From the IMG/VR virus record IMGVR_UViG_3300048447_000068, positions 1 to 42,788 of that record: a stretch of 42,788 nt of DNA. One strand, 5' to 3'. Source of the stretch: a virus. Numbering within the stretch: the first letter of the stretch is position 1; every line of letters begins with the position of its first letter. The position numbers were made by a program, and so were the translations under genes. Below are positions 1 through 42,788 of this stretch, one piece after another. Below the pieces are notes generated by a model. It ran no database searches, was not told where the DNA came from, and saw nothing but the letters and a program-made list of their open reading frames with translations.

Positions 1-8
1 TAATTATT

Positions 9-1430
9 ATGGCAGGAGCAGTTCAAGCAACCCCTGGGTTTGCTTTACAACCGAGTGCAGAACAGGTGCCTTTGGCAACTAACTACATTACAAACTTTGA
101 TTTCTTAAATCAGTATTTACCTGATACATACGAAAAGGAGTTTGAGCGATATGGAAATCGCACGATTGCATCTTTCTTACGTTTAGTAGGAGCAGAGATG
201 CCATCTAACTCTGACCTTATCAAATGGGCAGAGCAAGGAAGACTACACACTAAATATACTAATTGTGCTTCAGGAGCAGCAGCAGCTGCTGATACAGCAA
301 CAATTACAGTAAATGATACATTAGTACCAGGTACTGGAAGTATTGCAGTTCGTGTAGGACAGACTGTTGTTATTTCTGATAACGCAGGAGCAGGATTAAA
401 CAAAGGTATTGTTACAGCTGTAAATACAGCGGCAGGTACTTTTGACGTAGCTTATTATGAAGCTGGTGGACAAGTTGGTGGCGCTGGACTTACAAGAACA
501 GTATTCATCTATGGTTCTGAATTTAAAAAAGGAACTAACGGAATGGTAGGCTCACTAGAAGCTGACGATGAAATCTTTGACAACTCTCCAATTATCATCA
601 AAGACAAATACGCTGTAAGCGGGTCTGACATGGCACAAATTGGATGGGTTGAAGTAACTACTGAAAATGGAGCATCTGGATACTTATGGTATCTAAAATC
701 AGAGCATGAAACAAGATTACGTTTTGACGACTATCTTGAGACATCAATGATTGAAGCTGTACCAGCTGAAGTTGGTTCTGGAGCAATTGCTGCAACAGGA
801 GATGTAGGAAACAAAGGTTCTGAAGGTATCTTCTATGTAGTTGAGAATCGTGGAAATGTGTGGGGTGGTGGAAACCCAGCTGCACTAGCTGACTTTGATG
901 CAGTAATTTCAAGATTAGATAAGCAAGGAGCTATTGAAGAAAATGTAATTTTCGTTGATAGAGAATTTAGCTTTGATATTGATGATATGTTAGCAGCTCA
1001 GAACTCTTATGGAGCTGGTGGAACATCTTATGGTTTATTTGACAATGACAAAGACATGGCATTAAACCTTGGATTCACTGGATTCCGTAGAGGATATGAC
1101 TTCTACAAGTCTGACTGGAAATACTTAAATGACCCAACTATGCGTGGTGGTCTTCCTACTGGAGCTAACTCAGGCCGTGTAAACGGACTATTAGTACCAG
1201 CTGGTTCTACTACAGTATACGACCAGATTTTAGGTAAGAATGCGAAGAGACCATTCCTTCATGTTCGTTACAGAGCTTCTGAAACTGAAGACAGACGTTA
1301 CAAAACTTGGATTACAGGTTCTGCTGGAGGAGCTGCTACATCGGATTTAGATGCGATGGAAGTACACTTCTTGTCAGAAAGAGCTGTATGTACTTTAGGT
1401 GCAAACAACTTCTTCTTATTCCAAGAGTAG
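9..1430 (+). CDS. Major capsid protein (HK97-fold type, inferred)
   Basis: A 473-residue protein, in the size range of a phage major capsid protein and followed at once by a strong terminator, as is common for a highly expressed capsid gene. The N-terminal 60 residues (PLATNYITNF, LPDTYEKEFERYGNRT) and the C-terminal region (RPFLHVRYRASETEDRRYKTW, then HFLSERAVCTLGANNFFLFQ) look like the terminal elements of Bacteroidota-phage capsid proteins. Residues about 95-160 form a Gly/Ala/Thr/Val-rich insertion that looks like a small beta-barrel or Ig-like decoration. Related phrasing (GNTQLIDSGATFQ, VAAGDIV) occurs in the protein starting at 2310. The start ATG is eight bases into the window with no visible Shine-Dalgarno. 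Upstream head genes (portal, scaffold or protease) would lie outside the window. The capsid role is inferred from pattern and gene order, not from an alignment. Confidence 0.75.
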   Translation: MAGAVQATPGFALQPSAEQVPLATNYITNFDFLNQYLPDTYEKEFERYGNRTIASFLRLVGAEMPSNSDLIKWAEQGRLHTKYTNCASGAAAAADTATITVNDTLVPGTGSIAVRVGQTVVISDNAGAGLNKGIVTAVNTAAGTFDVAYYEAGGQVGGAGLTRTVFIYGSEFKKGTNGMVGSLEADDEIFDNSPIIIKDKYAVSGSDMAQIGWVEVTTENGASGYLWYLKSEHETRLRFDDYLETSMIEAVPAEVGSGAIAATGDVGNKGSEGIFYVVENRGNVWGGGNPAALADFDAVISRLDKQGAIEENVIFVDREFSFDIDDMLAAQNSYGAGGTSYGLFDNDKDMALNLGFTGFRRGYDFYKSDWKYLNDPTMRGGLPTGANSGRVNGLLVPAGSTTVYDQILGKNAKRPFLHVRYRASETEDRRYKTWITGSAGGAATSDLDAMEVHFLSERAVCTLGANNFFLFQE

Positions 1431-1442
1431 TATTAATACCAA

Positions 1443-1471
1443 GGGAGGTTTAACCGCCTCCCTTTTTTTTT
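1443..1471 (+). terminator. Rho-independent terminator after capsid gene
   Basis: GGGAGG (1443-1448) pairs with CCTCCC (1457-1462) across an eight-base loop and is followed by nine T residues. It begins 13 bases after the capsid stop codon. It would cap the capsid mRNA and reduce read-through into the connector genes. Confidence 0.85.
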
Positions 1472-1494
1472 AAATCTAATTAAATTTATATATA

Positions 1495-2241
1495 ATGAAA
1501 AAAAACGCATTAGTAGACAAAGTCTACAAACTTACTAGAGATAGAGCGCCTATATCTTTCTTATTACCTTCAGGCGGCTCAAGAAGACAACCCTTATTAC
1601 ATTTTGATGAAGACAAAGGAATCAACCGAGTGTTGAGATATTCTCCTAATCAAAGGTCTTGCTTTGAAGATGAGCAGGATGGACAAGTAGTTAGAGAGCC
1701 TATTGACTTTGTGGATGGCTTTTTAAGAGTTCCAAAAACAAATCCTGTACTTCAAGAGTTTTTGTACTATCACCCATTAAATGGAAAAAAGTTTATTGAA
1801 GTCAATGAAGAAAAAGATGCCGCAGCAGAGATTGAACAATTGAATATAGAGGCAGATGCTCTTATTGAAGCTAGAAAACTTTCTGTAGACCAGGTAGAGA
1901 CCATATCAAGAGTTTTACTTGGGAGAAATACAGAGCAAATGAGCACGGCAGAGCTTCGTAGAGATATATTAATCTTTGTTAAGCGCGACCCTCAAACATT
2001 CTTAAAAATGATTAACGACCCTATGTTAAAGCTACAGTCTAATGTACAGTTGTTTTTTGACAAAGGATTATTGTCTTTTAGAAATAAACAAAAGGAAGTA
2101 TGGTTTAACACATCTACCAACAAGAAGAAGATGTTGACTGTGCCTTTTGGGGAAGACCCAATGTACATTGTATCATCGTATTTACAGAGTGACGATGGCA
2201 TAGAGTCTTTGAAAATGTTAGAAAAATTGCTAGAAGATTAG
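1495..2241 (+). CDS. Conserved virion-associated protein, unknown function
   Basis: A 248-residue protein between the capsid gene and the connector-type genes, and ended by its own terminator. No enzymatic motif is visible. Residues 25-95 are rich in aromatic and charged residues (LLHFDEDKG, LRYSPNQRSCFEDEQDG). Residues 105-135 are acidic and helical (EEKDAAAEIEQLNIEADALIEA). The C-terminal third, with VKRDPQTFLKMINDP and VWFNTSTNKKKM, looks globular. The position suggests a head completion or head-tail adaptor role, but this is from gene order alone. The ATG follows an A/T-rich leader (TTTATATATA) with no Shine-Dalgarno. Confidence 0.6.
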   Translation: MKKNALVDKVYKLTRDRAPISFLLPSGGSRRQPLLHFDEDKGINRVLRYSPNQRSCFEDEQDGQVVREPIDFVDGFLRVPKTNPVLQEFLYYHPLNGKKFIEVNEEKDAAAEIEQLNIEADALIEARKLSVDQVETISRVLLGRNTEQMSTAELRRDILIFVKRDPQTFLKMINDPMLKLQSNVQLFFDKGLLSFRNKQKEVWFNTSTNKKKMLTVPFGEDPMYIVSSYLQSDDGIESLKMLEKLLED

Positions 2242-2252
2242 CAGTTGTGGAG

Positions 2253-2284
2253 AGAGGTCAAAAATAATTGACCTCTTTTTTTTT
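2253..2284 (+). terminator. Rho-independent terminator
   Basis: Perfect 8-bp arms AGAGGTCA (2253-2260) and TGACCTCT (2269-2276) run straight into a T tract to 2284. It closes the 1495-2241 gene. Because it overlaps a possible TTG start at 2268, it argues for the ATG at 2310 as the next gene's start. Confidence 0.9.
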
Positions 2285-2287
2285 GCT

Positions 2288-2295
2288 TATCTTTG
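2288..2295 (+). promoter_or_regulatory. Candidate Bacteroidota -7 promoter element
   Basis: TATCTTTG matches the Bacteroidota -7 consensus TAnnTTTG and lies 14 bases before the ATG at 2310. A TTG lies 17 bases upstream, within the terminator arm, as a poor -33 match. If it is active, the mRNA would have almost no leader. Terminator and promoter would then be stacked back to back. Confidence 0.5.
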
Positions 2296-2309
2296 TAAAA
2301 AAGAAAGCG

Positions 2310-3269
2310 ATGATAAACGCTGTTAGAAATACAGTTCTTGCTATCCTTAACAAGAATAATTACGGTTATATATCTCCATCAGATTTTAACTTGTTTGCTA
2401 AGCAAGCGCAGTTAGATATTTTTGACGAATACTTTATATCTTACAATAATCAGGTTAACAAACAAAATGGGAGAGTATCAGGAACTGGATACGCAGATAT
2501 TCAAAGAGGATATGAAGAAGTAATAGATACTTTTTCAATCACGGCAAGCTTGTCTCAAAGTGTATTAAATGAATACACAGTTCCTACCGCAGCAACTACA
2601 GGTTCGGATTATTATCTTTTAAATAAAGTTTTAATATATAGTAATGTTGTTTCATCAGGAACAACTACTGCAACTGGAGGAGGTAATACGCAGTTAATAG
2701 ATTCAGGAGCAACATTTCAAACAGATGGAGTGGCAGCAGGAGATATTGTTTCTATTGTATTGTCAAACTCTGTAGTTACAAATTTAAAAGTGGCTTCTGT
2801 TACAAATCAAACAACAATAGTTTTGAATGTAGCTTCTTTGACTATAACAGGTGTCCCTTATGCTATTTATAAGAAGGCTGATTTAAAAAATGAAGCAGAG
2901 CCAGTTAGTCATAGTAAAATAACTATGCTTACTAAATCAATGCTTACTAGTCCTAACACTACTTTTCCTGCTTATACTCAAGAAGGAAACATATTAACCT
3001 TATATCCTGATTCTGTAAGCCAAATAGGTAGAGTGGTATCGCAATATATTAGATACCCAAAAGACCCTAAATGGACCTATATTTCACTTACAGGAGGAGA
3101 GCCTATATTTGACCAGTCTCAATCAGACTATCAAGACTTTGAACTTCCTCAAGATGATGTAAATAATTTAGTGGCTAGAATATTACAATACGCAGGTATG
3201 TCTATTAGAGAGATAGCCACGGTGCAGTTTGGTCAAGCTATAGAACAACAAGAAAACCAAGAACAATAG
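2310..3269 (+). CDS. Connector/ring-type virion protein
   Basis: The likely start is the ATG at 2310 (MINAVRNTVLAILNKNNYG), giving 319 residues. The in-frame TTG at 2268 would place the first codons inside the terminator and promoter. The N-terminal part is helical (SPSDFNLFAKQAQLDIFDEYF). Residues about 105-170 form a Thr/Val/Gly-rich beta insertion (ATGGGNTQLIDSGATFQ, AAGDIVSIVL). The C-terminus is acidic and Gln-rich (QQENQEQ). The pattern of a helical start, a beta insertion and a Tyr/Pro-rich region (YIRYPKDPKWTYISL) resembles head-tail adaptor or ring proteins of Bacteroidota podoviruses. It is followed after one base by another protein of this type. Assignment to a particular ring is not possible from sequence reading. 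Confidence 0.6.
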   Translation: MINAVRNTVLAILNKNNYGYISPSDFNLFAKQAQLDIFDEYFISYNNQVNKQNGRVSGTGYADIQRGYEEVIDTFSITASLSQSVLNEYTVPTAATTGSDYYLLNKVLIYSNVVSSGTTTATGGGNTQLIDSGATFQTDGVAAGDIVSIVLSNSVVTNLKVASVTNQTTIVLNVASLTITGVPYAIYKKADLKNEAEPVSHSKITMLTKSMLTSPNTTFPAYTQEGNILTLYPDSVSQIGRVVSQYIRYPKDPKWTYISLTGGEPIFDQSQSDYQDFELPQDDVNNLVARILQYAGMSIREIATVQFGQAIEQQENQEQ

Positions 3270-3270
3270 T

Positions 3271-4188
3271 ATGGCATATTTATCACAATATCAATATTAC
3301 GAAAATGCGGGAGCGGCTCCTACCAATAAAAATTGGGGGTCTTACCAGTATGTAAGCTTGGAAGATATAGTAAATAATTTTCAGTTGATGTATTCTGGAA
3401 ACCACTCGCTAGTTAATAACGAGGAAAGGTACAAGATATTGTTTCATGCAAAGCGCGGGATACAAGAGCTTAACTATGATGCGTTTATGGAAGTAAAAGC
3501 TTTAGAGCTTACTGTATTTGATAATCTTACTTTTGTTTTACCTAACGACTATGTAAACTGGATTCGTATATCTTTATATAAAGACGGATGGCTTAGACCT
3601 TTAAACGAGAACATTCAGGTTAACTCTGCTCAAGCATACTTGCAAGGAGCAGGGGGAACTCTTACATTCAACTCAGACGGAACTGTAATTACTACTGACT
3701 CGCAGCTAGATACTGAAAGAAAAAACGGTCAACAAAACAGTATATATTTAAATCAAAATAATGCTGATGACCAAATACCCGCTGACACTCAAGCTAACTG
3801 GTATGCAGATTATACTATTGGAGCGCGTTATGGTTTAAATACAGAAACCGCTAATATAAATCCTACTTTTAGAATAGATAAAAAAGCAGGAGTTATAAAC
3901 TTTGATTCTACAATGCTTAATGAAAGCTGCATATTAGAATACATCTCTGATGGAATGGAGGGAGGAGATGATTCTCAAGTTTCAGTGAACAAACTTTTTG
4001 AAGATTACGTTTATGCTTATATTGAGTATGCTATTTTAAATAGCAAGTTTAATGTTCAAGAGTATATTATCAATAGAGCTAGAAAAAGAAAAACAGCTCT
4101 ACTTAGAAATGCAAAAATTAGATTAAGCAATATTCATCCTGGAAGATTATTAATGAATCTTAGAGGAGAGAGTAAGTGGATTAAATAA
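3271..4188 (+). CDS. Connector/ring-type virion protein, second
   Basis: A 305-residue protein starting one base after the preceding stop and ending two bases before the next gene, so the three are almost certainly cotranscribed. Visible elements are a helical stretch with RYKILFHAKRGIQELNYDAF (about 53-72), a beta segment LELTVFDNLTFVLPNDYVNW, and a basic C-terminus (YIINRARKRKTALLRNAKI then RLLMNLRGESKWIK). A helix, then a beta region, then a basic tail before a giant tail protein fits a tail-tubular or adaptor protein joining portal to tail hub. This is inference from architecture and order. Confidence 0.6.
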   Translation: MAYLSQYQYYENAGAAPTNKNWGSYQYVSLEDIVNNFQLMYSGNHSLVNNEERYKILFHAKRGIQELNYDAFMEVKALELTVFDNLTFVLPNDYVNWIRISLYKDGWLRPLNENIQVNSAQAYLQGAGGTLTFNSDGTVITTDSQLDTERKNGQQNSIYLNQNNADDQIPADTQANWYADYTIGARYGLNTETANINPTFRIDKKAGVINFDSTMLNESCILEYISDGMEGGDDSQVSVNKLFEDYVYAYIEYAILNSKFNVQEYIINRARKRKTALLRNAKIRLSNIHPGRLLMNLRGESKWIK

Positions 4189-4190
4189 AG

Positions 4191-7100
4191 ATGGCAAACA
4201 TTCAAAGAAATTTTATCGCTGGCCGTATGAACAAAAGCCTTGACGAAAGGCTTGTTCCGAATGGTGAGTATATTGATGCGTTAAATGTAAGACTTGGTTC
4301 TACGGAAGGCTCTGAAGTAGGTTCTGTAGAAAACTCAAAGGGTAATACCATTCTTACAACATTGATGTTTGATAATATTGAATTAAGCAATAACGCCAGG
4401 TGTATTGGAGCTTTTGAGGATGGGGCTAACGAGACTATTTATTGGTTTGTACACGACCCTGCTTTTATAGCTAGTCCTACCACAAAATTAGATTTAATAG
4501 TCTCTTACAATACTAATACCGCTAACACAACTTACAACGTCATAAGCGCTAATGATGGAACTAATTTAAATACTACATTAAACTTTAGCCCTTATCATTT
4601 AATTACTGGCGTAAACCTAATAGATGATTTGTTGTTTTTTACAGACAATTTAAATCCTCCTAGATACATTAATATAAACAGGAGCTACATTGCGCCTAGT
4701 TCAGCGCCTTCTTATTTTGATGGTTTTTCTCCTGAAGCTTTATTGGTAATTAAACGACCACCTATTGCCGCTCCTACAATTCAAACATTAAATCTCCAAG
4801 GACAGCAAGACGATTTTTTAGAAGAAAGATTTATATCATTTGCGTATAGGTATAAGTATAGCGATAATCAATACTCTGCAACTTCGCAGTTTAGTGAAGA
4901 TGCGTTCACACCTTCGTCATTTAATTTTAGCTACAACAGCTATCTTAATGAGGGAATGAAAAATACTAAGAACGCTGCAATAATAACTTTCAATACAGGT
5001 AGTTCTTTAGTTACGGGCGTAGAACTTTTATTTAAAGAGTCTACAACAAACAACATTAAGGTCATTGAGTTTCTTGATAAGTCAACATTAGGATATTCTG
5101 ATAACACAGATTATACATATACGTTTGATGACAGAAAGATATTTACTCTTTTACCTGATTCAGAAATACTAAGACTATACGACAACGTACCTAAGATAGC
5201 TAAGGCTCAAACGGTCATGGGTAATAGGCTTGTATACGGAAACTATAAAGAAGGGTATGATTTAAAAGATAAGTTTAATCAAGATTTAAGATTAGAGTTT
5301 TTTGCTAGTTTAAATAGTACGGTAATAGCTACATCTGACCTGATAGATTCTACTGGACCTGGATATTACTCGATTGGGCCAACACCTTCTACAATAAATA
5401 ATTCTATAGTATTTTTTGATTTATCAAATCAAGATGGAACAACACTAGAATTAACAGCTGGGTCTAGTATAACTTTAGACTTTACGATAGTACACAGTCA
5501 GTTTACTGGAACTACTCCAGGAGCAACAACTTCAAATGTCGACATAGTATTTGACTATACTTTGCCAACATATTTTCCTAACGCATATTCTCTTGCAACA
5601 AGCACAGATTTTATTGAGAAAATAGGAACAATTGCAAATATACAAACTGTAACTGACGCTTGTAATGGAACTACTTTGACTGACCAGGTTAATTGTGCGT
5701 TGCCATCAACATTAGGTACATATACAAAAACAGCAAGCGGTATAAGTAATACCGGCGAACCTATTGCAATTATAGCATCTCCAGCAAGCAACACTATTGG
5801 TCTTCAACTAATAGCAATGAATTATGTTGATGGAGCTAATAATGCTTATGAGTTTTATGAGGTTAACAGCGCAACGGCTAGTTTTAGAAATACTGATACA
5901 GCTAGAAGTCTTCATAGCAACAGAGGTTATGAAGTTGGTATAGTATATATGGATGAATTTAACCGCTCGTCTACGGCGCTTGTAAGCCCAAATAATACGA
6001 TACAGATACCTTGTGCTAATTCAATAAATAAAAACGAACTACAGGTTACTATACCACCTCAGCAGTTAGCCCCAAGTTGGGCTACTAGATATAAGCTTGT
6101 GTTGAAACCTACAGAGACGACATACGATACTATTTACTCAAGTATTTATTTTAAAGACCCTGGAAGTAATGCGACATACTTTTTACTAGAAGGAGAGAAT
6201 GCTAACAAGGTAGAAGAAGGAGATAGATACTTTGTCAAGTCTGATAGTAATGGTCCTATACTTAGATGTGTAGAAGCTACAGTTTTAGAAAAAGAAAATA
6301 AGTCAGCAGATTTTATTACTCCTTCAAATGGTTCGGCAGTTCCTTCGGGAACATATATGAAAATTAATCCTAATAACTTTTCTACAGTTAGAGAGGCTGA
6401 CGATATAATAACACCAGGCTCTAAAACAGAACTTCAAGACACAGCAAATCAGTATCCTATATTGGCATACCCAATGAATACTGCTCCTGTAAGTCCTTCA
6501 ACAACATATACCGATTACGATGTCCCTGCTGGAAGTAGAATTGTAATCTCTATAAGACAAGAAAGATTAGGTCCAGGAAAAGGAAACGGTAAATGTGAAA
6601 GAAGAATTAGTGAACTTAATGTAGAGCTTGTATCTTCCACTACATATGATAATATGCAGGATTGGTGGAATGGAGACAACGTAGAGGCGGTATTAGAGGA
6701 TGCTGTTACTGAGGTGGGAGGAAATACAGGAAGCATATCTAATGTTTATGAGCCCGCTACAGCCGCAACTAAAACAGATATATCTACTGCCGAAGGAACA
6801 AACTACTACAAGTTTTTTAGAGACAGCGTAACTAATGAATTAGCATTATTAATTACAGGTACTGTAAGATGCGGTGGTACATTGTCAAGAGAAAAGAGAC
6901 GCTCTACCGTTACAGCTGACATACAAATATATAGAGCCGATTCTATTATAGCATTTGAAACTCAGCCTACAGATGCCCTTGATAATGTATGGTATGAAAA
7001 CCACCTTTCATTTAATGTAAGTGCAGATGGGATTCATTCTGGAAATGTGCAGACACAAACTTCAAGCCTGCCCGCAATAATTGATACAGAGTTTTCTGAT

Positions 7101-10067
7101 TGTTTTGCGTTTGGTAATGGTGTAGAAAGTTACAAGATATTAGATTCAATTGTAGGCAAGACTAAAAATATAGGCGAGCGTGTAACCTCTACCTCTAACA
7201 TGGACTACAAAGAGTCACATAGGTTTGCTGATTTAACATATAGTGGGGTTTATAACGATGAGACCAACGTAAATAAACTAAACGAGTTCAACCTAGGTCT
7301 TCTTAATTTTAAACCATTAGAAGACTCTTATGGCCCTATTCAATTACTAGACGGAAGAAAAACAGATATACTTACTTTACAAGAAGACAAGATATCTTAT
7401 GTGTTGGCTGGTAAAAATTTACTTAGTGATGCAACTGGGGGAGGAGCAGTGACTTCTGTTCCAGAAGTATTAGGCACACAAATAGCAAGATTAGAGGATT
7501 ACGGTATTAGTGAAAACCCGGAGAGTTATGCTTCATACGGACCTAACAAATATTTTACAGATGCCAAGCGTGGAGCGGTAATAAACTTAATAGGTGGAGC
7601 GTATAACAACGAACAGCTTCAGGTTATATCAGAGGCTGGTATGCGCTCGTGGTTTAGAGACCTTTTCATTGATACCTTTACTACTCAAAAAATAGGAGGG
7701 TTTGACCCCTACATGAACGAATATGTTTTACATTCTAATGTTCAATTGCCACAGCCAGTTGTAGAATGTGTAGACTGTAACTCTACAAAAAACATTACAA
7801 TAAACCCAGCAACCACCTTTACATATTGTGTAAATGTTGGAGATTTATTAGGAATAGTAGATATAGACTTTACAATTCCTACTGGAGGGTTTACTGAATT
7901 AGTGAGTGAGCTTAATGATAATATCGTCAGTGAAAGGTTGTCTGATGAAATAGTTTCGGAAAACGACAACTCAACTACTGGATATACTATAACGGCAACA
8001 TATAATGGGGTATCACATACTACAGGAACAGTATACGATAGCGGAACTTTATCCTTTAACAAGAACGATGTAAATACTGATACTGTAGAGATATCGGTAA
8101 CTCAAGACAGTACTGTTGCAAGTATTATTGACATTACAACTTCTTGTCCTGATGCTCAAACAATAACAATTATAAGTGTTGCTGTGACAAGTAATTCAGA
8201 TGCCGGAGACTTTATAACAAATGAGTTTAGATGGACTGATGGAACATTTACATCTCCAACAAAAACATATCCAAGCATTGAGTTTTCATCTGGAACAAAC
8301 GCTCCGATTGTATCGTTATACAATCAGGTAACGGGTCAACAAGGAGGTGGATTTATTCCTGGAGATGCTGCTAATGTTTCTATTATCAGCAGAAAAAGCA
8401 ATATTGATAATTTTAATTTTAATATTAATAAAAACAAATTAAAATATTTAAGAACTAATACATACTACAGCAATACAGGAACGGATATAAACGCATTGTT
8501 AACCGCCGCTACTGATGCCACGCCTATAGTTGCTCAAACAAATCCAACTCAATTTGTTGCAGACTTTATCATGCCTTCAGGGGGTAGTTTCTTGTATTTA
8601 GTTTGGGACTATAGAGAGTCAACTAGCGCTGAATTGTGTCATTCAATAACAAGTAAATCAGACGCTTGTACTGGATGTACATTTACACCCACTCCTACTC
8701 CTACTCCTACTCCTACGCCTATAACATCTTATAGATGGCTTATTGAGTCTGGCTCAGGTAGTGGAACTAGTCCATCTACTTGTCCGTTTGCGACAGTGCC
8801 ATTATATAGTTCGTCTAGCTCATTTAACACTACATTTGCTAATAGCACATTGTTCTATACAGATGCAGCTTTAACAACAATATTCCAAGGGGGAGATAAT
8901 TATTTCGGTGTGAGACAACCAAACCAAGGGTATGGAATATCTCAGGGTATATTTAGAATGACAGATTTAGGAACTGCCTCAAATATTGACACAACTGGTG
9001 TTTGTAGTTCAACACCGACTCCAACACCGACGCCTACTCCAACTCCTACTCCAACGCCTACACCTACTCCTGGCAATTCACTGCTTTTATGGAGAAATCC
9101 TTTTAGCGGACAAAATCCACCAGACGGATTTTCTAGTGCTTCAGACGCTTGTAATTTAAATGCTAATAGCACGATTGTATACTTTACTCAAGCCGTAACT
9201 GATTGGGATGATGTTGTAAATAATAATTTAGTTGTTTATCTAAATGGCGCAACAAGTGTTCCATACCAAGGGCGAAGCACATATTACAGAACGCAACAAG
9301 CCACTAATACAGGAAAAACATTTTTACTAGATAATTCAGGGGTTGTAAGCAATTACGCTGTTTGTGGAGCTACTCCTACTCCAACGCCTACTCCTACTCC
9401 AACACCGACGCCGACTCCAACTCCAACGCCTACGCCTACGCCTAGCCCTAGTGATGTTTGGCAAATAAACTATCAAGCTGGAGCTGGAGGAGGATGGAGC
9501 ACTATATCTCAGTCTTGTGGTCAAAATACATTAAATATATATGTTGGGTTAACTGGTCCAAGTGGAGCAATAACCACTCAAGCTCAATTAGATACGGCTT
9601 ACTCTAACGGAGACACAATAATTGTTATGCAAGGTGGAAATACATTTATAGGAGCTAACGCATATTACGGCATTGCTATAAGCGTTAACCCATCTGGGAC
9701 AGCTCCTGGAATGACAGTACGGATTGATGCAGCAGGAAGATTAGTTGATTTAGGAACTTCATACTACTCAAGCTGTTTACAAGAATTTACAATGACAGCT
9801 CTAAATACTTATTGGAGCAGTTATTTAGACGCTTGTAATAATGGGCCTACTTCCGCAACACAAACATATTATCACAGTGGTTCTTCTTTATGTTTGTCTT
9901 CTGCTAATACTGTATATATGGATAGCAGCAAAGCTCAAACGATAGCAGATGCTACATCAACTTTTGGTAAAGTTTGGTATCAAGGTTCCTCATGCGGAAC
10001 TGGAGCTGGTCAAGGATTAGAATTTAACCCTTCAGGTGGATATGTATACGGAATAGGAACTTGTTAA
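4191..10067 (+). CDS. Giant tail protein with Pro-Thr linkers
   Basis: A 1958-residue virion protein. The N-terminus carries DERLVPNGEYIDALNVR followed by SEVGSVENSKGN (residues 18-52), which resembles podovirus tail-stabilisation or tail-hub proteins. Residues 50-1490 are largely beta-rich. The C-terminal 460 residues are modular. Pro-Thr tracts at 1499-1510, 1608-1627 and 1728-1753 separate modules of about 90-110 residues, each ending at a Cys with a preceding pattern of Tyr-Asp, Phe-x-Gly, Tyr-Tyr/Phe-Gly. A fourth module follows without a tract. Related modules occur in the proteins at 10078 and 13845. The C-terminus is probably the exposed host-binding part, and the Pro-Thr tracts are extended linkers that may be hydroxylated and glycosylated by the enzymes encoded just downstream. 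The PT codons are synonymously varied, so the repeat is kept at protein level. Confidence 0.75.
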   Translation: MANIQRNFIAGRMNKSLDERLVPNGEYIDALNVRLGSTEGSEVGSVENSKGNTILTTLMFDNIELSNNARCIGAFEDGANETIYWFVHDPAFIASPTTKLDLIVSYNTNTANTTYNVISANDGTNLNTTLNFSPYHLITGVNLIDDLLFFTDNLNPPRYININRSYIAPSSAPSYFDGFSPEALLVIKRPPIAAPTIQTLNLQGQQDDFLEERFISFAYRYKYSDNQYSATSQFSEDAFTPSSFNFSYNSYLNEGMKNTKNAAIITFNTGSSLVTGVELLFKESTTNNIKVIEFLDKSTLGYSDNTDYTYTFDDRKIFTLLPDSEILRLYDNVPKIAKAQTVMGNRLVYGNYKEGYDLKDKFNQDLRLEFFASLNSTVIATSDLIDSTGPGYYSIGPTPSTINNSIVFFDLSNQDGTTLELTAGSSITLDFTIVHSQFTGTTPGATTSNVDIVFDYTLPTYFPNAYSLATSTDFIEKIGTIANIQTVTDACNGTTLTDQVNCALPSTLGTYTKTASGISNTGEPIAIIASPASNTIGLQLIAMNYVDGANNAYEFYEVNSATASFRNTDTARSLHSNRGYEVGIVYMDEFNRSSTALVSPNNTIQIPCANSINKNELQVTIPPQQLAPSWATRYKLVLKPTETTYDTIYSSIYFKDPGSNATYFLLEGENANKVEEGDRYFVKSDSNGPILRCVEATVLEKENKSADFITPSNGSAVPSGTYMKINPNNFSTVREADDIITPGSKTELQDTANQYPILAYPMNTAPVSPSTTYTDYDVPAGSRIVISIRQERLGPGKGNGKCERRISELNVELVSSTTYDNMQDWWNGDNVEAVLEDAVTEVGGNTGSISNVYEPATAATKTDISTAEGTNYYKFFRDSVTNELALLITGTVRCGGTLSREKRRSTVTADIQIYRADSIIAFETQPTDALDNVWYENHLSFNVSADGIHSGNVQTQTSSLPAIIDTEFSDCFAFGNGVESYKILDSIVGKTKNIGERVTSTSNMDYKESHRFADLTYSGVYNDETNVNKLNEFNLGLLNFKPLEDSYGPIQLLDGRKTDILTLQEDKISYVLAGKNLLSDATGGGAVTSVPEVLGTQIARLEDYGISENPESYASYGPNKYFTDAKRGAVINLIGGAYNNEQLQVISEAGMRSWFRDLFIDTFTTQKIGGFDPYMNEYVLHSNVQLPQPVVECVDCNSTKNITINPATTFTYCVNVGDLLGIVDIDFTIPTGGFTELVSELNDNIVSERLSDEIVSENDNSTTGYTITATYNGVSHTTGTVYDSGTLSFNKNDVNTDTVEISVTQDSTVASIIDITTSCPDAQTITIISVAVTSNSDAGDFITNEFRWTDGTFTSPTKTYPSIEFSSGTNAPIVSLYNQVTGQQGGGFIPGDAANVSIISRKSNIDNFNFNINKNKLKYLRTNTYYSNTGTDINALLTAATDATPIVAQTNPTQFVADFIMPSGGSFLYLVWDYRESTSAELCHSITSKSDACTGCTFTPTPTPTPTPTPITSYRWLIESGSGSGTSPSTCPFATVPLYSSSSSFNTTFANSTLFYTDAALTTIFQGGDNYFGVRQPNQGYGISQGIFRMTDLGTASNIDTTGVCSSTPTPTPTPTPTPTPTPTPTPGNSLLLWRNPFSGQNPPDGFSSASDACNLNANSTIVYFTQAVTDWDDVVNNNLVVYLNGATSVPYQGRSTYYRTQQATNTGKTFLLDNSGVVSNYAVCGATPTPTPTPTPTPTPTPTPTPTPTPSPSDVWQINYQAGAGGGWSTISQSCGQNTLNIYVGLTGPSGAITTQAQLDTAYSNGDTIIVMQGGNTFIGANAYYGIAISVNPSGTAPGMTVRIDAAGRLVDLGTSYYSSCLQEFTMTALNTYWSSYLDACNNGPTSATQTYYHSGSSLCLSSANTVYMDSSKAQTIADATSTFGKVWYQGSSCGTGAGQGLEFNPSGGYVYGIGTC

Positions 10068-10077
10068 ATATAAAAAA

Positions 10078-10875
10078 ATGGCAACACTAGGAACATATTA
10101 TTTTGATACAGCGAGTTTCGCAAATGCAACAACTATTTATGATGATGCTGATTTAACAGTGGTATCTGCCAATGGTTTTTATTCTGACAACTCTATAGTC
10201 AGAGAACAGGTAAGCGGAGTATTATTTGCTGGGCAATCTTGTACAGTACCTACGCCTACGCCTACGCCTACGCCCACTCCTACACCTACGCCCACTCCAA
10301 CACCTAGTCCGACACCTGGGCCAACGCCTACTCCAACGCCTACTCCAACGCCAGGGCCAACGCCAGGGCCAACGCCTTCGCCTAGTCCATCACCTAGTCC
10401 ATCACCTGTTCCTAATCAGTATCAGATACAAAACTGTAGTAGTGGGCTTCAAGAAAACGTATCACTACCACAAGCGGTTAGTGTTGGCTCTTCTATTCAA
10501 TGGCAGTCTGTATGTTGGGAAGTTATGGGAGCGCCTACGGGAACAACTCAGGCTATATCGCCACAAGGTTATTTTACCAATTGTACAGATTGTCAGCCTA
10601 CGCCTAGTCCTAGCCCTACGCCATCGCCTAGTCCGACTCCCACGCCTCTGCCGTGTTATGCTAGTCAGTTAAAGTGGAATCCACTTGCTGTTTGTAGCGG
10701 TGCGTCTGGAACTTATTATATAGACTTTAGTAATTTCTGTACGGCAACTAAACTATACACTGATGCACTTTGTACGCAGTTAGCTCCGAGCGGATACTAC
10801 ACAACTTTTGGTTTTCCAGGAGAATATAGATTTTGGGATGGAACTGGATTTACGACATTTTGCTCTAACTGCTAA
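10078..10875 (+). CDS. Pro-Thr/Pro-Ser-rich modular virion protein
   Basis: A 265-residue protein starting 10 bases after the giant tail gene in another frame. It opens with a short module (GTYYFDTASFANATTIYDDA to AGQSC, residues 5-55). Then come a long TP/SP/GP tract (about 58-112), a Cys-rich module with QNC, VCWEV and ISPQGYFTNCTDC (113-172), a second SP/TP tract (174-193), and a last module echoing the first (GTYYIDFSNFCTATKLYTDA to FTTFCSNC). The duplication within the protein and the match to modules at 4191 and 13845 mark it as part of one adhesin-like family. There is no signal peptide. It likely assembles at the tail tip as an accessory fibre or adhesin. It could be a detached C-terminal piece of the preceding gene, but it has its own ATG. 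Confidence 0.7.
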   Translation: MATLGTYYFDTASFANATTIYDDADLTVVSANGFYSDNSIVREQVSGVLFAGQSCTVPTPTPTPTPTPTPTPTPTPSPTPGPTPTPTPTPTPGPTPGPTPSPSPSPSPSPVPNQYQIQNCSSGLQENVSLPQAVSVGSSIQWQSVCWEVMGAPTGTTQAISPQGYFTNCTDCQPTPSPSPTPSPSPTPTPLPCYASQLKWNPLAVCSGASGTYYIDFSNFCTATKLYTDALCTQLAPSGYYTTFGFPGEYRFWDGTGFTTFCSNC

Positions 10876-10907
10876 TAATTTAGTACCTTGTACTTAAATT
10901 AAATTAA

Positions 10908-12050
10908 ATGAAAGAAATACACGACTTTTTAACACAAGAGGAGTGTGATGGTTTGATTAAGTTAATAAATAAAAACCATGTCCCCTCCACTGTTGTTTCT
11001 CAAGGAGATGAGTTTAGCGTACAAGATAAAAGCAGAACTTCTAGTACATCTAATTTAGACCATTCCAATACTTTAGTAAAAAGCATACATGAAAAAATAT
11101 CTAAATATTTAGGACTAGATATTTCAAACGGAGAAAACCTTCAAGGGCAACTCTACGAGCCTGGACAATATTTTAAACCACATCATGATTTTTTTAGCGG
11201 AGCGGCATATGATATGCATTGCTTGGATAAAGGAAACAGAACCCATACCTTAATGATTTATCTTAATGATGACTTTGAAGGTGGTGGCACTAACTTTCCT
11301 AGAATGAATACCATATTACAGCCAAAGAAAGGAAAAGCAGTTACTTGGCAAAATATGATAAATGGTAGAACTCAAGAAAATACATTGCACGAGGGGATGC
11401 CTGTTACTAGCGGTAAAAAATATATTATTACATCTTGGTGGAGAGAGGGTAAGCCACAGTCGCAAAAAATACAAAGAGTAGAAAGTAGACCGCAATTGCC
11501 TCAATTAACCGAAAAGGGATTTGATGTTGTCAGAGTTCCAGAAGATACATGGAATTTAATACAAGATACTTACCAGCTTTTGAAAGACAAGGTTGAGCCA
11601 GAGGTGTTTGAAGGTAAAGAAGACTTTATAAAAGGAGACAGTGAGCTTATATCATACGACCACATACCACATATAAGAAATTTAATACACAACCAGCTCC
11701 TGCCTATACATAGAGACTTTGCGGGTGTAGATATAGAACCATCAGCTATGTATGGAATAAGGTCTTACTTGAGAGGCTCATCGTTAGTCGAACACACAGA
11801 CAAGGTGGAAACACACCATGTATCGTCATCAATACTTGTAGATAAAGATTTAAGATGTGGATGTCAACATAAAGATAATGGAGACGATTGGGCTTTTGAT
11901 ATACAGGGGTATGATGGAGACTGGTATAAAGTATACCTAGAGCCAGGTGATATGATAGTATATGAATCCGCTCTCTGTGTTCACGCAAGAAAAGAGCCTT
12001 TTCAAGGAACATACTACAGAAACTTTTTTGCTCATTATAAAATTATATAA
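10908..12050 (+). CDS. Tandem 2OG-Fe(II) dioxygenase, prolyl-4-hydroxylase-like
   Basis: A 380-residue protein with two predicted iron/2-oxoglutarate oxygenase halves. The first half has YEPGQYFKPHHD (metal ligands H92 and D94), a strand EGGGTNF, the distal His in TLHEGMPV (H161) and the 2OG-binding Lys in SGKKYIITSWWRE (K170/K171). This is the classic prolyl 4-hydroxylase layout. The second half has GIRSYLRGSSLVEHTDKVETHH (H296, D298), LEPGDMIVYESALCVHARK (H359) and YYRNFFAHY (R371), like a little-studied algal/marine dioxygenase family. It would hydroxylate peptidyl proline in the cytoplasm. It sits between Pro-Thr-rich virion genes and overlaps the radical SAM gene by one base (TAATG). The fold call is firm; the Pro-Thr substrate is inferred. 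Other possible substrates include host proteins. Confidence 0.85.
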   Translation: MKEIHDFLTQEECDGLIKLINKNHVPSTVVSQGDEFSVQDKSRTSSTSNLDHSNTLVKSIHEKISKYLGLDISNGENLQGQLYEPGQYFKPHHDFFSGAAYDMHCLDKGNRTHTLMIYLNDDFEGGGTNFPRMNTILQPKKGKAVTWQNMINGRTQENTLHEGMPVTSGKKYIITSWWREGKPQSQKIQRVESRPQLPQLTEKGFDVVRVPEDTWNLIQDTYQLLKDKVEPEVFEGKEDFIKGDSELISYDHIPHIRNLIHNQLLPIHRDFAGVDIEPSAMYGIRSYLRGSSLVEHTDKVETHHVSSSILVDKDLRCGCQHKDNGDDWAFDIQGYDGDWYKVYLEPGDMIVYESALCVHARKEPFQGTYYRNFFAHYKII

Positions 12051-12958
12051 TGATAAACTTTATACAGATAGACCCTAATGGCTTGTGTAATGCAGGGTGT
12101 TGGTTTTGTCCTGTGTCTTTAGTTGGCAATCCTAAAGAACATATAAATCAGATGCCTCCTGAACTCTATGAAAATATAATAAAACAAATACACGAACTAA
12201 AAGGAGATTTAATAAATCCAAACTTGCATTTTGTTTACGCATCACATTACAATGAGGTATTACTTTATAGGTATTTTGAACAGATGTTACAGACACTCCA
12301 AAAGTACAGCCTTACTTTGTGCGTACTAACAAATGGAGTTCCTCTTACTCCAAACAAGGTAGACCTTATAAATAAATATCCAGGTGTAGTATCGCAGATT
12401 GCTATCAACGCTCCTGTTTACGAGAAAAGATTGTTTTCAAAAAGAACAGGAATGAAAGAGGTTTTGTTTGATAAGTTAATCTCTAATATAAAATATGCAG
12501 AAGAAAATTTACACAATCCTAATGTTTTGCTTCTGCAAATAAATGGTATTAACGAAAGGTCTAACATAATTAAAAAAGAAAAATTTCCAGAGCTAGAGCC
12601 AGATGAATTTAAACACCAGGTAAATATAGCTAAACTTATTTTTCCAAACATAAGGATAACGGAGCAGTGGAATCTTATAGATAGAGCTGGTCTAATGGAT
12701 GATGTAATGGAAAGTAAATTGCCTAGCGGAAATGTAATAGGGTGTTCTACTAAAAGAGATACAGAGTGGCTTCATGTTAGTCCAAAGGGAGAAGTATTTT
12801 TGTGTTGTAATGACTATCATATGGATTATACTTTTGGAGATTTGAACACATCGTCATTAAAAGAAATATGGATGAGCGATAAGCGTAAAAGAGTTTTACA
12901 GACTGCTTTTAAAAGTATCTGCACATCTTGTTCATCAGCAATATTTGAAAATGCATAA
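12050..12958 (+). CDS. Radical SAM enzyme with SPASM-like C-terminus
   Basis: A 302-residue protein with CNAGCWFC (C13, C17, C20), the CX3CX2C loop that binds the [4Fe-4S] cluster and S-adenosylmethionine. A TIM-barrel-like region follows (LHFVYASHYNEV, LTLCVLTNGVPL, VVSQIAINAP). The C-terminus has CSTKRDTEWLHVSPKGEVFLCC, FGDLNTSSLKEIW and CTSC, the layout of a SPASM or twitch auxiliary-cluster domain. Such enzymes usually modify peptides or small molecules. It is coupled to the oxygenase before it (one-base overlap) and the glycosyltransferase after it (8-base overlap). This suggests a role in the same modification route, either altering the peptide or making a sugar or cofactor. The exact substrate cannot be read. 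Confidence 0.85.
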   Translation: MINFIQIDPNGLCNAGCWFCPVSLVGNPKEHINQMPPELYENIIKQIHELKGDLINPNLHFVYASHYNEVLLYRYFEQMLQTLQKYSLTLCVLTNGVPLTPNKVDLINKYPGVVSQIAINAPVYEKRLFSKRTGMKEVLFDKLISNIKYAEENLHNPNVLLLQINGINERSNIIKKEKFPELEPDEFKHQVNIAKLIFPNIRITEQWNLIDRAGLMDDVMESKLPSGNVIGCSTKRDTEWLHVSPKGEVFLCCNDYHMDYTFGDLNTSSLKEIWMSDKRKRVLQTAFKSICTSCSSAIFENA

Positions 12959-13820
12959 GAGTATAATTGTCAGCATTGCATCGTATAAAGATGTAGATAT
13001 AGTAAATACTATTGTAGATTTATACAAGAGAGCAGAGTTTCCATCTCGTGTTTTTGTAGGATTATTTTTACAAGATACGCCAGAAGAAATATCAAGGATA
13101 TGTGGTTACTTTTCAAACTTTCCGTATAAAGAAAATCTTAAAATTAAAACCATATTATTTGAAGAGGCTAAAGGTTGTGGGTGGGCTCGCAATATTATAT
13201 TAAAGGAGCTGTATGACAATGAGGATTATTTTATGTGCGTAGATTCTCATTCTAGGTTTTTAAAAAAATGGGATAGTGTTTATATAGAAGCTTATAAGCG
13301 CGCTCCTGCAAACTCAGTAATAAGCGCTTTTCCGCAATCATTTGATTTTAATGAAACATACGAGCAATATACCAGGAGAAGTATAACTACGATATATACT
13401 CCAAATGCTTTGCCCTGGACAAATAGTTTTAGGCATCCCCATTGTCAGAAACCAACCACAGAGGCATATGAAAAAGTAATGTCTATCTCTGGCGGTAATA
13501 TTTTTGGAGACACAAGGTTGGCAAAAGCAATTACTTTAGACGACTATAGCTTTGTTCACAATAAAGAGCAAGAGATATATTCGCTTCTTATATACTTATA
13601 TGGTTTAGATATATATGCAATACCTCAAAATATAGTGTGGCATAAGTATATTGTTCAAGATTCTTACAGAGATATATTTAGCCCTAACCAAATAAAATAT
13701 AACACAGATTTTTTAAGTTTATTAAAAATAAAAGAAACCCACAGAACAGTAAAAGAATGGGTTGAGCTGATACAAAGGGATTGTGATGCGTGTGAAAAGA
13801 CAAAGCAATTAAATTCGTAA
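12951..13820 (+). CDS. GlcNAc-transferase-like glycosyltransferase (PF11397/GT60-like)
   Basis: The ATG at 12951 gives 289 residues; the upstream in-frame codon at 12945 is TTG. Motifs characteristic of the Skp1-type GlcNAc transferase family appear in order: IVSIASYKD (6-14), FPSRVFVGLFLQ (30-41), AKGCGWARN (73-81), and EDYFMCVDSHSRFLKKWD (91-108) with a DSH metal/nucleotide-sugar motif. These are followed by SISGGNIFGD and a later NKEQEIYSLLIYLYGLDIYAIP then VWHKY. Known members include Dictyostelium Gnt1, which adds GlcNAc to hydroxyproline after a prolyl hydroxylase has acted. Here it is translationally coupled to a prolyl-hydroxylase-like enzyme and lies beside Pro-Thr-rich virion genes. 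The donor sugar and acceptor are inferred. There is no signal peptide or membrane segment. Confidence 0.8.
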   Translation: MHKSIIVSIASYKDVDIVNTIVDLYKRAEFPSRVFVGLFLQDTPEEISRICGYFSNFPYKENLKIKTILFEEAKGCGWARNIILKELYDNEDYFMCVDSHSRFLKKWDSVYIEAYKRAPANSVISAFPQSFDFNETYEQYTRRSITTIYTPNALPWTNSFRHPHCQKPTTEAYEKVMSISGGNIFGDTRLAKAITLDDYSFVHNKEQEIYSLLIYLYGLDIYAIPQNIVWHKYIVQDSYRDIFSPNQIKYNTDFLSLLKIKETHRTVKEWVELIQRDCDACEKTKQLNS

Positions 13821-13825
13821 ATTTG
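13818..13825 (+). promoter_or_regulatory. Possible -7 promoter element
   Basis: TAAATTTG fits TAnnTTTG and ends 19 bases before the ATG at 13845. No TTTG is seen at the expected -33 distance, so it is weak. It partly overlaps the end of the glycosyltransferase gene. Confidence 0.35.
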
Positions 13826-13844
13826 TAGTTAAATATATTGACGT

Positions 13845-15707
13845 ATGAGCTTTTACCATAGAGTGCAAAATTGCGTTCAGACTGATGTTTTTGAGAATGT
13901 AGCTTTTGATTCTTTACAGACTCCTGGACAAACTTACGGGATGATTGTCCCTACTACTCCAGGCTTAGTTGCTGTAAACTGCTGGAGGGTAGATGGAGGT
14001 CCAATTAGTAACGGTGTTGTTCCTATATTTTTACCTAATGGGGATTATGGTATTAACGGATGTAATTTATGTACAGGGGCTCCCGCTCCTACACCTCCGC
14101 CTTCAGTTTATACATGGTACTTTAATGCGGTTCAAGGTAATGGTTCTTTTGTAAAACCTACCGCTTGTGTCAATGCTCCAGTAAGAGTATATTCAGAAGC
14201 TTCATCTTTATCACAAGTAACTTGTGGCACAACTAAGTTTTATCTTGACGCAAGCCTCAATCAGCCTTTCATTGGAAGCAATCAGTATTATATTGGTGTA
14301 AACTCATCAGGCCCTGCAACAGGAGAAGCTTCATTCTTAATACAAAATGACGGAACAGTTACAAGTAAATTTGATTGTTCAGGATTTAATTTATGTGGAG
14401 GAGGCCCTACTCCGACTCCAACACCTACACCTACACCTACACCTACACCTACTCCCGGTCCTACACCAACGCCTACGCCTACGCCTACGCCTATACCCAC
14501 ATCTCCGGATTATTGTTTGAGTGGTACAAATGCTGTTACTTTTCAGTCTATCGGTGGTATTAACTCTTATGTGTTTGGTGGCAACTATGGTTTATACGGA
14601 ACAGGAACTGGTGTTTTTGTATTAACAGGAGTTCCTTCAACACATCCTATTGCCATACACAACTTTGGTAAAACAGGTCAGATAAGCTATACAGGAACTA
14701 CGAGCGCAGGATTGAAAACGGGACTTGATGGAAATACCTATGAGTATTTTTATGGAGATGTAACTATAACCGCAACTGGAGATTATGGTACTACTAGCTA
14801 CGAGTGTTACTATCACGGATATATGGGTGGTCAAAACAACCTACAGTTTGATGATGTAACTTGCCCAAACTTACAGCCTCCAGTAATACCTCCACAGGGA
14901 GACCCAGATAAACAATATACTTTAAGCTATAGCGATAGTGTTAAAGGGTGGCCCTCATTCTATTCCTACTTTTCCGACTGGATGATAGGTATGAACAACT
15001 ATTTTTATTCGTTAAAGGCTGGTAATTTATACAGACATAATACTAATCCTTTACGCAATAACTACTATAACGTACAGTATAACTCTACTCTTACCAGCGT
15101 ATTTAATGAAATGCCTTTAGAGAATAAATTATTTAAAACCATAAATTTAGAATCGGATGCTACCTGGAGTATAACATTAGACAGTGATATACAGACTGGA
15201 GCTAGTATAGATAGCACTTACTTTGAGAAAAAAGAAGGAGCGTGGTTTGCTTTTGTAAGAAACAATGGTACGCAACCAGCTGGTTCAGATGAATATGTTA
15301 TGCGCTCGGCAAGTGGTATAGGAAGAAGTTCTTCTGTAGCTACTGGTGGGACTAGCACAACTATAAACTTTTCTACTAATCCACTCATAGAGATAGGAAG
15401 TGGTTTAAGTGTTGGCGACATTATATATTACGCTCCACCTCCGTACAGCGCTATAGAAATGGTTGGCAAGGTTACCTCAATAAATATAGATTTACAGAAC
15501 GGAATCAACAATATAGTTATAGACAACAGTATCAGCGGAGCTGTTGCATTGCCTATACAAGACGGGTTTATAATGTATATTAAAAACCAAGAAGCAGAAT
15601 CTAATGGAGTACTAGGTCATTACTGTGAGTTCACAATAACAAACACAGACAGCACGCCTACTGAGTTATTCGCAGTAGAGTCTCAAGTAATGAAAAGCTA
15701 TCCCTAA
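13845..15707 (+). CDS. Modular tail protein with Pro-Thr linker
   Basis: A 620-residue virion protein. Residues 1-80 form a Cys-rich module (VQNC, VNCWRVDGG, LPNGDYGINGCNLC) matching the middle module of the 10078 protein. Residues 90-185 form a module ending in Cys (FYLDASLNQPFIGSNQYYIGV), like those of the giant tail protein. A Pro-Thr tract spans about 188-220. Residues about 222-345 form a beta domain with HPIAIHNFGKTGQISYTGT and YECYYHGYMGG, which resembles a cupredoxin-like fold with possible C/H/M copper ligands. The C-terminal 270 residues (GWPSFYSYFSDWMIGMNNYF, FEKKEGAWFAFVR) look like a virion attachment domain seen in Bacteroidota phage tails. A tail-tip adhesin that anchors by its C-terminus is the best reading. 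It may be a target of the upstream modification enzymes. Confidence 0.7.
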   Translation: MSFYHRVQNCVQTDVFENVAFDSLQTPGQTYGMIVPTTPGLVAVNCWRVDGGPISNGVVPIFLPNGDYGINGCNLCTGAPAPTPPPSVYTWYFNAVQGNGSFVKPTACVNAPVRVYSEASSLSQVTCGTTKFYLDASLNQPFIGSNQYYIGVNSSGPATGEASFLIQNDGTVTSKFDCSGFNLCGGGPTPTPTPTPTPTPTPTPGPTPTPTPTPTPIPTSPDYCLSGTNAVTFQSIGGINSYVFGGNYGLYGTGTGVFVLTGVPSTHPIAIHNFGKTGQISYTGTTSAGLKTGLDGNTYEYFYGDVTITATGDYGTTSYECYYHGYMGGQNNLQFDDVTCPNLQPPVIPPQGDPDKQYTLSYSDSVKGWPSFYSYFSDWMIGMNNYFYSLKAGNLYRHNTNPLRNNYYNVQYNSTLTSVFNEMPLENKLFKTINLESDATWSITLDSDIQTGASIDSTYFEKKEGAWFAFVRNNGTQPAGSDEYVMRSASGIGRSSSVATGGTSTTINFSTNPLIEIGSGLSVGDIIYYAPPPYSAIEMVGKVTSINIDLQNGINNIVIDNSISGAVALPIQDGFIMYIKNQEAESNGVLGHYCEFTITNTDSTPTELFAVESQVMKSYP

Positions 15708-15713
15708 AATTAG

Positions 15714-15721
15714 TATCTTTG
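15714..15721 (+). promoter_or_regulatory. Candidate -7 promoter element
   Basis: TATCTTTG, an exact TAnnTTTG match, lies 7 bases before the ATG at 15729, which implies a nearly leaderless transcript. No clear -33 TTTG is present. It would let the GNAT-like gene and ejection-protein genes be expressed separately from the tail genes. Confidence 0.4.
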
Positions 15722-15728
15722 TAGGTGA

Positions 15729-16139
15729 ATGAAATTAAATATTAAATCACTTGAAGAGTCTGACTATGAGCAGATTTTAGTAGGTTGGTGGAAAGATTGG
15801 AAATGGGATGCTCCTGTTAAAGATTTTTTACCAGATGAAGGCAAAGGTGGTTTAATGGTTTATGATGACAAAACACCTGTTTGCGCAGGATTTATATATA
15901 TGACAAATTCAAAAGTAGCTTGGGTGGATTGGATTATATCTAACAAAGATTATACTAATAAGGCTAATAGAAAAGCCGCTTTATCTTTGTTGGTTGACGC
16001 TCTTACTAGAGTAGCGCAAAGTGCAGGAAATAAATTCACATACGCTCTTATAAAACACGATGGCCTTATTAAAACATATGAAGAGCTGGGTTATATTCAG
16101 GGAGATAGTTACAATAAAGAAATGATAAAAATATTATAG
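15729..16139 (+). CDS. GNAT-like acetyltransferase fold protein
   Basis: A 136-residue protein with a GNAT-like plan: an N-terminal strand-helix (LNIKSLEESDYEQILVGWWKDW), central strands (GGLMVYDDKTPVCAGFIYMTN, VAWVDWIISNKDY), a helix with NRKAALSLLVDALTRVAQ in the acetyl-CoA-binding region, and a closing FTYALIKHDGLIKTYEELGYI. The Q/RxxGxG/A pyrophosphate loop is not clear, so it may be a degenerate or structural member. It lies between a tail gene and the ejection-protein genes. Similar small GNAT proteins occur in structural clusters of marine phages; their role is unknown. Confidence 0.6.
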   Translation: MKLNIKSLEESDYEQILVGWWKDWKWDAPVKDFLPDEGKGGLMVYDDKTPVCAGFIYMTNSKVAWVDWIISNKDYTNKANRKAALSLLVDALTRVAQSAGNKFTYALIKHDGLIKTYEELGYIQGDSYNKEMIKIL

Positions 16140-16140
16140 T

Positions 16141-17001
16141 ATGGCAGCAGTGACTGGAACAACAGTGGCAGTAGGGCTAACAGCAGCAAAAATCGCAACA
16201 GCAGCTAAAATAGCAGCAGCGGCGGGTACAGCCACAGCTTCGTTTGTAAAAGCAAAACAAGCTAATAAAGCGCAACAAAAAGCTGAAAAAGCAGCAAGTG
16301 ATGCATTGGCTGATGCAAGAAAAAGATTAGATGTAAATTATCTTGAAGGACTATCAATCCCCAAAGAGGCTTATGAACTAGAGCGTGAGGCTTTACTGTC
16401 TTCAGGAGAACAAGCCTTGCGGGCAGGCGTTGAAGGTTCTACAAGGGGTGCTGCGGCTACAGCTGGTAGAGTTCAAATGGCACAACAACAAAGTCAACGA
16501 AGAGTTGCTTCTGCCATGGGTCAAGAACTTTTTGGCTTACAAAAATTAGCCGCTAGTGAAGATGCTAGATTAGCAGGGCTACAGGCTGGGTTAGATTTAA
16601 AAGAAGTTGAGGGCCAACAAGAAGCGGCTATGCTTGAAAGAATGAGAAAAGAGCAGCAAACTCAAAGAGCTATAGAAGGGGCTGGAGATTTAATAAAGAT
16701 GGGTGGAGAAATGTTACCTGAATATTTACCAGATAGCGCTACACGAGCAACAAACAAGCTAGGTAGACAGTTTAATAGAGCAAGAAAAAGGGGAGATATT
16801 GGAGGTGATATAACTATAGGAGAGTTTGGAAATATAAACCCAATTACATCATACGCTCCTGGATACGACCCTACCTTAGGTCAAGCTTACGGGGATTTTT
16901 ATACAGATGATTTTGCTTCTGTTACTTATGGGCAAGACCCTCAATCTTTTTTTAGCGGCATGACTCCTTTTGAACAAAGACAGTATTTTAAAAATAGATA
17001 A
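16141..17001 (+). CDS. Internal virion (T7 gp14-like) protein
   Basis: A 286-residue protein. The first 40 residues are Ala/Thr-rich and amphipathic (VGLTAAKIATAAKIAAAAG). A long charged coiled-coil-like helix follows (KAKQANKAQQKAEKAASDAL to residue 190) with many Gln and Ala (AAATAGRVQMAQQQSQRRVAS). The C-terminal 90 residues are more polar and probably flexible. This helix-dominated, Ala-rich make-up, directly before a mid-size and a giant gene, matches the order of the T7 ejection proteins gp14, gp15 and gp16. It would be packed in the head and delivered into the host envelope. There is no sequence-level proof of homology. Confidence 0.6.
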   Translation: MAAVTGTTVAVGLTAAKIATAAKIAAAAGTATASFVKAKQANKAQQKAEKAASDALADARKRLDVNYLEGLSIPKEAYELEREALLSSGEQALRAGVEGSTRGAAATAGRVQMAQQQSQRRVASAMGQELFGLQKLAASEDARLAGLQAGLDLKEVEGQQEAAMLERMRKEQQTQRAIEGAGDLIKMGGEMLPEYLPDSATRATNKLGRQFNRARKRGDIGGDITIGEFGNINPITSYAPGYDPTLGQAYGDFYTDDFASVTYGQDPQSFFSGMTPFEQRQYFKNR

Positions 17002-17007
17002 TATCTT

Positions 17008-18822
17008 ATGGCTACAAAAATAGGATTTAAAGCACAGCCTTTAATAGACAGTGGAGGAGTAGACTGGTTAAGTGTAGGAAGAGATGTTGTAAAAACTTTA
17101 ACAGACCAAGAAAAAGCCAGGGAAGAAACAAGACAAAAAGGCGAGCAGGCTTATCGTGATGAAATAAAAAGACTAGGTTCTGTAGAGCTTGGCAAAGATG
17201 CTTTAGCTAATCAGTGGATTATGAACACTGTAGATTCTATAACCGGAACAGCTGGTATCGACCAAAAGCTTTGGAAGAGCGGAGCGTTAAGCACAAAAGA
17301 TTATTTGCGCAATAAAGCCAATAGAAAAAATGGAACGGATTTAGTTCTTCAGTCTTACAACACTTACAATAAAAATTATAATGAAGTAATGGATGGCATA
17401 GCTAATGGAACATTGGCTAAAGAAAAAATGTTGTTTCTAAGGGCTCAAGCAGAAAGTATGTTTGATTTTGAAAAAACAGGTGTTATTGTAAATCCCGAAA
17501 CTTCAGAGGTAAGTGTAGCAAAAAAGGATTTAGTAGATGGGGTATATGTGATGAGTGAAAACCCTAATGAATTTTTAAATGCGAGCGAACTTTTACAGGC
17601 TTCAAGCGCCTTGTATACAGCTTTTGATGCTGACAAAGCAGCTTCTGATTTAGCTAAAGACGTAGCTCAAACTGTTTTAAGAAATATGGGAGGTACTGAT
17701 ATTGAACAGGCGTATAAGGCTTTATACAACGCTCCCAAGGGAACACAAGAAAAATTAAACCAGGCAAGAAAAGACCAAATAAGAGCTATATTAAATAGCG
17801 AAGACGCAGGAGCTTTTTTAACAGACTATCTGAATGAAGGTTTTTCTTTTACAAAAGATTCAGATGAAGCTGCCACAAAAAATGGAGAGATGTCTAAAAT
17901 GATTTTGTTGAATCAAGATGGCTCTACTTCTTTGACAGAAGAACAGTTGAATTATGCAGTAGATAAATTCGATGGTATACTAGAAGCTTACTTGCCTAAG
18001 AAACAAAAAGCTCCATTACCTGAAAAAAAATCAGATAGAGAAAAGTTAAGAAGAGGTCAGGTTGAATCAGCTGTAGACAATATAGCAAAACTTTGGTATG
18101 GTACTACACAAGAAATAGATGCTGCATCAAAATTTTTAAAAGGTATTATCCCTAATCTTGTTGGTATTGATGTACAAGAAAACAAAGTAATTCTTACTAA
18201 AACAGATAAAGATGGTTCGGCAACTGGGGATAAAGGTTCAAGATATCCTGTAGAGTATGCACGAGAAGATTTTAATCTTTTTATAGAGTCTATATCAGGA
18301 GAGTTAGGAGGAAACGTAAGTGCTTCTGAAGCTGTTAATATAGCTACAAAAAGTTTACCAACAGGAAGAACGGCTAAGGGTGGAATAGGAACATTCCTAA
18401 TACCAGAAGCAGTAGGTCTTCCTGAAAAGTTTGGTAATTATATAGAAACCTATCTTACAGAGACTTTACCTTTATCAAAAGATGAAGAAGAAGCTAAATC
18501 ACAACTTGAAGGTTTATTAAAACCTTTTGGTAATTTTGAAATTGAAGAAGCTTACGCAGGTGATGATAGAGTTAAAATAACATATCCAACGGGGAAAACT
18601 ACCGCTCCTTTAGAATTAAAAGTTGATTTGAGTGATGCAGATGCTGTTCAGCAGATAAAAAACTTCTTGATTAATAATATTGCCTTTTTCCAAGAGGGAG
18701 TTGAAGTTCAAGAAAAAATGATAGATAAAGGTCCAGCAAAAACAAAAAGAACTATTTCTCAAATTATAAAAGAAGATGGGGTGACCCCAGCGGAGGCATT
18801 AAAAATATTTAAAGCACAGTAG
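17008..18822 (+). CDS. Internal virion (T7 gp15-like) protein, inferred
   Basis: A 604-residue, mostly helical, highly charged soluble protein with no transmembrane segment and no catalytic motif that I recognise. Regions include a helical N-terminus (WLSVGRDVVKTLTDQEKARE), a region with KGTQEKLNQARKDQIRAILN near residue 250, and a Lys/Glu-rich linker PKKQKAPLPEKKSDREKLRR (about 331-350). Its stop codon abuts the ATG of the 2356-residue protein, so the two are coupled. The order of small Ala-rich protein, this protein and giant protein suggests the middle ejection protein of a podovirus. Only position and composition support that. Confidence 0.55.
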   Translation: MATKIGFKAQPLIDSGGVDWLSVGRDVVKTLTDQEKAREETRQKGEQAYRDEIKRLGSVELGKDALANQWIMNTVDSITGTAGIDQKLWKSGALSTKDYLRNKANRKNGTDLVLQSYNTYNKNYNEVMDGIANGTLAKEKMLFLRAQAESMFDFEKTGVIVNPETSEVSVAKKDLVDGVYVMSENPNEFLNASELLQASSALYTAFDADKAASDLAKDVAQTVLRNMGGTDIEQAYKALYNAPKGTQEKLNQARKDQIRAILNSEDAGAFLTDYLNEGFSFTKDSDEAATKNGEMSKMILLNQDGSTSLTEEQLNYAVDKFDGILEAYLPKKQKAPLPEKKSDREKLRRGQVESAVDNIAKLWYGTTQEIDAASKFLKGIIPNLVGIDVQENKVILTKTDKDGSATGDKGSRYPVEYAREDFNLFIESISGELGGNVSASEAVNIATKSLPTGRTAKGGIGTFLIPEAVGLPEKFGNYIETYLTETLPLSKDEEEAKSQLEGLLKPFGNFEIEEAYAGDDRVKITYPTGKTTAPLELKVDLSDADAVQQIKNFLINNIAFFQEGVEVQEKMIDKGPAKTKRTISQIIKEDGVTPAEALKIFKAQ

Positions 18823-21800
18823 ATGTTTGAAATAGAAGAATTATTTGACCTGACAATAGAAGGGGCTTTTGAAAACCCTGAAGAATTTAGTGCTTTTGCT
18901 TCTCAAGTAACGCCTGAAGAATTATATTCTGTAATGATAGAAGGAGCTTTTGAAAGTCCTAAACAATTACAGGCATTTTTAAAAAAAAAAGAAGATATGG
19001 TTTCCATATCGGAAGATGGTTCATTGGTGCAACCTACAATTACTCAGCCAGCTGAAACAGAAGTTAGTGTCGTTGAAGACACTATTTCTGAAACAAAAGA
19101 TTCTACTGTTGAATTTGCAGACATAGAGCTTGAAAATCCAGAACTAAAAATGAATGTGCTAGACCTAGCACAACAATTGCCTACCTTAAATTATAATGAG
19201 TTAAATGAAGAAGGTCAACAGTATGTAACTGAAACCGCGTCTAAGTATGGTTTAACAGAAGACCAAATACTAGCTCAAGCAAAAACTAAAAAAGCAGCTA
19301 TAAATCAAGCTGGTATTACAGACTTTTTATATAACGCATACAAGAAAGGTGATGCTAGATTAGGAGAAGGTATATTAAGTATACCAACCGCGCTATATGA
19401 AACAGCAGCTTTAATATCTGACCCTATTAACAGAGCGCTCGGCAGAGAAGAAACCAACCTTGAAGCTTTTGAAGAGGCTATAGGAACAAGAAAAGCATTA
19501 GACGCTCTTATAGATGAACAAGAGTATCGTCAAAAACAAGCAGAAGTATTTAAAAAAGAAAGAAAGATTGAAGGCGGCATCGCTGAAAACTTTTTTCAAG
19601 ACGGGAATATATCTGATGGATTTTTATTGCTTGGAGAATCTATTGCTGAAAGTGCACCTGTAAGTGTAGGAATTATGGCTGCATCAGGTTCAGGTGTGGG
19701 GCTTATTCCGTTGGCGGCTGGAGCAACTACAGTTATGACAGGGCCAGAATTACGAGCCCAAAAAGAACAGTTCCCTGAACAAAGTGATTTTACTAATGTG
19801 ATGAAAGCTATTGGAATGGCTGGAGCAGAAATGGTATTTAGTACCATAAGTCAAGGTACATTAGGTAAAGTATATAGAGATATAATATTTAGACAAGGAG
19901 CAGAAGCAGGAAGAAAGACATTTAAAAAAGGTCTCATATCAATGTATGAAACTGCTATTAAGAAAACAGGTCCTATTGCAGCTGGACTAGGAGAAGGAAT
20001 AGAAGAGTCTGCTACACAAATAACTCAAAATCTTATAGACGGAAGACCTGCATATGAAGGTGTTCCAGATGCGTTCTTAGCTGGTGTTGGAAGTGGTGGT
20101 GTGTATGGCGCTCCTATAAGTGGAATAAAAGGTATTCAAGCCGTTAATAAAGGTATTGCAAAAAGAAAAATTGCTAAAAAAATAAAACCTACCGAGTTTA
20201 GTGATATAGCTCAAGTTTTCCAATCAGACCAAACAACAGACTTACAGCTTGATTTAGTTAATACTAAAAGAGCAGATGAGGTTTTGGTTTCAGATTTGAA
20301 ACGTAAAGTTGAAACAGGCGAACTCACGCAGGAGGAAGCTGATAAGATACAGCAAAACTTTTTTGATACAGCTACAGGAGATGTAAAGTTAAAACCACTT
20401 AACCTTACAACAGAACAACAAACAGAAGCGGTAGACCTATTAAAAAGAAAAAGAATTTTAGAAGCTGAGATTAAAGAAATAGATGATTCTAGTTTAAGTG
20501 TAAACAAACAAAAAGAATTAAATGACATTAATCAGCAGCTTATAGATATTGTTGAATCCAAAAAACCAGAAGAAGATGCCGTTCAAGAGCCAAGCCCAGA
20601 GGAGGTGGATGTACAAGAACAAGCCAGAGATGGCGAAGAGGTGGGAGTCGGAGACACCACCGGGGACATTACCACAGAGATTACACCCGAAGCAGTTGAA
20701 ACTACCAAAGTTCCAGAAGAAGAAGTTGCCGAGCTTACTGAGGAGCAGAAAGATGAGGTAAGTGATTTAGAATATTCACTTGGTTTAAAGCCACAGGAAA
20801 CTAAGCAGAAAAAAGAATCTCCTGTTGATATATTTTTTGGTGAAACAATAGAAGAAACAACAGAGTCTTTATCTGATAATCTTGTTGTAAATAAAAAAGA
20901 CGAGACGATAGATAAAACTCCAGAGCAAGTTAAAAGAATTAATTCTGTAACTAAGATAGCTACCACAGCTGCAAAAGCAATATCTAAAATATTACCAAAC
21001 ACTAGAATTGTATTGCACGATTCTACTACAGAGTTCCAACAATATGTTACAACTCCAGAAGCAGAAGCAGAGTTCAATCCAGCTGACAATGTAATTCATG
21101 TAGACCTTTCTAAAGCTACTGATATAACTGTGCCTCATGAAATATTTCATGCGGTCTTTTTAAGCAAAGTCAAAACAGATAATAAAGCTACAAGACAAGC
21201 AGATTTACTTGTAAAAAAATTACAAGCAGCGGACTTACCAATCGAAGTAAAAGAAAGATTAGATTCTTTTGTAGAAAGATATACAGACTCTCCAAGCACG
21301 CAAAATGAAGAGAAGCTTGCAGAGCTTATGGGTATACTAGCGGAAGACTACAGCAAGGTAAATGATGTTGAGCAAAACATGATTAGAAACTTCTTGAAGC
21401 AGTTGGCTAGATTGTTAGGGCTTAGACAGCTTGAGAATACTATAAATACAGACAATGAAGTTTTAAATCTTTTAAATACTTTGGCTGAACGGGTTGTAAC
21501 TGGGGAAGAAATAACCGAGACAGACATTGAGATACTAGAAGAAACATCATTAGATACGGAACAAGAGCAGGGTAGTGGCGGACAGGTTGGAACTTTTGAT
21601 ATTACTCCAGGGCCTAGACAAAGAAAAGCACCTGGCATTGAAACAGACACTAGGGGGTATGCCTCTTTAATACAAGAAGTAGATTTAAAAGATTTTCAAG
21701 GACAGAGCTTTGTAACTAATATGTATGACTTTACAAGTGCAGGTCCAACAGAGATAGCTCCAGGGATTATTTTACAATTAGATGGAGGTAAAAGTTACGT

Positions 21801-24800
21801 TCCAATGATGATGGAGCGACAAGGATTAAAACTGGGAGACAAATCAAATCTTGCTGCATTTAATTCTAAAGAGAATGCAGAATCTTTTGCAAGAAATGCG
21901 CAAGGGTCAGGCTCTAGTTTGTTTGCGCCTCATGTAGGAACTAAAGAAGGGTCTTGGCAATTTCAACAAAATCTATTAGAGCAATTAACAGACGCAGCTT
22001 TAAATAACAACATTCTTACAAATAAAGAATTAATAAACACTTTTAACGAAGGTTTAAAAAGTAAAGACGGCATAAAAGCTTTTAATATTTTTAAGAAAAA
22101 ATTAGGTAAGGATATAAAAAATCTAAATTCTTTTATTGATAATCCTACAAGCTTAATCGAGCTTCTTGATATCAACAATAATTACTCTCCTGATTTAAGA
22201 AAGATATTGAATGATAAATTGTCCGCTAATAAAAAATATCAAGAGCGTATAGGTGTAAAAAATAAACTAGATTTTGTAAGTAAATTTGAAGACCCTTTGA
22301 ATAAAGGTAGTCAAGGAGGTGATTTAGTTGGTCTAATAGAGTTTGATAACAATACGTTTGAAATATCTAAACCTAAAAAAGGAGATGTAGACTATCATCC
22401 ATCCTTTGCTTATACCATAAAAGCAAATATAAATGGTATTTACCAGCCTACTGACTTTTATCAATCAAATGATGCTACAGAAACCTATGCTAAATACAAC
22501 AAAAAAGGAAAGACCGTATCTGAAAAAGCAAAGGTAGGAGAGAAAAAATTTAGAACATCCAACGTAAGTAGCAGTGCAGGAGCTATTCCTAAAGTAGGAA
22601 CGGTTACACCTAGACAAAGACTAGCTCCAATAGAAGGAGATGCTATAACAATCGAAGGTGTAGTAGAGCAAGGAAGAGCACAAGGTTTTTCTGATACAGC
22701 TATCAAAGCAGTATTAATAGGGCGTGGCTTCAAAGCCTCTGATATTAATACAGCGTTGGAGGAAGCGCTGAGAAAAGGAGAAACATTACCCGCAGTATTT
22801 AGAACAATACCAGACGGGTTAAAGTTTTTTAGAAGTCTACGCTCCAAAATCAACAGGTTTAAAAATACACCTAATAGAAAAACAAAAGAGAAGCCTAGTA
22901 ATGCAGAAGTCAGACAAAGAGCTTTAGAGATTCTTAAAAATACGGATGTATATAAAGGATTACCTGAGAGCCAACAGAATGAATTGGTTTTAGCTATAGA
23001 TAAATTTGTAGGGACTACGGCTAATAGAACAATACAGCGTGAAATAACTCGTATTAAGAACGCAGTAAGAGGATTTAAAAAAGGTGTTAGAGATTTAAGA
23101 GCGGCTCAGATTGAGCTTAAAAACTTTATTCGTAACGCAATGCCTAAGTCTCAAGGCTATTCTGATACAGATATAGCAAATGCAATAGCCATAGTAACTG
23201 GTATCAAATCAGTAAATGATTTGCCTGCCGCTGTAGAAAAAGTTTTAAAGAAAGTTGATGCGCAGCGCGAGCGTATAAGAAAGCGTACAATCAAAGACAT
23301 TGTTACCTTTATAAATAAAAAGGCTAAGGTTCGTAAAACAAGAAGCAACAAGTCAAGAAGCGCTGGACTCGATGCACAAGGGCAACAGTTCTTTAAAAAT
23401 GCTCAAAAAATATTAAAAGCTCTAACTTCTGAAAATCCTACAGAAGCTATACAAACAATAGAAAATACATTAGACCAAGACCTTATTAATGAAGCCACAC
23501 AAAAAGAGTTAAGAGGAGAAAAACTTACATCTAAAGAATCTAATTTGCTTGATTTAGCTTTGGCTTATGATATGTTTGGTGATTTAAACCAGGTCTCGCT
23601 AGAAGATGCACAGGCATTATTAGAAGAGTTGAAACAAGCTAGAGCTGAATCAATTCAGAGATTAAATGAAAAGCGAGCGACTGAATCTCAAAGAATCCAG
23701 AAGCTAAAAGATGAAGGTAAAGAACAGATTGAAACTGAACAAAGCTTCATGTTTGAAACGGATGAGAAAGGAAATAAAGTTTTAAAAGATTTAGAGCAAG
23801 ATAGAAAAGTTTTATGGGATAATTTCAACAAGAATAAAACTTGGGAGGGATTAAGAAAGGTTTTAAAGACATATGACTTTACAAATGTACCAGGTATAAC
23901 AGATTATTTTAGAAAAAGATTAGCTCATTTAGGGTCTCTTGTTAAAATACTAGATAATTATACTGACGGTTTTTTTACTAAAAATATTTATGACCGATTA
24001 AATATAATGAGTGAAAACTCATTAAGGGGTTACTATACACAACAAGATATATTAGACGGATTAGCTAATTCTATAGAGGGTATTGATGGTGGATACAGAC
24101 AGATAAATGAGATATTGTTTGGTGGTGCAAAACAATTAACAGTAAAAGGTAAGCAAAGAATATATTCTCCTAATGAGCTTCTTCGTATCTATGCATTGAG
24201 CCTTAATGAAGTTCAAAGAAATAAGCTTATAAAACAAGGGTTTACTGAATCAGTTCTTTCTGAGATTGAATCAGAGCTAGGCCCTGAGTTAGTTGAGTTT
24301 GCAAATAAAGTGGTTGATTATCTGAGTACAGATTACTTTGAAGGTGTTAACGATGTATTCTCTGAAGTTAATGATGTAAATCTTGGATATGTAGAAAACT
24401 ATTTTCCCACTAAGACTAGGTCTGATGCTGCTACTGATGCAGATTTAATTGCTAATGGAGATTTTAGCGCTGTGTTTACAGCAGAAAATTCACCTGCACT
24501 AAGAGAAAGAACAGATGTAACTGGAGAGGTTGAGGTAGATAAAGGAGATACATTTACTTCTGTATTGAACAATCATATTCAGCAGATGGAAAGATTCAAA
24601 GCTTATGCTCAAGGGGTAAAAGATATGAATGCGATATTCAATACTCCAAGTATAAAAGCTTTGATGGAAACAACACAGACAAAAGATTTAATAAGACAAG
24701 CAATTCTATTTGATGTAAATCCTAATTATGGATTAGAAGGACTTAAAACTACATTTATTTCAACACTGTTGTCTAAGTATACTTCCTTTGCTTTATCATT

Positions 24801-25893
24801 TAAATTAGTACAGATACCAAAGCAAGCGTCTTCATTTATAAATGCTTATTCTGAATATCAATTTAGACCAGGGGAGAATACTCCTGTATTAGACTTTTTA
24901 GGTTTCATGGTTGATTTTGCAAAAGTAATCTCAAAACTTCCATCTGAAATTAAAAAGGCACAAGATATATCAGCAACATTTAAAAGTCGTTTAGAACAAG
25001 GATTAGCTGGAGATGTTTATGGATTGGAAACAGGTTTAATGAGACTTCTCCCAAAAACATCTAAAAAAATATCTAAGACACAACAAGCCTTTAGAACAGG
25101 AGCAGCTGCTCCAACAGTTCTTGGAGACATCATAGGTGTTATGGGTTATATGGCTAACTATAACAGGAATATAGCTAATGGAATGAGCAAACAAGAAGCC
25201 TTAAAAGCTTTTAATGATTACAATGCCACTCAGCAAAGTAGAAGAAGCTCTGATAAGATACCTCTTCAAAGGTCAAATAATGAACTTACTAGAGCGTTTA
25301 CGATGTTTGGAAGCACATTGTTTTTACAAATAAATAAAACAACTACATCGCTTACTTCAATAATGAAAGGTAAAGCAACTACAAAGCAAGTTAGGGACTT
25401 TGCTTTGAACTTAGGAATAGCAAATGCTTTGTTTGTGCTTACAGCTAACCTCGCTAAATTAATACAAGGTGATGATGAAGACAGAGAAGAGGTAATGTGG
25501 AAGATGGGTGAAGCTCTTATTGGTTTGAATCTTTTATATCAAGTTCCTTTAATAGGTGGATTTGCTGAATCTGCTGTTAATGGTATCAAGAAAGATGTTT
25601 TTGAATTACCATTCGCTCAAAGAATGCGCTCAAATAATGATGTTGTAAATCCTTTTAACAGTATATATTTTAAAGTAACTAGATTCTACAAAGAAGGAAA
25701 TTGGGCTACGGCTTTTGTGCCAATTATTGAACTTGGAATAGGAGCGCAACTTGACCCTGTTGTAGGTCTTTATAATTACTTCAAAGACTTAGACTTTGAT
25801 GAAGGAGAAATGTATGATATCCTTGGTATTAGTAAATCATACAGGCCGAGGGAAAAGAAACCAGCTAAAAAACCTAAGCTAACAATAGATTAA
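18823..25893 (+). CDS. Giant polyvalent internal virion protein with zincin motif
   Basis: A 2356-residue protein. The N-terminus repeats a unit (TIEGAFENPEEFSAF at 10-24 and MIEGAFESPKQLQAF at 37-51), followed by an acidic linker. Hydrophobic Gly/Ala-rich segments around residues 275-310 and 380-430 may enter membranes. HEIFH at 772-776 with LAELMG about 55 residues later fits a zinc metallopeptidase (zincin) active site. A domain of about 330 residues is bracketed by PRQRKAP and PRQRLAP near residues 933 and 1265. Long coiled-coil regions follow (about 1480-1650), then a helical C-terminus with FALNLGIANALFVLTANLAK. The whole resembles polyvalent and T7 gp16-like proteins that are injected with DNA and carry several enzymatic domains. 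No RNA polymerase DxDxD motif was found. Confidence 0.65.
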   Translation: MFEIEELFDLTIEGAFENPEEFSAFASQVTPEELYSVMIEGAFESPKQLQAFLKKKEDMVSISEDGSLVQPTITQPAETEVSVVEDTISETKDSTVEFADIELENPELKMNVLDLAQQLPTLNYNELNEEGQQYVTETASKYGLTEDQILAQAKTKKAAINQAGITDFLYNAYKKGDARLGEGILSIPTALYETAALISDPINRALGREETNLEAFEEAIGTRKALDALIDEQEYRQKQAEVFKKERKIEGGIAENFFQDGNISDGFLLLGESIAESAPVSVGIMAASGSGVGLIPLAAGATTVMTGPELRAQKEQFPEQSDFTNVMKAIGMAGAEMVFSTISQGTLGKVYRDIIFRQGAEAGRKTFKKGLISMYETAIKKTGPIAAGLGEGIEESATQITQNLIDGRPAYEGVPDAFLAGVGSGGVYGAPISGIKGIQAVNKGIAKRKIAKKIKPTEFSDIAQVFQSDQTTDLQLDLVNTKRADEVLVSDLKRKVETGELTQEEADKIQQNFFDTATGDVKLKPLNLTTEQQTEAVDLLKRKRILEAEIKEIDDSSLSVNKQKELNDINQQLIDIVESKKPEEDAVQEPSPEEVDVQEQARDGEEVGVGDTTGDITTEITPEAVETTKVPEEEVAELTEEQKDEVSDLEYSLGLKPQETKQKKESPVDIFFGETIEETTESLSDNLVVNKKDETIDKTPEQVKRINSVTKIATTAAKAISKILPNTRIVLHDSTTEFQQYVTTPEAEAEFNPADNVIHVDLSKATDITVPHEIFHAVFLSKVKTDNKATRQADLLVKKLQAADLPIEVKERLDSFVERYTDSPSTQNEEKLAELMGILAEDYSKVNDVEQNMIRNFLKQLARLLGLRQLENTINTDNEVLNLLNTLAERVVTGEEITETDIEILEETSLDTEQEQGSGGQVGTFDITPGPRQRKAPGIETDTRGYASLIQEVDLKDFQGQSFVTNMYDFTSAGPTEIAPGIILQLDGGKSYVPMMMERQGLKLGDKSNLAAFNSKENAESFARNAQGSGSSLFAPHVGTKEGSWQFQQNLLEQLTDAALNNNILTNKELINTFNEGLKSKDGIKAFNIFKKKLGKDIKNLNSFIDNPTSLIELLDINNNYSPDLRKILNDKLSANKKYQERIGVKNKLDFVSKFEDPLNKGSQGGDLVGLIEFDNNTFEISKPKKGDVDYHPSFAYTIKANINGIYQPTDFYQSNDATETYAKYNKKGKTVSEKAKVGEKKFRTSNVSSSAGAIPKVGTVTPRQRLAPIEGDAITIEGVVEQGRAQGFSDTAIKAVLIGRGFKASDINTALEEALRKGETLPAVFRTIPDGLKFFRSLRSKINRFKNTPNRKTKEKPSNAEVRQRALEILKNTDVYKGLPESQQNELVLAIDKFVGTTANRTIQREITRIKNAVRGFKKGVRDLRAAQIELKNFIRNAMPKSQGYSDTDIANAIAIVTGIKSVNDLPAAVEKVLKKVDAQRERIRKRTIKDIVTFINKKAKVRKTRSNKSRSAGLDAQGQQFFKNAQKILKALTSENPTEAIQTIENTLDQDLINEATQKELRGEKLTSKESNLLDLALAYDMFGDLNQVSLEDAQALLEELKQARAESIQRLNEKRATESQRIQKLKDEGKEQIETEQSFMFETDEKGNKVLKDLEQDRKVLWDNFNKNKTWEGLRKVLKTYDFTNVPGITDYFRKRLAHLGSLVKILDNYTDGFFTKNIYDRLNIMSENSLRGYYTQQDILDGLANSIEGIDGGYRQINEILFGGAKQLTVKGKQRIYSPNELLRIYALSLNEVQRNKLIKQGFTESVLSEIESELGPELVEFANKVVDYLSTDYFEGVNDVFSEVNDVNLGYVENYFPTKTRSDAATDADLIANGDFSAVFTAENSPALRERTDVTGEVEVDKGDTFTSVLNNHIQQMERFKAYAQGVKDMNAIFNTPSIKALMETTQTKDLIRQAILFDVNPNYGLEGLKTTFISTLLSKYTSFALSFKLVQIPKQASSFINAYSEYQFRPGENTPVLDFLGFMVDFAKVISKLPSEIKKAQDISATFKSRLEQGLAGDVYGLETGLMRLLPKTSKKISKTQQAFRTGAAAPTVLGDIIGVMGYMANYNRNIANGMSKQEALKAFNDYNATQQSRRSSDKIPLQRSNNELTRAFTMFGSTLFLQINKTTTSLTSIMKGKATTKQVRDFALNLGIANALFVLTANLAKLIQGDDEDREEVMWKMGEALIGLNLLYQVPLIGGFAESAVNGIKKDVFELPFAQRMRSNNDVVNPFNSIYFKVTRFYKEGNWATAFVPIIELGIGAQLDPVVGLYNYFKDLDFDEGEMYDILGISKSYRPREKKPAKKPKLTID

Positions 25894-25907
25894 AAAATAA
25901 TCTCATA

Positions 25908-25939
25908 TAATAAGTAACACAGTACTGTGTTTATTATTA
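25908..25939. terminator. Bidirectional hairpin between convergent blocks
   Basis: The perfect 16-bp palindrome AACACAGTACTGTGTT (25916-25931) is flanked by TAATAA on the left and TTATTATTA on the right, so the stem can extend. It sits between the stop codons of the converging giant virion gene (25893) and the - strand gene at 25960. The flanks are A/T-rich rather than pure T runs, so efficiency is uncertain. Confidence 0.6.
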
Positions 25940-25959
25940 TAGCTATAGTAAAGTTTATT

Positions 25960-26340
25960 TTAGGGTTTAACATACTTGAATAGTTTTTTGTTCTCAAAGG
26001 ACAGCATAAGCTCCCCCTCATCTGACCAACTAGCTCTACCAACTAATCCCTCTATGGGAAGATAGTATATCCCATCTATACAAGACCATATCATTACAGC
26101 GTGTAGACGCTTGTCGCGTAGCTTTATAATCTTACGAGCTTGAACCATGAGCGGGAATGAATCTTTCATCTCTGTATCCAACACACTTACTTCTGCGTAT
26201 CCAATGGTAGATTTGTTTTCTCCTATGATTCTGAAGTCTACATCATCTGGACTAAGCTTCTTGTAGCTACCCCCTATCCTTCTAAGGTATAGCTCTACAG
26301 CTTTTTTTTCTTTACTTATGTCTTGGTCTTGTTCAAACAT
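25960..26340 (-). CDS. Hypothetical protein, possible nuclease-like fold
   Basis: A 126-residue protein, the last gene of the - strand block. It reads as one compact alpha/beta domain. PDDVDFRIIGENKSTIGYAEVSV (about 31-53) has the D...E spacing of PD-(D/E)XK folds, but a catalytic Lys is not evident. Basic residues cluster in VQARKIIKLRDKRLH. Its ATG overlaps the stop of the metallophosphoesterase gene (TAATG), so the two are translated together. I do not recognise the family; the nuclease idea is weak. Confidence 0.55.
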   Translation of the reverse strand: MFEQDQDISKEKKAVELYLRRIGGSYKKLSPDDVDFRIIGENKSTIGYAEVSVLDTEMKDSFPLMVQARKIIKLRDKRLHAVMIWSCIDGIYYLPIEGLVGRASWSDEGELMLSFENKKLFKYVKP

Positions 26341-27056
26341 TATAGTTCCATCAAACAGTTAATAGCTGTGTGTCCTCCCAGGACAACACCACACCCTATA
26401 GCTTGCTTCTTGAAATGCTTTGCATATGCCGCAGCATAGGAGCTGCCATCAATACCACAACCTACTTGCATACCAAAGATACGGAAGTTTCTTCCAACCA
26501 TCCACTCGGTATACGCTTGAGTATGTATATGTCCTTGTACTGTGGACATCATATCGTTCTTGGCTTTTGTGCGAGCGGTCCCGCCTTCGCCGTGAATGTA
26601 TTGTACATTATCGTATACGATACGCTCGACCCAGTTCCAGTTAGTTCCCAGTACCTCGTTGTATGATTTAATCCACGCGCTCGGGATGTCTGATGTCTGA
26701 GCCTTACGCATACACATTCTGTCGTGATTTCCAATTATTACATCAGCCACTGGGAAAGCTTCCTTCCACTCTCTTACTGTATCTATGGCGTGGTGTAATT
26801 CATCTGCTCCTCCTAGACCATCGCTCGATGTCTCATGGTAGCTCGTGTAGTGATTATCAATTATATCCCCAATAAATACTACTTGATTACATAAGTGCTT
26901 TGCGTAGGTTTCCTTACAGAAGTTTAAGTATCCTTCTAGCTCGAACGGAGCGTGTATGTCTCCGACTACAAGTATTCGTCTTTCGTTTGTGGTAAGGTTG
27001 TCGTAGGCAATCTTCTTATCTCCGCTGAGCCTAGGCCTGAAGTCTTTATAACTCAT
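26340..27056 (-). CDS. Calcineurin-like metallophosphoesterase
   Basis: A 238-residue protein with the full metallophosphoesterase signature: GDIH (32-35), GDIIDNH (63-69), GNHD (109-112), and later HGEGG and GHIH. These bind two metal ions and hydrolyse phosphomono- or diesters. Its size and single domain fit phage protein-phosphatase-type or small nuclease-type enzymes; the substrate cannot be told. An extension of about 45 residues follows the last His motif (GMQVGCGIDGSSYAAAYAKH). It is in a run of overlapping small genes with nucleases and a DnaA-like protein, so a role in DNA or nucleotide metabolism, or in host control, is plausible. Confidence 0.9.
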   Translation of the reverse strand: MSYKDFRPRLSGDKKIAYDNLTTNERRILVVGDIHAPFELEGYLNFCKETYAKHLCNQVVFIGDIIDNHYTSYHETSSDGLGGADELHHAIDTVREWKEAFPVADVIIGNHDRMCMRKAQTSDIPSAWIKSYNEVLGTNWNWVERIVYDNVQYIHGEGGTARTKAKNDMMSTVQGHIHTQAYTEWMVGRNFRIFGMQVGCGIDGSSYAAAYAKHFKKQAIGCGVVLGGHTAINCLMEL

Positions 27057-27228
27057 CTTGTACTGATTCTAAAATTAGTTTTAGTTGTTTTATCAGCGCT
27101 TGAACCTCTTCTTTTAGAGAGTCAAATTCTTTATCCACTAAGCTTTCGTAGATGTTGTTGGAGGATGTGTGTACATCATCCATAATAAAGTTAATATTCT
27201 GGATACGTTTATCCTCCAGAGATTTCAT
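27046..27228 (-). CDS. Small coiled-coil protein
   Basis: 60 residues, highly charged and helical; the second half is a heptad-like coil (FDSLKEEVQALIKQLKLILESVQDEL). It overlaps the metallophosphoesterase start by 11 bases and follows the next upstream gene by 6 bases, consistent with coupling. No known family. Confidence 0.5.
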   Translation of the reverse strand: MKSLEDKRIQNINFIMDDVHTSSNNIYESLVDKEFDSLKEEVQALIKQLKLILESVQDEL

Positions 27229-27234
27229 ACGCTA

Positions 27235-27468
27235 TCATTTATCCATTGCCTGAATAAGCTTCGTGCCTAGTTCAGGGTTAATCTTCTTGATGGCGTAGTA
27301 GATTTTCCTAGAGTTTCCTTTTATTAACTTGCGCTCTGATGCGCTTGTGTCAATCCCCATATTAGTGTACATATCTGCATCCATTTTTAAAAGTCTATCC
27401 ACTTTTTTCTTTTCCGAGCATCTCGTACATTCAACAATATAAGGAATATTTTTAATACTAGTTTCCAT
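27235..27468 (-). CDS. Small hypothetical protein with CxxC
   Basis: 77 residues. CTRCSEKKKVDRLL (14-27) has one CxxC pair, which might bind metal only as a dimer or with another ligand. The rest is helical and basic (SERKLIKGNSRKIYYAIKKI). It lies between the DnaA-domain-like gene and the small coiled-coil gene. A DNA-binding or regulatory role is possible; the function is unknown. Confidence 0.5.
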   Translation of the reverse strand: METSIKNIPYIVECTRCSEKKKVDRLLKMDADMYTNMGIDTSASERKLIKGNSRKIYYAIKKINPELGTKLIQAMDK

Positions 27469-27507
27469 AACATAGTTATTACATTTTATAAAGTTACTAA
27501 AAATATT

Positions 27508-27975
27508 TCATACATCGTTGGTTTCTAGCTCTTTGAATGTTTTATATGTTTTAGGAGATGTATGTTTTAGTTTATGTAATAAGAAAGCATACCTACCCCT
27601 GAGCTTTCTATGTTTAGCTTCAAGCTCTTTATAGGCTGATATGTAAAACTTTTCTTCGCTAACATCAGTTGTGAATGGAAATGATTTAGGGTTTAACCGA
27701 ACTAGATTGTCTACTTTTTCTTCTAAGTTAGCATAAATACTTTTCATGTTGGTGTCGTAACTCATCCAATTACGAAGGCTTTTTAGGGCGTGTAAAACTG
27801 TTGCGTGGTCCTTGTCTAGTGTTTTTGATATGTCAGATAGAGTCATTCTTCCTTTTTCTCTAAGCAACATATAGTACATGGCTCTAGCCTCAACATACTC
27901 TCGCCTTCTTGTTTTTCTTATTAATTGTAAATTAAACTCTGATTCAACTAAATTTTTAATTAATTCTACGCACAT
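27508..27975 (-). CDS. DnaA domain-IV-like DNA-binding protein (first)
   Basis: 155 residues. Residues 23-68 (RRREYVEARAMYYMLLREKG, then MTLSDISKTLDKDHATVLHA) reproduce the helix-turn-helix and signature helix of the C-terminal DNA-binding domain of bacterial DnaA. This includes the DHxTVxHA signature that contacts the DnaA box. No AAA+ ATPase precedes it, so it is a stand-alone binding domain with an unknown C-terminal part (about 75-155, with a basic coil KELEAKHRKLRGRYAFLLHKL). It could mark an origin, compete with host DnaA, or act as a regulator. It is one of two such proteins in the window. Confidence 0.8.
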   Translation of the reverse strand: MCVELIKNLVESEFNLQLIRKTRRREYVEARAMYYMLLREKGRMTLSDISKTLDKDHATVLHALKSLRNWMSYDTNMKSIYANLEEKVDNLVRLNPKSFPFTTDVSEEKFYISAYKELEAKHRKLRGRYAFLLHKLKHTSPKTYKTFKELETNDV

Positions 27976-27976
27976 T

Positions 27977-28288
27977 TTATATTATTTTATTTAAGTTATA
28001 TAGGTCAAGGTATTCATCAGACGTAATTTCTGTCAGTTGAAAAAAATAAGGGGCTTCGTTTTCTTCATATATGTACCTTAACGCAAAGTAAATTGGATTG
28101 TTGCCCTTCAAAACTCCCGCAATAATTTGCGAGCGGTAGTTCTTTCTTTTTAATAATGGTATCGCTCTTTGAATCTGTTGTATAATTCTAGTAGCATTTA
28201 CAGGAGATAGCGAGTCAATTGTTTCAATAACCGCTTCATCAAGTTCGTAAAATGTTTCAACCCCTGTATACTTCTGTAATAAATCCAT
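27977..28288 (-). CDS. Hypothetical early protein
   Basis: 103 residues ending one base before the DnaA-like start and overlapping the VRR-NUC gene by 32 bases. It is predicted mostly helical with mixed charge (AVIETIDSLSPVNATRIIQQ, AIPLLKRKNYRSQIIAG) and an aromatic, acidic C-terminus (YIYEENEAPYFFQLTEITSD). I do not recognise the family. Its place suggests replication or nuclease support. Confidence 0.5.
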   Translation of the reverse strand: MDLLQKYTGVETFYELDEAVIETIDSLSPVNATRIIQQIQRAIPLLKRKNYRSQIIAGVLKGNNPIYFALRYIYEENEAPYFFQLTEITSDEYLDLYNLNKII

Positions 28289-28496
28289 GCTTTTTTAATT
28301 CTTTTAATCGGTACTCTTGTAGGGAAGAGACCTTACCCTTTTTTGTTTTTACTTCACTAAAGATTACATTACAGTTCGGTGGTATCGCAATAATATCTGG
28401 TATACCATTCTTATTTGTCTTAATTAATTTGATTACATAGTAGCCTTCGGCTTCCAGTTCTTTAATTCTTTTTGACTGTATCTGTTGCTCAGTCAT
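28257..28496 (-). CDS. VRR-NUC nuclease
   Basis: The ATG at 28496 gives 79 residues; a TTG three codons upstream is less likely. GIPDIIAI (31-38) and FSEVKTKKGKVSSLQ (46-60), with catalytic-site D34, E48, K50 and Q60, form the minimal VRR-NUC version of the PD-(D/E)XK nuclease fold. Phage copies are often Holliday-junction or flap-type nucleases. The ATGACTGA overlap with the upstream gene's stop shows translational coupling. It likely resolves replication or recombination intermediates. Confidence 0.85.
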   Translation of the reverse strand: MTEQQIQSKRIKELEAEGYYVIKLIKTNKNGIPDIIAIPPNCNVIFSEVKTKKGKVSSLQEYRLKELKKHGFITEVYRG

Positions 28497-28866
28497 AGAT
28501 AGCAAATTTACTAATTTCTTTTATAGGAATAAGCACTGCCATCGATGTGTTATCATCTCCCATCTCTTTAATAGAACCCTTTTTAGCATACTCTCTTGCC
28601 ACATCTTTAAGCCTCTGTGTTTCCACTATGAGTATCACTTTATCCTGATACTCCTTAGAAAATATAAACACCCAGTAGTCTGCTTCTGTGGTTACAATCC
28701 CGGAGGGTTTGTTCCTGCTTTTAAATTCAATTGCAATGTTTCCAGTACGACCTACCCAGCTATCTCGTTTTACTTCCAGCTTTTTGTTTGCAAAAATATC
28801 GTGAACGATTCGCTCTCCTTCTCTACCTATCTCTAGGTCGTATCTGAAATCACTGTTATAGTCCAT
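28489..28866 (-). CDS. PD-(D/E)XK-like phage protein
   Basis: 125 residues. LEVKRDSWVGRTGNIAIEFKSRNKPSGIVTTEADYWVF (30-67) gives an EVKRD and an EFK element followed by the PSGI-TT-ADYW phrase, which recurs in a small phage protein family with a restriction-endonuclease-like core. Candidate catalytic residues are E31, K33, D35, E47 and K49. It is encoded just before a VRR-NUC and overlaps it, so a nuclease pair is plausible. Activity is not certain. Confidence 0.65.
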   Translation of the reverse strand: MDYNSDFRYDLEIGREGERIVHDIFANKKLEVKRDSWVGRTGNIAIEFKSRNKPSGIVTTEADYWVFIFSKEYQDKVILIVETQRLKDVAREYAKKGSIKEMGDDNTSMAVLIPIKEISKFAIYD

Positions 28867-28886
28867 TTGTTATGCGTGCATAGTAA

Positions 28887-28988
28887 TTAAAATAAATCTG
28901 TATTATTAAAAAACAATATTCTAATAATATATATCAGGCAAACAAACCCTGACAAAAATGTAATAAAGTTAATAAAATCCATCATCAT
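28887..28988 (-). CDS. Small single-pass membrane protein
   Basis: A 33-residue ORF whose ATG overlaps the helicase stop codon (ATGATGATG sharing TGA). After a short start it is one hydrophobic segment (FINFITFLSGFVCLIYIIRI) with a polar tail. The coupling and the clear membrane segment support a real gene. In phages such peptides can be holin-like, superinfection or host-takeover factors; nothing further can be said. An inverted repeat (TCAGG/CCTGA) lies inside it. Confidence 0.5.
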   Translation of the reverse strand: MMMDFINFITFLSGFVCLIYIIRILFFNNTDLF

Positions 28989-30220
28989 AAACTAAGTAAA
29001 TCTTTTTTAAAATGAGATAAGGTATAGTCTTTTTTGTTTGTCACTGCCTTGTAAATCTTTTTCTCGATACCTCCTTTGCTAAATATCCAGTACACATCAT
29101 TCTCTAGCCTGTCCTTGGTTGTCATTCTGTCCCTGCTCTGCCAATAACTGGTTGCGCTAAAGTCTATGTTATAGTACACCAAGCACTTTGCCTGGCGAAG
29201 ACTGATGCCCTCTCTCCCGCTTACAATCTGCAAGGCTATGCTTTTATTTGTGTCCTCGAAGACACTAAGCTCTGTAGTTATATCATCGCCGTAGACCTCT
29301 TTTAGAGCCTTCAGCTCGGCTTTAAACTTATAGAATATACCCACCTTCACATCTTTAAATTTAGAGCGTATAAAACGAGCTTTTGAATAGTCGATTACTT
29401 CTGCATTGCCACTCTCAAACTTAATAGTTCCAGAGTATAGCTGATGTAATTTCATCATTAGCTTCACGGGTGTGTCTGCTAGTATGACTTCTCTCTTGCC
29501 CTCAATGACCAAATGCTTTTTTAGTTCATTAGCTAATTTATAAGTTGTCTTCTCCATCTCTACCTCCAAAACCTTCTCGGTTGTATTAACCTTGAACCCT
29601 GCTTCTTTCTGTGAGTACGCTATCATATATGGTTTCATCTTATCCATAATAGTTGGCAGTCCATTAGAATAATCTCTGATGCGTAGACTGTTTATCATAC
29701 GCTCTGTGATTTTTACATGAGCGTGTGCAAACTTATAGAAGCTAGAAAATCCACTGAATGGGTTGGTTGGTATACCATATACCTGATGGTATATCTGACT
29801 ATACGATTCAGGTGTTGGCGTTCCTGAAAGAAGTATAACCTTAGCCTTGCTTTTAATTATACGCATCTTTACATCTCTAGCCCTCTTGCTTGGCTTTGGA
29901 AACGCTCCCATAGAATGTGCCTCATCCAGTATAATCACATCCCAGTCTAGTTCGTATGATACCTTATGAAGACTCTCGTAGTTTATAGTGTGTAAATAAA
30001 ACGATGCCTCAAGCAGTTCATAGTCTTTCTCGATAGATGATATTGCTTTCTTCTTTGTAATAAACAATACCTTCTGTGCGTTTAAATTACTAGCAACAGA
30101 AAGGGATGTTAGAGTCTTACCTGTTCTAACTTCCATAGCCAAGTAAACAAAGCCACTTCTGTGTATAACCTCAGTCGCTTTTGCGACTATAGATTTTTGA
30201 TAGTCTCTTAGTTGTATCAT
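28985..30220 (-). CDS. SF2 (SNF2/DEAD-like) DNA helicase
   Basis: A 411-residue superfamily 2 helicase. Motifs seen: Q-like LRDYQKSIV (4-12), Walker A MEVRTGKT (29-36), DEAH (99-102), SGTP (132-135), and near the C-terminus IVSGREGISL (motif V) and WQSRDRMT (motif VI). The compact two-RecA form is typical of phage SNF2-like helicases in replication, recombination or host-DNA remodelling. The preceding small gene overlaps its start by 50 bases, and the stop overlaps a tiny membrane protein. No extra nuclease or zinc domain is seen. Confidence 0.9.
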   Translation of the reverse strand: MIQLRDYQKSIVAKATEVIHRSGFVYLAMEVRTGKTLTSLSVASNLNAQKVLFITKKKAISSIEKDYELLEASFYLHTINYESLHKVSYELDWDVIILDEAHSMGAFPKPSKRARDVKMRIIKSKAKVILLSGTPTPESYSQIYHQVYGIPTNPFSGFSSFYKFAHAHVKITERMINSLRIRDYSNGLPTIMDKMKPYMIAYSQKEAGFKVNTTEKVLEVEMEKTTYKLANELKKHLVIEGKREVILADTPVKLMMKLHQLYSGTIKFESGNAEVIDYSKARFIRSKFKDVKVGIFYKFKAELKALKEVYGDDITTELSVFEDTNKSIALQIVSGREGISLRQAKCLVYYNIDFSATSYWQSRDRMTTKDRLENDVYWIFSKGGIEKKIYKAVTNKKDYTLSHFKKDLLSL

Positions 30221-30419
30221 AAAATTTTAGTTTTGCTCTTAGCGTATTTATTTTTAAAACTTTTTCCCATTCTTTTTGAGATGAAAAATAGAAGTGCATC
30301 TCTTTTAAAATGTCATCCGTAACCTCTTCGTTCGGGTTGTGAATAAAATAAGAATTAGTTGCGTCATTAAAATGCCTTAATAAAACATTGTTAAGTATTA
30401 CTTCGTAGGAGTTTCTCAT
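30171..30419 (-). CDS. Hypothetical early protein between primase and helicase
   Basis: The ATG at 30419 gives 82 residues; the longer reading from a TTG at 30443 overlaps the primase end. It is mostly helical and basic near the end (LRAKLKFYDTTKRLSKIYSRK). It overlaps the helicase start by 50 bases. No recognisable family; probably cotranscribed with the replication genes. Confidence 0.5.
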   Translation of the reverse strand: MRNSYEVILNNVLLRHFNDATNSYFIHNPNEEVTDDILKEMHFYFSSQKEWEKVLKINTLRAKLKFYDTTKRLSKIYSRKSD

Positions 30420-30439
30420 TGCTATGTCTAAATGGTATT

Positions 30440-32848
30440 TCAAAACTCAAGTTCTTTTTGTTTTTTTATTTCTTTAAACTTAATCCATCTTCCGATTGAA
30501 TCTCTACCCTCCTCAGGTAAGAATCCTTCTTTGAATAATCCATAAGCGTTAAGCCACTTGTAGAATCTAGTTCTAGATATAGAGTACTTCGCTCGTGGAG
30601 AATAGTCTGGGTACTCGTGAACGAAGTCTTCGTATAGTTCTTGCTTGTATATCTTCTCTCCATCAACAAGCCTTCTGTTAGGGATAGACCCTTCAATCAG
30701 ACCACACCACTCTATAAAGTCGTGGCAAGTTTCTGCTGATAGTTGTCTTACTTTTAGATTTACAAACTTACTCTGCATAAGTCCTTTATTTAAAAACAAT
30801 TGTAAGCATTCAATCATATAGTTGTCAAACTGTAGCCACTCCTCTGTGTCCCAATCACTGAAGAACATCTTACCAAACTCTACAATTGGAGTAAAGTCTT
30901 TGGTGTAGTGTTGGTGCAGTTCTAGTTCCCACTTCCTCCTGGCGAACGAGTTACCTGCGCCCTTGATTGCATAGTTAGTTGTGATGATTATCTTCGGAGA
31001 CTTGCTGAATGGTATCGTAATAGCATCCTTGTTTTTCTTTTCCAATGTCATTCCCTCTGTCACTACGCTGAACAATCTTTCGAAGTCAAAGTATTTTTTC
31101 ACATCATCAAAGCACAGTAGTTGTGTGTCTGCTGACACTAATTGATATGCAAAACTTCTTTCGAATGTAAATGATTTGCCATCTATGTTAACTAGCTTTT
31201 TCATATGACCTAGTGCATTTTTAAACACACCCTTGCCTGTTCCTCCTTCAGGATTGTCTGATATAATCTCATCATTTAAAATCACAGCGGGGCAGTAGGA
31301 CATACTCTTGTGTCCGTGCAACAAGAATCCTATAGTTGATTCCATAGACGTGGTTCTGCTACTGTCTCTATTACAAATGTTATTTATAAACTTTTGATAA
31401 TCACAGTTGGTCACAGACTCTTCTTTGTAGTTCCTGTCTATGATGTGGTCTTTCCAAACATAGCCTCCAAGGTCTAGGTAGTCTATGGTTTTGATTTCAT
31501 TCTTGGTAATCCTAACTGCACAGTTGTTGTAGTATAGATAACTTGTATCGTGTGTGTCTTCAATAAACAAGATGTCTATTGTTCCAAGTAAAGTCAGAAA
31601 GTCTTCTTTAAAAAACCTAGTCTGGTCTGCAAAGTAATTGTATACACTAAAATCATCTTGTGCTTTTAGGTGTTCTAGTATAAAGTCTTTTATCTCCTTC
31701 TCGCTCGTGTGGTCTATAAGGTTGTTGGTTACCTTGACAAAGACATAGTTCTTACTGCCCTCTGGACAATACTTATAGAATCCATTGTCTTCAAGAAACT
31801 CTTTGAACACATAGTGTATTATCTTAATCGTACCCTTCTCGTTCTTAGTCCAAAACTTCATCTGTTTGTTCTCGTCATCGGCACGCTCGAGTACTGCATC
31901 TATAACCTCCTCCTCTATGTCTAGTCTTGAGAGTTGCGTTCGTATCTCTGATTTGTTTACACCACGCTTTAGCTTCTGTCTTATCTGCGTTATAGCCTCA
32001 TCATCCTCATAATACTTTGAGTTAAACTTAGCCGTGTTCTGATATGCTGAGTTGATTGTCTGCTCTATCTCCGATACAGTAAAGTCTCTTGATTGGTATT
32101 GGTTGCAAATGTATTGCGCTAGATTCTTGTTGATGCCATAATCATTAAATGCCATAGCAAGAACGTATACGTTATGGTTTCGTTGCCCTTCGACCATTGG
32201 ATACTTTTTGTTCCACCACTTGACAAGGATATCTACAATCTTATTCTCATCTGTGATTGGTATGGTAGGTTGGTCTTTGTTTACTATAACCTCCCTGTAC
32301 TCTGTCTCTTCTATAGTCTCCCATACAGTAGACTTGTCGTTCATATATACAAGTGGGTCATAAGATTCATAACAAACCCTGCTGATGTTTTTGCTTGTGG
32401 TGTCGAAGTGATTAGAGTTGTAGTAGTTCTCAAGTGACTGAAAGTATTTGATATGGTTCTCAGCATCGTTTGGAATCTTAACCAAAACTTTTAGTCCGTT
32501 ACCTGATGGGGATATAAATACGCAAAAGGTATACTTGTCCTTCATCATCTTCTCCTTGTCTTGTATCATATCCCTTTGCTTTGCATATCCATCAAAGTCC
32601 AAACATATAAGACCACTATGTTCTAGTAGGGAGTTGTCTGCTCGTTTAGAAAACTTACCACTAAAGCATATCGATGGTAGTTTCTTTTTAAGTTCGTTAC
32701 GCTCAGCTTTATTCTTTTCTTTTCTGATTTGGGTTACAAGTTCTTTAGACTTGCCATCCCTTATTCTATCGATAATCTTAACCACATCTATGTGGAATGG
32801 AGTATCTGTATTCTTTATGTCTTTAAATATTGTGACAGTCTGTGTCAT
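30440..32848 (-). CDS. Primase-helicase (BT4734/VirE-like AEP plus SF3-like ATPase)
   Basis: 802 residues. The N-terminal primase part shows LICLDFDGYAKQ (80-91, catalytic D84/D86), ISPSGNGLKVLVKI (112-125) and SNHFDTTSKNISRVCYESYDP, a Bacteroidota-type archaeo-eukaryotic primase (BT4734-like). A PriCT-like helical segment (EGQRNHNVYVLAMAFNDYG) follows. The C-terminal half is a helicase ATPase with Walker A GGTGKG near residue 535, Walker B-like QLLCFDDV and a sensor IIITTNYAIKGAGNSFARR, followed by a winged-helix-like tail. It is the main replication initiator/primase-helicase. It lies just downstream of a repeat array and AT-rich stretch that may be the origin. No phage DNA polymerase is in the window. 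Confidence 0.9.
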   Translation of the reverse strand: MTQTVTIFKDIKNTDTPFHIDVVKIIDRIRDGKSKELVTQIRKEKNKAERNELKKKLPSICFSGKFSKRADNSLLEHSGLICLDFDGYAKQRDMIQDKEKMMKDKYTFCVFISPSGNGLKVLVKIPNDAENHIKYFQSLENYYNSNHFDTTSKNISRVCYESYDPLVYMNDKSTVWETIEETEYREVIVNKDQPTIPITDENKIVDILVKWWNKKYPMVEGQRNHNVYVLAMAFNDYGINKNLAQYICNQYQSRDFTVSEIEQTINSAYQNTAKFNSKYYEDDEAITQIRQKLKRGVNKSEIRTQLSRLDIEEEVIDAVLERADDENKQMKFWTKNEKGTIKIIHYVFKEFLEDNGFYKYCPEGSKNYVFVKVTNNLIDHTSEKEIKDFILEHLKAQDDFSVYNYFADQTRFFKEDFLTLLGTIDILFIEDTHDTSYLYYNNCAVRITKNEIKTIDYLDLGGYVWKDHIIDRNYKEESVTNCDYQKFINNICNRDSSRTTSMESTIGFLLHGHKSMSYCPAVILNDEIISDNPEGGTGKGVFKNALGHMKKLVNIDGKSFTFERSFAYQLVSADTQLLCFDDVKKYFDFERLFSVVTEGMTLEKKNKDAITIPFSKSPKIIITTNYAIKGAGNSFARRKWELELHQHYTKDFTPIVEFGKMFFSDWDTEEWLQFDNYMIECLQLFLNKGLMQSKFVNLKVRQLSAETCHDFIEWCGLIEGSIPNRRLVDGEKIYKQELYEDFVHEYPDYSPRAKYSISRTRFYKWLNAYGLFKEGFLPEEGRDSIGRWIKFKEIKKQKELEF

Positions 32849-32907
32849 TTTAGTGTCGGTTTTATGTCGATTGAAGTCAGTGTTTATAAGGTCATGTCAG
32901 TTATGTC
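32842..32907. repeat. Helically phased GTC repeats (iteron-like)
   Basis: Five-base units ending in GTC start at 32842, 32853, 32864, 32874, 32894 and 32903, so spacings are about one or two helical turns (11, 11, 10, 20, 9). Two of them are in an 11-bp direct repeat TTATGTCGATT (32862-32872 and 32901-32911). The first overlaps the primase start. They are candidate binding sites for an initiator or regulator. Confidence 0.6.
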
Positions 32908-32911
32908 GATT

Positions 32912-32988
32912 ATTTCTTCATATATAAGAAAATAAATAATTATAAATAATAAAATATATATAGTATATAGAATTTTTAAATCAACATA
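32912..32988. other. Very AT-rich stretch, candidate origin unwinding element
   Basis: Almost pure A/T sequence (only a few G/C in about 77 bases) next to the phased GTC repeats and upstream of the primase-helicase. This is the usual composition of a DNA unwinding element. It also probably contains the promoter for the primase unit, though no clean TAnnTTTG is seen on the - strand. Confidence 0.5.
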
Positions 32989-32998
32989 GCATAGAACC

Positions 32999-33024
32999 AA
33001 AAAAAGGGGAGTAGCTAACTCCCC
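32999..33024 (-). terminator. Rho-independent terminator
   Basis: On the - strand GGGGAGT pairs with ACTCCCC (33006-33012 with 33018-33024) over a five-base loop and runs into seven T residues. It ends the unit whose last gene is the small SSB-like protein and isolates it from the primase unit. Confidence 0.9.
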
Positions 33025-33041
33025 CTAGTTTGGAGCAAAAT

Positions 33042-33296
33042 CTAAAAGGGTACTTCTGATTGTGTATCAGTAGCAGTTTTTGATTTTGGCTCAAAAGTAT
33101 CTAGTTCTGTATAGTACTTTCCAGATTTAGCTATCTTGGTCTGGGTGTTTACCCATCCATTCTTTGCGTTCTTTTTAAGGAATGCAATAAACTCATCCAC
33201 CTTGTACGATTGGTTTACAATCACAAAGTCGGGAGCGTTCTCATTTCTTTTGCTGATTAATCCATCAGCAAACACTTTCTCTTTTTGGTCTGTCAT
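33042..33296 (-). CDS. Small protein with SSB-like C-terminal tip
   Basis: 84 residues. The body (FVIVNQSYKVDEFIAFLKKN then WVNTQTKIAKSGKYYTELDTF) looks like a small beta-containing domain. The tail is polar and ends in SEVPF, like the acidic hydrophobic tip of single-stranded DNA-binding proteins that recruits partners. It is placed just after an exonuclease and an annealing protein. This supports a ssDNA-binding or recombination accessory role, but the fold is not proven. Confidence 0.6.
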   Translation of the reverse strand: MTDQKEKVFADGLISKRNENAPDFVIVNQSYKVDEFIAFLKKNAKNGWVNTQTKIAKSGKYYTELDTFEPKSKTATDTQSEVPF

Positions 33297-33312
33297 AATA
33301 AAAAATTAAAAA

Positions 33313-34077
33313 TTAAATAGGTGTGTTTATAATATAGTTATCTATATTATCTTGTGAGTCAGGAGCAAACCACTTTTCGTAGGATGCTACTGCTTGTCCG
33401 ACCTTCTCTTCAGCAAGCCCCATAGAGTTCTCGCTGACAGGAAATATTCCAAGGTCATAGTATCTGTTTCCATTTCTGTCATACTTCTTAGTCTTTCCTG
33501 TGACTAAAAATATTACAGGCTTACCGAATAACTTTTGATAGATGTACGCTTGAGTGTGGTAGAAATAATAGGGAGCATTTCTTACAAACTTAAATACATC
33601 TCCAGATGTTTTCAAATCTATTACATAATCATCGGTAAGGATGTCAGCCTTACCTTTCCACATTGCTCCCATTATCTCTCCTATCGCAGGTACTTCATAC
33701 TTTGCGTTAGGCTCATTAATCAAATCAAAAAAAGGTAAATTTTCTAAAGTGTAGTCCACCATATCTTTGATGCCATTAGCATCCTTAGTAAGCAGGGCAT
33801 AGTCTAACTTATTGTCAGCCACATACTCCTTGTACACCTTAGTGCTTCTCGATGTGGCATCTACAATATGAAAGTCTTTAGCCTTCTTAGGTTCTAGTAT
33901 CAGTTGATGAAAGTATCTACCCTTTACAAAGGCTTCTCCATCCTTCTGAGGGGCTTGAAATTGCCTTGGCTCAGTTGTCAGTGCTTCGATGTTTGAGTTG
34001 GATAGATAGTTCCTACCTATGCCATTGTAATACTCATTGTCATCCTTTAGCTTTTTCAGAATCTGCTTTTCGTTCAT
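33313..34077 (-). CDS. PD-(D/E)XK exonuclease (RecE/DUF3799-like)
   Basis: 254 residues. GRYFHQLILEPKK (53-65) with a conserved His, WKGKADILTDDYVIDLKTSG (140-159) with D145, D154 and K156, and YYFYHTQAYIYQKLFG with the Q-x-x-x-Y helix form the active site of the RecE-like/lambda exonuclease class. It would resect double-stranded DNA ends 5' to 3'. Paired with the annealing protein at 34230, it makes a typical phage recombination couple. A small coiled-coil gene overlaps its start by 38 bases. Confidence 0.88.
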   Translation of the reverse strand: MNEKQILKKLKDDNEYYNGIGRNYLSNSNIEALTTEPRQFQAPQKDGEAFVKGRYFHQLILEPKKAKDFHIVDATSRSTKVYKEYVADNKLDYALLTKDANGIKDMVDYTLENLPFFDLINEPNAKYEVPAIGEIMGAMWKGKADILTDDYVIDLKTSGDVFKFVRNAPYYFYHTQAYIYQKLFGKPVIFLVTGKTKKYDRNGNRYYDLGIFPVSENSMGLAEEKVGQAVASYEKWFAPDSQDNIDNYIINTPI

Positions 34078-34243
34078 CTTCTAATTGTTTTATGATTGGT
34101 TTATACTCTTCTAATCTCTTGACTATCTCTAGTAAACTTATCACGATTTGTCGTGTCTGTCCTAGTTCGTTAATCATCTCCTGCATAACACGAGTCTGAG
34201 ACTCTATCTTGTTATACATTTCTATTAGCTTACTTTCCTTCAT
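34040..34243 (-). CDS. Small coiled-coil protein between annealase and exonuclease
   Basis: The ATG at 34243 gives 67 residues; longer readings start at TTG and overlap the annealing-protein gene more. The whole length is a charged helix with heptad character (LIEMYNKIESQTRVMQEMI, then ISLLEIVKRLEEYKPIIKQL). It overlaps both neighbours slightly and so is coupled to them. It may bridge the recombination proteins; the function is unknown. Confidence 0.55.
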   Translation of the reverse strand: MKESKLIEMYNKIESQTRVMQEMINELGQTRQIVISLLEIVKRLEEYKPIIKQLEDERKADSEKAKG

Positions 34244-34784
34244 AAGCTTTTTTAACGGCAGTCTTATCCTTCGCTCGAAGAGTTCCATACTTTTGGTCTT
34301 CGAATGTCTTGATGATTTGCTCAAGGGTCATAGTATCTTTCTTTGATGCGATATACTTGAGTGCTTTCGCCCAATTGTCTGTATCAAGAATGTATTCCTT
34401 AGTAGGAGTGCTATCTGTCTTTTGGTTCTCGATAGCGTTAGCTACCTCTTCATAGGTTGCGATACTTCCATCACTACCTATACCTAATAATCCTAACGCA
34501 CGACCTACTGCTGATGTCTCGCAGTTCTCAACGTGGTTTCGTTGATTTATTCTACTTCCATCTTGCTTTTCAAAAGCGTGACCAACAGAAGCTACTCGCC
34601 CATCAGGATATGATATGGTTGCCTTCATTAGCACCCAAGACATATCATCTGCACATTGAATGATGTCGCAGTCCTCTGACCAATTCTTATACTTCTCTTG
34701 TGAACGGAAGTAGTTTACTCTCGTGTGTACCTCAGCGTATTCCTTACCACCTTGTACCTTAATTGTTTTAAGTTGATTTGTCAT
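34230..34784 (-). CDS. Single-strand annealing protein (Erf/Sak-like)
   Basis: 184 residues. An N-terminal beta region (KTIKVQGGKEYAEVHTRVNYFR; WVLMKATISYPDGRVASVGHA) is followed by ENCETSAVGRALGLLGIG (87-104). This is the E-T-A-x-GRAL helix shared by phage Erf/Rad52-like annealing proteins, followed by a linker and a helical C-terminus. It would coat and anneal single strands produced by the exonuclease. Which sub-family (Erf, Sak or Sak3-like) it belongs to cannot be fixed by eye. Confidence 0.75.
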   Translation of the reverse strand: MTNQLKTIKVQGGKEYAEVHTRVNYFRSQEKYKNWSEDCDIIQCADDMSWVLMKATISYPDGRVASVGHAFEKQDGSRINQRNHVENCETSAVGRALGLLGIGSDGSIATYEEVANAIENQKTDSTPTKEYILDTDNWAKALKYIASKKDTMTLEQIIKTFEDQKYGTLRAKDKTAVKKAYEGK

Positions 34785-34786
34785 AA

Positions 34787-35494
34787 TTAAAATATTCTGT
34801 TTTTTTCTCCTAATCTTCTGTTGTATAATTCCACTATACTTCTTGCAGTATCATCTGAGTTTGGATAAATCATTAGCTTATATTTTTGTAATTGGCTTTT
34901 GAATCTTTTGATGTCAAACTTTTCATTGGCTTTTACTACCTTACTAAACGCTCGTGCAAACTTAGTTGTTTGAGAGTACATAGGAATGAATGGCTCTAGC
35001 CCAACAATCATCTCCGTTAACATTATACCTTTATCTATATTGATTTTAAAAACACCTTCTCTTACTCCTTTAGCTGAAGATTGAGCCGTGCTATCTGAAT
35101 ATAAATCCAACAGTGTGCCTGTTGATAGTTTAGTTTCATTGTTTTCAATCACTTCTTTAATAAGACTGTAGTCTTTATTTCCTTTTTCAGAATAATGATT
35201 TATGTAATCCATAACAGACCACCCTTTTCTTATAATGTTTACAGGTATGATACTATCTGATGATGCACCTATCTTAATCTTAGCAACGATATGTTCGCTC
35301 ATTCTTTTAAGTGCTTCGAACCTATGCTGACCATCTATAATGTAATAGTCTTCATTGATTGTAATCTCTTCCAATAGTCCTACCTCTGAGATAGAAGCCA
35401 TTAGTTTTTTAACGTGCGATTCGACAATGTTTCTGTTGGCGTTAAAGAATCTGAACCTATCGTAGTCCATTGTTCTTACAAATCTAGTTTTCAT
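34787..35494 (-). CDS. ParB/Srx-fold nuclease-like protein
   Basis: 235 residues. The N-terminal domain carries ESHVKKLMASISEVGLLEEI, then YYIIDGQHRFEAL (50-62), the ParB/Srx DGQHR motif (D54-R58). The rest is helical (NHYSEKGNKDYSLIKEVIEN; KFARAFSKVVKANEKF). Stand-alone phage ParB-like proteins can be CTP/ATP-using DNA-binding or nuclease-type factors. There is no ParA or centromere-like array here, so partition is unlikely. It is two bases from the annealing-protein gene. Confidence 0.85.
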   Translation of the reverse strand: MKTRFVRTMDYDRFRFFNANRNIVESHVKKLMASISEVGLLEEITINEDYYIIDGQHRFEALKRMSEHIVAKIKIGASSDSIIPVNIIRKGWSVMDYINHYSEKGNKDYSLIKEVIENNETKLSTGTLLDLYSDSTAQSSAKGVREGVFKINIDKGIMLTEMIVGLEPFIPMYSQTTKFARAFSKVVKANEKFDIKRFKSQLQKYKLMIYPNSDDTARSIVELYNRRLGEKNRIF

Positions 35495-35891
35495 GTTGAT
35501 TTAATTTTTGTGTTATTTTATAATATTTATTTAAAGTACTCTTTCTAGTGTCTTTCAAAAAGCCTATGTACTTGGAGTTGTTTCTGCCATTGATTTCATC
35601 TTTCATTTTTGTTTCAATGACATCAAGTCGCTCCTTGTATTTCACTAGTGCTAATTTACAAACACCTACTACCCACCCAAATTCAAAGAAGATATTGTAC
35701 TCATCCTCCTCTAGTTCTTTGTAGTAGTCTCCACCTTTCGCAGTATTAAATATCTGTATTGAGTTGTCTTCGTGGTTTCTTACTATCTTGATTCCATAAG
35801 ACATCCTCGCATCGTATTCATTACCATCTAGGTTTGTAGTCGCGTGGTCTTCTACTGCTTCTTCGTAAACATCGTGTAGTTCACTATACAT
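35484..35891 (-). CDS. Hypothetical early protein
   Basis: The ATG at 35891 (MYSELHDVYEEAVED) gives 135 residues and an 8-base overlap with the DnaA-like gene. A longer reading from 35957 would overlap it by 74 bases. The N-terminal part is acidic, the middle has an aromatic stretch (EDEYNIFFEFGWVVGVCKLA), and the C-terminus is basic and helical (YIGFLKDTRKSTLNKYYKI). The family is not recognised. Confidence 0.5.
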   Translation of the reverse strand: MYSELHDVYEEAVEDHATTNLDGNEYDARMSYGIKIVRNHEDNSIQIFNTAKGGDYYKELEEDEYNIFFEFGWVVGVCKLALVKYKERLDVIETKMKDEINGRNNSKYIGFLKDTRKSTLNKYYKITQKLNQHEN

Positions 35892-36192
35892 CAGCAGTAA
35901 TAACTTCAAGGCGAGGAATAATTTCTTTGTAGTCTTCGCTCTGTTCAATCCTCTCATTCATCTTCTGTATACCTCTTAGGATATTAGAGTGATGAATGTT
36001 GTAGTTGTTCTTCTCTAAAAATCTTTGGATAGATGCGACAGGTATGCCCCTCTTATTACAAAGATAAAAGAAGAGTTGTCTCTGCTCTAGACTATCATAG
36101 TCTCTTGCTCCAGAAAATAATTCGCTCTGGCTTATACCAAAAAATTGAGTGATGTTGTCTATGTAAGACTGAAAGATTTGTCTCTTATTCAT
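35884..36192 (-). CDS. DnaA domain-IV-like DNA-binding protein (second)
   Basis: 102 residues. FGISQSELFSGARDYDSLEQ then RQLFFYLCNKRGIPVASIQRFLEKNNYNIHHSNILRGI follows the DnaA domain-IV pattern: a basic loop, a helix, a turn, and a signature helix with HHSNILRG in place of DHTTVLHA. It is encoded on its own, with no ATPase domain, and overlaps both neighbours by a few bases. Together with the protein at 27508 it gives the phage two distinct DnaA-box-type binding domains. The role could be origin recognition or transcription control. Confidence 0.7.
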   Translation of the reverse strand: MNKRQIFQSYIDNITQFFGISQSELFSGARDYDSLEQRQLFFYLCNKRGIPVASIQRFLEKNNYNIHHSNILRGIQKMNERIEQSEDYKEIIPRLEVITADV

Positions 36193-36371
36193 TTTAAAAA
36201 GATTTTAGAAGCAAGGCTTACCATATCAATTGGCTTGTGTAGTTTTACTACATCTTCTTGCTTAGGGTTACGCTCCCTAAAAGGAGTTTTCTGTTGGATT
36301 TGAAACTGTTTGGCTTGATAGTCATCATCAAGATACCTATTAAACAGTTCGTTGTCTGTTAGTGTTGGCAT
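36189..36371 (-). CDS. Small hypothetical early protein
   Basis: 60 residues, first gene of its transcription unit, starting 23 bases downstream of a consensus promoter. It is polar, Gln- and Lys-rich (DDDYQAKQFQIQQKTPFRER), with a short hydrophobic end (IDMVSLASKIFL). It overlaps the DnaA-like gene by four bases (ATGA). Unknown function. Confidence 0.5.
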   Translation of the reverse strand: MPTLTDNELFNRYLDDDYQAKQFQIQQKTPFRERNPKQEDVVKLHKPIDMVSLASKIFLK

Positions 36372-36393
36372 AATATTTAGTTTTAATGTTACT

Positions 36394-36425
36394 CAAAGGT
36401 AACACATCTTCTACACACCACCAAA
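36394..36425 (-). promoter_or_regulatory. Early promoter P36 (TTTG-N20-TAnnTTTG)
   Basis: On the - strand TTTG (36425-36422) is followed, after exactly 20 bases, by TACCTTTG (36401-36394), a full match to the Bacteroidota primary-sigma consensus. The spacer also shares GGTGGTGTG and ATGTGT with the promoters at 38352 and 38883. It drives the recombination/replication unit from 36371 down. Confidence 0.85.
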
Positions 36426-36434
36426 CTTTTATGT

Positions 36435-36467
36435 AAAAAAAAAGAGAGAGACATCTCTGCCTCCCCC
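36435..36467 (-). terminator. Terminator after Api92-like gene
   Basis: On the - strand a G/A-rich hairpin (GGGGAGGCAGAGATGTCTC) is followed by AGAG and nine T residues. 19 bp of it (36448-36466) are identical to the terminator at 38995-39013, so it is a repeated cassette element. Confidence 0.65.
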
Positions 36468-36508
36468 TAACTTCAAACAAGTATATGAATAACTCTTAGC
36501 TAATGTAG

Positions 36509-37048
36509 TTATAATTCTCGAACATTCAAAACCTTTTCTGATAAATCTACAGGCTCTTCAATGTTCTGATAGTAGTACCACCCACTATCATAACAGGCAT
36601 CTAGTTTTATGTAGTTTTCAGCGAGCCTGTACACCTCAGTTCCATCCTCTGTCTCTCCAACGTAATCCCAATTAGGAATATCATACTCATCTTTTTGGAA
36701 TAGTTCTCCGTTCTTATAGATTATCTGACCTCCCCACCCTTGCTCTTCTTCATACTCAAAGATAAAGTTTGGAAAGTGTAGTCCTATCAAATCAAGAAGT
36801 TCATCAGAGATTGACCCCCAAGCAGTTACAAAGTGCAGTTGGTCTCCTTCGACATCTTGGTCGTAGCATCCCCACTTAGTTCCCCAATTGTCTATGTTCC
36901 AATGATACCAATTGTCCTCTTCCTCCTTTGGTCTAGGCATTAGTAACATTGCTAGTCCTCCATTGAGTTCTTTGGAGGAGTTGTGCAACAGTTCCATCGT
37001 ATGTGGTTTGCTTGTACTGTGTAGCGTATTGTAAACGTGATTAGGCAT
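36509..37048 (-). CDS. Api92-like (DUF1281-type) phage protein
   Basis: 179 residues beginning MPNHVYNTL, then WNIDNWGTKWGCYDQ (about 50-64) and LHFVTAWGSISDELLDLIG. The N-terminal MPNHV, the NWGTKW phrase and the TAW phrase are hallmarks of the Api92/DUF1281 phage and plasmid family with a ferredoxin-like fold. The C-terminal half is rich in Trp, Tyr and acidic residues. Its biochemical role is not known; such genes are usually early accessory genes. It ends the unit that begins with the glutamine-amidotransferase fusion. Confidence 0.8.
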   Translation of the reverse strand: MPNHVYNTLHSTSKPHTMELLHNSSKELNGGLAMLLMPRPKEEEDNWYHWNIDNWGTKWGCYDQDVEGDQLHFVTAWGSISDELLDLIGLHFPNFIFEYEEEQGWGGQIIYKNGELFQKDEYDIPNWDYVGETEDGTEVYRLAENYIKLDACYDSGWYYYQNIEEPVDLSEKVLNVREL

Positions 37049-37050
37049 AA

Positions 37051-37242
37051 TTATAAAATTTTATCGTTATCTAATGTTAGCAAAACACGATAGTCATTAG
37101 CTACTTTTCTAAGTAGTACCTTGATGTAGTGTTCTGAGTCTCCTGTATGATTATGTATCATACCGATTCCGTGAAAATATCTGATTGCATCCATTACCTC
37201 TTTCTTGGTAACTTGATGCCTTGTTGGTTTTGTTGTTGGCAT
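37051..37242 (-). CDS. Small hypothetical protein
   Basis: 63 residues, two bases from both neighbours. It has a basic N-terminus (MPTTKPTRHQVTKKEVMDAI) and a helix-strand C-terminus (IKVLLRKVANDYRVLLTLDN). It is preceded by the TTTTAATTATG start context common here. The function is unknown. Confidence 0.5.
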   Translation of the reverse strand: MPTTKPTRHQVTKKEVMDAIRYFHGIGMIHNHTGDSEHYIKVLLRKVANDYRVLLTLDNDKIL

Positions 37243-37244
37243 AA

Positions 37245-38297
37245 TTAAAATTTATTAAAGTGTGTAACATCATTCTCTGTAAACCATCCATCACACCCTG
37301 TGCAATGGTAGTTGTTGAATCCATCGTACTCTAGGTCGTGGAAACAATCAATGCATATCGGAGACTCATCCTCCAATGGCACATCATCAAAGCTAAACTG
37401 ATTGCACGTTGGCAATACCTCTTCCTCTCTTTCGAATAGGTACGAGCGTAATGGTGCTTGACTATATGACTCGTGGTATACCTCCCCCTCGCTCGTATGA
37501 GTTCGGTTGAAGTATATCCAACAAGTGTATCGCTTACCCTTGGCAAGTATCTCTGTTTGCTTTCGCTCGTAGAAGTTGGGATGCCCCTCAAGGCTATCTA
37601 AGTCCCTTAGCGTGTCGTTTGATACACTAAAGATATCTACCTCTACGTTGTACCCCTTACCCTCTCTCTCGATGAGATATGGAAGTCCCTTGACAACAAG
37701 AGGATACTTGTTAGCAGTTACACCACTAGCAATGTGGTTTGAAGTTCTAAGGTAGCGTTGGTAGTTGGAGTACCCTTTCTTTAGAGTTCCGTATACTGCA
37801 ACAAGATTGTCTTGCAGTACGTTGGTCTTGGAGTACCACACACCATCTCTATGAGTGTAGAGATGCTTGTTGTAAATCTGAAACGAGCGAGTGCGAGTGT
37901 TGATTGTAACAAACCTACAGTCGTACTTGGCTAGTGATTTCTTCCAAGTCTGTCTCGGCACAAGTCCTAGCTTGTTGGCTAGTACCTTACTATCACACAT
38001 CTTGTCATTGCCAAGTCCCTTGATAGTTCCGTTCATCATCAGCAGTTCATCAGAGTTGTTGCCACATACAAATGGATGCGTGTTCTCTCTGTTTACTGCA
38101 CCAACAGTTGCATACCTAAAGTGTGCAATGAATGGTCTGTCTGTGTCTAGGAGTTTGTACTCCTTAGATTTGTGGTAGGATACCTTATAAGTATCTAACC
38201 AAACAATGCCTAGTCCGTGAGGATTAATCCTCGCTGAGTTCTTGAGGATGTCCATTGGAATGGCATTGGTCTTTTGTTTGATAATAATAATACACAT
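37245..38297 (-). CDS. GATase-II / gamma-glutamylcyclotransferase / zinc-ribbon fusion
   Basis: A 350-residue three-part protein. Residues 1-160 form a class II glutamine amidotransferase (Ntn hydrolase): nucleophile C2 directly after Met, HFRYATVGAVNRENTHPF (59-76) and LLMMNGTIKG (85-94). Residues 165-285 form a gamma-glutamylcyclotransferase/AIG2-like domain: VAVYGTLKKGYSNY (167-179) and LDSLEGHPNFYERK (233-246), whose Glu in LEG is the catalytic acid. Residues 315-335 hold a CxxC-x13-CxxC zinc ribbon. The first part would release or transfer ammonia from glutamine-like amides; the second would cleave gamma-glutamyl amines. With the amidoligase at 40639 it fits a glutamyl-ligation and removal system. 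It is driven by its own promoter. Confidence 0.85.
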   Translation of the reverse strand: MCIIIIKQKTNAIPMDILKNSARINPHGLGIVWLDTYKVSYHKSKEYKLLDTDRPFIAHFRYATVGAVNRENTHPFVCGNNSDELLMMNGTIKGLGNDKMCDSKVLANKLGLVPRQTWKKSLAKYDCRFVTINTRTRSFQIYNKHLYTHRDGVWYSKTNVLQDNLVAVYGTLKKGYSNYQRYLRTSNHIASGVTANKYPLVVKGLPYLIEREGKGYNVEVDIFSVSNDTLRDLDSLEGHPNFYERKQTEILAKGKRYTCWIYFNRTHTSEGEVYHESYSQAPLRSYLFEREEEVLPTCNQFSFDDVPLEDESPICIDCFHDLEYDGFNNYHCTGCDGWFTENDVTHFNKF

Positions 38298-38351
38298 AGT
38301 TTTATGTTTGTGAGGAGTGCATTGGTCTACACTGACCTCGATTAATAATCA

Positions 38352-38383
38352 CAAAGATAACACATTATTCGCACACTACCAAA
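38352..38383 (-). promoter_or_regulatory. Early promoter P38a (TTTG-N20-TAnnTTTG)
   Basis: On the - strand TTTG (38383-38380), a 20-base spacer and TATCTTTG (38359-38352). The spacer shares GGTAGTGTG and ATGTGT with the sister promoters. It lies 54 bases before the GATase-II fusion gene's ATG. Confidence 0.85.
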
Positions 38384-38393
38384 TTTATTGTAT

Positions 38394-38423
38394 AAAAAAA
38401 GAGAGCCATTTCTGACTCTCTCT
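38394..38423 (-). terminator. Terminator after DUF3846-like gene
   Basis: On the - strand AGAGAG pairs with CTCTCT (38416-38421 and 38400-38405) around a ten-base loop, followed by T residues. It closes the single-gene unit of 38474 and immediately precedes promoter P38a. Confidence 0.8.
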
Positions 38424-38473
38424 TGTATGTATGGAGGAATGCCTATCATAAATCAGCATTTCATCTCGAGATT

Positions 38474-38839
38474 CTATCTCACGTCTGAGTCCTCCATAGA
38501 TTGTTCTAGTCTGTTTACTTGCTTTGCAAGTTTTAAACTTGCCTCAAGTAATTTATACTGTTGTTCCGATTCACATCTGAACAATACGTTCCCCAATACC
38601 TCTTGGTTTTCAAAAAGGTATCTGTCAAATACATTTGCATTTCTAAAGTAAAGAGTAGCTAGGGTGTTTACGGGGAGTGAATTTAAAAGTCCTTCCTCAT
38701 TAATATAAGCAGTCATACCCTCTTCTAAAGATACAAGTTGAATTAACCCTCCTACTGCCTTCTGCTTATTTTTCAAGCCTTCAGCATTGTAGCCTGAAAC
38801 AATTGTCGAATCCGATTTAAGTAAAATATAATAAGTCAT
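38474..38839 (-). CDS. DUF3846-like protein
   Basis: The ATG at 38839 gives 121 residues; the longer reading starts at GTG. VGGLIQLVSLEEGMTAYINEEG, then LPVNTLATLYFRN, matches the core of DUF3846 proteins, which are small early proteins of phages and plasmids with no known activity. The C-terminal half is a charged helix with YKLLEASLKLAKQVNRLEQ. It forms a unit by itself with promoter P38b and its own terminator, so its level is probably set separately. Confidence 0.7.
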   Translation of the reverse strand: MTYYILLKSDSTIVSGYNAEGLKNKQKAVGGLIQLVSLEEGMTAYINEEGLLNSLPVNTLATLYFRNANVFDRYLFENQEVLGNVLFRCESEQQYKLLEASLKLAKQVNRLEQSMEDSDVR

Positions 38840-38882
38840 AACATATGATGCTCCTAACACCTTGAATTAGTTAAACAAAGCA

Positions 38883-38914
38883 CAAACATAACACATTGTT
38901 TACAAACTACCAAA
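38883..38914 (-). promoter_or_regulatory. Early promoter P38b (TTTG-N20-TAnnTTTG)
   Basis: On the - strand TTTG (38914-38911), a 20-base spacer and TATGTTTG (38890-38883). The spacer shares GGTAGTTTG and ATGTGT with P38a and P36. Two dyads lie 20-65 bases upstream. Confidence 0.85.
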
Positions 38915-38934
38915 TATATTGTATTTTATTTTAG

Positions 38935-38954
38935 AGTGTCGTTGCAAAGACACT
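38935..38954. promoter_or_regulatory. Dyad AGTGTC-N8-GACACT, candidate operator
   Basis: Inverted repeat with 6-bp arms AGTGTC (38935-38940) and GACACT (38949-38954), upstream of promoter P38b. It is one of five such dyads in the right half of the window. Confidence 0.55.
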
Positions 38955-38960
38955 ATTGGG

Positions 38961-38978
38961 AGTGTCGTTGGCGACACT
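38961..38978. promoter_or_regulatory. Dyad AGTGTC-N6-GACACT, candidate operator
   Basis: Second dyad, 7-bp arms AGTGTCG and CGACACT with a four-base centre, six bases from the first. It sits between the preceding terminator and promoter P38b. Confidence 0.55.
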
Positions 38979-38985
38979 ATTGCAT

Positions 38986-39013
38986 AAAAAAAGGGAGACA
39001 TCTCTGCCTCCCC
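38986..39013 (-). terminator. Terminator of first early unit
   Basis: On the - strand GGGAG pairs with CTCCC (39008-39012 with 38993-38997), followed by seven T residues. It contains a 19-bp stretch identical to that in the terminator at 36448-36466. Confidence 0.75.
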
Positions 39014-39035
39014 TGACTAAAAACAAAACAAAACA

Positions 39036-39314
39036 TTAGGACAATCCTAAAAACCTCGCTACTACATATAACCCTATCATTAGTGTCATCTGTACTCCCA
39101 TCATTATAGCACCCATCTTTAGAATGGTTGTATCTGATGTTCTAGCTTTCTCTTCATTGATTGCCTGTCCGACATTCCAATAGGTTCTTCCTTGGTAGTG
39201 AACAGGTCTTACAATGGCTTTGCCATTCTCGTTTGTCTTTCTTGATTTGATTAATAAATCTCGGAGTTCTTTGTCCTCGATTTTGTTGGCTAAATAATCA
39301 GTTTCAAAATTCAT
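39036..39314 (-). CDS. Small membrane-anchored protein
   Basis: 92 residues. A polar N-terminus (about 1-63, with KELRDLLIKSRKTNENG and YQGRTYWNVGQAINEEKA) precedes one transmembrane helix (ILKMGAIMMGVQMTLMIGLY, about 64-88). It probably sits in the host inner membrane with its N-terminus inside. It is the last gene of the first early unit. The function is unknown; host takeover or superinfection control are possibilities. Confidence 0.6.
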   Translation of the reverse strand: MNFETDYLANKIEDKELRDLLIKSRKTNENGKAIVRPVHYQGRTYWNVGQAINEEKARTSDTTILKMGAIMMGVQMTLMIGLYVVARFLGLS

Positions 39315-39344
39315 AATATAAATATTAGTTAAACGATTTTAATC

Positions 39345-39554
39345 CTAATCGTTATAAGGAGTTTTAAATCTATAGGTCTGATATGTTTCAGCAATAGACT
39401 TGTTGAAATCTAGTACACGCTCTCTGTATTTTTTATCGGTACAAAATTTCTTCATGGCATGGACGCTAGTCTGTCCGTGGTCACTTCCATAAGTTTCTTC
39501 GAATTGTGCTATCTGCTTTAGCTTTGCATCTAGCATTTGTTTACTTAGTTTCAT
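39345..39554 (-). CDS. Small hypothetical protein
   Basis: 69 residues, basic and helical (MLDAKLKQIAQFEETYG; MKKFCTDKKYRERVLDFNKSI). No known motif. It lies in a string of small early genes. Confidence 0.5.
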   Translation of the reverse strand: MKLSKQMLDAKLKQIAQFEETYGSDHGQTSVHAMKKFCTDKKYRERVLDFNKSIAETYQTYRFKTPYND

Positions 39555-39566
39555 AGGTTCTGCAAG

Positions 39567-39707
39567 TTATATAAATTTTTTATTATCCAAGGTATTATCC
39601 TTCAAGACTTTAGGTTTTTGCCCTGTCTCTGTTTCTGTCTGTCGAGACAATCTACCCTGCATTTTTTGCAGGGTAATTGCTCGTTCCCATCTCGCTCTAC
39701 TGCTCAT
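39567..39707 (-). CDS. 46-residue basic protein
   Basis: ATG at 39707, stop TAA at 39567. It begins MSSRARWERAITLQKMQGRL and ends in a Lys/Asp/Asn-rich tail. The ATG overlaps the end of the upstream gene by 11 bases, and the ORF fills what would otherwise be a gap. This supports it being real. Its codons include a perfect 9-bp inverted repeat (39653-39675), so its mRNA may fold there. Confidence 0.4.
   Translation of the reverse strand: MSSRARWERAITLQKMQGRLSRQTETETGQKPKVLKDNTLDNKKFI
39653..39675. repeat. Perfect 9-bp inverted repeat inside small gene
   Basis: TACCCTGCA (39653-39661), five T, TGCAGGGTA (39667-39675). It is within the 46-residue ORF. On the - strand the hairpin has an A-rich loop and no T run after it, so it is not a normal terminator. 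It may be an RNA element or a protein-binding site. Confidence 0.5.
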
Positions 39708-39912
39708 CGCTTTGGCTTCTTAGATGTTGGTTAGAAAGATGTTGTATGTACTTGTCTTTAAAGTAAACTTCAATAACAACCCATAAATGGAGATTTTTTC
39801 TCGCCCATCTATCTGCATCTGCTTCTGTAATAAATCTTCTTACTTCGCCTTTTTGCTTGGCTATTTCTAGACTCGCTTCGTTCAGCACAATATAAACTTT
39901 GGTTGTTTTCAT
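39697..39912 (-). CDS. Small hypothetical protein
   Basis: 71 residues: YIVLNEASLEIAKQKGEVRRF then ITEADADRWARKNLHLW, an alpha/beta pattern with a central ADADRWARKN helix seen in many small phage proteins. It overlaps its upstream neighbour's stop by four bases. The function is unknown. Confidence 0.5.
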   Translation of the reverse strand: MKTTKVYIVLNEASLEIAKQKGEVRRFITEADADRWARKNLHLWVVIEVYFKDKYIQHLSNQHLRSQSDEQ

Positions 39913-40229
39913 AACGCTTGTATTAATTGTTCAACATCAGTCAAGTTGTAGTGCTTGACCTTTACTTTGTTCCAGCCGTTGCTTGGAATTGATATGCCAT
40001 AGTTCTTCCTCACGCTAGTAAGTGCTGATTGTATCGCATTGTCGTTGGTATGATACCATCTCACTCTGCCATTTGCAGTAGTTCTAACACCCTTTCGAGT
40101 GCGTTTAAGGAATCCTATGCCTAAGCTATCAGCAAAGGCTATGAATCCATCGTTGATGTACACATTGGTGTACGCATAGACTGAGTACTTCTTTCGCGTC
40201 AATCTGTTGGTCAAATCTAATTGTGTCAT
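39909..40229 (-). CDS. Small basic hypothetical protein
   Basis: 106 residues, strongly basic (RLTRKKYSVYAYTNVY; FLKRTRKGVRTTANGRVRWY; NGWNKVKVKHYNL). The charge suggests nucleic-acid binding, but no fold is recognised. The ATG overlaps nothing upstream and follows a TTAATAC leader. Confidence 0.5.
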   Translation of the reverse strand: MTQLDLTNRLTRKKYSVYAYTNVYINDGFIAFADSLGIGFLKRTRKGVRTTANGRVRWYHTNDNAIQSALTSVRKNYGISIPSNGWNKVKVKHYNLTDVEQLIQAL

Positions 40230-40233
40230 AGTA

Positions 40234-40341
40234 TTAATTATTTAAAAATTCTATTATTACTTCTTGTTGTTGTGGTGACAAATCACCAAAGCTTACACCA
40301 TATGTATTATATGCTGAGTTGTTTAGTCTATCTATATTCAT
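40234..40341 (-). CDS. 35-residue hypothetical protein
   Basis: ATG at 40339-40341, stop TAA at 40234-40236: MNIDRLNNSAYNTYGVSFGD, then LSPQQQEVIIEFLNN. It fills the gap between the genes at 40229 and 40346 and has the same AAGATTATG start context as its neighbours. The LSPQQQEVIIEFLN end looks like a folded helix. Probably real, unknown role. Confidence 0.4.
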   Translation of the reverse strand: MNIDRLNNSAYNTYGVSFGDLSPQQQEVIIEFLNN

Positions 40342-40345
40342 AATC

Positions 40346-40528
40346 TTAATAATATTTGTTAAACATAGATTTGATTTGACTAAGTATTGCTATCTGTTCG
40401 GGTTCAGAATAACATTTATTTCTCATTTCCTCATAGATATCAGCTATAAGTTCAGTAGCACGCTCTTGTGCTATCTCTCTTTCTTTTTTATCTCGTTCTG
40501 TATATTTAGATGCGTGGTGTACACTCAT
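40346..40528 (-). CDS. Small charged helical protein
   Basis: 60 residues, almost entirely helical and charged (ERDKKEREIAQERATELIAD, then SEPEQIAILSQIKSMFNKYY). No known family. It starts in the usual AAATATTATG context. Confidence 0.5.
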   Translation of the reverse strand: MSVHHASKYTERDKKEREIAQERATELIADIYEEMRNKCYSEPEQIAILSQIKSMFNKYY

Positions 40529-40559
40529 AATATTTAATTTAAATTAATGTTTCTGTTTC

Positions 40560-40571
40560 GACCTTTTGGTC
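40560..40571. repeat. Short hairpin GACC-TTTT-GGTC
   Basis: Perfect 4-bp arms around TTTT. It is the first of three inverted repeats in the 110-base gap 40529-40638. Confidence 0.3.
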
Positions 40572-40578
40572 TCATCAG

Positions 40579-40596
40579 CATAGGCACACACCTATG
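40579..40596. repeat. Inverted repeat CATAGG-N6-CCTATG
   Basis: Perfect 6-bp arms (40579-40584, 40591-40596) in the same gap, next to the 18-bp palindrome. It might be part of a structured leader or a regulator site. Confidence 0.4.
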
Positions 40597-40606
40597 GACA
40601 GAGGAT

Positions 40607-40624
40607 AGTGTCTTTAAAGACACT
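40607..40624. promoter_or_regulatory. Perfect 18-bp palindrome AGTGTCTTTAAAGACACT
   Basis: An uninterrupted self-complementary site between the amidoligase gene stop and the next small gene. It shares AGTGTC/GACACT arms with the dyads at 38935, 38961, 41734 and 41764. As a perfect palindrome in noncoding DNA it is a likely binding site for a dimeric regulator. Confidence 0.6.
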
Positions 40625-40638
40625 ACCCTTTGCTTACA

Positions 40639-41544
40639 TCATCGGATAAACTCCTCGATGCTACTAGATATTGTACCATCCTTGACAAACTTGTAGAAGT
40701 CTTTCGCAAGGTTTAGTATCATAATAGTCTTGGCAATATCCCCCTCGTACATAGAAAGGATAATAGGCTTTACCTTATTGAGTAAGGTACTGAATCTACC
40801 ATTGGGATTCTCGATGCTGAAGTCAACAATCTGATATATCAGTTCGTATCTTCTGAACATCTGCTTGTAGCTAGTAATACGATTAGGCACTCTAAACTCT
40901 AGGCAGTTGTTCTTAGCTAATGCTATCTGATACTTTCTATCCCATCCATTGAAATGGTTTAGTCTATTAGGATTTCCATCGGCAAGTATGTTAGAATATG
41001 GTTGCATACGCAGGTTATGTCGCACATAACCATTCTTTAGTCTCTTACGGAATAAGGCTAAAAGGATAGATGCATTGAGTCTTACTTTCTCGTTTAACTC
41101 TTGACCACACATCTCATTCACACCAATAGTGATATGACCTCCACACCTTAGGTTGCTAGGGCTACGCTCATCATCCATAATACCTTTAGCTTTGAAAATC
41201 ATATCGAAGATTTTGTTCCTCCATTGGCTAGGAGGAAGTAAAGGTAGGATGTTAGTCACAGCTTCTACACCACAGCTACCATCTCTTTCGTAGCCTTGGA
41301 TAAGGGCATACTCTTTACGAGTACCCCTACCAAATTCTGATTTCTCAATCTCGAATCCAATGGTATAGTTACTGCGATAGTTAGCTACTCGTAGCCCTAC
41401 GTTAGTTACTTTGGATTTGATGTTCTTCACATCAATCTCAGTCGCTCCATAGCTATGGTCTAGTACACTAGGCTTGTTATGGTAGCGATTCATACGAGAA
41501 CGTGATTGTTCTCCAGTTGTTGTGTATGTAATACCTTTTTTCAT
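40639..41544 (-). CDS. Amidoligase (glutamine-synthetase-like COOH-NH2 ligase)
   Basis: 301 residues with the amidoligase (PF12224-type) signature. TIGFEIEKSEF (61-71) carries metal/ATP-binding Glu. YERDGSCGVEAVT (85-97) has the DGS-E motif. NLRCGGHITIGV (131-142) is the C-G-x-H strand. NNCLEFRVPN (212-221) is the closing EFR. These proteins have a glutamine-synthetase-like ATP-using core and join a carboxyl to an amine. Comparative genomics has linked them to GATase-II and AIG2-like cyclotransferases, as found 3 kb away in this window. The acceptor is unknown: a peptide, a host protein, a metabolite or modified DNA base are all possible. The first 55 residues are basic and Ser-rich. Confidence 0.8.
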   Translation of the reverse strand: MKKGITYTTTGEQSRSRMNRYHNKPSVLDHSYGATEIDVKNIKSKVTNVGLRVANYRSNYTIGFEIEKSEFGRGTRKEYALIQGYERDGSCGVEAVTNILPLLPPSQWRNKIFDMIFKAKGIMDDERSPSNLRCGGHITIGVNEMCGQELNEKVRLNASILLALFRKRLKNGYVRHNLRMQPYSNILADGNPNRLNHFNGWDRKYQIALAKNNCLEFRVPNRITSYKQMFRRYELIYQIVDFSIENPNGRFSTLLNKVKPIILSMYEGDIAKTIMILNLAKDFYKFVKDGTISSSIEEFIR

Positions 41545-41565
41545 AATGTTTGAAGTTATTTTAGG

Positions 41566-42237
41566 TTATTGTAATTGTTCAGTTAAAAATGCTATTGCAC
41601 TACGGATATCATCGTGACAATTGGTAGTAACCAATCCCTCGCTATGACTGTATCGTACAGATACGTTACCACTATCAGCCTTGAAAGACAAAGTGAAAAT
41701 AGTATCGCTAGTAGACTCAGTAGCATCTTCAGTAGTGTCCTCAGCGACACTATCATCTTCAATAGTGTCCTCAGCGACACTATCAGCAGTAGCTTGCAAA
41801 TCAGCTACGTTTACATCTTCATTCTGAGCATAGGCTTTAGCAAATTGGTTTAAAGACTCAATAGATATCTTGACCTTTTCGCCACTATCCTGCAAATGCT
41901 TGCATTGTCTTTCGAAGATTTCGACCACATCCTCAGCTACATTGCTAGCCTTGATACACTTGTACATCCAAGGTTTTTGGCATTCGAATACTTTGTCAGC
42001 CAATTCCTCAGCAGTCCATACGATGCCTTGGTCAGCAAATAGTAACTGTGTCTCAGGCTTGTCAAACCATTCTTTAGCCTCTCGCATCAAGGTAGCCATC
42101 TCTAACTGCTTTCTGAATTTAGTACGTTCAGCAGTCTTGATAGATTTCTGTAAGGATTTAACCTTAGTCAATTGCAAGCCATCTTTGACTGCATCCGAGC
42201 CTAAAAGCCCTGTCTCAATTTCTAGTAGATTTCTCAT
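41566..42237 (-). CDS. First early gene, unknown, with acidic repeat
   Basis: 223 residues, first gene after promoter P42. The N-terminal 140 residues are helical and charged (LTKVKSLQKSIKTAERTKFR; EMATLMREAKEWFDKPETQL; WTAEELADKVFECQKPWMYK). Residues about 150-175 form an acidic linker with tandem DSVAEDT units. The C-terminal 45 residues are a small beta-helix domain (FTLSFKADSGNVSVRYSHSE to AIAFLTEQLQ). The linker DNA contains two copies of the AGTGTC/GACACT dyad at a 30-bp interval. Its position suggests an immediate-early role. The family is not recognised. Confidence 0.6.
   Translation of the reverse strand: MRNLLEIETGLLGSDAVKDGLQLTKVKSLQKSIKTAERTKFRKQLEMATLMREAKEWFDKPETQLLFADQGIVWTAEELADKVFECQKPWMYKCIKASNVAEDVVEIFERQCKHLQDSGEKVKISIESLNQFAKAYAQNEDVNVADLQATADSVAEDTIEDDSVAEDTTEDATESTSDTIFTLSFKADSGNVSVRYSHSEGLVTTNCHDDIRSAIAFLTEQLQ
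41734..41781. repeat. Two AGTGTC-N6-GACACT dyads, 30-bp period, in coding DNA
   Basis: Dyads at 41734-41751 and 41764-41781, each reading AGTGTCCTCAGCGACACT, encode the repeated SVAEDT peptide on the - strand. They have the same arms as the three noncoding dyads, so they may be both codons and binding sites, or a chance result of codon repetition. Confidence 0.5.
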
Positions 42238-42262
42238 TTTAATCTAGTTTTTGTGTTAATCG

Positions 42263-42281
42263 ATGCACATCTCTTGTGCAT
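42263..42281. promoter_or_regulatory. Inverted repeat ATGCACA-N5-TGTGCAT, candidate operator
   Basis: Perfect 7-bp arms 42263-42269 and 42275-42281, between promoter P42 and the ATG at 42237. A dimeric repressor bound here would block the first early unit. It could also be a 5' mRNA hairpin. Confidence 0.55.
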
Positions 42282-42289
42282 TACTTATG

Positions 42290-42321
42290 TAAATATAGTG
42301 TAAAGCAGTGAAACTACCATA
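42290..42321 (-). promoter_or_regulatory. Early promoter P42 (degenerate sister of P36/P38)
   Basis: On the - strand TATG (42321-42318), a 20-base spacer and TATATTTA (42297-42290). One base differs from consensus in each box, but it shares the GGTAGTTT phrase just after the -33 box with P38b and has the same spacing. It lies 53 bases before the first early gene. Confidence 0.55.
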
Positions 42322-42433
42322 GGTTTTTTGTAGGATTTTAATCTTTCGTGTGCAACATACTGCAATAGTCTATGGATAAAGGGATTAGAATTGCATTGAA
42401 TACTTAGTTTAGTTTTGTCTGGTGTTTATCTGG
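42322..42433. other. Noncoding divergent region, plain part
   Basis: The gap 42238-42682 holds no gene. This part is ordinary A/T-rich sequence with runs of T and no convincing ORF or repeat. Confidence 0.4.
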
Positions 42434-42491
42434 GGAGTAATTAACAGATGTTTCTTTGTCTGTTAAACAAACGTGAAACGTACGTTACTCC
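42434..42491. repeat. Nested inverted repeats
   Basis: Outer arms GGAGTAA (42434-42440) and TTACTCC (42485-42491) enclose an 8-bp perfect hairpin TTAACAGA/TCTGTTAA (42441-42448, 42459-42466) and a 10-bp palindrome AACGTACGTT (42477-42486). The structure is compatible with an origin, a packaging or end site, or a regulatory RNA. No adjacent initiator gene is seen. Confidence 0.6.
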
Positions 42492-42527
42492 TAGGCTAAG
42501 CTAGGGGCAGTAGGGTTATAGGCTAAG
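42492..42527. repeat. 9-bp direct repeat TAGGCTAAG
   Basis: Copies at 42492-42500 and 42519-42527, in a run of CTAGG/CTAAG words. Related TCTAGG words follow at about 42529 and 42551. These could be iteron-like sites. Confidence 0.45.
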
Positions 42528-42597
42528 GTCTAGGCAAAAACCCTAAAAAATCTAGGATAAAGGAGCAGAATCGAGATGGGGGAGGAGCAAAAAAAAT

Positions 42598-42642
42598 CGG
42601 CTTTCGGTTGGGGGTCGGTGGCCGTGTGCGCGCAGGGAACCC
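42598..42642. other. GC-rich island
   Basis: 33 of 45 bases are G or C (CGGCTTTCGG to GGGAACCC), in strong contrast to the A/T-rich genome. It lies just upstream of the TATCTTTG element at 42672. It has no cloverleaf or ORF. It may be a structured or packaging-related element. Confidence 0.45.
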
Positions 42643-42671
42643 AAACACTCTATACATCTAATATTTTTTAT

Positions 42672-42679
42672 TATCTTTG
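42672..42679 (+). promoter_or_regulatory. Candidate -7 promoter element
   Basis: TATCTTTG fits TAnnTTTG exactly and ends three bases before the ATG at 42683. No -33 TTTG at the usual distance. It implies a leaderless or very short-leader transcript. Confidence 0.45.
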
Positions 42680-42682
42680 TAT

Positions 42683-42788
42683 ATGGAAATAGAAATTCAC
42701 AACAGGCTTAAAATAGGATTTGCATTAGGCTGGTCTTATTACCCTAGAGATAGAGAGTTTGATTATTCTGAAGTGACAATCTATTTAG
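42683..42788 (+). CDS. Start of truncated + strand gene
   Basis: An open frame from ATG to the window edge with no stop: MEIEIHNRLKIGFALGWSYY, then PRDREFDYSEVTIYL. It is divergent from the - strand early units and preceded by the -7-like element. The beginning looks like a small beta-rich protein. It continues beyond the window, so its length and function are unknown. Confidence 0.5.
   Translation, partial: MEIEIHNRLKIGFALGWSYYPRDREFDYSEVTIYL

Follow-up and report, generated by a model that had tools for sequence, protein, structure and literature searches.

In water from the Baltic Sea, the viral gene for prolyl-4-hydroxylase (P4H) ranks with the most abundant auxiliary genes, and the use to which viruses put it has been described as cryptic (PMC9301287). 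What such an enzyme might modify is a question raised in concrete form by the locus examined here, in which a P4H gene is followed by genes for a radical SAM enzyme and a glycosyltransferase. The locus lies in a 42.8-kb IMG/VR virus contig from a crAss-like, marine phage; we refer to the whole of this stretch (42,788 nucleotides) as the window. The three-gene cassette has a stem-like tail gene on one side and a muzzle gene on the other.

Layout of the cassette in the window

The features on which the argument depends are the following, all of them on the plus strand:

4191..10067, +, stem-like virion structural protein, 1958 aa (phrog_14478, 1.9e-231), with three TP tracts
8685-8720, 9012-9074 and 9372-9452, +, TP tracts of the stem-like protein (tract scan)
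10078..10875, +, tract protein of 265 aa directly upstream of P4H, with two tracts
10252-10407 (52 residues) and 10600-10647, +, tracts of the 265-aa protein (tract scan)
10908-12050, +, P4H-OX2 ORF, 380 aa
10908..11456, +, P4H domain, residues 1-183, a 2OG/Fe(II) oxygenase (PF13640, phmmer, Foldseek, conserved active site)
11499..12050, +, OX2, a second 2OG/Fe(II) oxygenase-like domain fused to P4H (homology, conserved residues, model)
12050..12958, +, radical SAM/SPASM enzyme, 302 aa (PF04055, PF13186; CNAGCWFC motif)
12951..13820, +, PF11397/GT60-type glycosyltransferase with a DSH metal motif; an in-frame TTG lies further upstream at 12945
13845..15707, +, muzzle-like virion protein, 620 aa (PF25729 crAss_MUZ_C, 3.3e-16)
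14403-14492, +, tract of the muzzle-like protein, 30 residues (tract scan)

The three cassette ORFs lie where the first-pass annotation had placed them, with an overlap of 1 base (12050) between the P4H-OX2 and radical SAM genes and one of 8 bases between the radical SAM and glycosyltransferase genes, if the latter starts at the ATG at 12951, and they are translationally coupled. The proline-threonine tracts reported on both flanks are likewise present, in two upstream genes and one downstream, the longest of them running to 52 residues. This arrangement of genes is conserved in other viruses and therefore is not a product of chance. Phages of Cellulophaga and Flavobacterium have structural proteins homologous to the product of the stem-like gene. 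In Cellulophaga phage phi18:3, MS/MS proteomics is the basis on which the homologues of both the stem-like and the muzzle-like protein (the latter gp115) are annotated as structural, so that two of the tract proteins have virion homologues.

Enzymes of the cassette

The first domain of the P4H-OX2 protein matches 2OG-FeII_Oxy_3 (PF13640) at 5.3e-16 and the P4H of B. anthracis at 2.4e-27 (phmmer). When an AlphaFold model of the whole ORF (pLDDT 84.9) was compared with solved structures by Foldseek, the best match was 5hv0 (2e-15), and the algal P4H with (Ser-Pro)5 (3gze) was matched at 1.6e-14, both with TM scores of ~0.7 normalised by target. H92, D94, H161 and K171 of the active site are invariant among 22 homologues, which bears out the residues picked out in the first-pass annotation except that K170, given there together with K171, falls just short of full invariance. 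With the HxD...H iron triad and the 2OG-binding lysine in place, and the P4H fold present in the model, the domain is a prolyl-4-hydroxylase of the P4Hc type, with a predicted activity on peptidyl proline.

The ORF exceeds the length of a P4H, and residues ~198-380 make up a second oxygenase-like domain, OX2, that the first-pass annotation had passed over. These residues match a phage 2OG oxygenase at 32% identity, conserve H296 and H359 along with a near-invariant D298, and form a second beta-rich domain in the predicted structure. OX2 is found apart from P4H at four loci (L004, L005, L016 and L017 in our labelling), at two of which (L004 and L016) it stands alone upstream of the radical SAM and glycosyltransferase genes, and it also occurs alone in other phages. 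It is probably a second hydroxylase.

The two remaining enzymes belong to the families that had been assigned to them from the sequence motifs. The product of the second ORF matches Radical_SAM (PF04055, 1.3e-9) and SPASM (PF13186, 4e-12), and its cysteines C13, C17 and C20 (CxxxCxxC) are invariant, as are C232, C252, C253, C291 and C294 of the SPASM region. Among solved structures its closest relative is BtrN, an aminocyclitol dehydrogenase (2e-10), and it is seen only in company with GT60 (11 of 11 loci); its role is perhaps one of sugar modification. The glycosyltransferase matches PF11397 (GlcNAc) at 5.7e-35, with 121.8 bits against a curated cut-off of 21, as well as the glycosyltransferase family phrog_24687 at 3e-22. 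The IASYKD, GCGWAR and DSH motifs are in their expected places and D100-S101-H102 is invariant, Asp-X-His being the metal motif of the GT-A group that includes GT60.

A transferase slot with changing occupants

In sister loci, the slot filled by the radical SAM and GT60 genes in the window is taken by a GT32 gene (PF04488), by an O-FucT gene (PF10250) with a carbamoyltransferase gene, by a DegT aminotransferase gene with a GNAT gene, or by a family of 275-aa proteins. In 59 of 74 loci, the gene directly downstream of P4H-OX2 belongs to a known cassette family, and the P4H tree implies a minimum of 23 changes of the transferase module. In the closest case, two loci (L102 and L103) differ in their transferases although their P4H domains are near-identical.

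The 275-aa family is of particular relevance to the chemistry. One of its sequences had no Pfam match when scanned alone; a match emerged on scanning 20 members, 14 of which hit PF23452, the hydroxyproline O-arabinosyltransferase (HPAT) family (best 4.1e-12). In four rescans against a cut-off of 23.9 bits, L261 scored 27.9 and L250 scored 24.9, L283 fell below the cut-off and L269 gave no match; a predicted structure built from five sequences (pLDDT 49) was too poor for fold comparison. On these profile matches we regard the module as a homologue of the HPATs. Its occurrence at the slot, which the first-pass annotation had not foreseen, strengthens the interpretation of the cassette in terms of hydroxyproline glycosylation, since two unrelated families, GT60 and HPAT-like, each with eukaryotic members that act on hydroxyproline, alternate beside one type of P4H. 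The other modules (O-FucT, carbamoyltransferase, DegT, GNAT and GT32) are compatible with sugar chemistry.

Proline-rich tracts and their distribution

Clustering at 97% identity reduced the loci recovered by scans of IMG/VR to 186 clusters, of which 86 have P4H, and the P4H-OX2 enzyme is present in ~90 dereplicated virus loci. In 63 of the 70 loci that could be evaluated, the gene directly upstream of P4H-OX2 contains a proline-rich tract. Within the lineage defined by the stem protein, and counting only loci with a complete interval, tracts occur in all 46 P4H/OX2 loci and in all three loci that have only the transferase, and 35 of 37 enzyme-less loci are without them. This co-occurrence amounts to one evolutionary event, because the presence of the enzymes changes once on the stem-protein tree; a Fisher test on these loci (4e-22) is for that reason unusable as independent proof and was discarded.

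When a distant P4H clade was used for a separate scan, a second type of virion emerged, in which P4H and proline-rich tracts lie side by side in 10 of 10 dereplicated members. These viruses have no homologue of the stem protein; upstream of their tract gene is a protein of ~1735 aa whose C-terminal end resembles the distal subunits of long tail fibres, and several members carry GT60 or HPAT-like genes. Among more distant phage 2OG oxygenases, used as a comparison set, tracts were found in 2 of 47 clusters.

The association of enzymes and tracts that the first-pass annotation had expected of related genomes is thus seen at almost every homologous locus, and again in the second virion type. The same annotation had named enzymes without tracts as counter-evidence; nearly all loci bear tracts, but four (L171, L175, L182 and L257, the last in a 63-kb contig) have P4H and a transferase with no visible tract. 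At two further loci, the contig ends directly upstream of P4H (L178), or a Gln-Pro tract is present that was missed by the tract filter (L138).

Outside these viruses, a scan of 84,980 prokaryote genomes for P4H-OX2 and HPAT-like proteins revealed no relative with the patterns used, and we found no cultured phage with the full cassette. Those that fall short of it are Microcystis phage Mel-JY01, which has a P4H but no proline-rich tract nearby, and whose 50 kb of examined sequence contains no strong tract, and Erwinia phage Y3 and Salmonella phage Sen-NF, whose P4H genes lie beside asparagine synthase genes and away from the tail genes.

The first-pass annotation took proline-threonine to be the shared target, and in this it was too narrow: the common denominator is proline in many contexts. 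At P4H loci proline is the constant residue, accounting for about half of the tract, and its partner can be T, V, A, S or G (TP, VP, AP, SP, TPP). The other residues vary with the transferase. By median, Thr/Ser accounts for 0.87 of the non-proline residues in GT60 tracts and Ala/Val for about a third in HPAT tracts, and GT32 tracts have Pro-Pro steps. The 265-aa tract protein provides an example at close range, being nearly identical outside the tract in the window and in L004, L007 and L089, with (TP)n as its tract beside GT60 and (TPP)n beside HPAT or GT32. Five independent pairs that compare module with tract wording run in the same direction or are tied on the main measures, without reaching significance, and the match between tract and module could also be explained by linked transfer of both.

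A putative pathway and its alternatives

The locus encodes a P4H and a transferase of a hydroxyproline-acting type together with proteins rich in X-Pro. We think it quite likely that the proline tracts of these virion proteins are modified, and the cassette is probably a system for modifying virion proteins, in which P4H and then the glycosyltransferase act on X-Pro tracts of tail proteins. In the cytoplasm of the host, P4H would hydroxylate tract prolines of the newly made stem-like, 265-aa and muzzle-like proteins, and the glycosyltransferase encoded downstream would add a sugar, to hydroxyproline where the module is HPAT-like and to hydroxyproline and/or neighbouring threonine where it is GT60, as in the window. 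OX2 might contribute its probable second hydroxylation, and the radical SAM enzyme would probably alter the added sugar or the peptide. The products would be stiff, glycosylated stalks, extensin- or mucin-like in character, between small globular domains of the tail tip, and they might serve in protease protection, in spacing, or in masking or tuning receptor binding.

The first-pass annotation had proposed that the phage hydroxylates its own Pro-Thr linkers and then caps them with sugar. The genomic predictions of that proposal have held up, but for the window itself threonine is an equally serious acceptor, and we rate the chance that hydroxyproline carries the sugar there as about even. In T. 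cruzi and Dictyostelium, the polypeptide alpha-GlcNAc transferases that act on Thr/Ser belong to GT60, as does the Skp1 hydroxyproline enzyme (PMC8724618, PMC6939170). In addition, three GT60-only loci (L069, L075 and L094) have Thr-rich tracts, with T/P of 0.86-1.22 against a median of 0.54, and the records tested contain no PF13640 domain, so that the transferase does not always need a P4H; where GT60 does occur with P4H, Thr and Ser keep 0.69-0.96 of the non-proline positions. It is accordingly conceivable, with chances somewhat below even, that GT60 in the window glycosylates tract Thr/Ser directly, in the manner of a mucin, and that P4H separately stiffens a polyproline-II rod in which hydroxyproline is not the acceptor. 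Against this stand the retention of P4H in 10 of the 11 loci that combine the radical SAM gene with GT60, and the service of one type of P4H to HPAT modules near tracts poor in Ser and Thr. Some HPAT loci have VPVPVP tracts in which Thr and Ser come to only about 0.2-0.3 of the non-proline residues; proline is the sole plentiful acceptor there, and must therefore matter.

Other explanations would take the tracts out of the pathway altogether. P4H and the transferase might act on a host protein, lipopolysaccharide, DNA or another virion protein, with the tracts as unrelated low-complexity linkers in a shared hypervariable locus. Such a reading draws on the four enzyme-bearing loci without a visible tract, on the single change in enzyme presence on the stem tree and on the tail-distant P4Hs of phages Y3 and Sen-NF, but it is unlikely in view of the tract gene so regularly placed directly upstream of P4H-OX2, the recurrence of the association in the second virion type and the shift in tract wording with the transferase. 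P4Hs are also known in collagen-like contexts, and phage glycosyltransferases are known that alter the surface sugars of the host. On that background one might suppose a division of labour in which P4H only stabilises a fold, as in collagens, while the glycosyltransferase and radical SAM enzyme make a host-surface sugar for superinfection exclusion or receptor masking. We consider this quite improbable: the tracts seen have no Gly-X-Y repeats, the gene for the transferase, coupled to P4H, is placed between virion genes, and the two transferase families that alternate at the slot have members that act on hydroxyproline.

Relation to known systems

The preferred reading, modification of the virion tracts by P4H and a transferase, has a close counterpart in the Skp1 pathway of Dictyostelium and Toxoplasma, where the cytosolic P4H PhyA is followed by Gnt1 (PF11397/GT60); both families are represented in the window. 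That pathway modifies one proline of Skp1, whereas the target in the window would be long X-Pro tracts of virion proteins, and the phage cassette differs further in belonging to a bacterial virus and in adding a fused second oxygenase and a radical SAM enzyme. The extensin systems of plants and algae (P4H, HPAT of GT95, SGT1 of GT96) are alike in having an algal-type P4H that acts on Ser-Pro repeats, in the HPAT-family homologues found beside P4H in sister loci, and in their repetitive X-Pro and X-Pro-Pro targets. The plant enzymes, however, are type II membrane proteins of the Golgi (PMC8012813), and the phage HPAT-like proteins are distant from them and may be as similar to GT96 as to GT95.

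Mucin initiation in T. cruzi, by a GT60 polypeptide alpha-GlcNAc transferase on Thr/Pro-rich targets, is the closest analogue of the phage loci without P4H; it has no P4H step, unlike the window. The algal virus PBCV-1 encodes a P4H of the same fold, the viral collagen prolyl hydroxylase vCPH (5c5t), and to our knowledge no glycosyltransferase is coupled to it. An amino-acid analysis of PBCV-1 particles is cited as having found no hydroxyproline (PMC7019647, ref. 162), which, by analogy, would count against our preferred explanation, in that this virus possesses a P4H. The isolated cyanophage S-SCSM1 has related OX2, O-FucT and carbamoyltransferase genes, but its P4H is only distantly related and the 12.5-kb stretch examined contains no strong proline-rich tract.

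Implications for marine phages

In the open-access literature, to which our search extended, we found no description of hydroxyproline glycosylation in phages. At its broadest, the interpretation is that in marine phages, across two or more virion architectures, a modular system of the phage itself O-glycosylates hydroxyproline in the tail proteins; P4H would be its constant part, and GT60, HPAT-like, GT32 or O-FucT its interchangeable modules, each matched to its own tract grammar. If so, we know of no earlier instance of hydroxyproline glycosylation in bacteria or their viruses, and part of the abundance of P4H genes in marine viruses would be explained. On the genomic comparisons made here, we judge this generalisation to be evenly poised between right and wrong. 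The locus offers a concrete and testable substrate and pathway for a viral P4H. If the interpretation is true, hydroxyproline glycosylation like that of plants and amoebae would extend to the viruses of bacteria, small soluble enzymes would be at hand for making hydroxyproline glycoproteins in bacteria, and the long X-Pro tracts in the tails of marine phages would be explained.

Other genes of note in the window and in other phages

Beyond the cassette itself, three genes of the window may be described here:
15729-16139, GNAT-like gene immediately 3' of the muzzle gene
18823-25893, ORF of 2356 aa, parts of which are conserved in relatives
37245-38297, protein of 350 aa that matches PHROGs of the gamma-glutamyl cyclotransferase and glutamine amidotransferase type

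The GNAT-like gene is kept in most of the relatives, as well as in Cellulophaga phi18:3 and in MW202828, where its counterpart is annotated as an N-terminal acetyltransferase, and its product could be another modifier of virion proteins. The 2356-aa ORF had no match among the PHROG families; it may specify an ejected protein or a large virion protein.

In the viral loci L009/L256 and L257, the prolyl-4-hydroxylase (P4H) gene and the gene for the alternative, HPAT-like transferase are adjoined by DegT aminotransferase and GNAT genes, an arrangement that suggests phage-encoded synthesis of the amino-sugar donor. A single island of the isolated cyanophage S-SCSM1 (L296; 4261-12552) encodes 2OG oxygenases, an O-FucT, a homologue of the second oxygenase-like domain (OX2), a carbamoyltransferase and GDP-fucose genes. 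A carbamoyltransferase also adjoins a PF11397-type transferase in the 384-kb Xanthomonas phage XacN1 (L294; 6001-9718).

Loci L069, L075, L094, L197, L239 and L231 combine Thr-rich tracts with a PF11397 transferase, and PF13640, the domain matched by P4H, is absent from the tested records of this group (27-185 kb). Such loci point to mucin-like glycosylation of Thr residues as a possibility in phages.

Follow-up and report, generated by a model that had tools for sequence, protein, structure and literature searches.

The locus described here raises the question whether two linked phage genes, one for a predicted amidoligase and one for a fused amidotransferase/cyclotransferase, encode a pathway of γ-glutamyl-amide modification, and on what target such a pathway would act. 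The window (the whole stretch of DNA analysed, 42,788 nucleotides) is a genome fragment of an uncultured tailed phage that probably infects Bacteroidota; full-length relatives were used for checking absences. The host of this phage is uncultured. No near-identical GenBank phage was found for bases 1–25000. Both genes are on the minus strand and are located in the replication block, among replication and recombination genes. The features are as follows.

37245–38297, minus strand: fused class-II glutamine amidotransferase (GATase-II)/γ-glutamylamine cyclotransferase (GGACT)/zinc-ribbon protein, 350 aa, assigned from Pfam, invariant residues and structural matches
37818–38297, minus strand: domain 1 of the fusion, GATase-II (Ntn, Cys2 nucleophile), residues 1–160
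37449–37808, minus strand: domain 2, GGACT (AIG2-like), residues 164–283
37260–37376, minus strand: domain 3, Cys4 zinc ribbon (CxxC-x13-CxxC), residues 308–346
38474–40528, minus strand: six ORFs, small and variable, that separate the two genes (38474–38860, 39036–39314, 39345–39554, 39697–39912, 39909–40229 and 40346–40528)
40639–41544, minus strand: predicted amidoligase (glutamine synthetase (GS)-like COOH-NH2 ligase, new subfamily), 301 aa, assigned from motifs, AlphaFold fold matches and hhalign
41566–42237, minus strand: conserved 223-aa protein directly upstream of the ligase, with a homologue in 81 of 89 loci

The initial annotation had recognized an amidoligase and a three-domain fusion from their motifs. 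All the motifs named for the two proteins are present in the translations, and both calls were borne out by the folds, by PF06094 and by invariant residues. The fusion starts with Met-Cys2 and contains YGTLKKG, LEGHP and Cys315/318/332/335. Residues C2, R61, N89-G90 and D102 of its GATase domain are invariant in all 35 fused homologues. The Pfam scores of this domain are below cut-off (GATase_4, 20.5 against 23 bits; GATase_6, 19 against 27 bits), and its best structural matches are EgtC (4zfk, Z 11.0) and the GlmS glutaminase (1xff, Z 10.6). It has no synthase fused to it. EgtC of ergothioneine biosynthesis is likewise an Ntn hydrolase with Cys2 that hydrolyses a γ-glutamyl amide without a synthase domain, but it belongs to a different pathway and has neither cyclotransferase nor ribbon. 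The GGACT domain matches PF06094 well above cut-off (E 1.6e-21, 77.5 against 22.8 bits) and resembles the mouse and human GGACT (1vkb and 3jub; Z 17.6 and 17.4, ~32–34% identity) in its fold, YGT loop and catalytic Glu; Y169, G170, T171 and E237 are invariant in 35/35 fused homologues. The animal enzymes are stand-alone proteins, whereas the phage GGACT is a fused domain. The ribbon cysteines C315, C318, C332 and C335 are invariant in the 28 members of alignment A4. The ribbon is relocated between the two enzyme domains in loci L028–L030, and fusions of the type found in phage C75C1 are without it.

The ORF at 40639–41544 is predicted, from its modelled structure and from profile comparison, to be an amidoligase with the fold of glutamine synthetase and γ-glutamylcysteine ligase; it escapes detection by Pfam models. 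Its motifs are GFEIE (residues 63–67), DGSCGVE (88–94), CGGHI (134–138) and LEFR (215–218). The general forms GxExE, DxSCGxE, CGGH and ExR are kept across 30 members, with E65, E67, D88, E94, H137, E216 and R218 invariant in 30/30 aligned ligases. Thus, the catalytic residues are retained among relatives of both proteins, in 35 fusions and 30 ligases. The AlphaFold model (pLDDT 91; alignments for structure modelling left out phage-collection sequences) matched YbdK (1r8g; Foldseek E 5.4e-4, Z 9.1), glutamine synthetases (Z ~8.5), E. coli γ-GCS (1va6, Z 7.5) and, at E ~1e-7, phage 'amidoligase enzyme' models in BFVD. The window ligase has no Pfam match at all, and PF12224 (Amidoligase_2) was unmatched at E<=1 in any of the 30 members and also in six-frame searches of relatives, where C75C1 served as the positive case (8e-30). 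When profiles were compared by hhalign, the ligase aligned with PF12224-type ligases over the same motifs (E 3e-7 and 4.9e-8; unrelated control profile, E 0.57). Several of the solved-structure matches (YbdK, γ-GCS, glutamine synthetase and GmaS) are enzymes that act on the γ-carboxyl of glutamate. The shared fold leaves the choice of carboxylate or amine unfixed for the predicted ligase.

Co-occurrence of the two genes was examined in 66 phage contigs, chosen by the presence of the ligase and at least 5 kb of downstream sequence. The fusion is found beside the ligase, 0.8–4.9 kb away, in 65 of them (gap 828–4876 bp), with variable intervening genes. None of the small intervening ORFs, of which 38474–38860 is a DUF3846 protein, is shared as widely as the ligase/fusion module over 89 loci. 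The 223-aa protein upstream belongs to no significant Pfam or PHROG family. The dN/dS values of 0.03–0.18 in close pairs indicate purifying selection on both genes, and conservation, dN/dS and folds together rule out chance ORFs. The same domain order was seen in 96 protein records, some contigs being counted twice. The fusion had been thought possibly new: no paper describing it was found in the literature search, but it is not confined to this phage, being present in ~100 viral contigs and in two GenBank records, where its annotation is simply 'gamma-glutamyl cyclotransferase'. It is not an ordinary bacterial protein, as a search of 395 genomes from the same phylum found the complete fusion on a phage contig only, the other matches covering the GATase or GGCT part alone. 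No plasmid match covered 80% of it. Searches against PADLOC defence and counter-defence families gave only weak partial matches to the ligase (JetB, E 0.0018; CARF, E 0.0086), which were taken as chance. The possibility that the intervening DNA encodes a peptide substrate was also considered; in 56/89 loci the ORF directly upstream of the fusion belongs to a 54-aa family, but the window yielded no clustered homologue.

Amidoligase, class-II GATase and GGCT/AIG2 genes are found together, in an early or replication region, in the phage 'peptidoglycan modification' cassette of phiEco32, LUZ24/UFV-P2, RIO-1/PSA-HP1 and CW02 (PMC3890496, PMC5498523). The same three functions are encoded together in the window, and its module is a reduced, fused form of that cassette. 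In the full cassette GATase and GGCT are separate genes, accompanied by an ATP-grasp and a second COOH-NH2 ligase, whereas here the GATase, GGACT and ribbon are fused. Neither ATP-grasp nor PF14395 (COOH-NH2_lig) was detected in the window, its siblings, C75C1 or MW202828, while both ligases were found in the positive controls MW202615 and Slicky01, which carry the full cassette. The published three-linkage peptidoglycan scheme therefore cannot run as written here. A peptidoglycan target is itself a hypothesis in the literature, and no experimental test of the cassette's substrate was found in the literature searched.

Other phages carry variants of the module. In C75C1 (OQ984151) and relatives, a GATase-GGACT fusion 42% identical to that of the window lies downstream of an amidoligase; it has no ribbon, and its partner ligase is a PF12224 member (E 3.5e-30), from a subfamily other than that of the window. 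The uncultured podovirus MW202828 (Manatee Spring), of the same clade, has a ligase 40% and a ribbon-bearing fusion 57% identical to those of the window, in synteny with it for DnaA-like, exonuclease and primase genes; the record labels the fusion 'gamma-glutamyl cyclotransferase' only and the ligase hypothetical. In the OM43 phages MEP401/402 (Zobellviridae), the amidoligase directly overlaps a GATase-II gene (PMC10580990), but that GATase is without GGACT and a Cys-rich segment is on the amidoligase instead.

With a slightly better than even chance, the ligase and the fusion are the minimal core of a phage γ-glutamyl-amide modification system, a reduced fused relative of the cassette. The most likely chemistry is that a γ-glutamyl amide is written and then removed, and the target is probably an envelope peptide. 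The folds and invariant catalytic residues of both proteins point to this model, as does the purifying selection on both genes. So does a linkage that is near-universal in the clade although the genes in between vary. C75C1-like phages add an independent case, in which the same fusion is partnered by an amidoligase of another subfamily. Other phages in which ligase, GATase and GGCT are unfused neighbours, together with the literature (PMC3890496, PMC5498523, PMC10580990), are also consistent with it, and the ligase's structural matches include enzymes acting on the glutamate γ-carboxyl. Counting against the model are the undetected ATP-grasp and second ligase of the cassette and the sub-threshold Pfam scores of the GATase domain.

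In an ATP-dependent step, the ligase would couple a carboxylate, a glutamyl γ-carboxyl being the likeliest, with an amine of some host peptide that is probably a precursor of the cell envelope. The GATase may hydrolyse a γ-glutamyl amide in the manner of EgtC, or free glutamine ammonia for the ligase. GGACT would take off the γ-glutamyl group as 5-oxoproline, liberating the amine. The fusion would hold both γ-glutamyl-cleaving activities at one site, with the ribbon probably positioning the substrate or a partner protein. As judged from the full-cassette literature, the phage may benefit by keeping superinfecting phages out or by shielding the envelope while infection proceeds. This chemistry is consistent with the earlier proposal that one enzyme ligates a group and the other removes it.

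The GS-fold ligase almost always occurs with a GATase-II in which every glutaminase residue is present, and the match of this GATase to GlmS would suit a glutamine-dependent amidation, in which GATase ammonia is used by the ligase to amidate a carboxylate and GGACT trims γ-glutamyl by-products. MurT/GatD acts comparably on peptidoglycan glutamate, and in S. aureus peptidoglycan amidation by a ligase/GATase pair is established (PMC3267633). Such a scheme is nevertheless unlikely, as it fails to account for the fusion of GGACT to the GATase, an ammonia channel between separate proteins would require a complex, and the MurT/GatD folds are unrelated. Both the position of the module in the replication block and its ribbon could mean a nucleic-acid or replication-protein target, which counts against an envelope peptide. 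The ligase would then modify a protein, of host or phage, or a DNA base with an amino acid or γ-glutamyl group, which the fusion would remove, the ribbon binding the target. Conservation of the ribbon, and its relocation within the fusion, agree with this, and a role in peptide modification of proteins was reportedly proposed by Iyer in 2009 for some amidoligase families. We regard it as quite unlikely. The C75C1-type fusions are without the ribbon, and position carries little weight because the cassette adjoins DNA-metabolism genes in many podoviruses (PMC5498523). Nucleic-acid modification, an option in the initial annotation, found no support: a scan of the larger ORFs, and of part of the small ones, in the window and the remaining 18 kb of a sibling recognized no base-hypermodification gene.

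It is very unlikely that the module is a two-gene γ-glutamyl writer/eraser, with hydrolysis and cyclization routes and a targeting ribbon in the fused enzyme, that is directed at a specific host or replication protein and not the cell wall. Least probable among the alternatives is a phage γ-glutamyl cycle, in which the trio makes and recycles a small γ-glutamyl metabolite such as a redox thiol or an amine store. The ligase folds like YbdK and γ-GCS, the GATase resembles EgtC, and the substrates of GGACT are γ-glutamylamines, all of which would fit; however, the ORFs scanned held no recognizable oxoprolinase, second ligase or transporter, and the ribbon has no obvious role in such a cycle.

The fusion is real and conserved; the kind of cassette is already known, and its fused, ribbon-bearing form is new as a variant. 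The substrate of the phage amidoligase/GATase/cyclotransferase cassette has been guessed at since 2009. Here the cassette is cut to two proteins whose catalytic sites are intact; nearly all members of a large uncultured phage group carry them, beside the replication genes. From this two-gene form, the ATP-grasp and second ligase that longer cassettes carry seem not to be essential. It also brings the core chemistry, one ligation and two ways of removing γ-glutamyl groups, within reach of a test on two purified proteins.

In the fused protein of 350 aa encoded at 37245-38297 (-), three domains were recognised.

Residues 1-160 of 37245-38297, - strand: GATase domain, class II (Ntn), with a Met-Cys start
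Residues 164-283 of 37245-38297, - strand: GGACT domain, PF06094 (E 1.6e-21)
Residues 308-346 of 37245-38297, - strand: Cys4 zinc ribbon

The best structural matches of the GATase domain were EgtC (Z 11.0) and the glutaminase domain of GlmS (Z 10.6), and mouse GGACT matched the GGACT domain with Z 17.6. Loss of catalytic residues in relatives, which the initial annotation had held would count against its reading, was not seen; all are invariant across 35 homologues of the fused protein. In three relatives (contigs L028-L030) the ribbon follows the GATase domain and precedes GGACT, a shuffling of domains within one protein family. Because its place differs in these, the ribbon is a mobile yet retained part of the protein. 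Metal-binding modules recur on either partner of the amidoligase/GATase pair. In phage MEP401 (L040, 1063-2709) a Cys-rich ribbon-like segment (CTECNVKC...CVDC) precedes the amidoligase, and the GATase gene overlaps.

A Pfam search with the 301-aa product of 40639-41544 (-) gave no match, and none of 30 relatives (0/30) matched amidoligase models. Its AlphaFold model (pLDDT 91) matched YbdK, which has the γ-glutamylcysteine ligase fold, with Foldseek E 5e-4 and Z 9.1. Other matches were numerous glutamine synthetases at Z of about 8.5, the γ-glutamylcysteine synthetase of E. coli at Z 7.5 and, in BFVD, many phage proteins named 'amidoligase enzyme'. A Z near 8 is weak if taken alone; the structural matches listed are consistently enzymes of the GS superfamily and the catalytic motifs coincide. 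On profile-profile alignment with PF12224-type ligases, GFEIE/GIELEF, D.SC.VE/D.SL.EL, CGGHI/CGxHxH and EFR/EFR pair up (E 3e-7; E 5e-8 with a fuller set; E 0.57 for an unrelated control profile). Based on these matches, motifs and alignments, the product is an amidoligase by fold and residues, of a subfamily out of reach of PF12224. A remote relative in contig L119 connects directly (E 1.5e-15). At L059 407-1279 the amidoligase is in two ORFs (frameshift, stop or sequencing error), and the fused gene downstream is intact.

That the two genes co-occur in related phages, a check that the initial annotation had asked for, was borne out from both sides. The ligase was upstream in 29/32 contigs picked by the fusion, the remaining three ending within 1-2.2 kb, and the fusion lay 0.8-4.9 kb away in 65 of the 66 ligase-picked contigs that extend 5 kb or more downstream; these phages are related and the counts are not independent events, but ligase identities drop to about 35%. 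In the sole exception, L119, a second amidoligase adjoins an unfused GATase. This same-clade locus (7016-10897) carries two amidoligases and a GATase with C-terminal CxxC pairs; GGACT was not found there. L150 has a similar amidoligase/GATase pair, and OM43 phages have an unfused GATase whose gene overlaps that of an amidoligase. C75C1-like phages carry a GATase-GGACT fusion, 42% identical and without the ribbon, paired with a PF12224 ligase in 10/12 contigs, the other two ending too early. This pairing provides independent support for the linkage.

The genes between ligase and fusion vary, yet the pair itself persists, together with an exonuclease, a DnaA-like gene and one encoding 223 aa. 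The 223-aa protein (41566-42237, -), directly upstream of the ligase, is present in 81/89 loci, and a family search with it gave no known family. Two separate small proteins (27508-27975 and 35884-36192, -) resemble the DnaA C-terminal DNA-binding domain; a homologue of the latter is near the fused gene in 82/89 loci. In 56/89 loci a conserved protein of ~54 aa (for example ...YFNVYYGKVCVWSIVAHTKWEAIDKAYYKFIEKHPKLERKKFDA...) is encoded ~270 bp upstream of the fusion; it was not seen in the window and is a possible partner or substrate.

In this 42.8-kb virus record the virion genes lie at 1-25893 on the + strand, and the replication genes are encoded by the - strand. No near relative was found among GenBank phages searched with bases 1-25000. 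The sibling contig IMG/VR 3300020403_000009 (59 kb) encodes a fused protein 99% identical and a ligase 85-89% identical to those of the window. The host is probably from Bacteroidota, because sequence upstream of start codons is A/T-rich with a GGAGG-like ribosome site almost absent, the primase has a BT4734-like domain, and the two genome-collection matches were a Flavobacteriales and a Cytophagales MAG, although binning of phage contigs into MAGs is weak evidence. Sibling L122 encodes an M15 peptidase (possible endolysin; 9165-9623) and GroEL (17783-19405); MW202828, an uncultured podovirus of the same clade, encodes GroES and ThyX besides these. Within the virion block, three overlapping genes (10908-13820, +) encode a 2OG-Fe(II) oxygenase (PF13640), a radical SAM protein that carries SPASM (PF13186), and a glycosyltransferase of the GlcNAc type (PF11397, E 5.7e-35), whose family includes the Skp1 hydroxyproline GlcNAc-transferase. 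Their products may hydroxylate and glycosylate a virion protein or a surface protein.

The suggestion that the fusion may be new could hold for its description but not for its sequence. It is already deposited in MW202828 and, without the ribbon, in C75C1 (OQ984151), annotated as cyclotransferase only; no description was found in the open-access literature searched.

In LUZ24-like, phiEco32-like and RIO-1-like phages, amidoligase(s), GATase-II, ATP-grasp and GGCT are separate genes, termed a peptidoglycan modification cassette that, on comparative grounds, may block superinfection (PMC3890496, PMC5498523, PMC11945000, PMC10580990). The window has the same core, but with GATase and GGACT fused. 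Searches of the window, three siblings, C75C1 and MW202828 gave no COOH-NH2_lig member and no ATP-grasp, whereas they detected both in two full-cassette phages. The window cassette is thus a reduced, fused form with the same core, not a full member.

Domains, folds, catalytic residues and linkage, with purifying selection on both genes (dN/dS 0.03-0.18), were established by the analysis. Rival possibilities for the pair are glutamine-dependent amidation, small-molecule metabolism, or modification of protein or nucleic acid; against the last, no base-hypermodification gene was found among the ORFs scanned. In the γ-glutamyl amide pathway that we propose, the ligase would make a γ-glutamyl amide, GGACT and GATase would act on such amides or supply ammonia, and the ribbon would position the target, which may be an envelope peptide.
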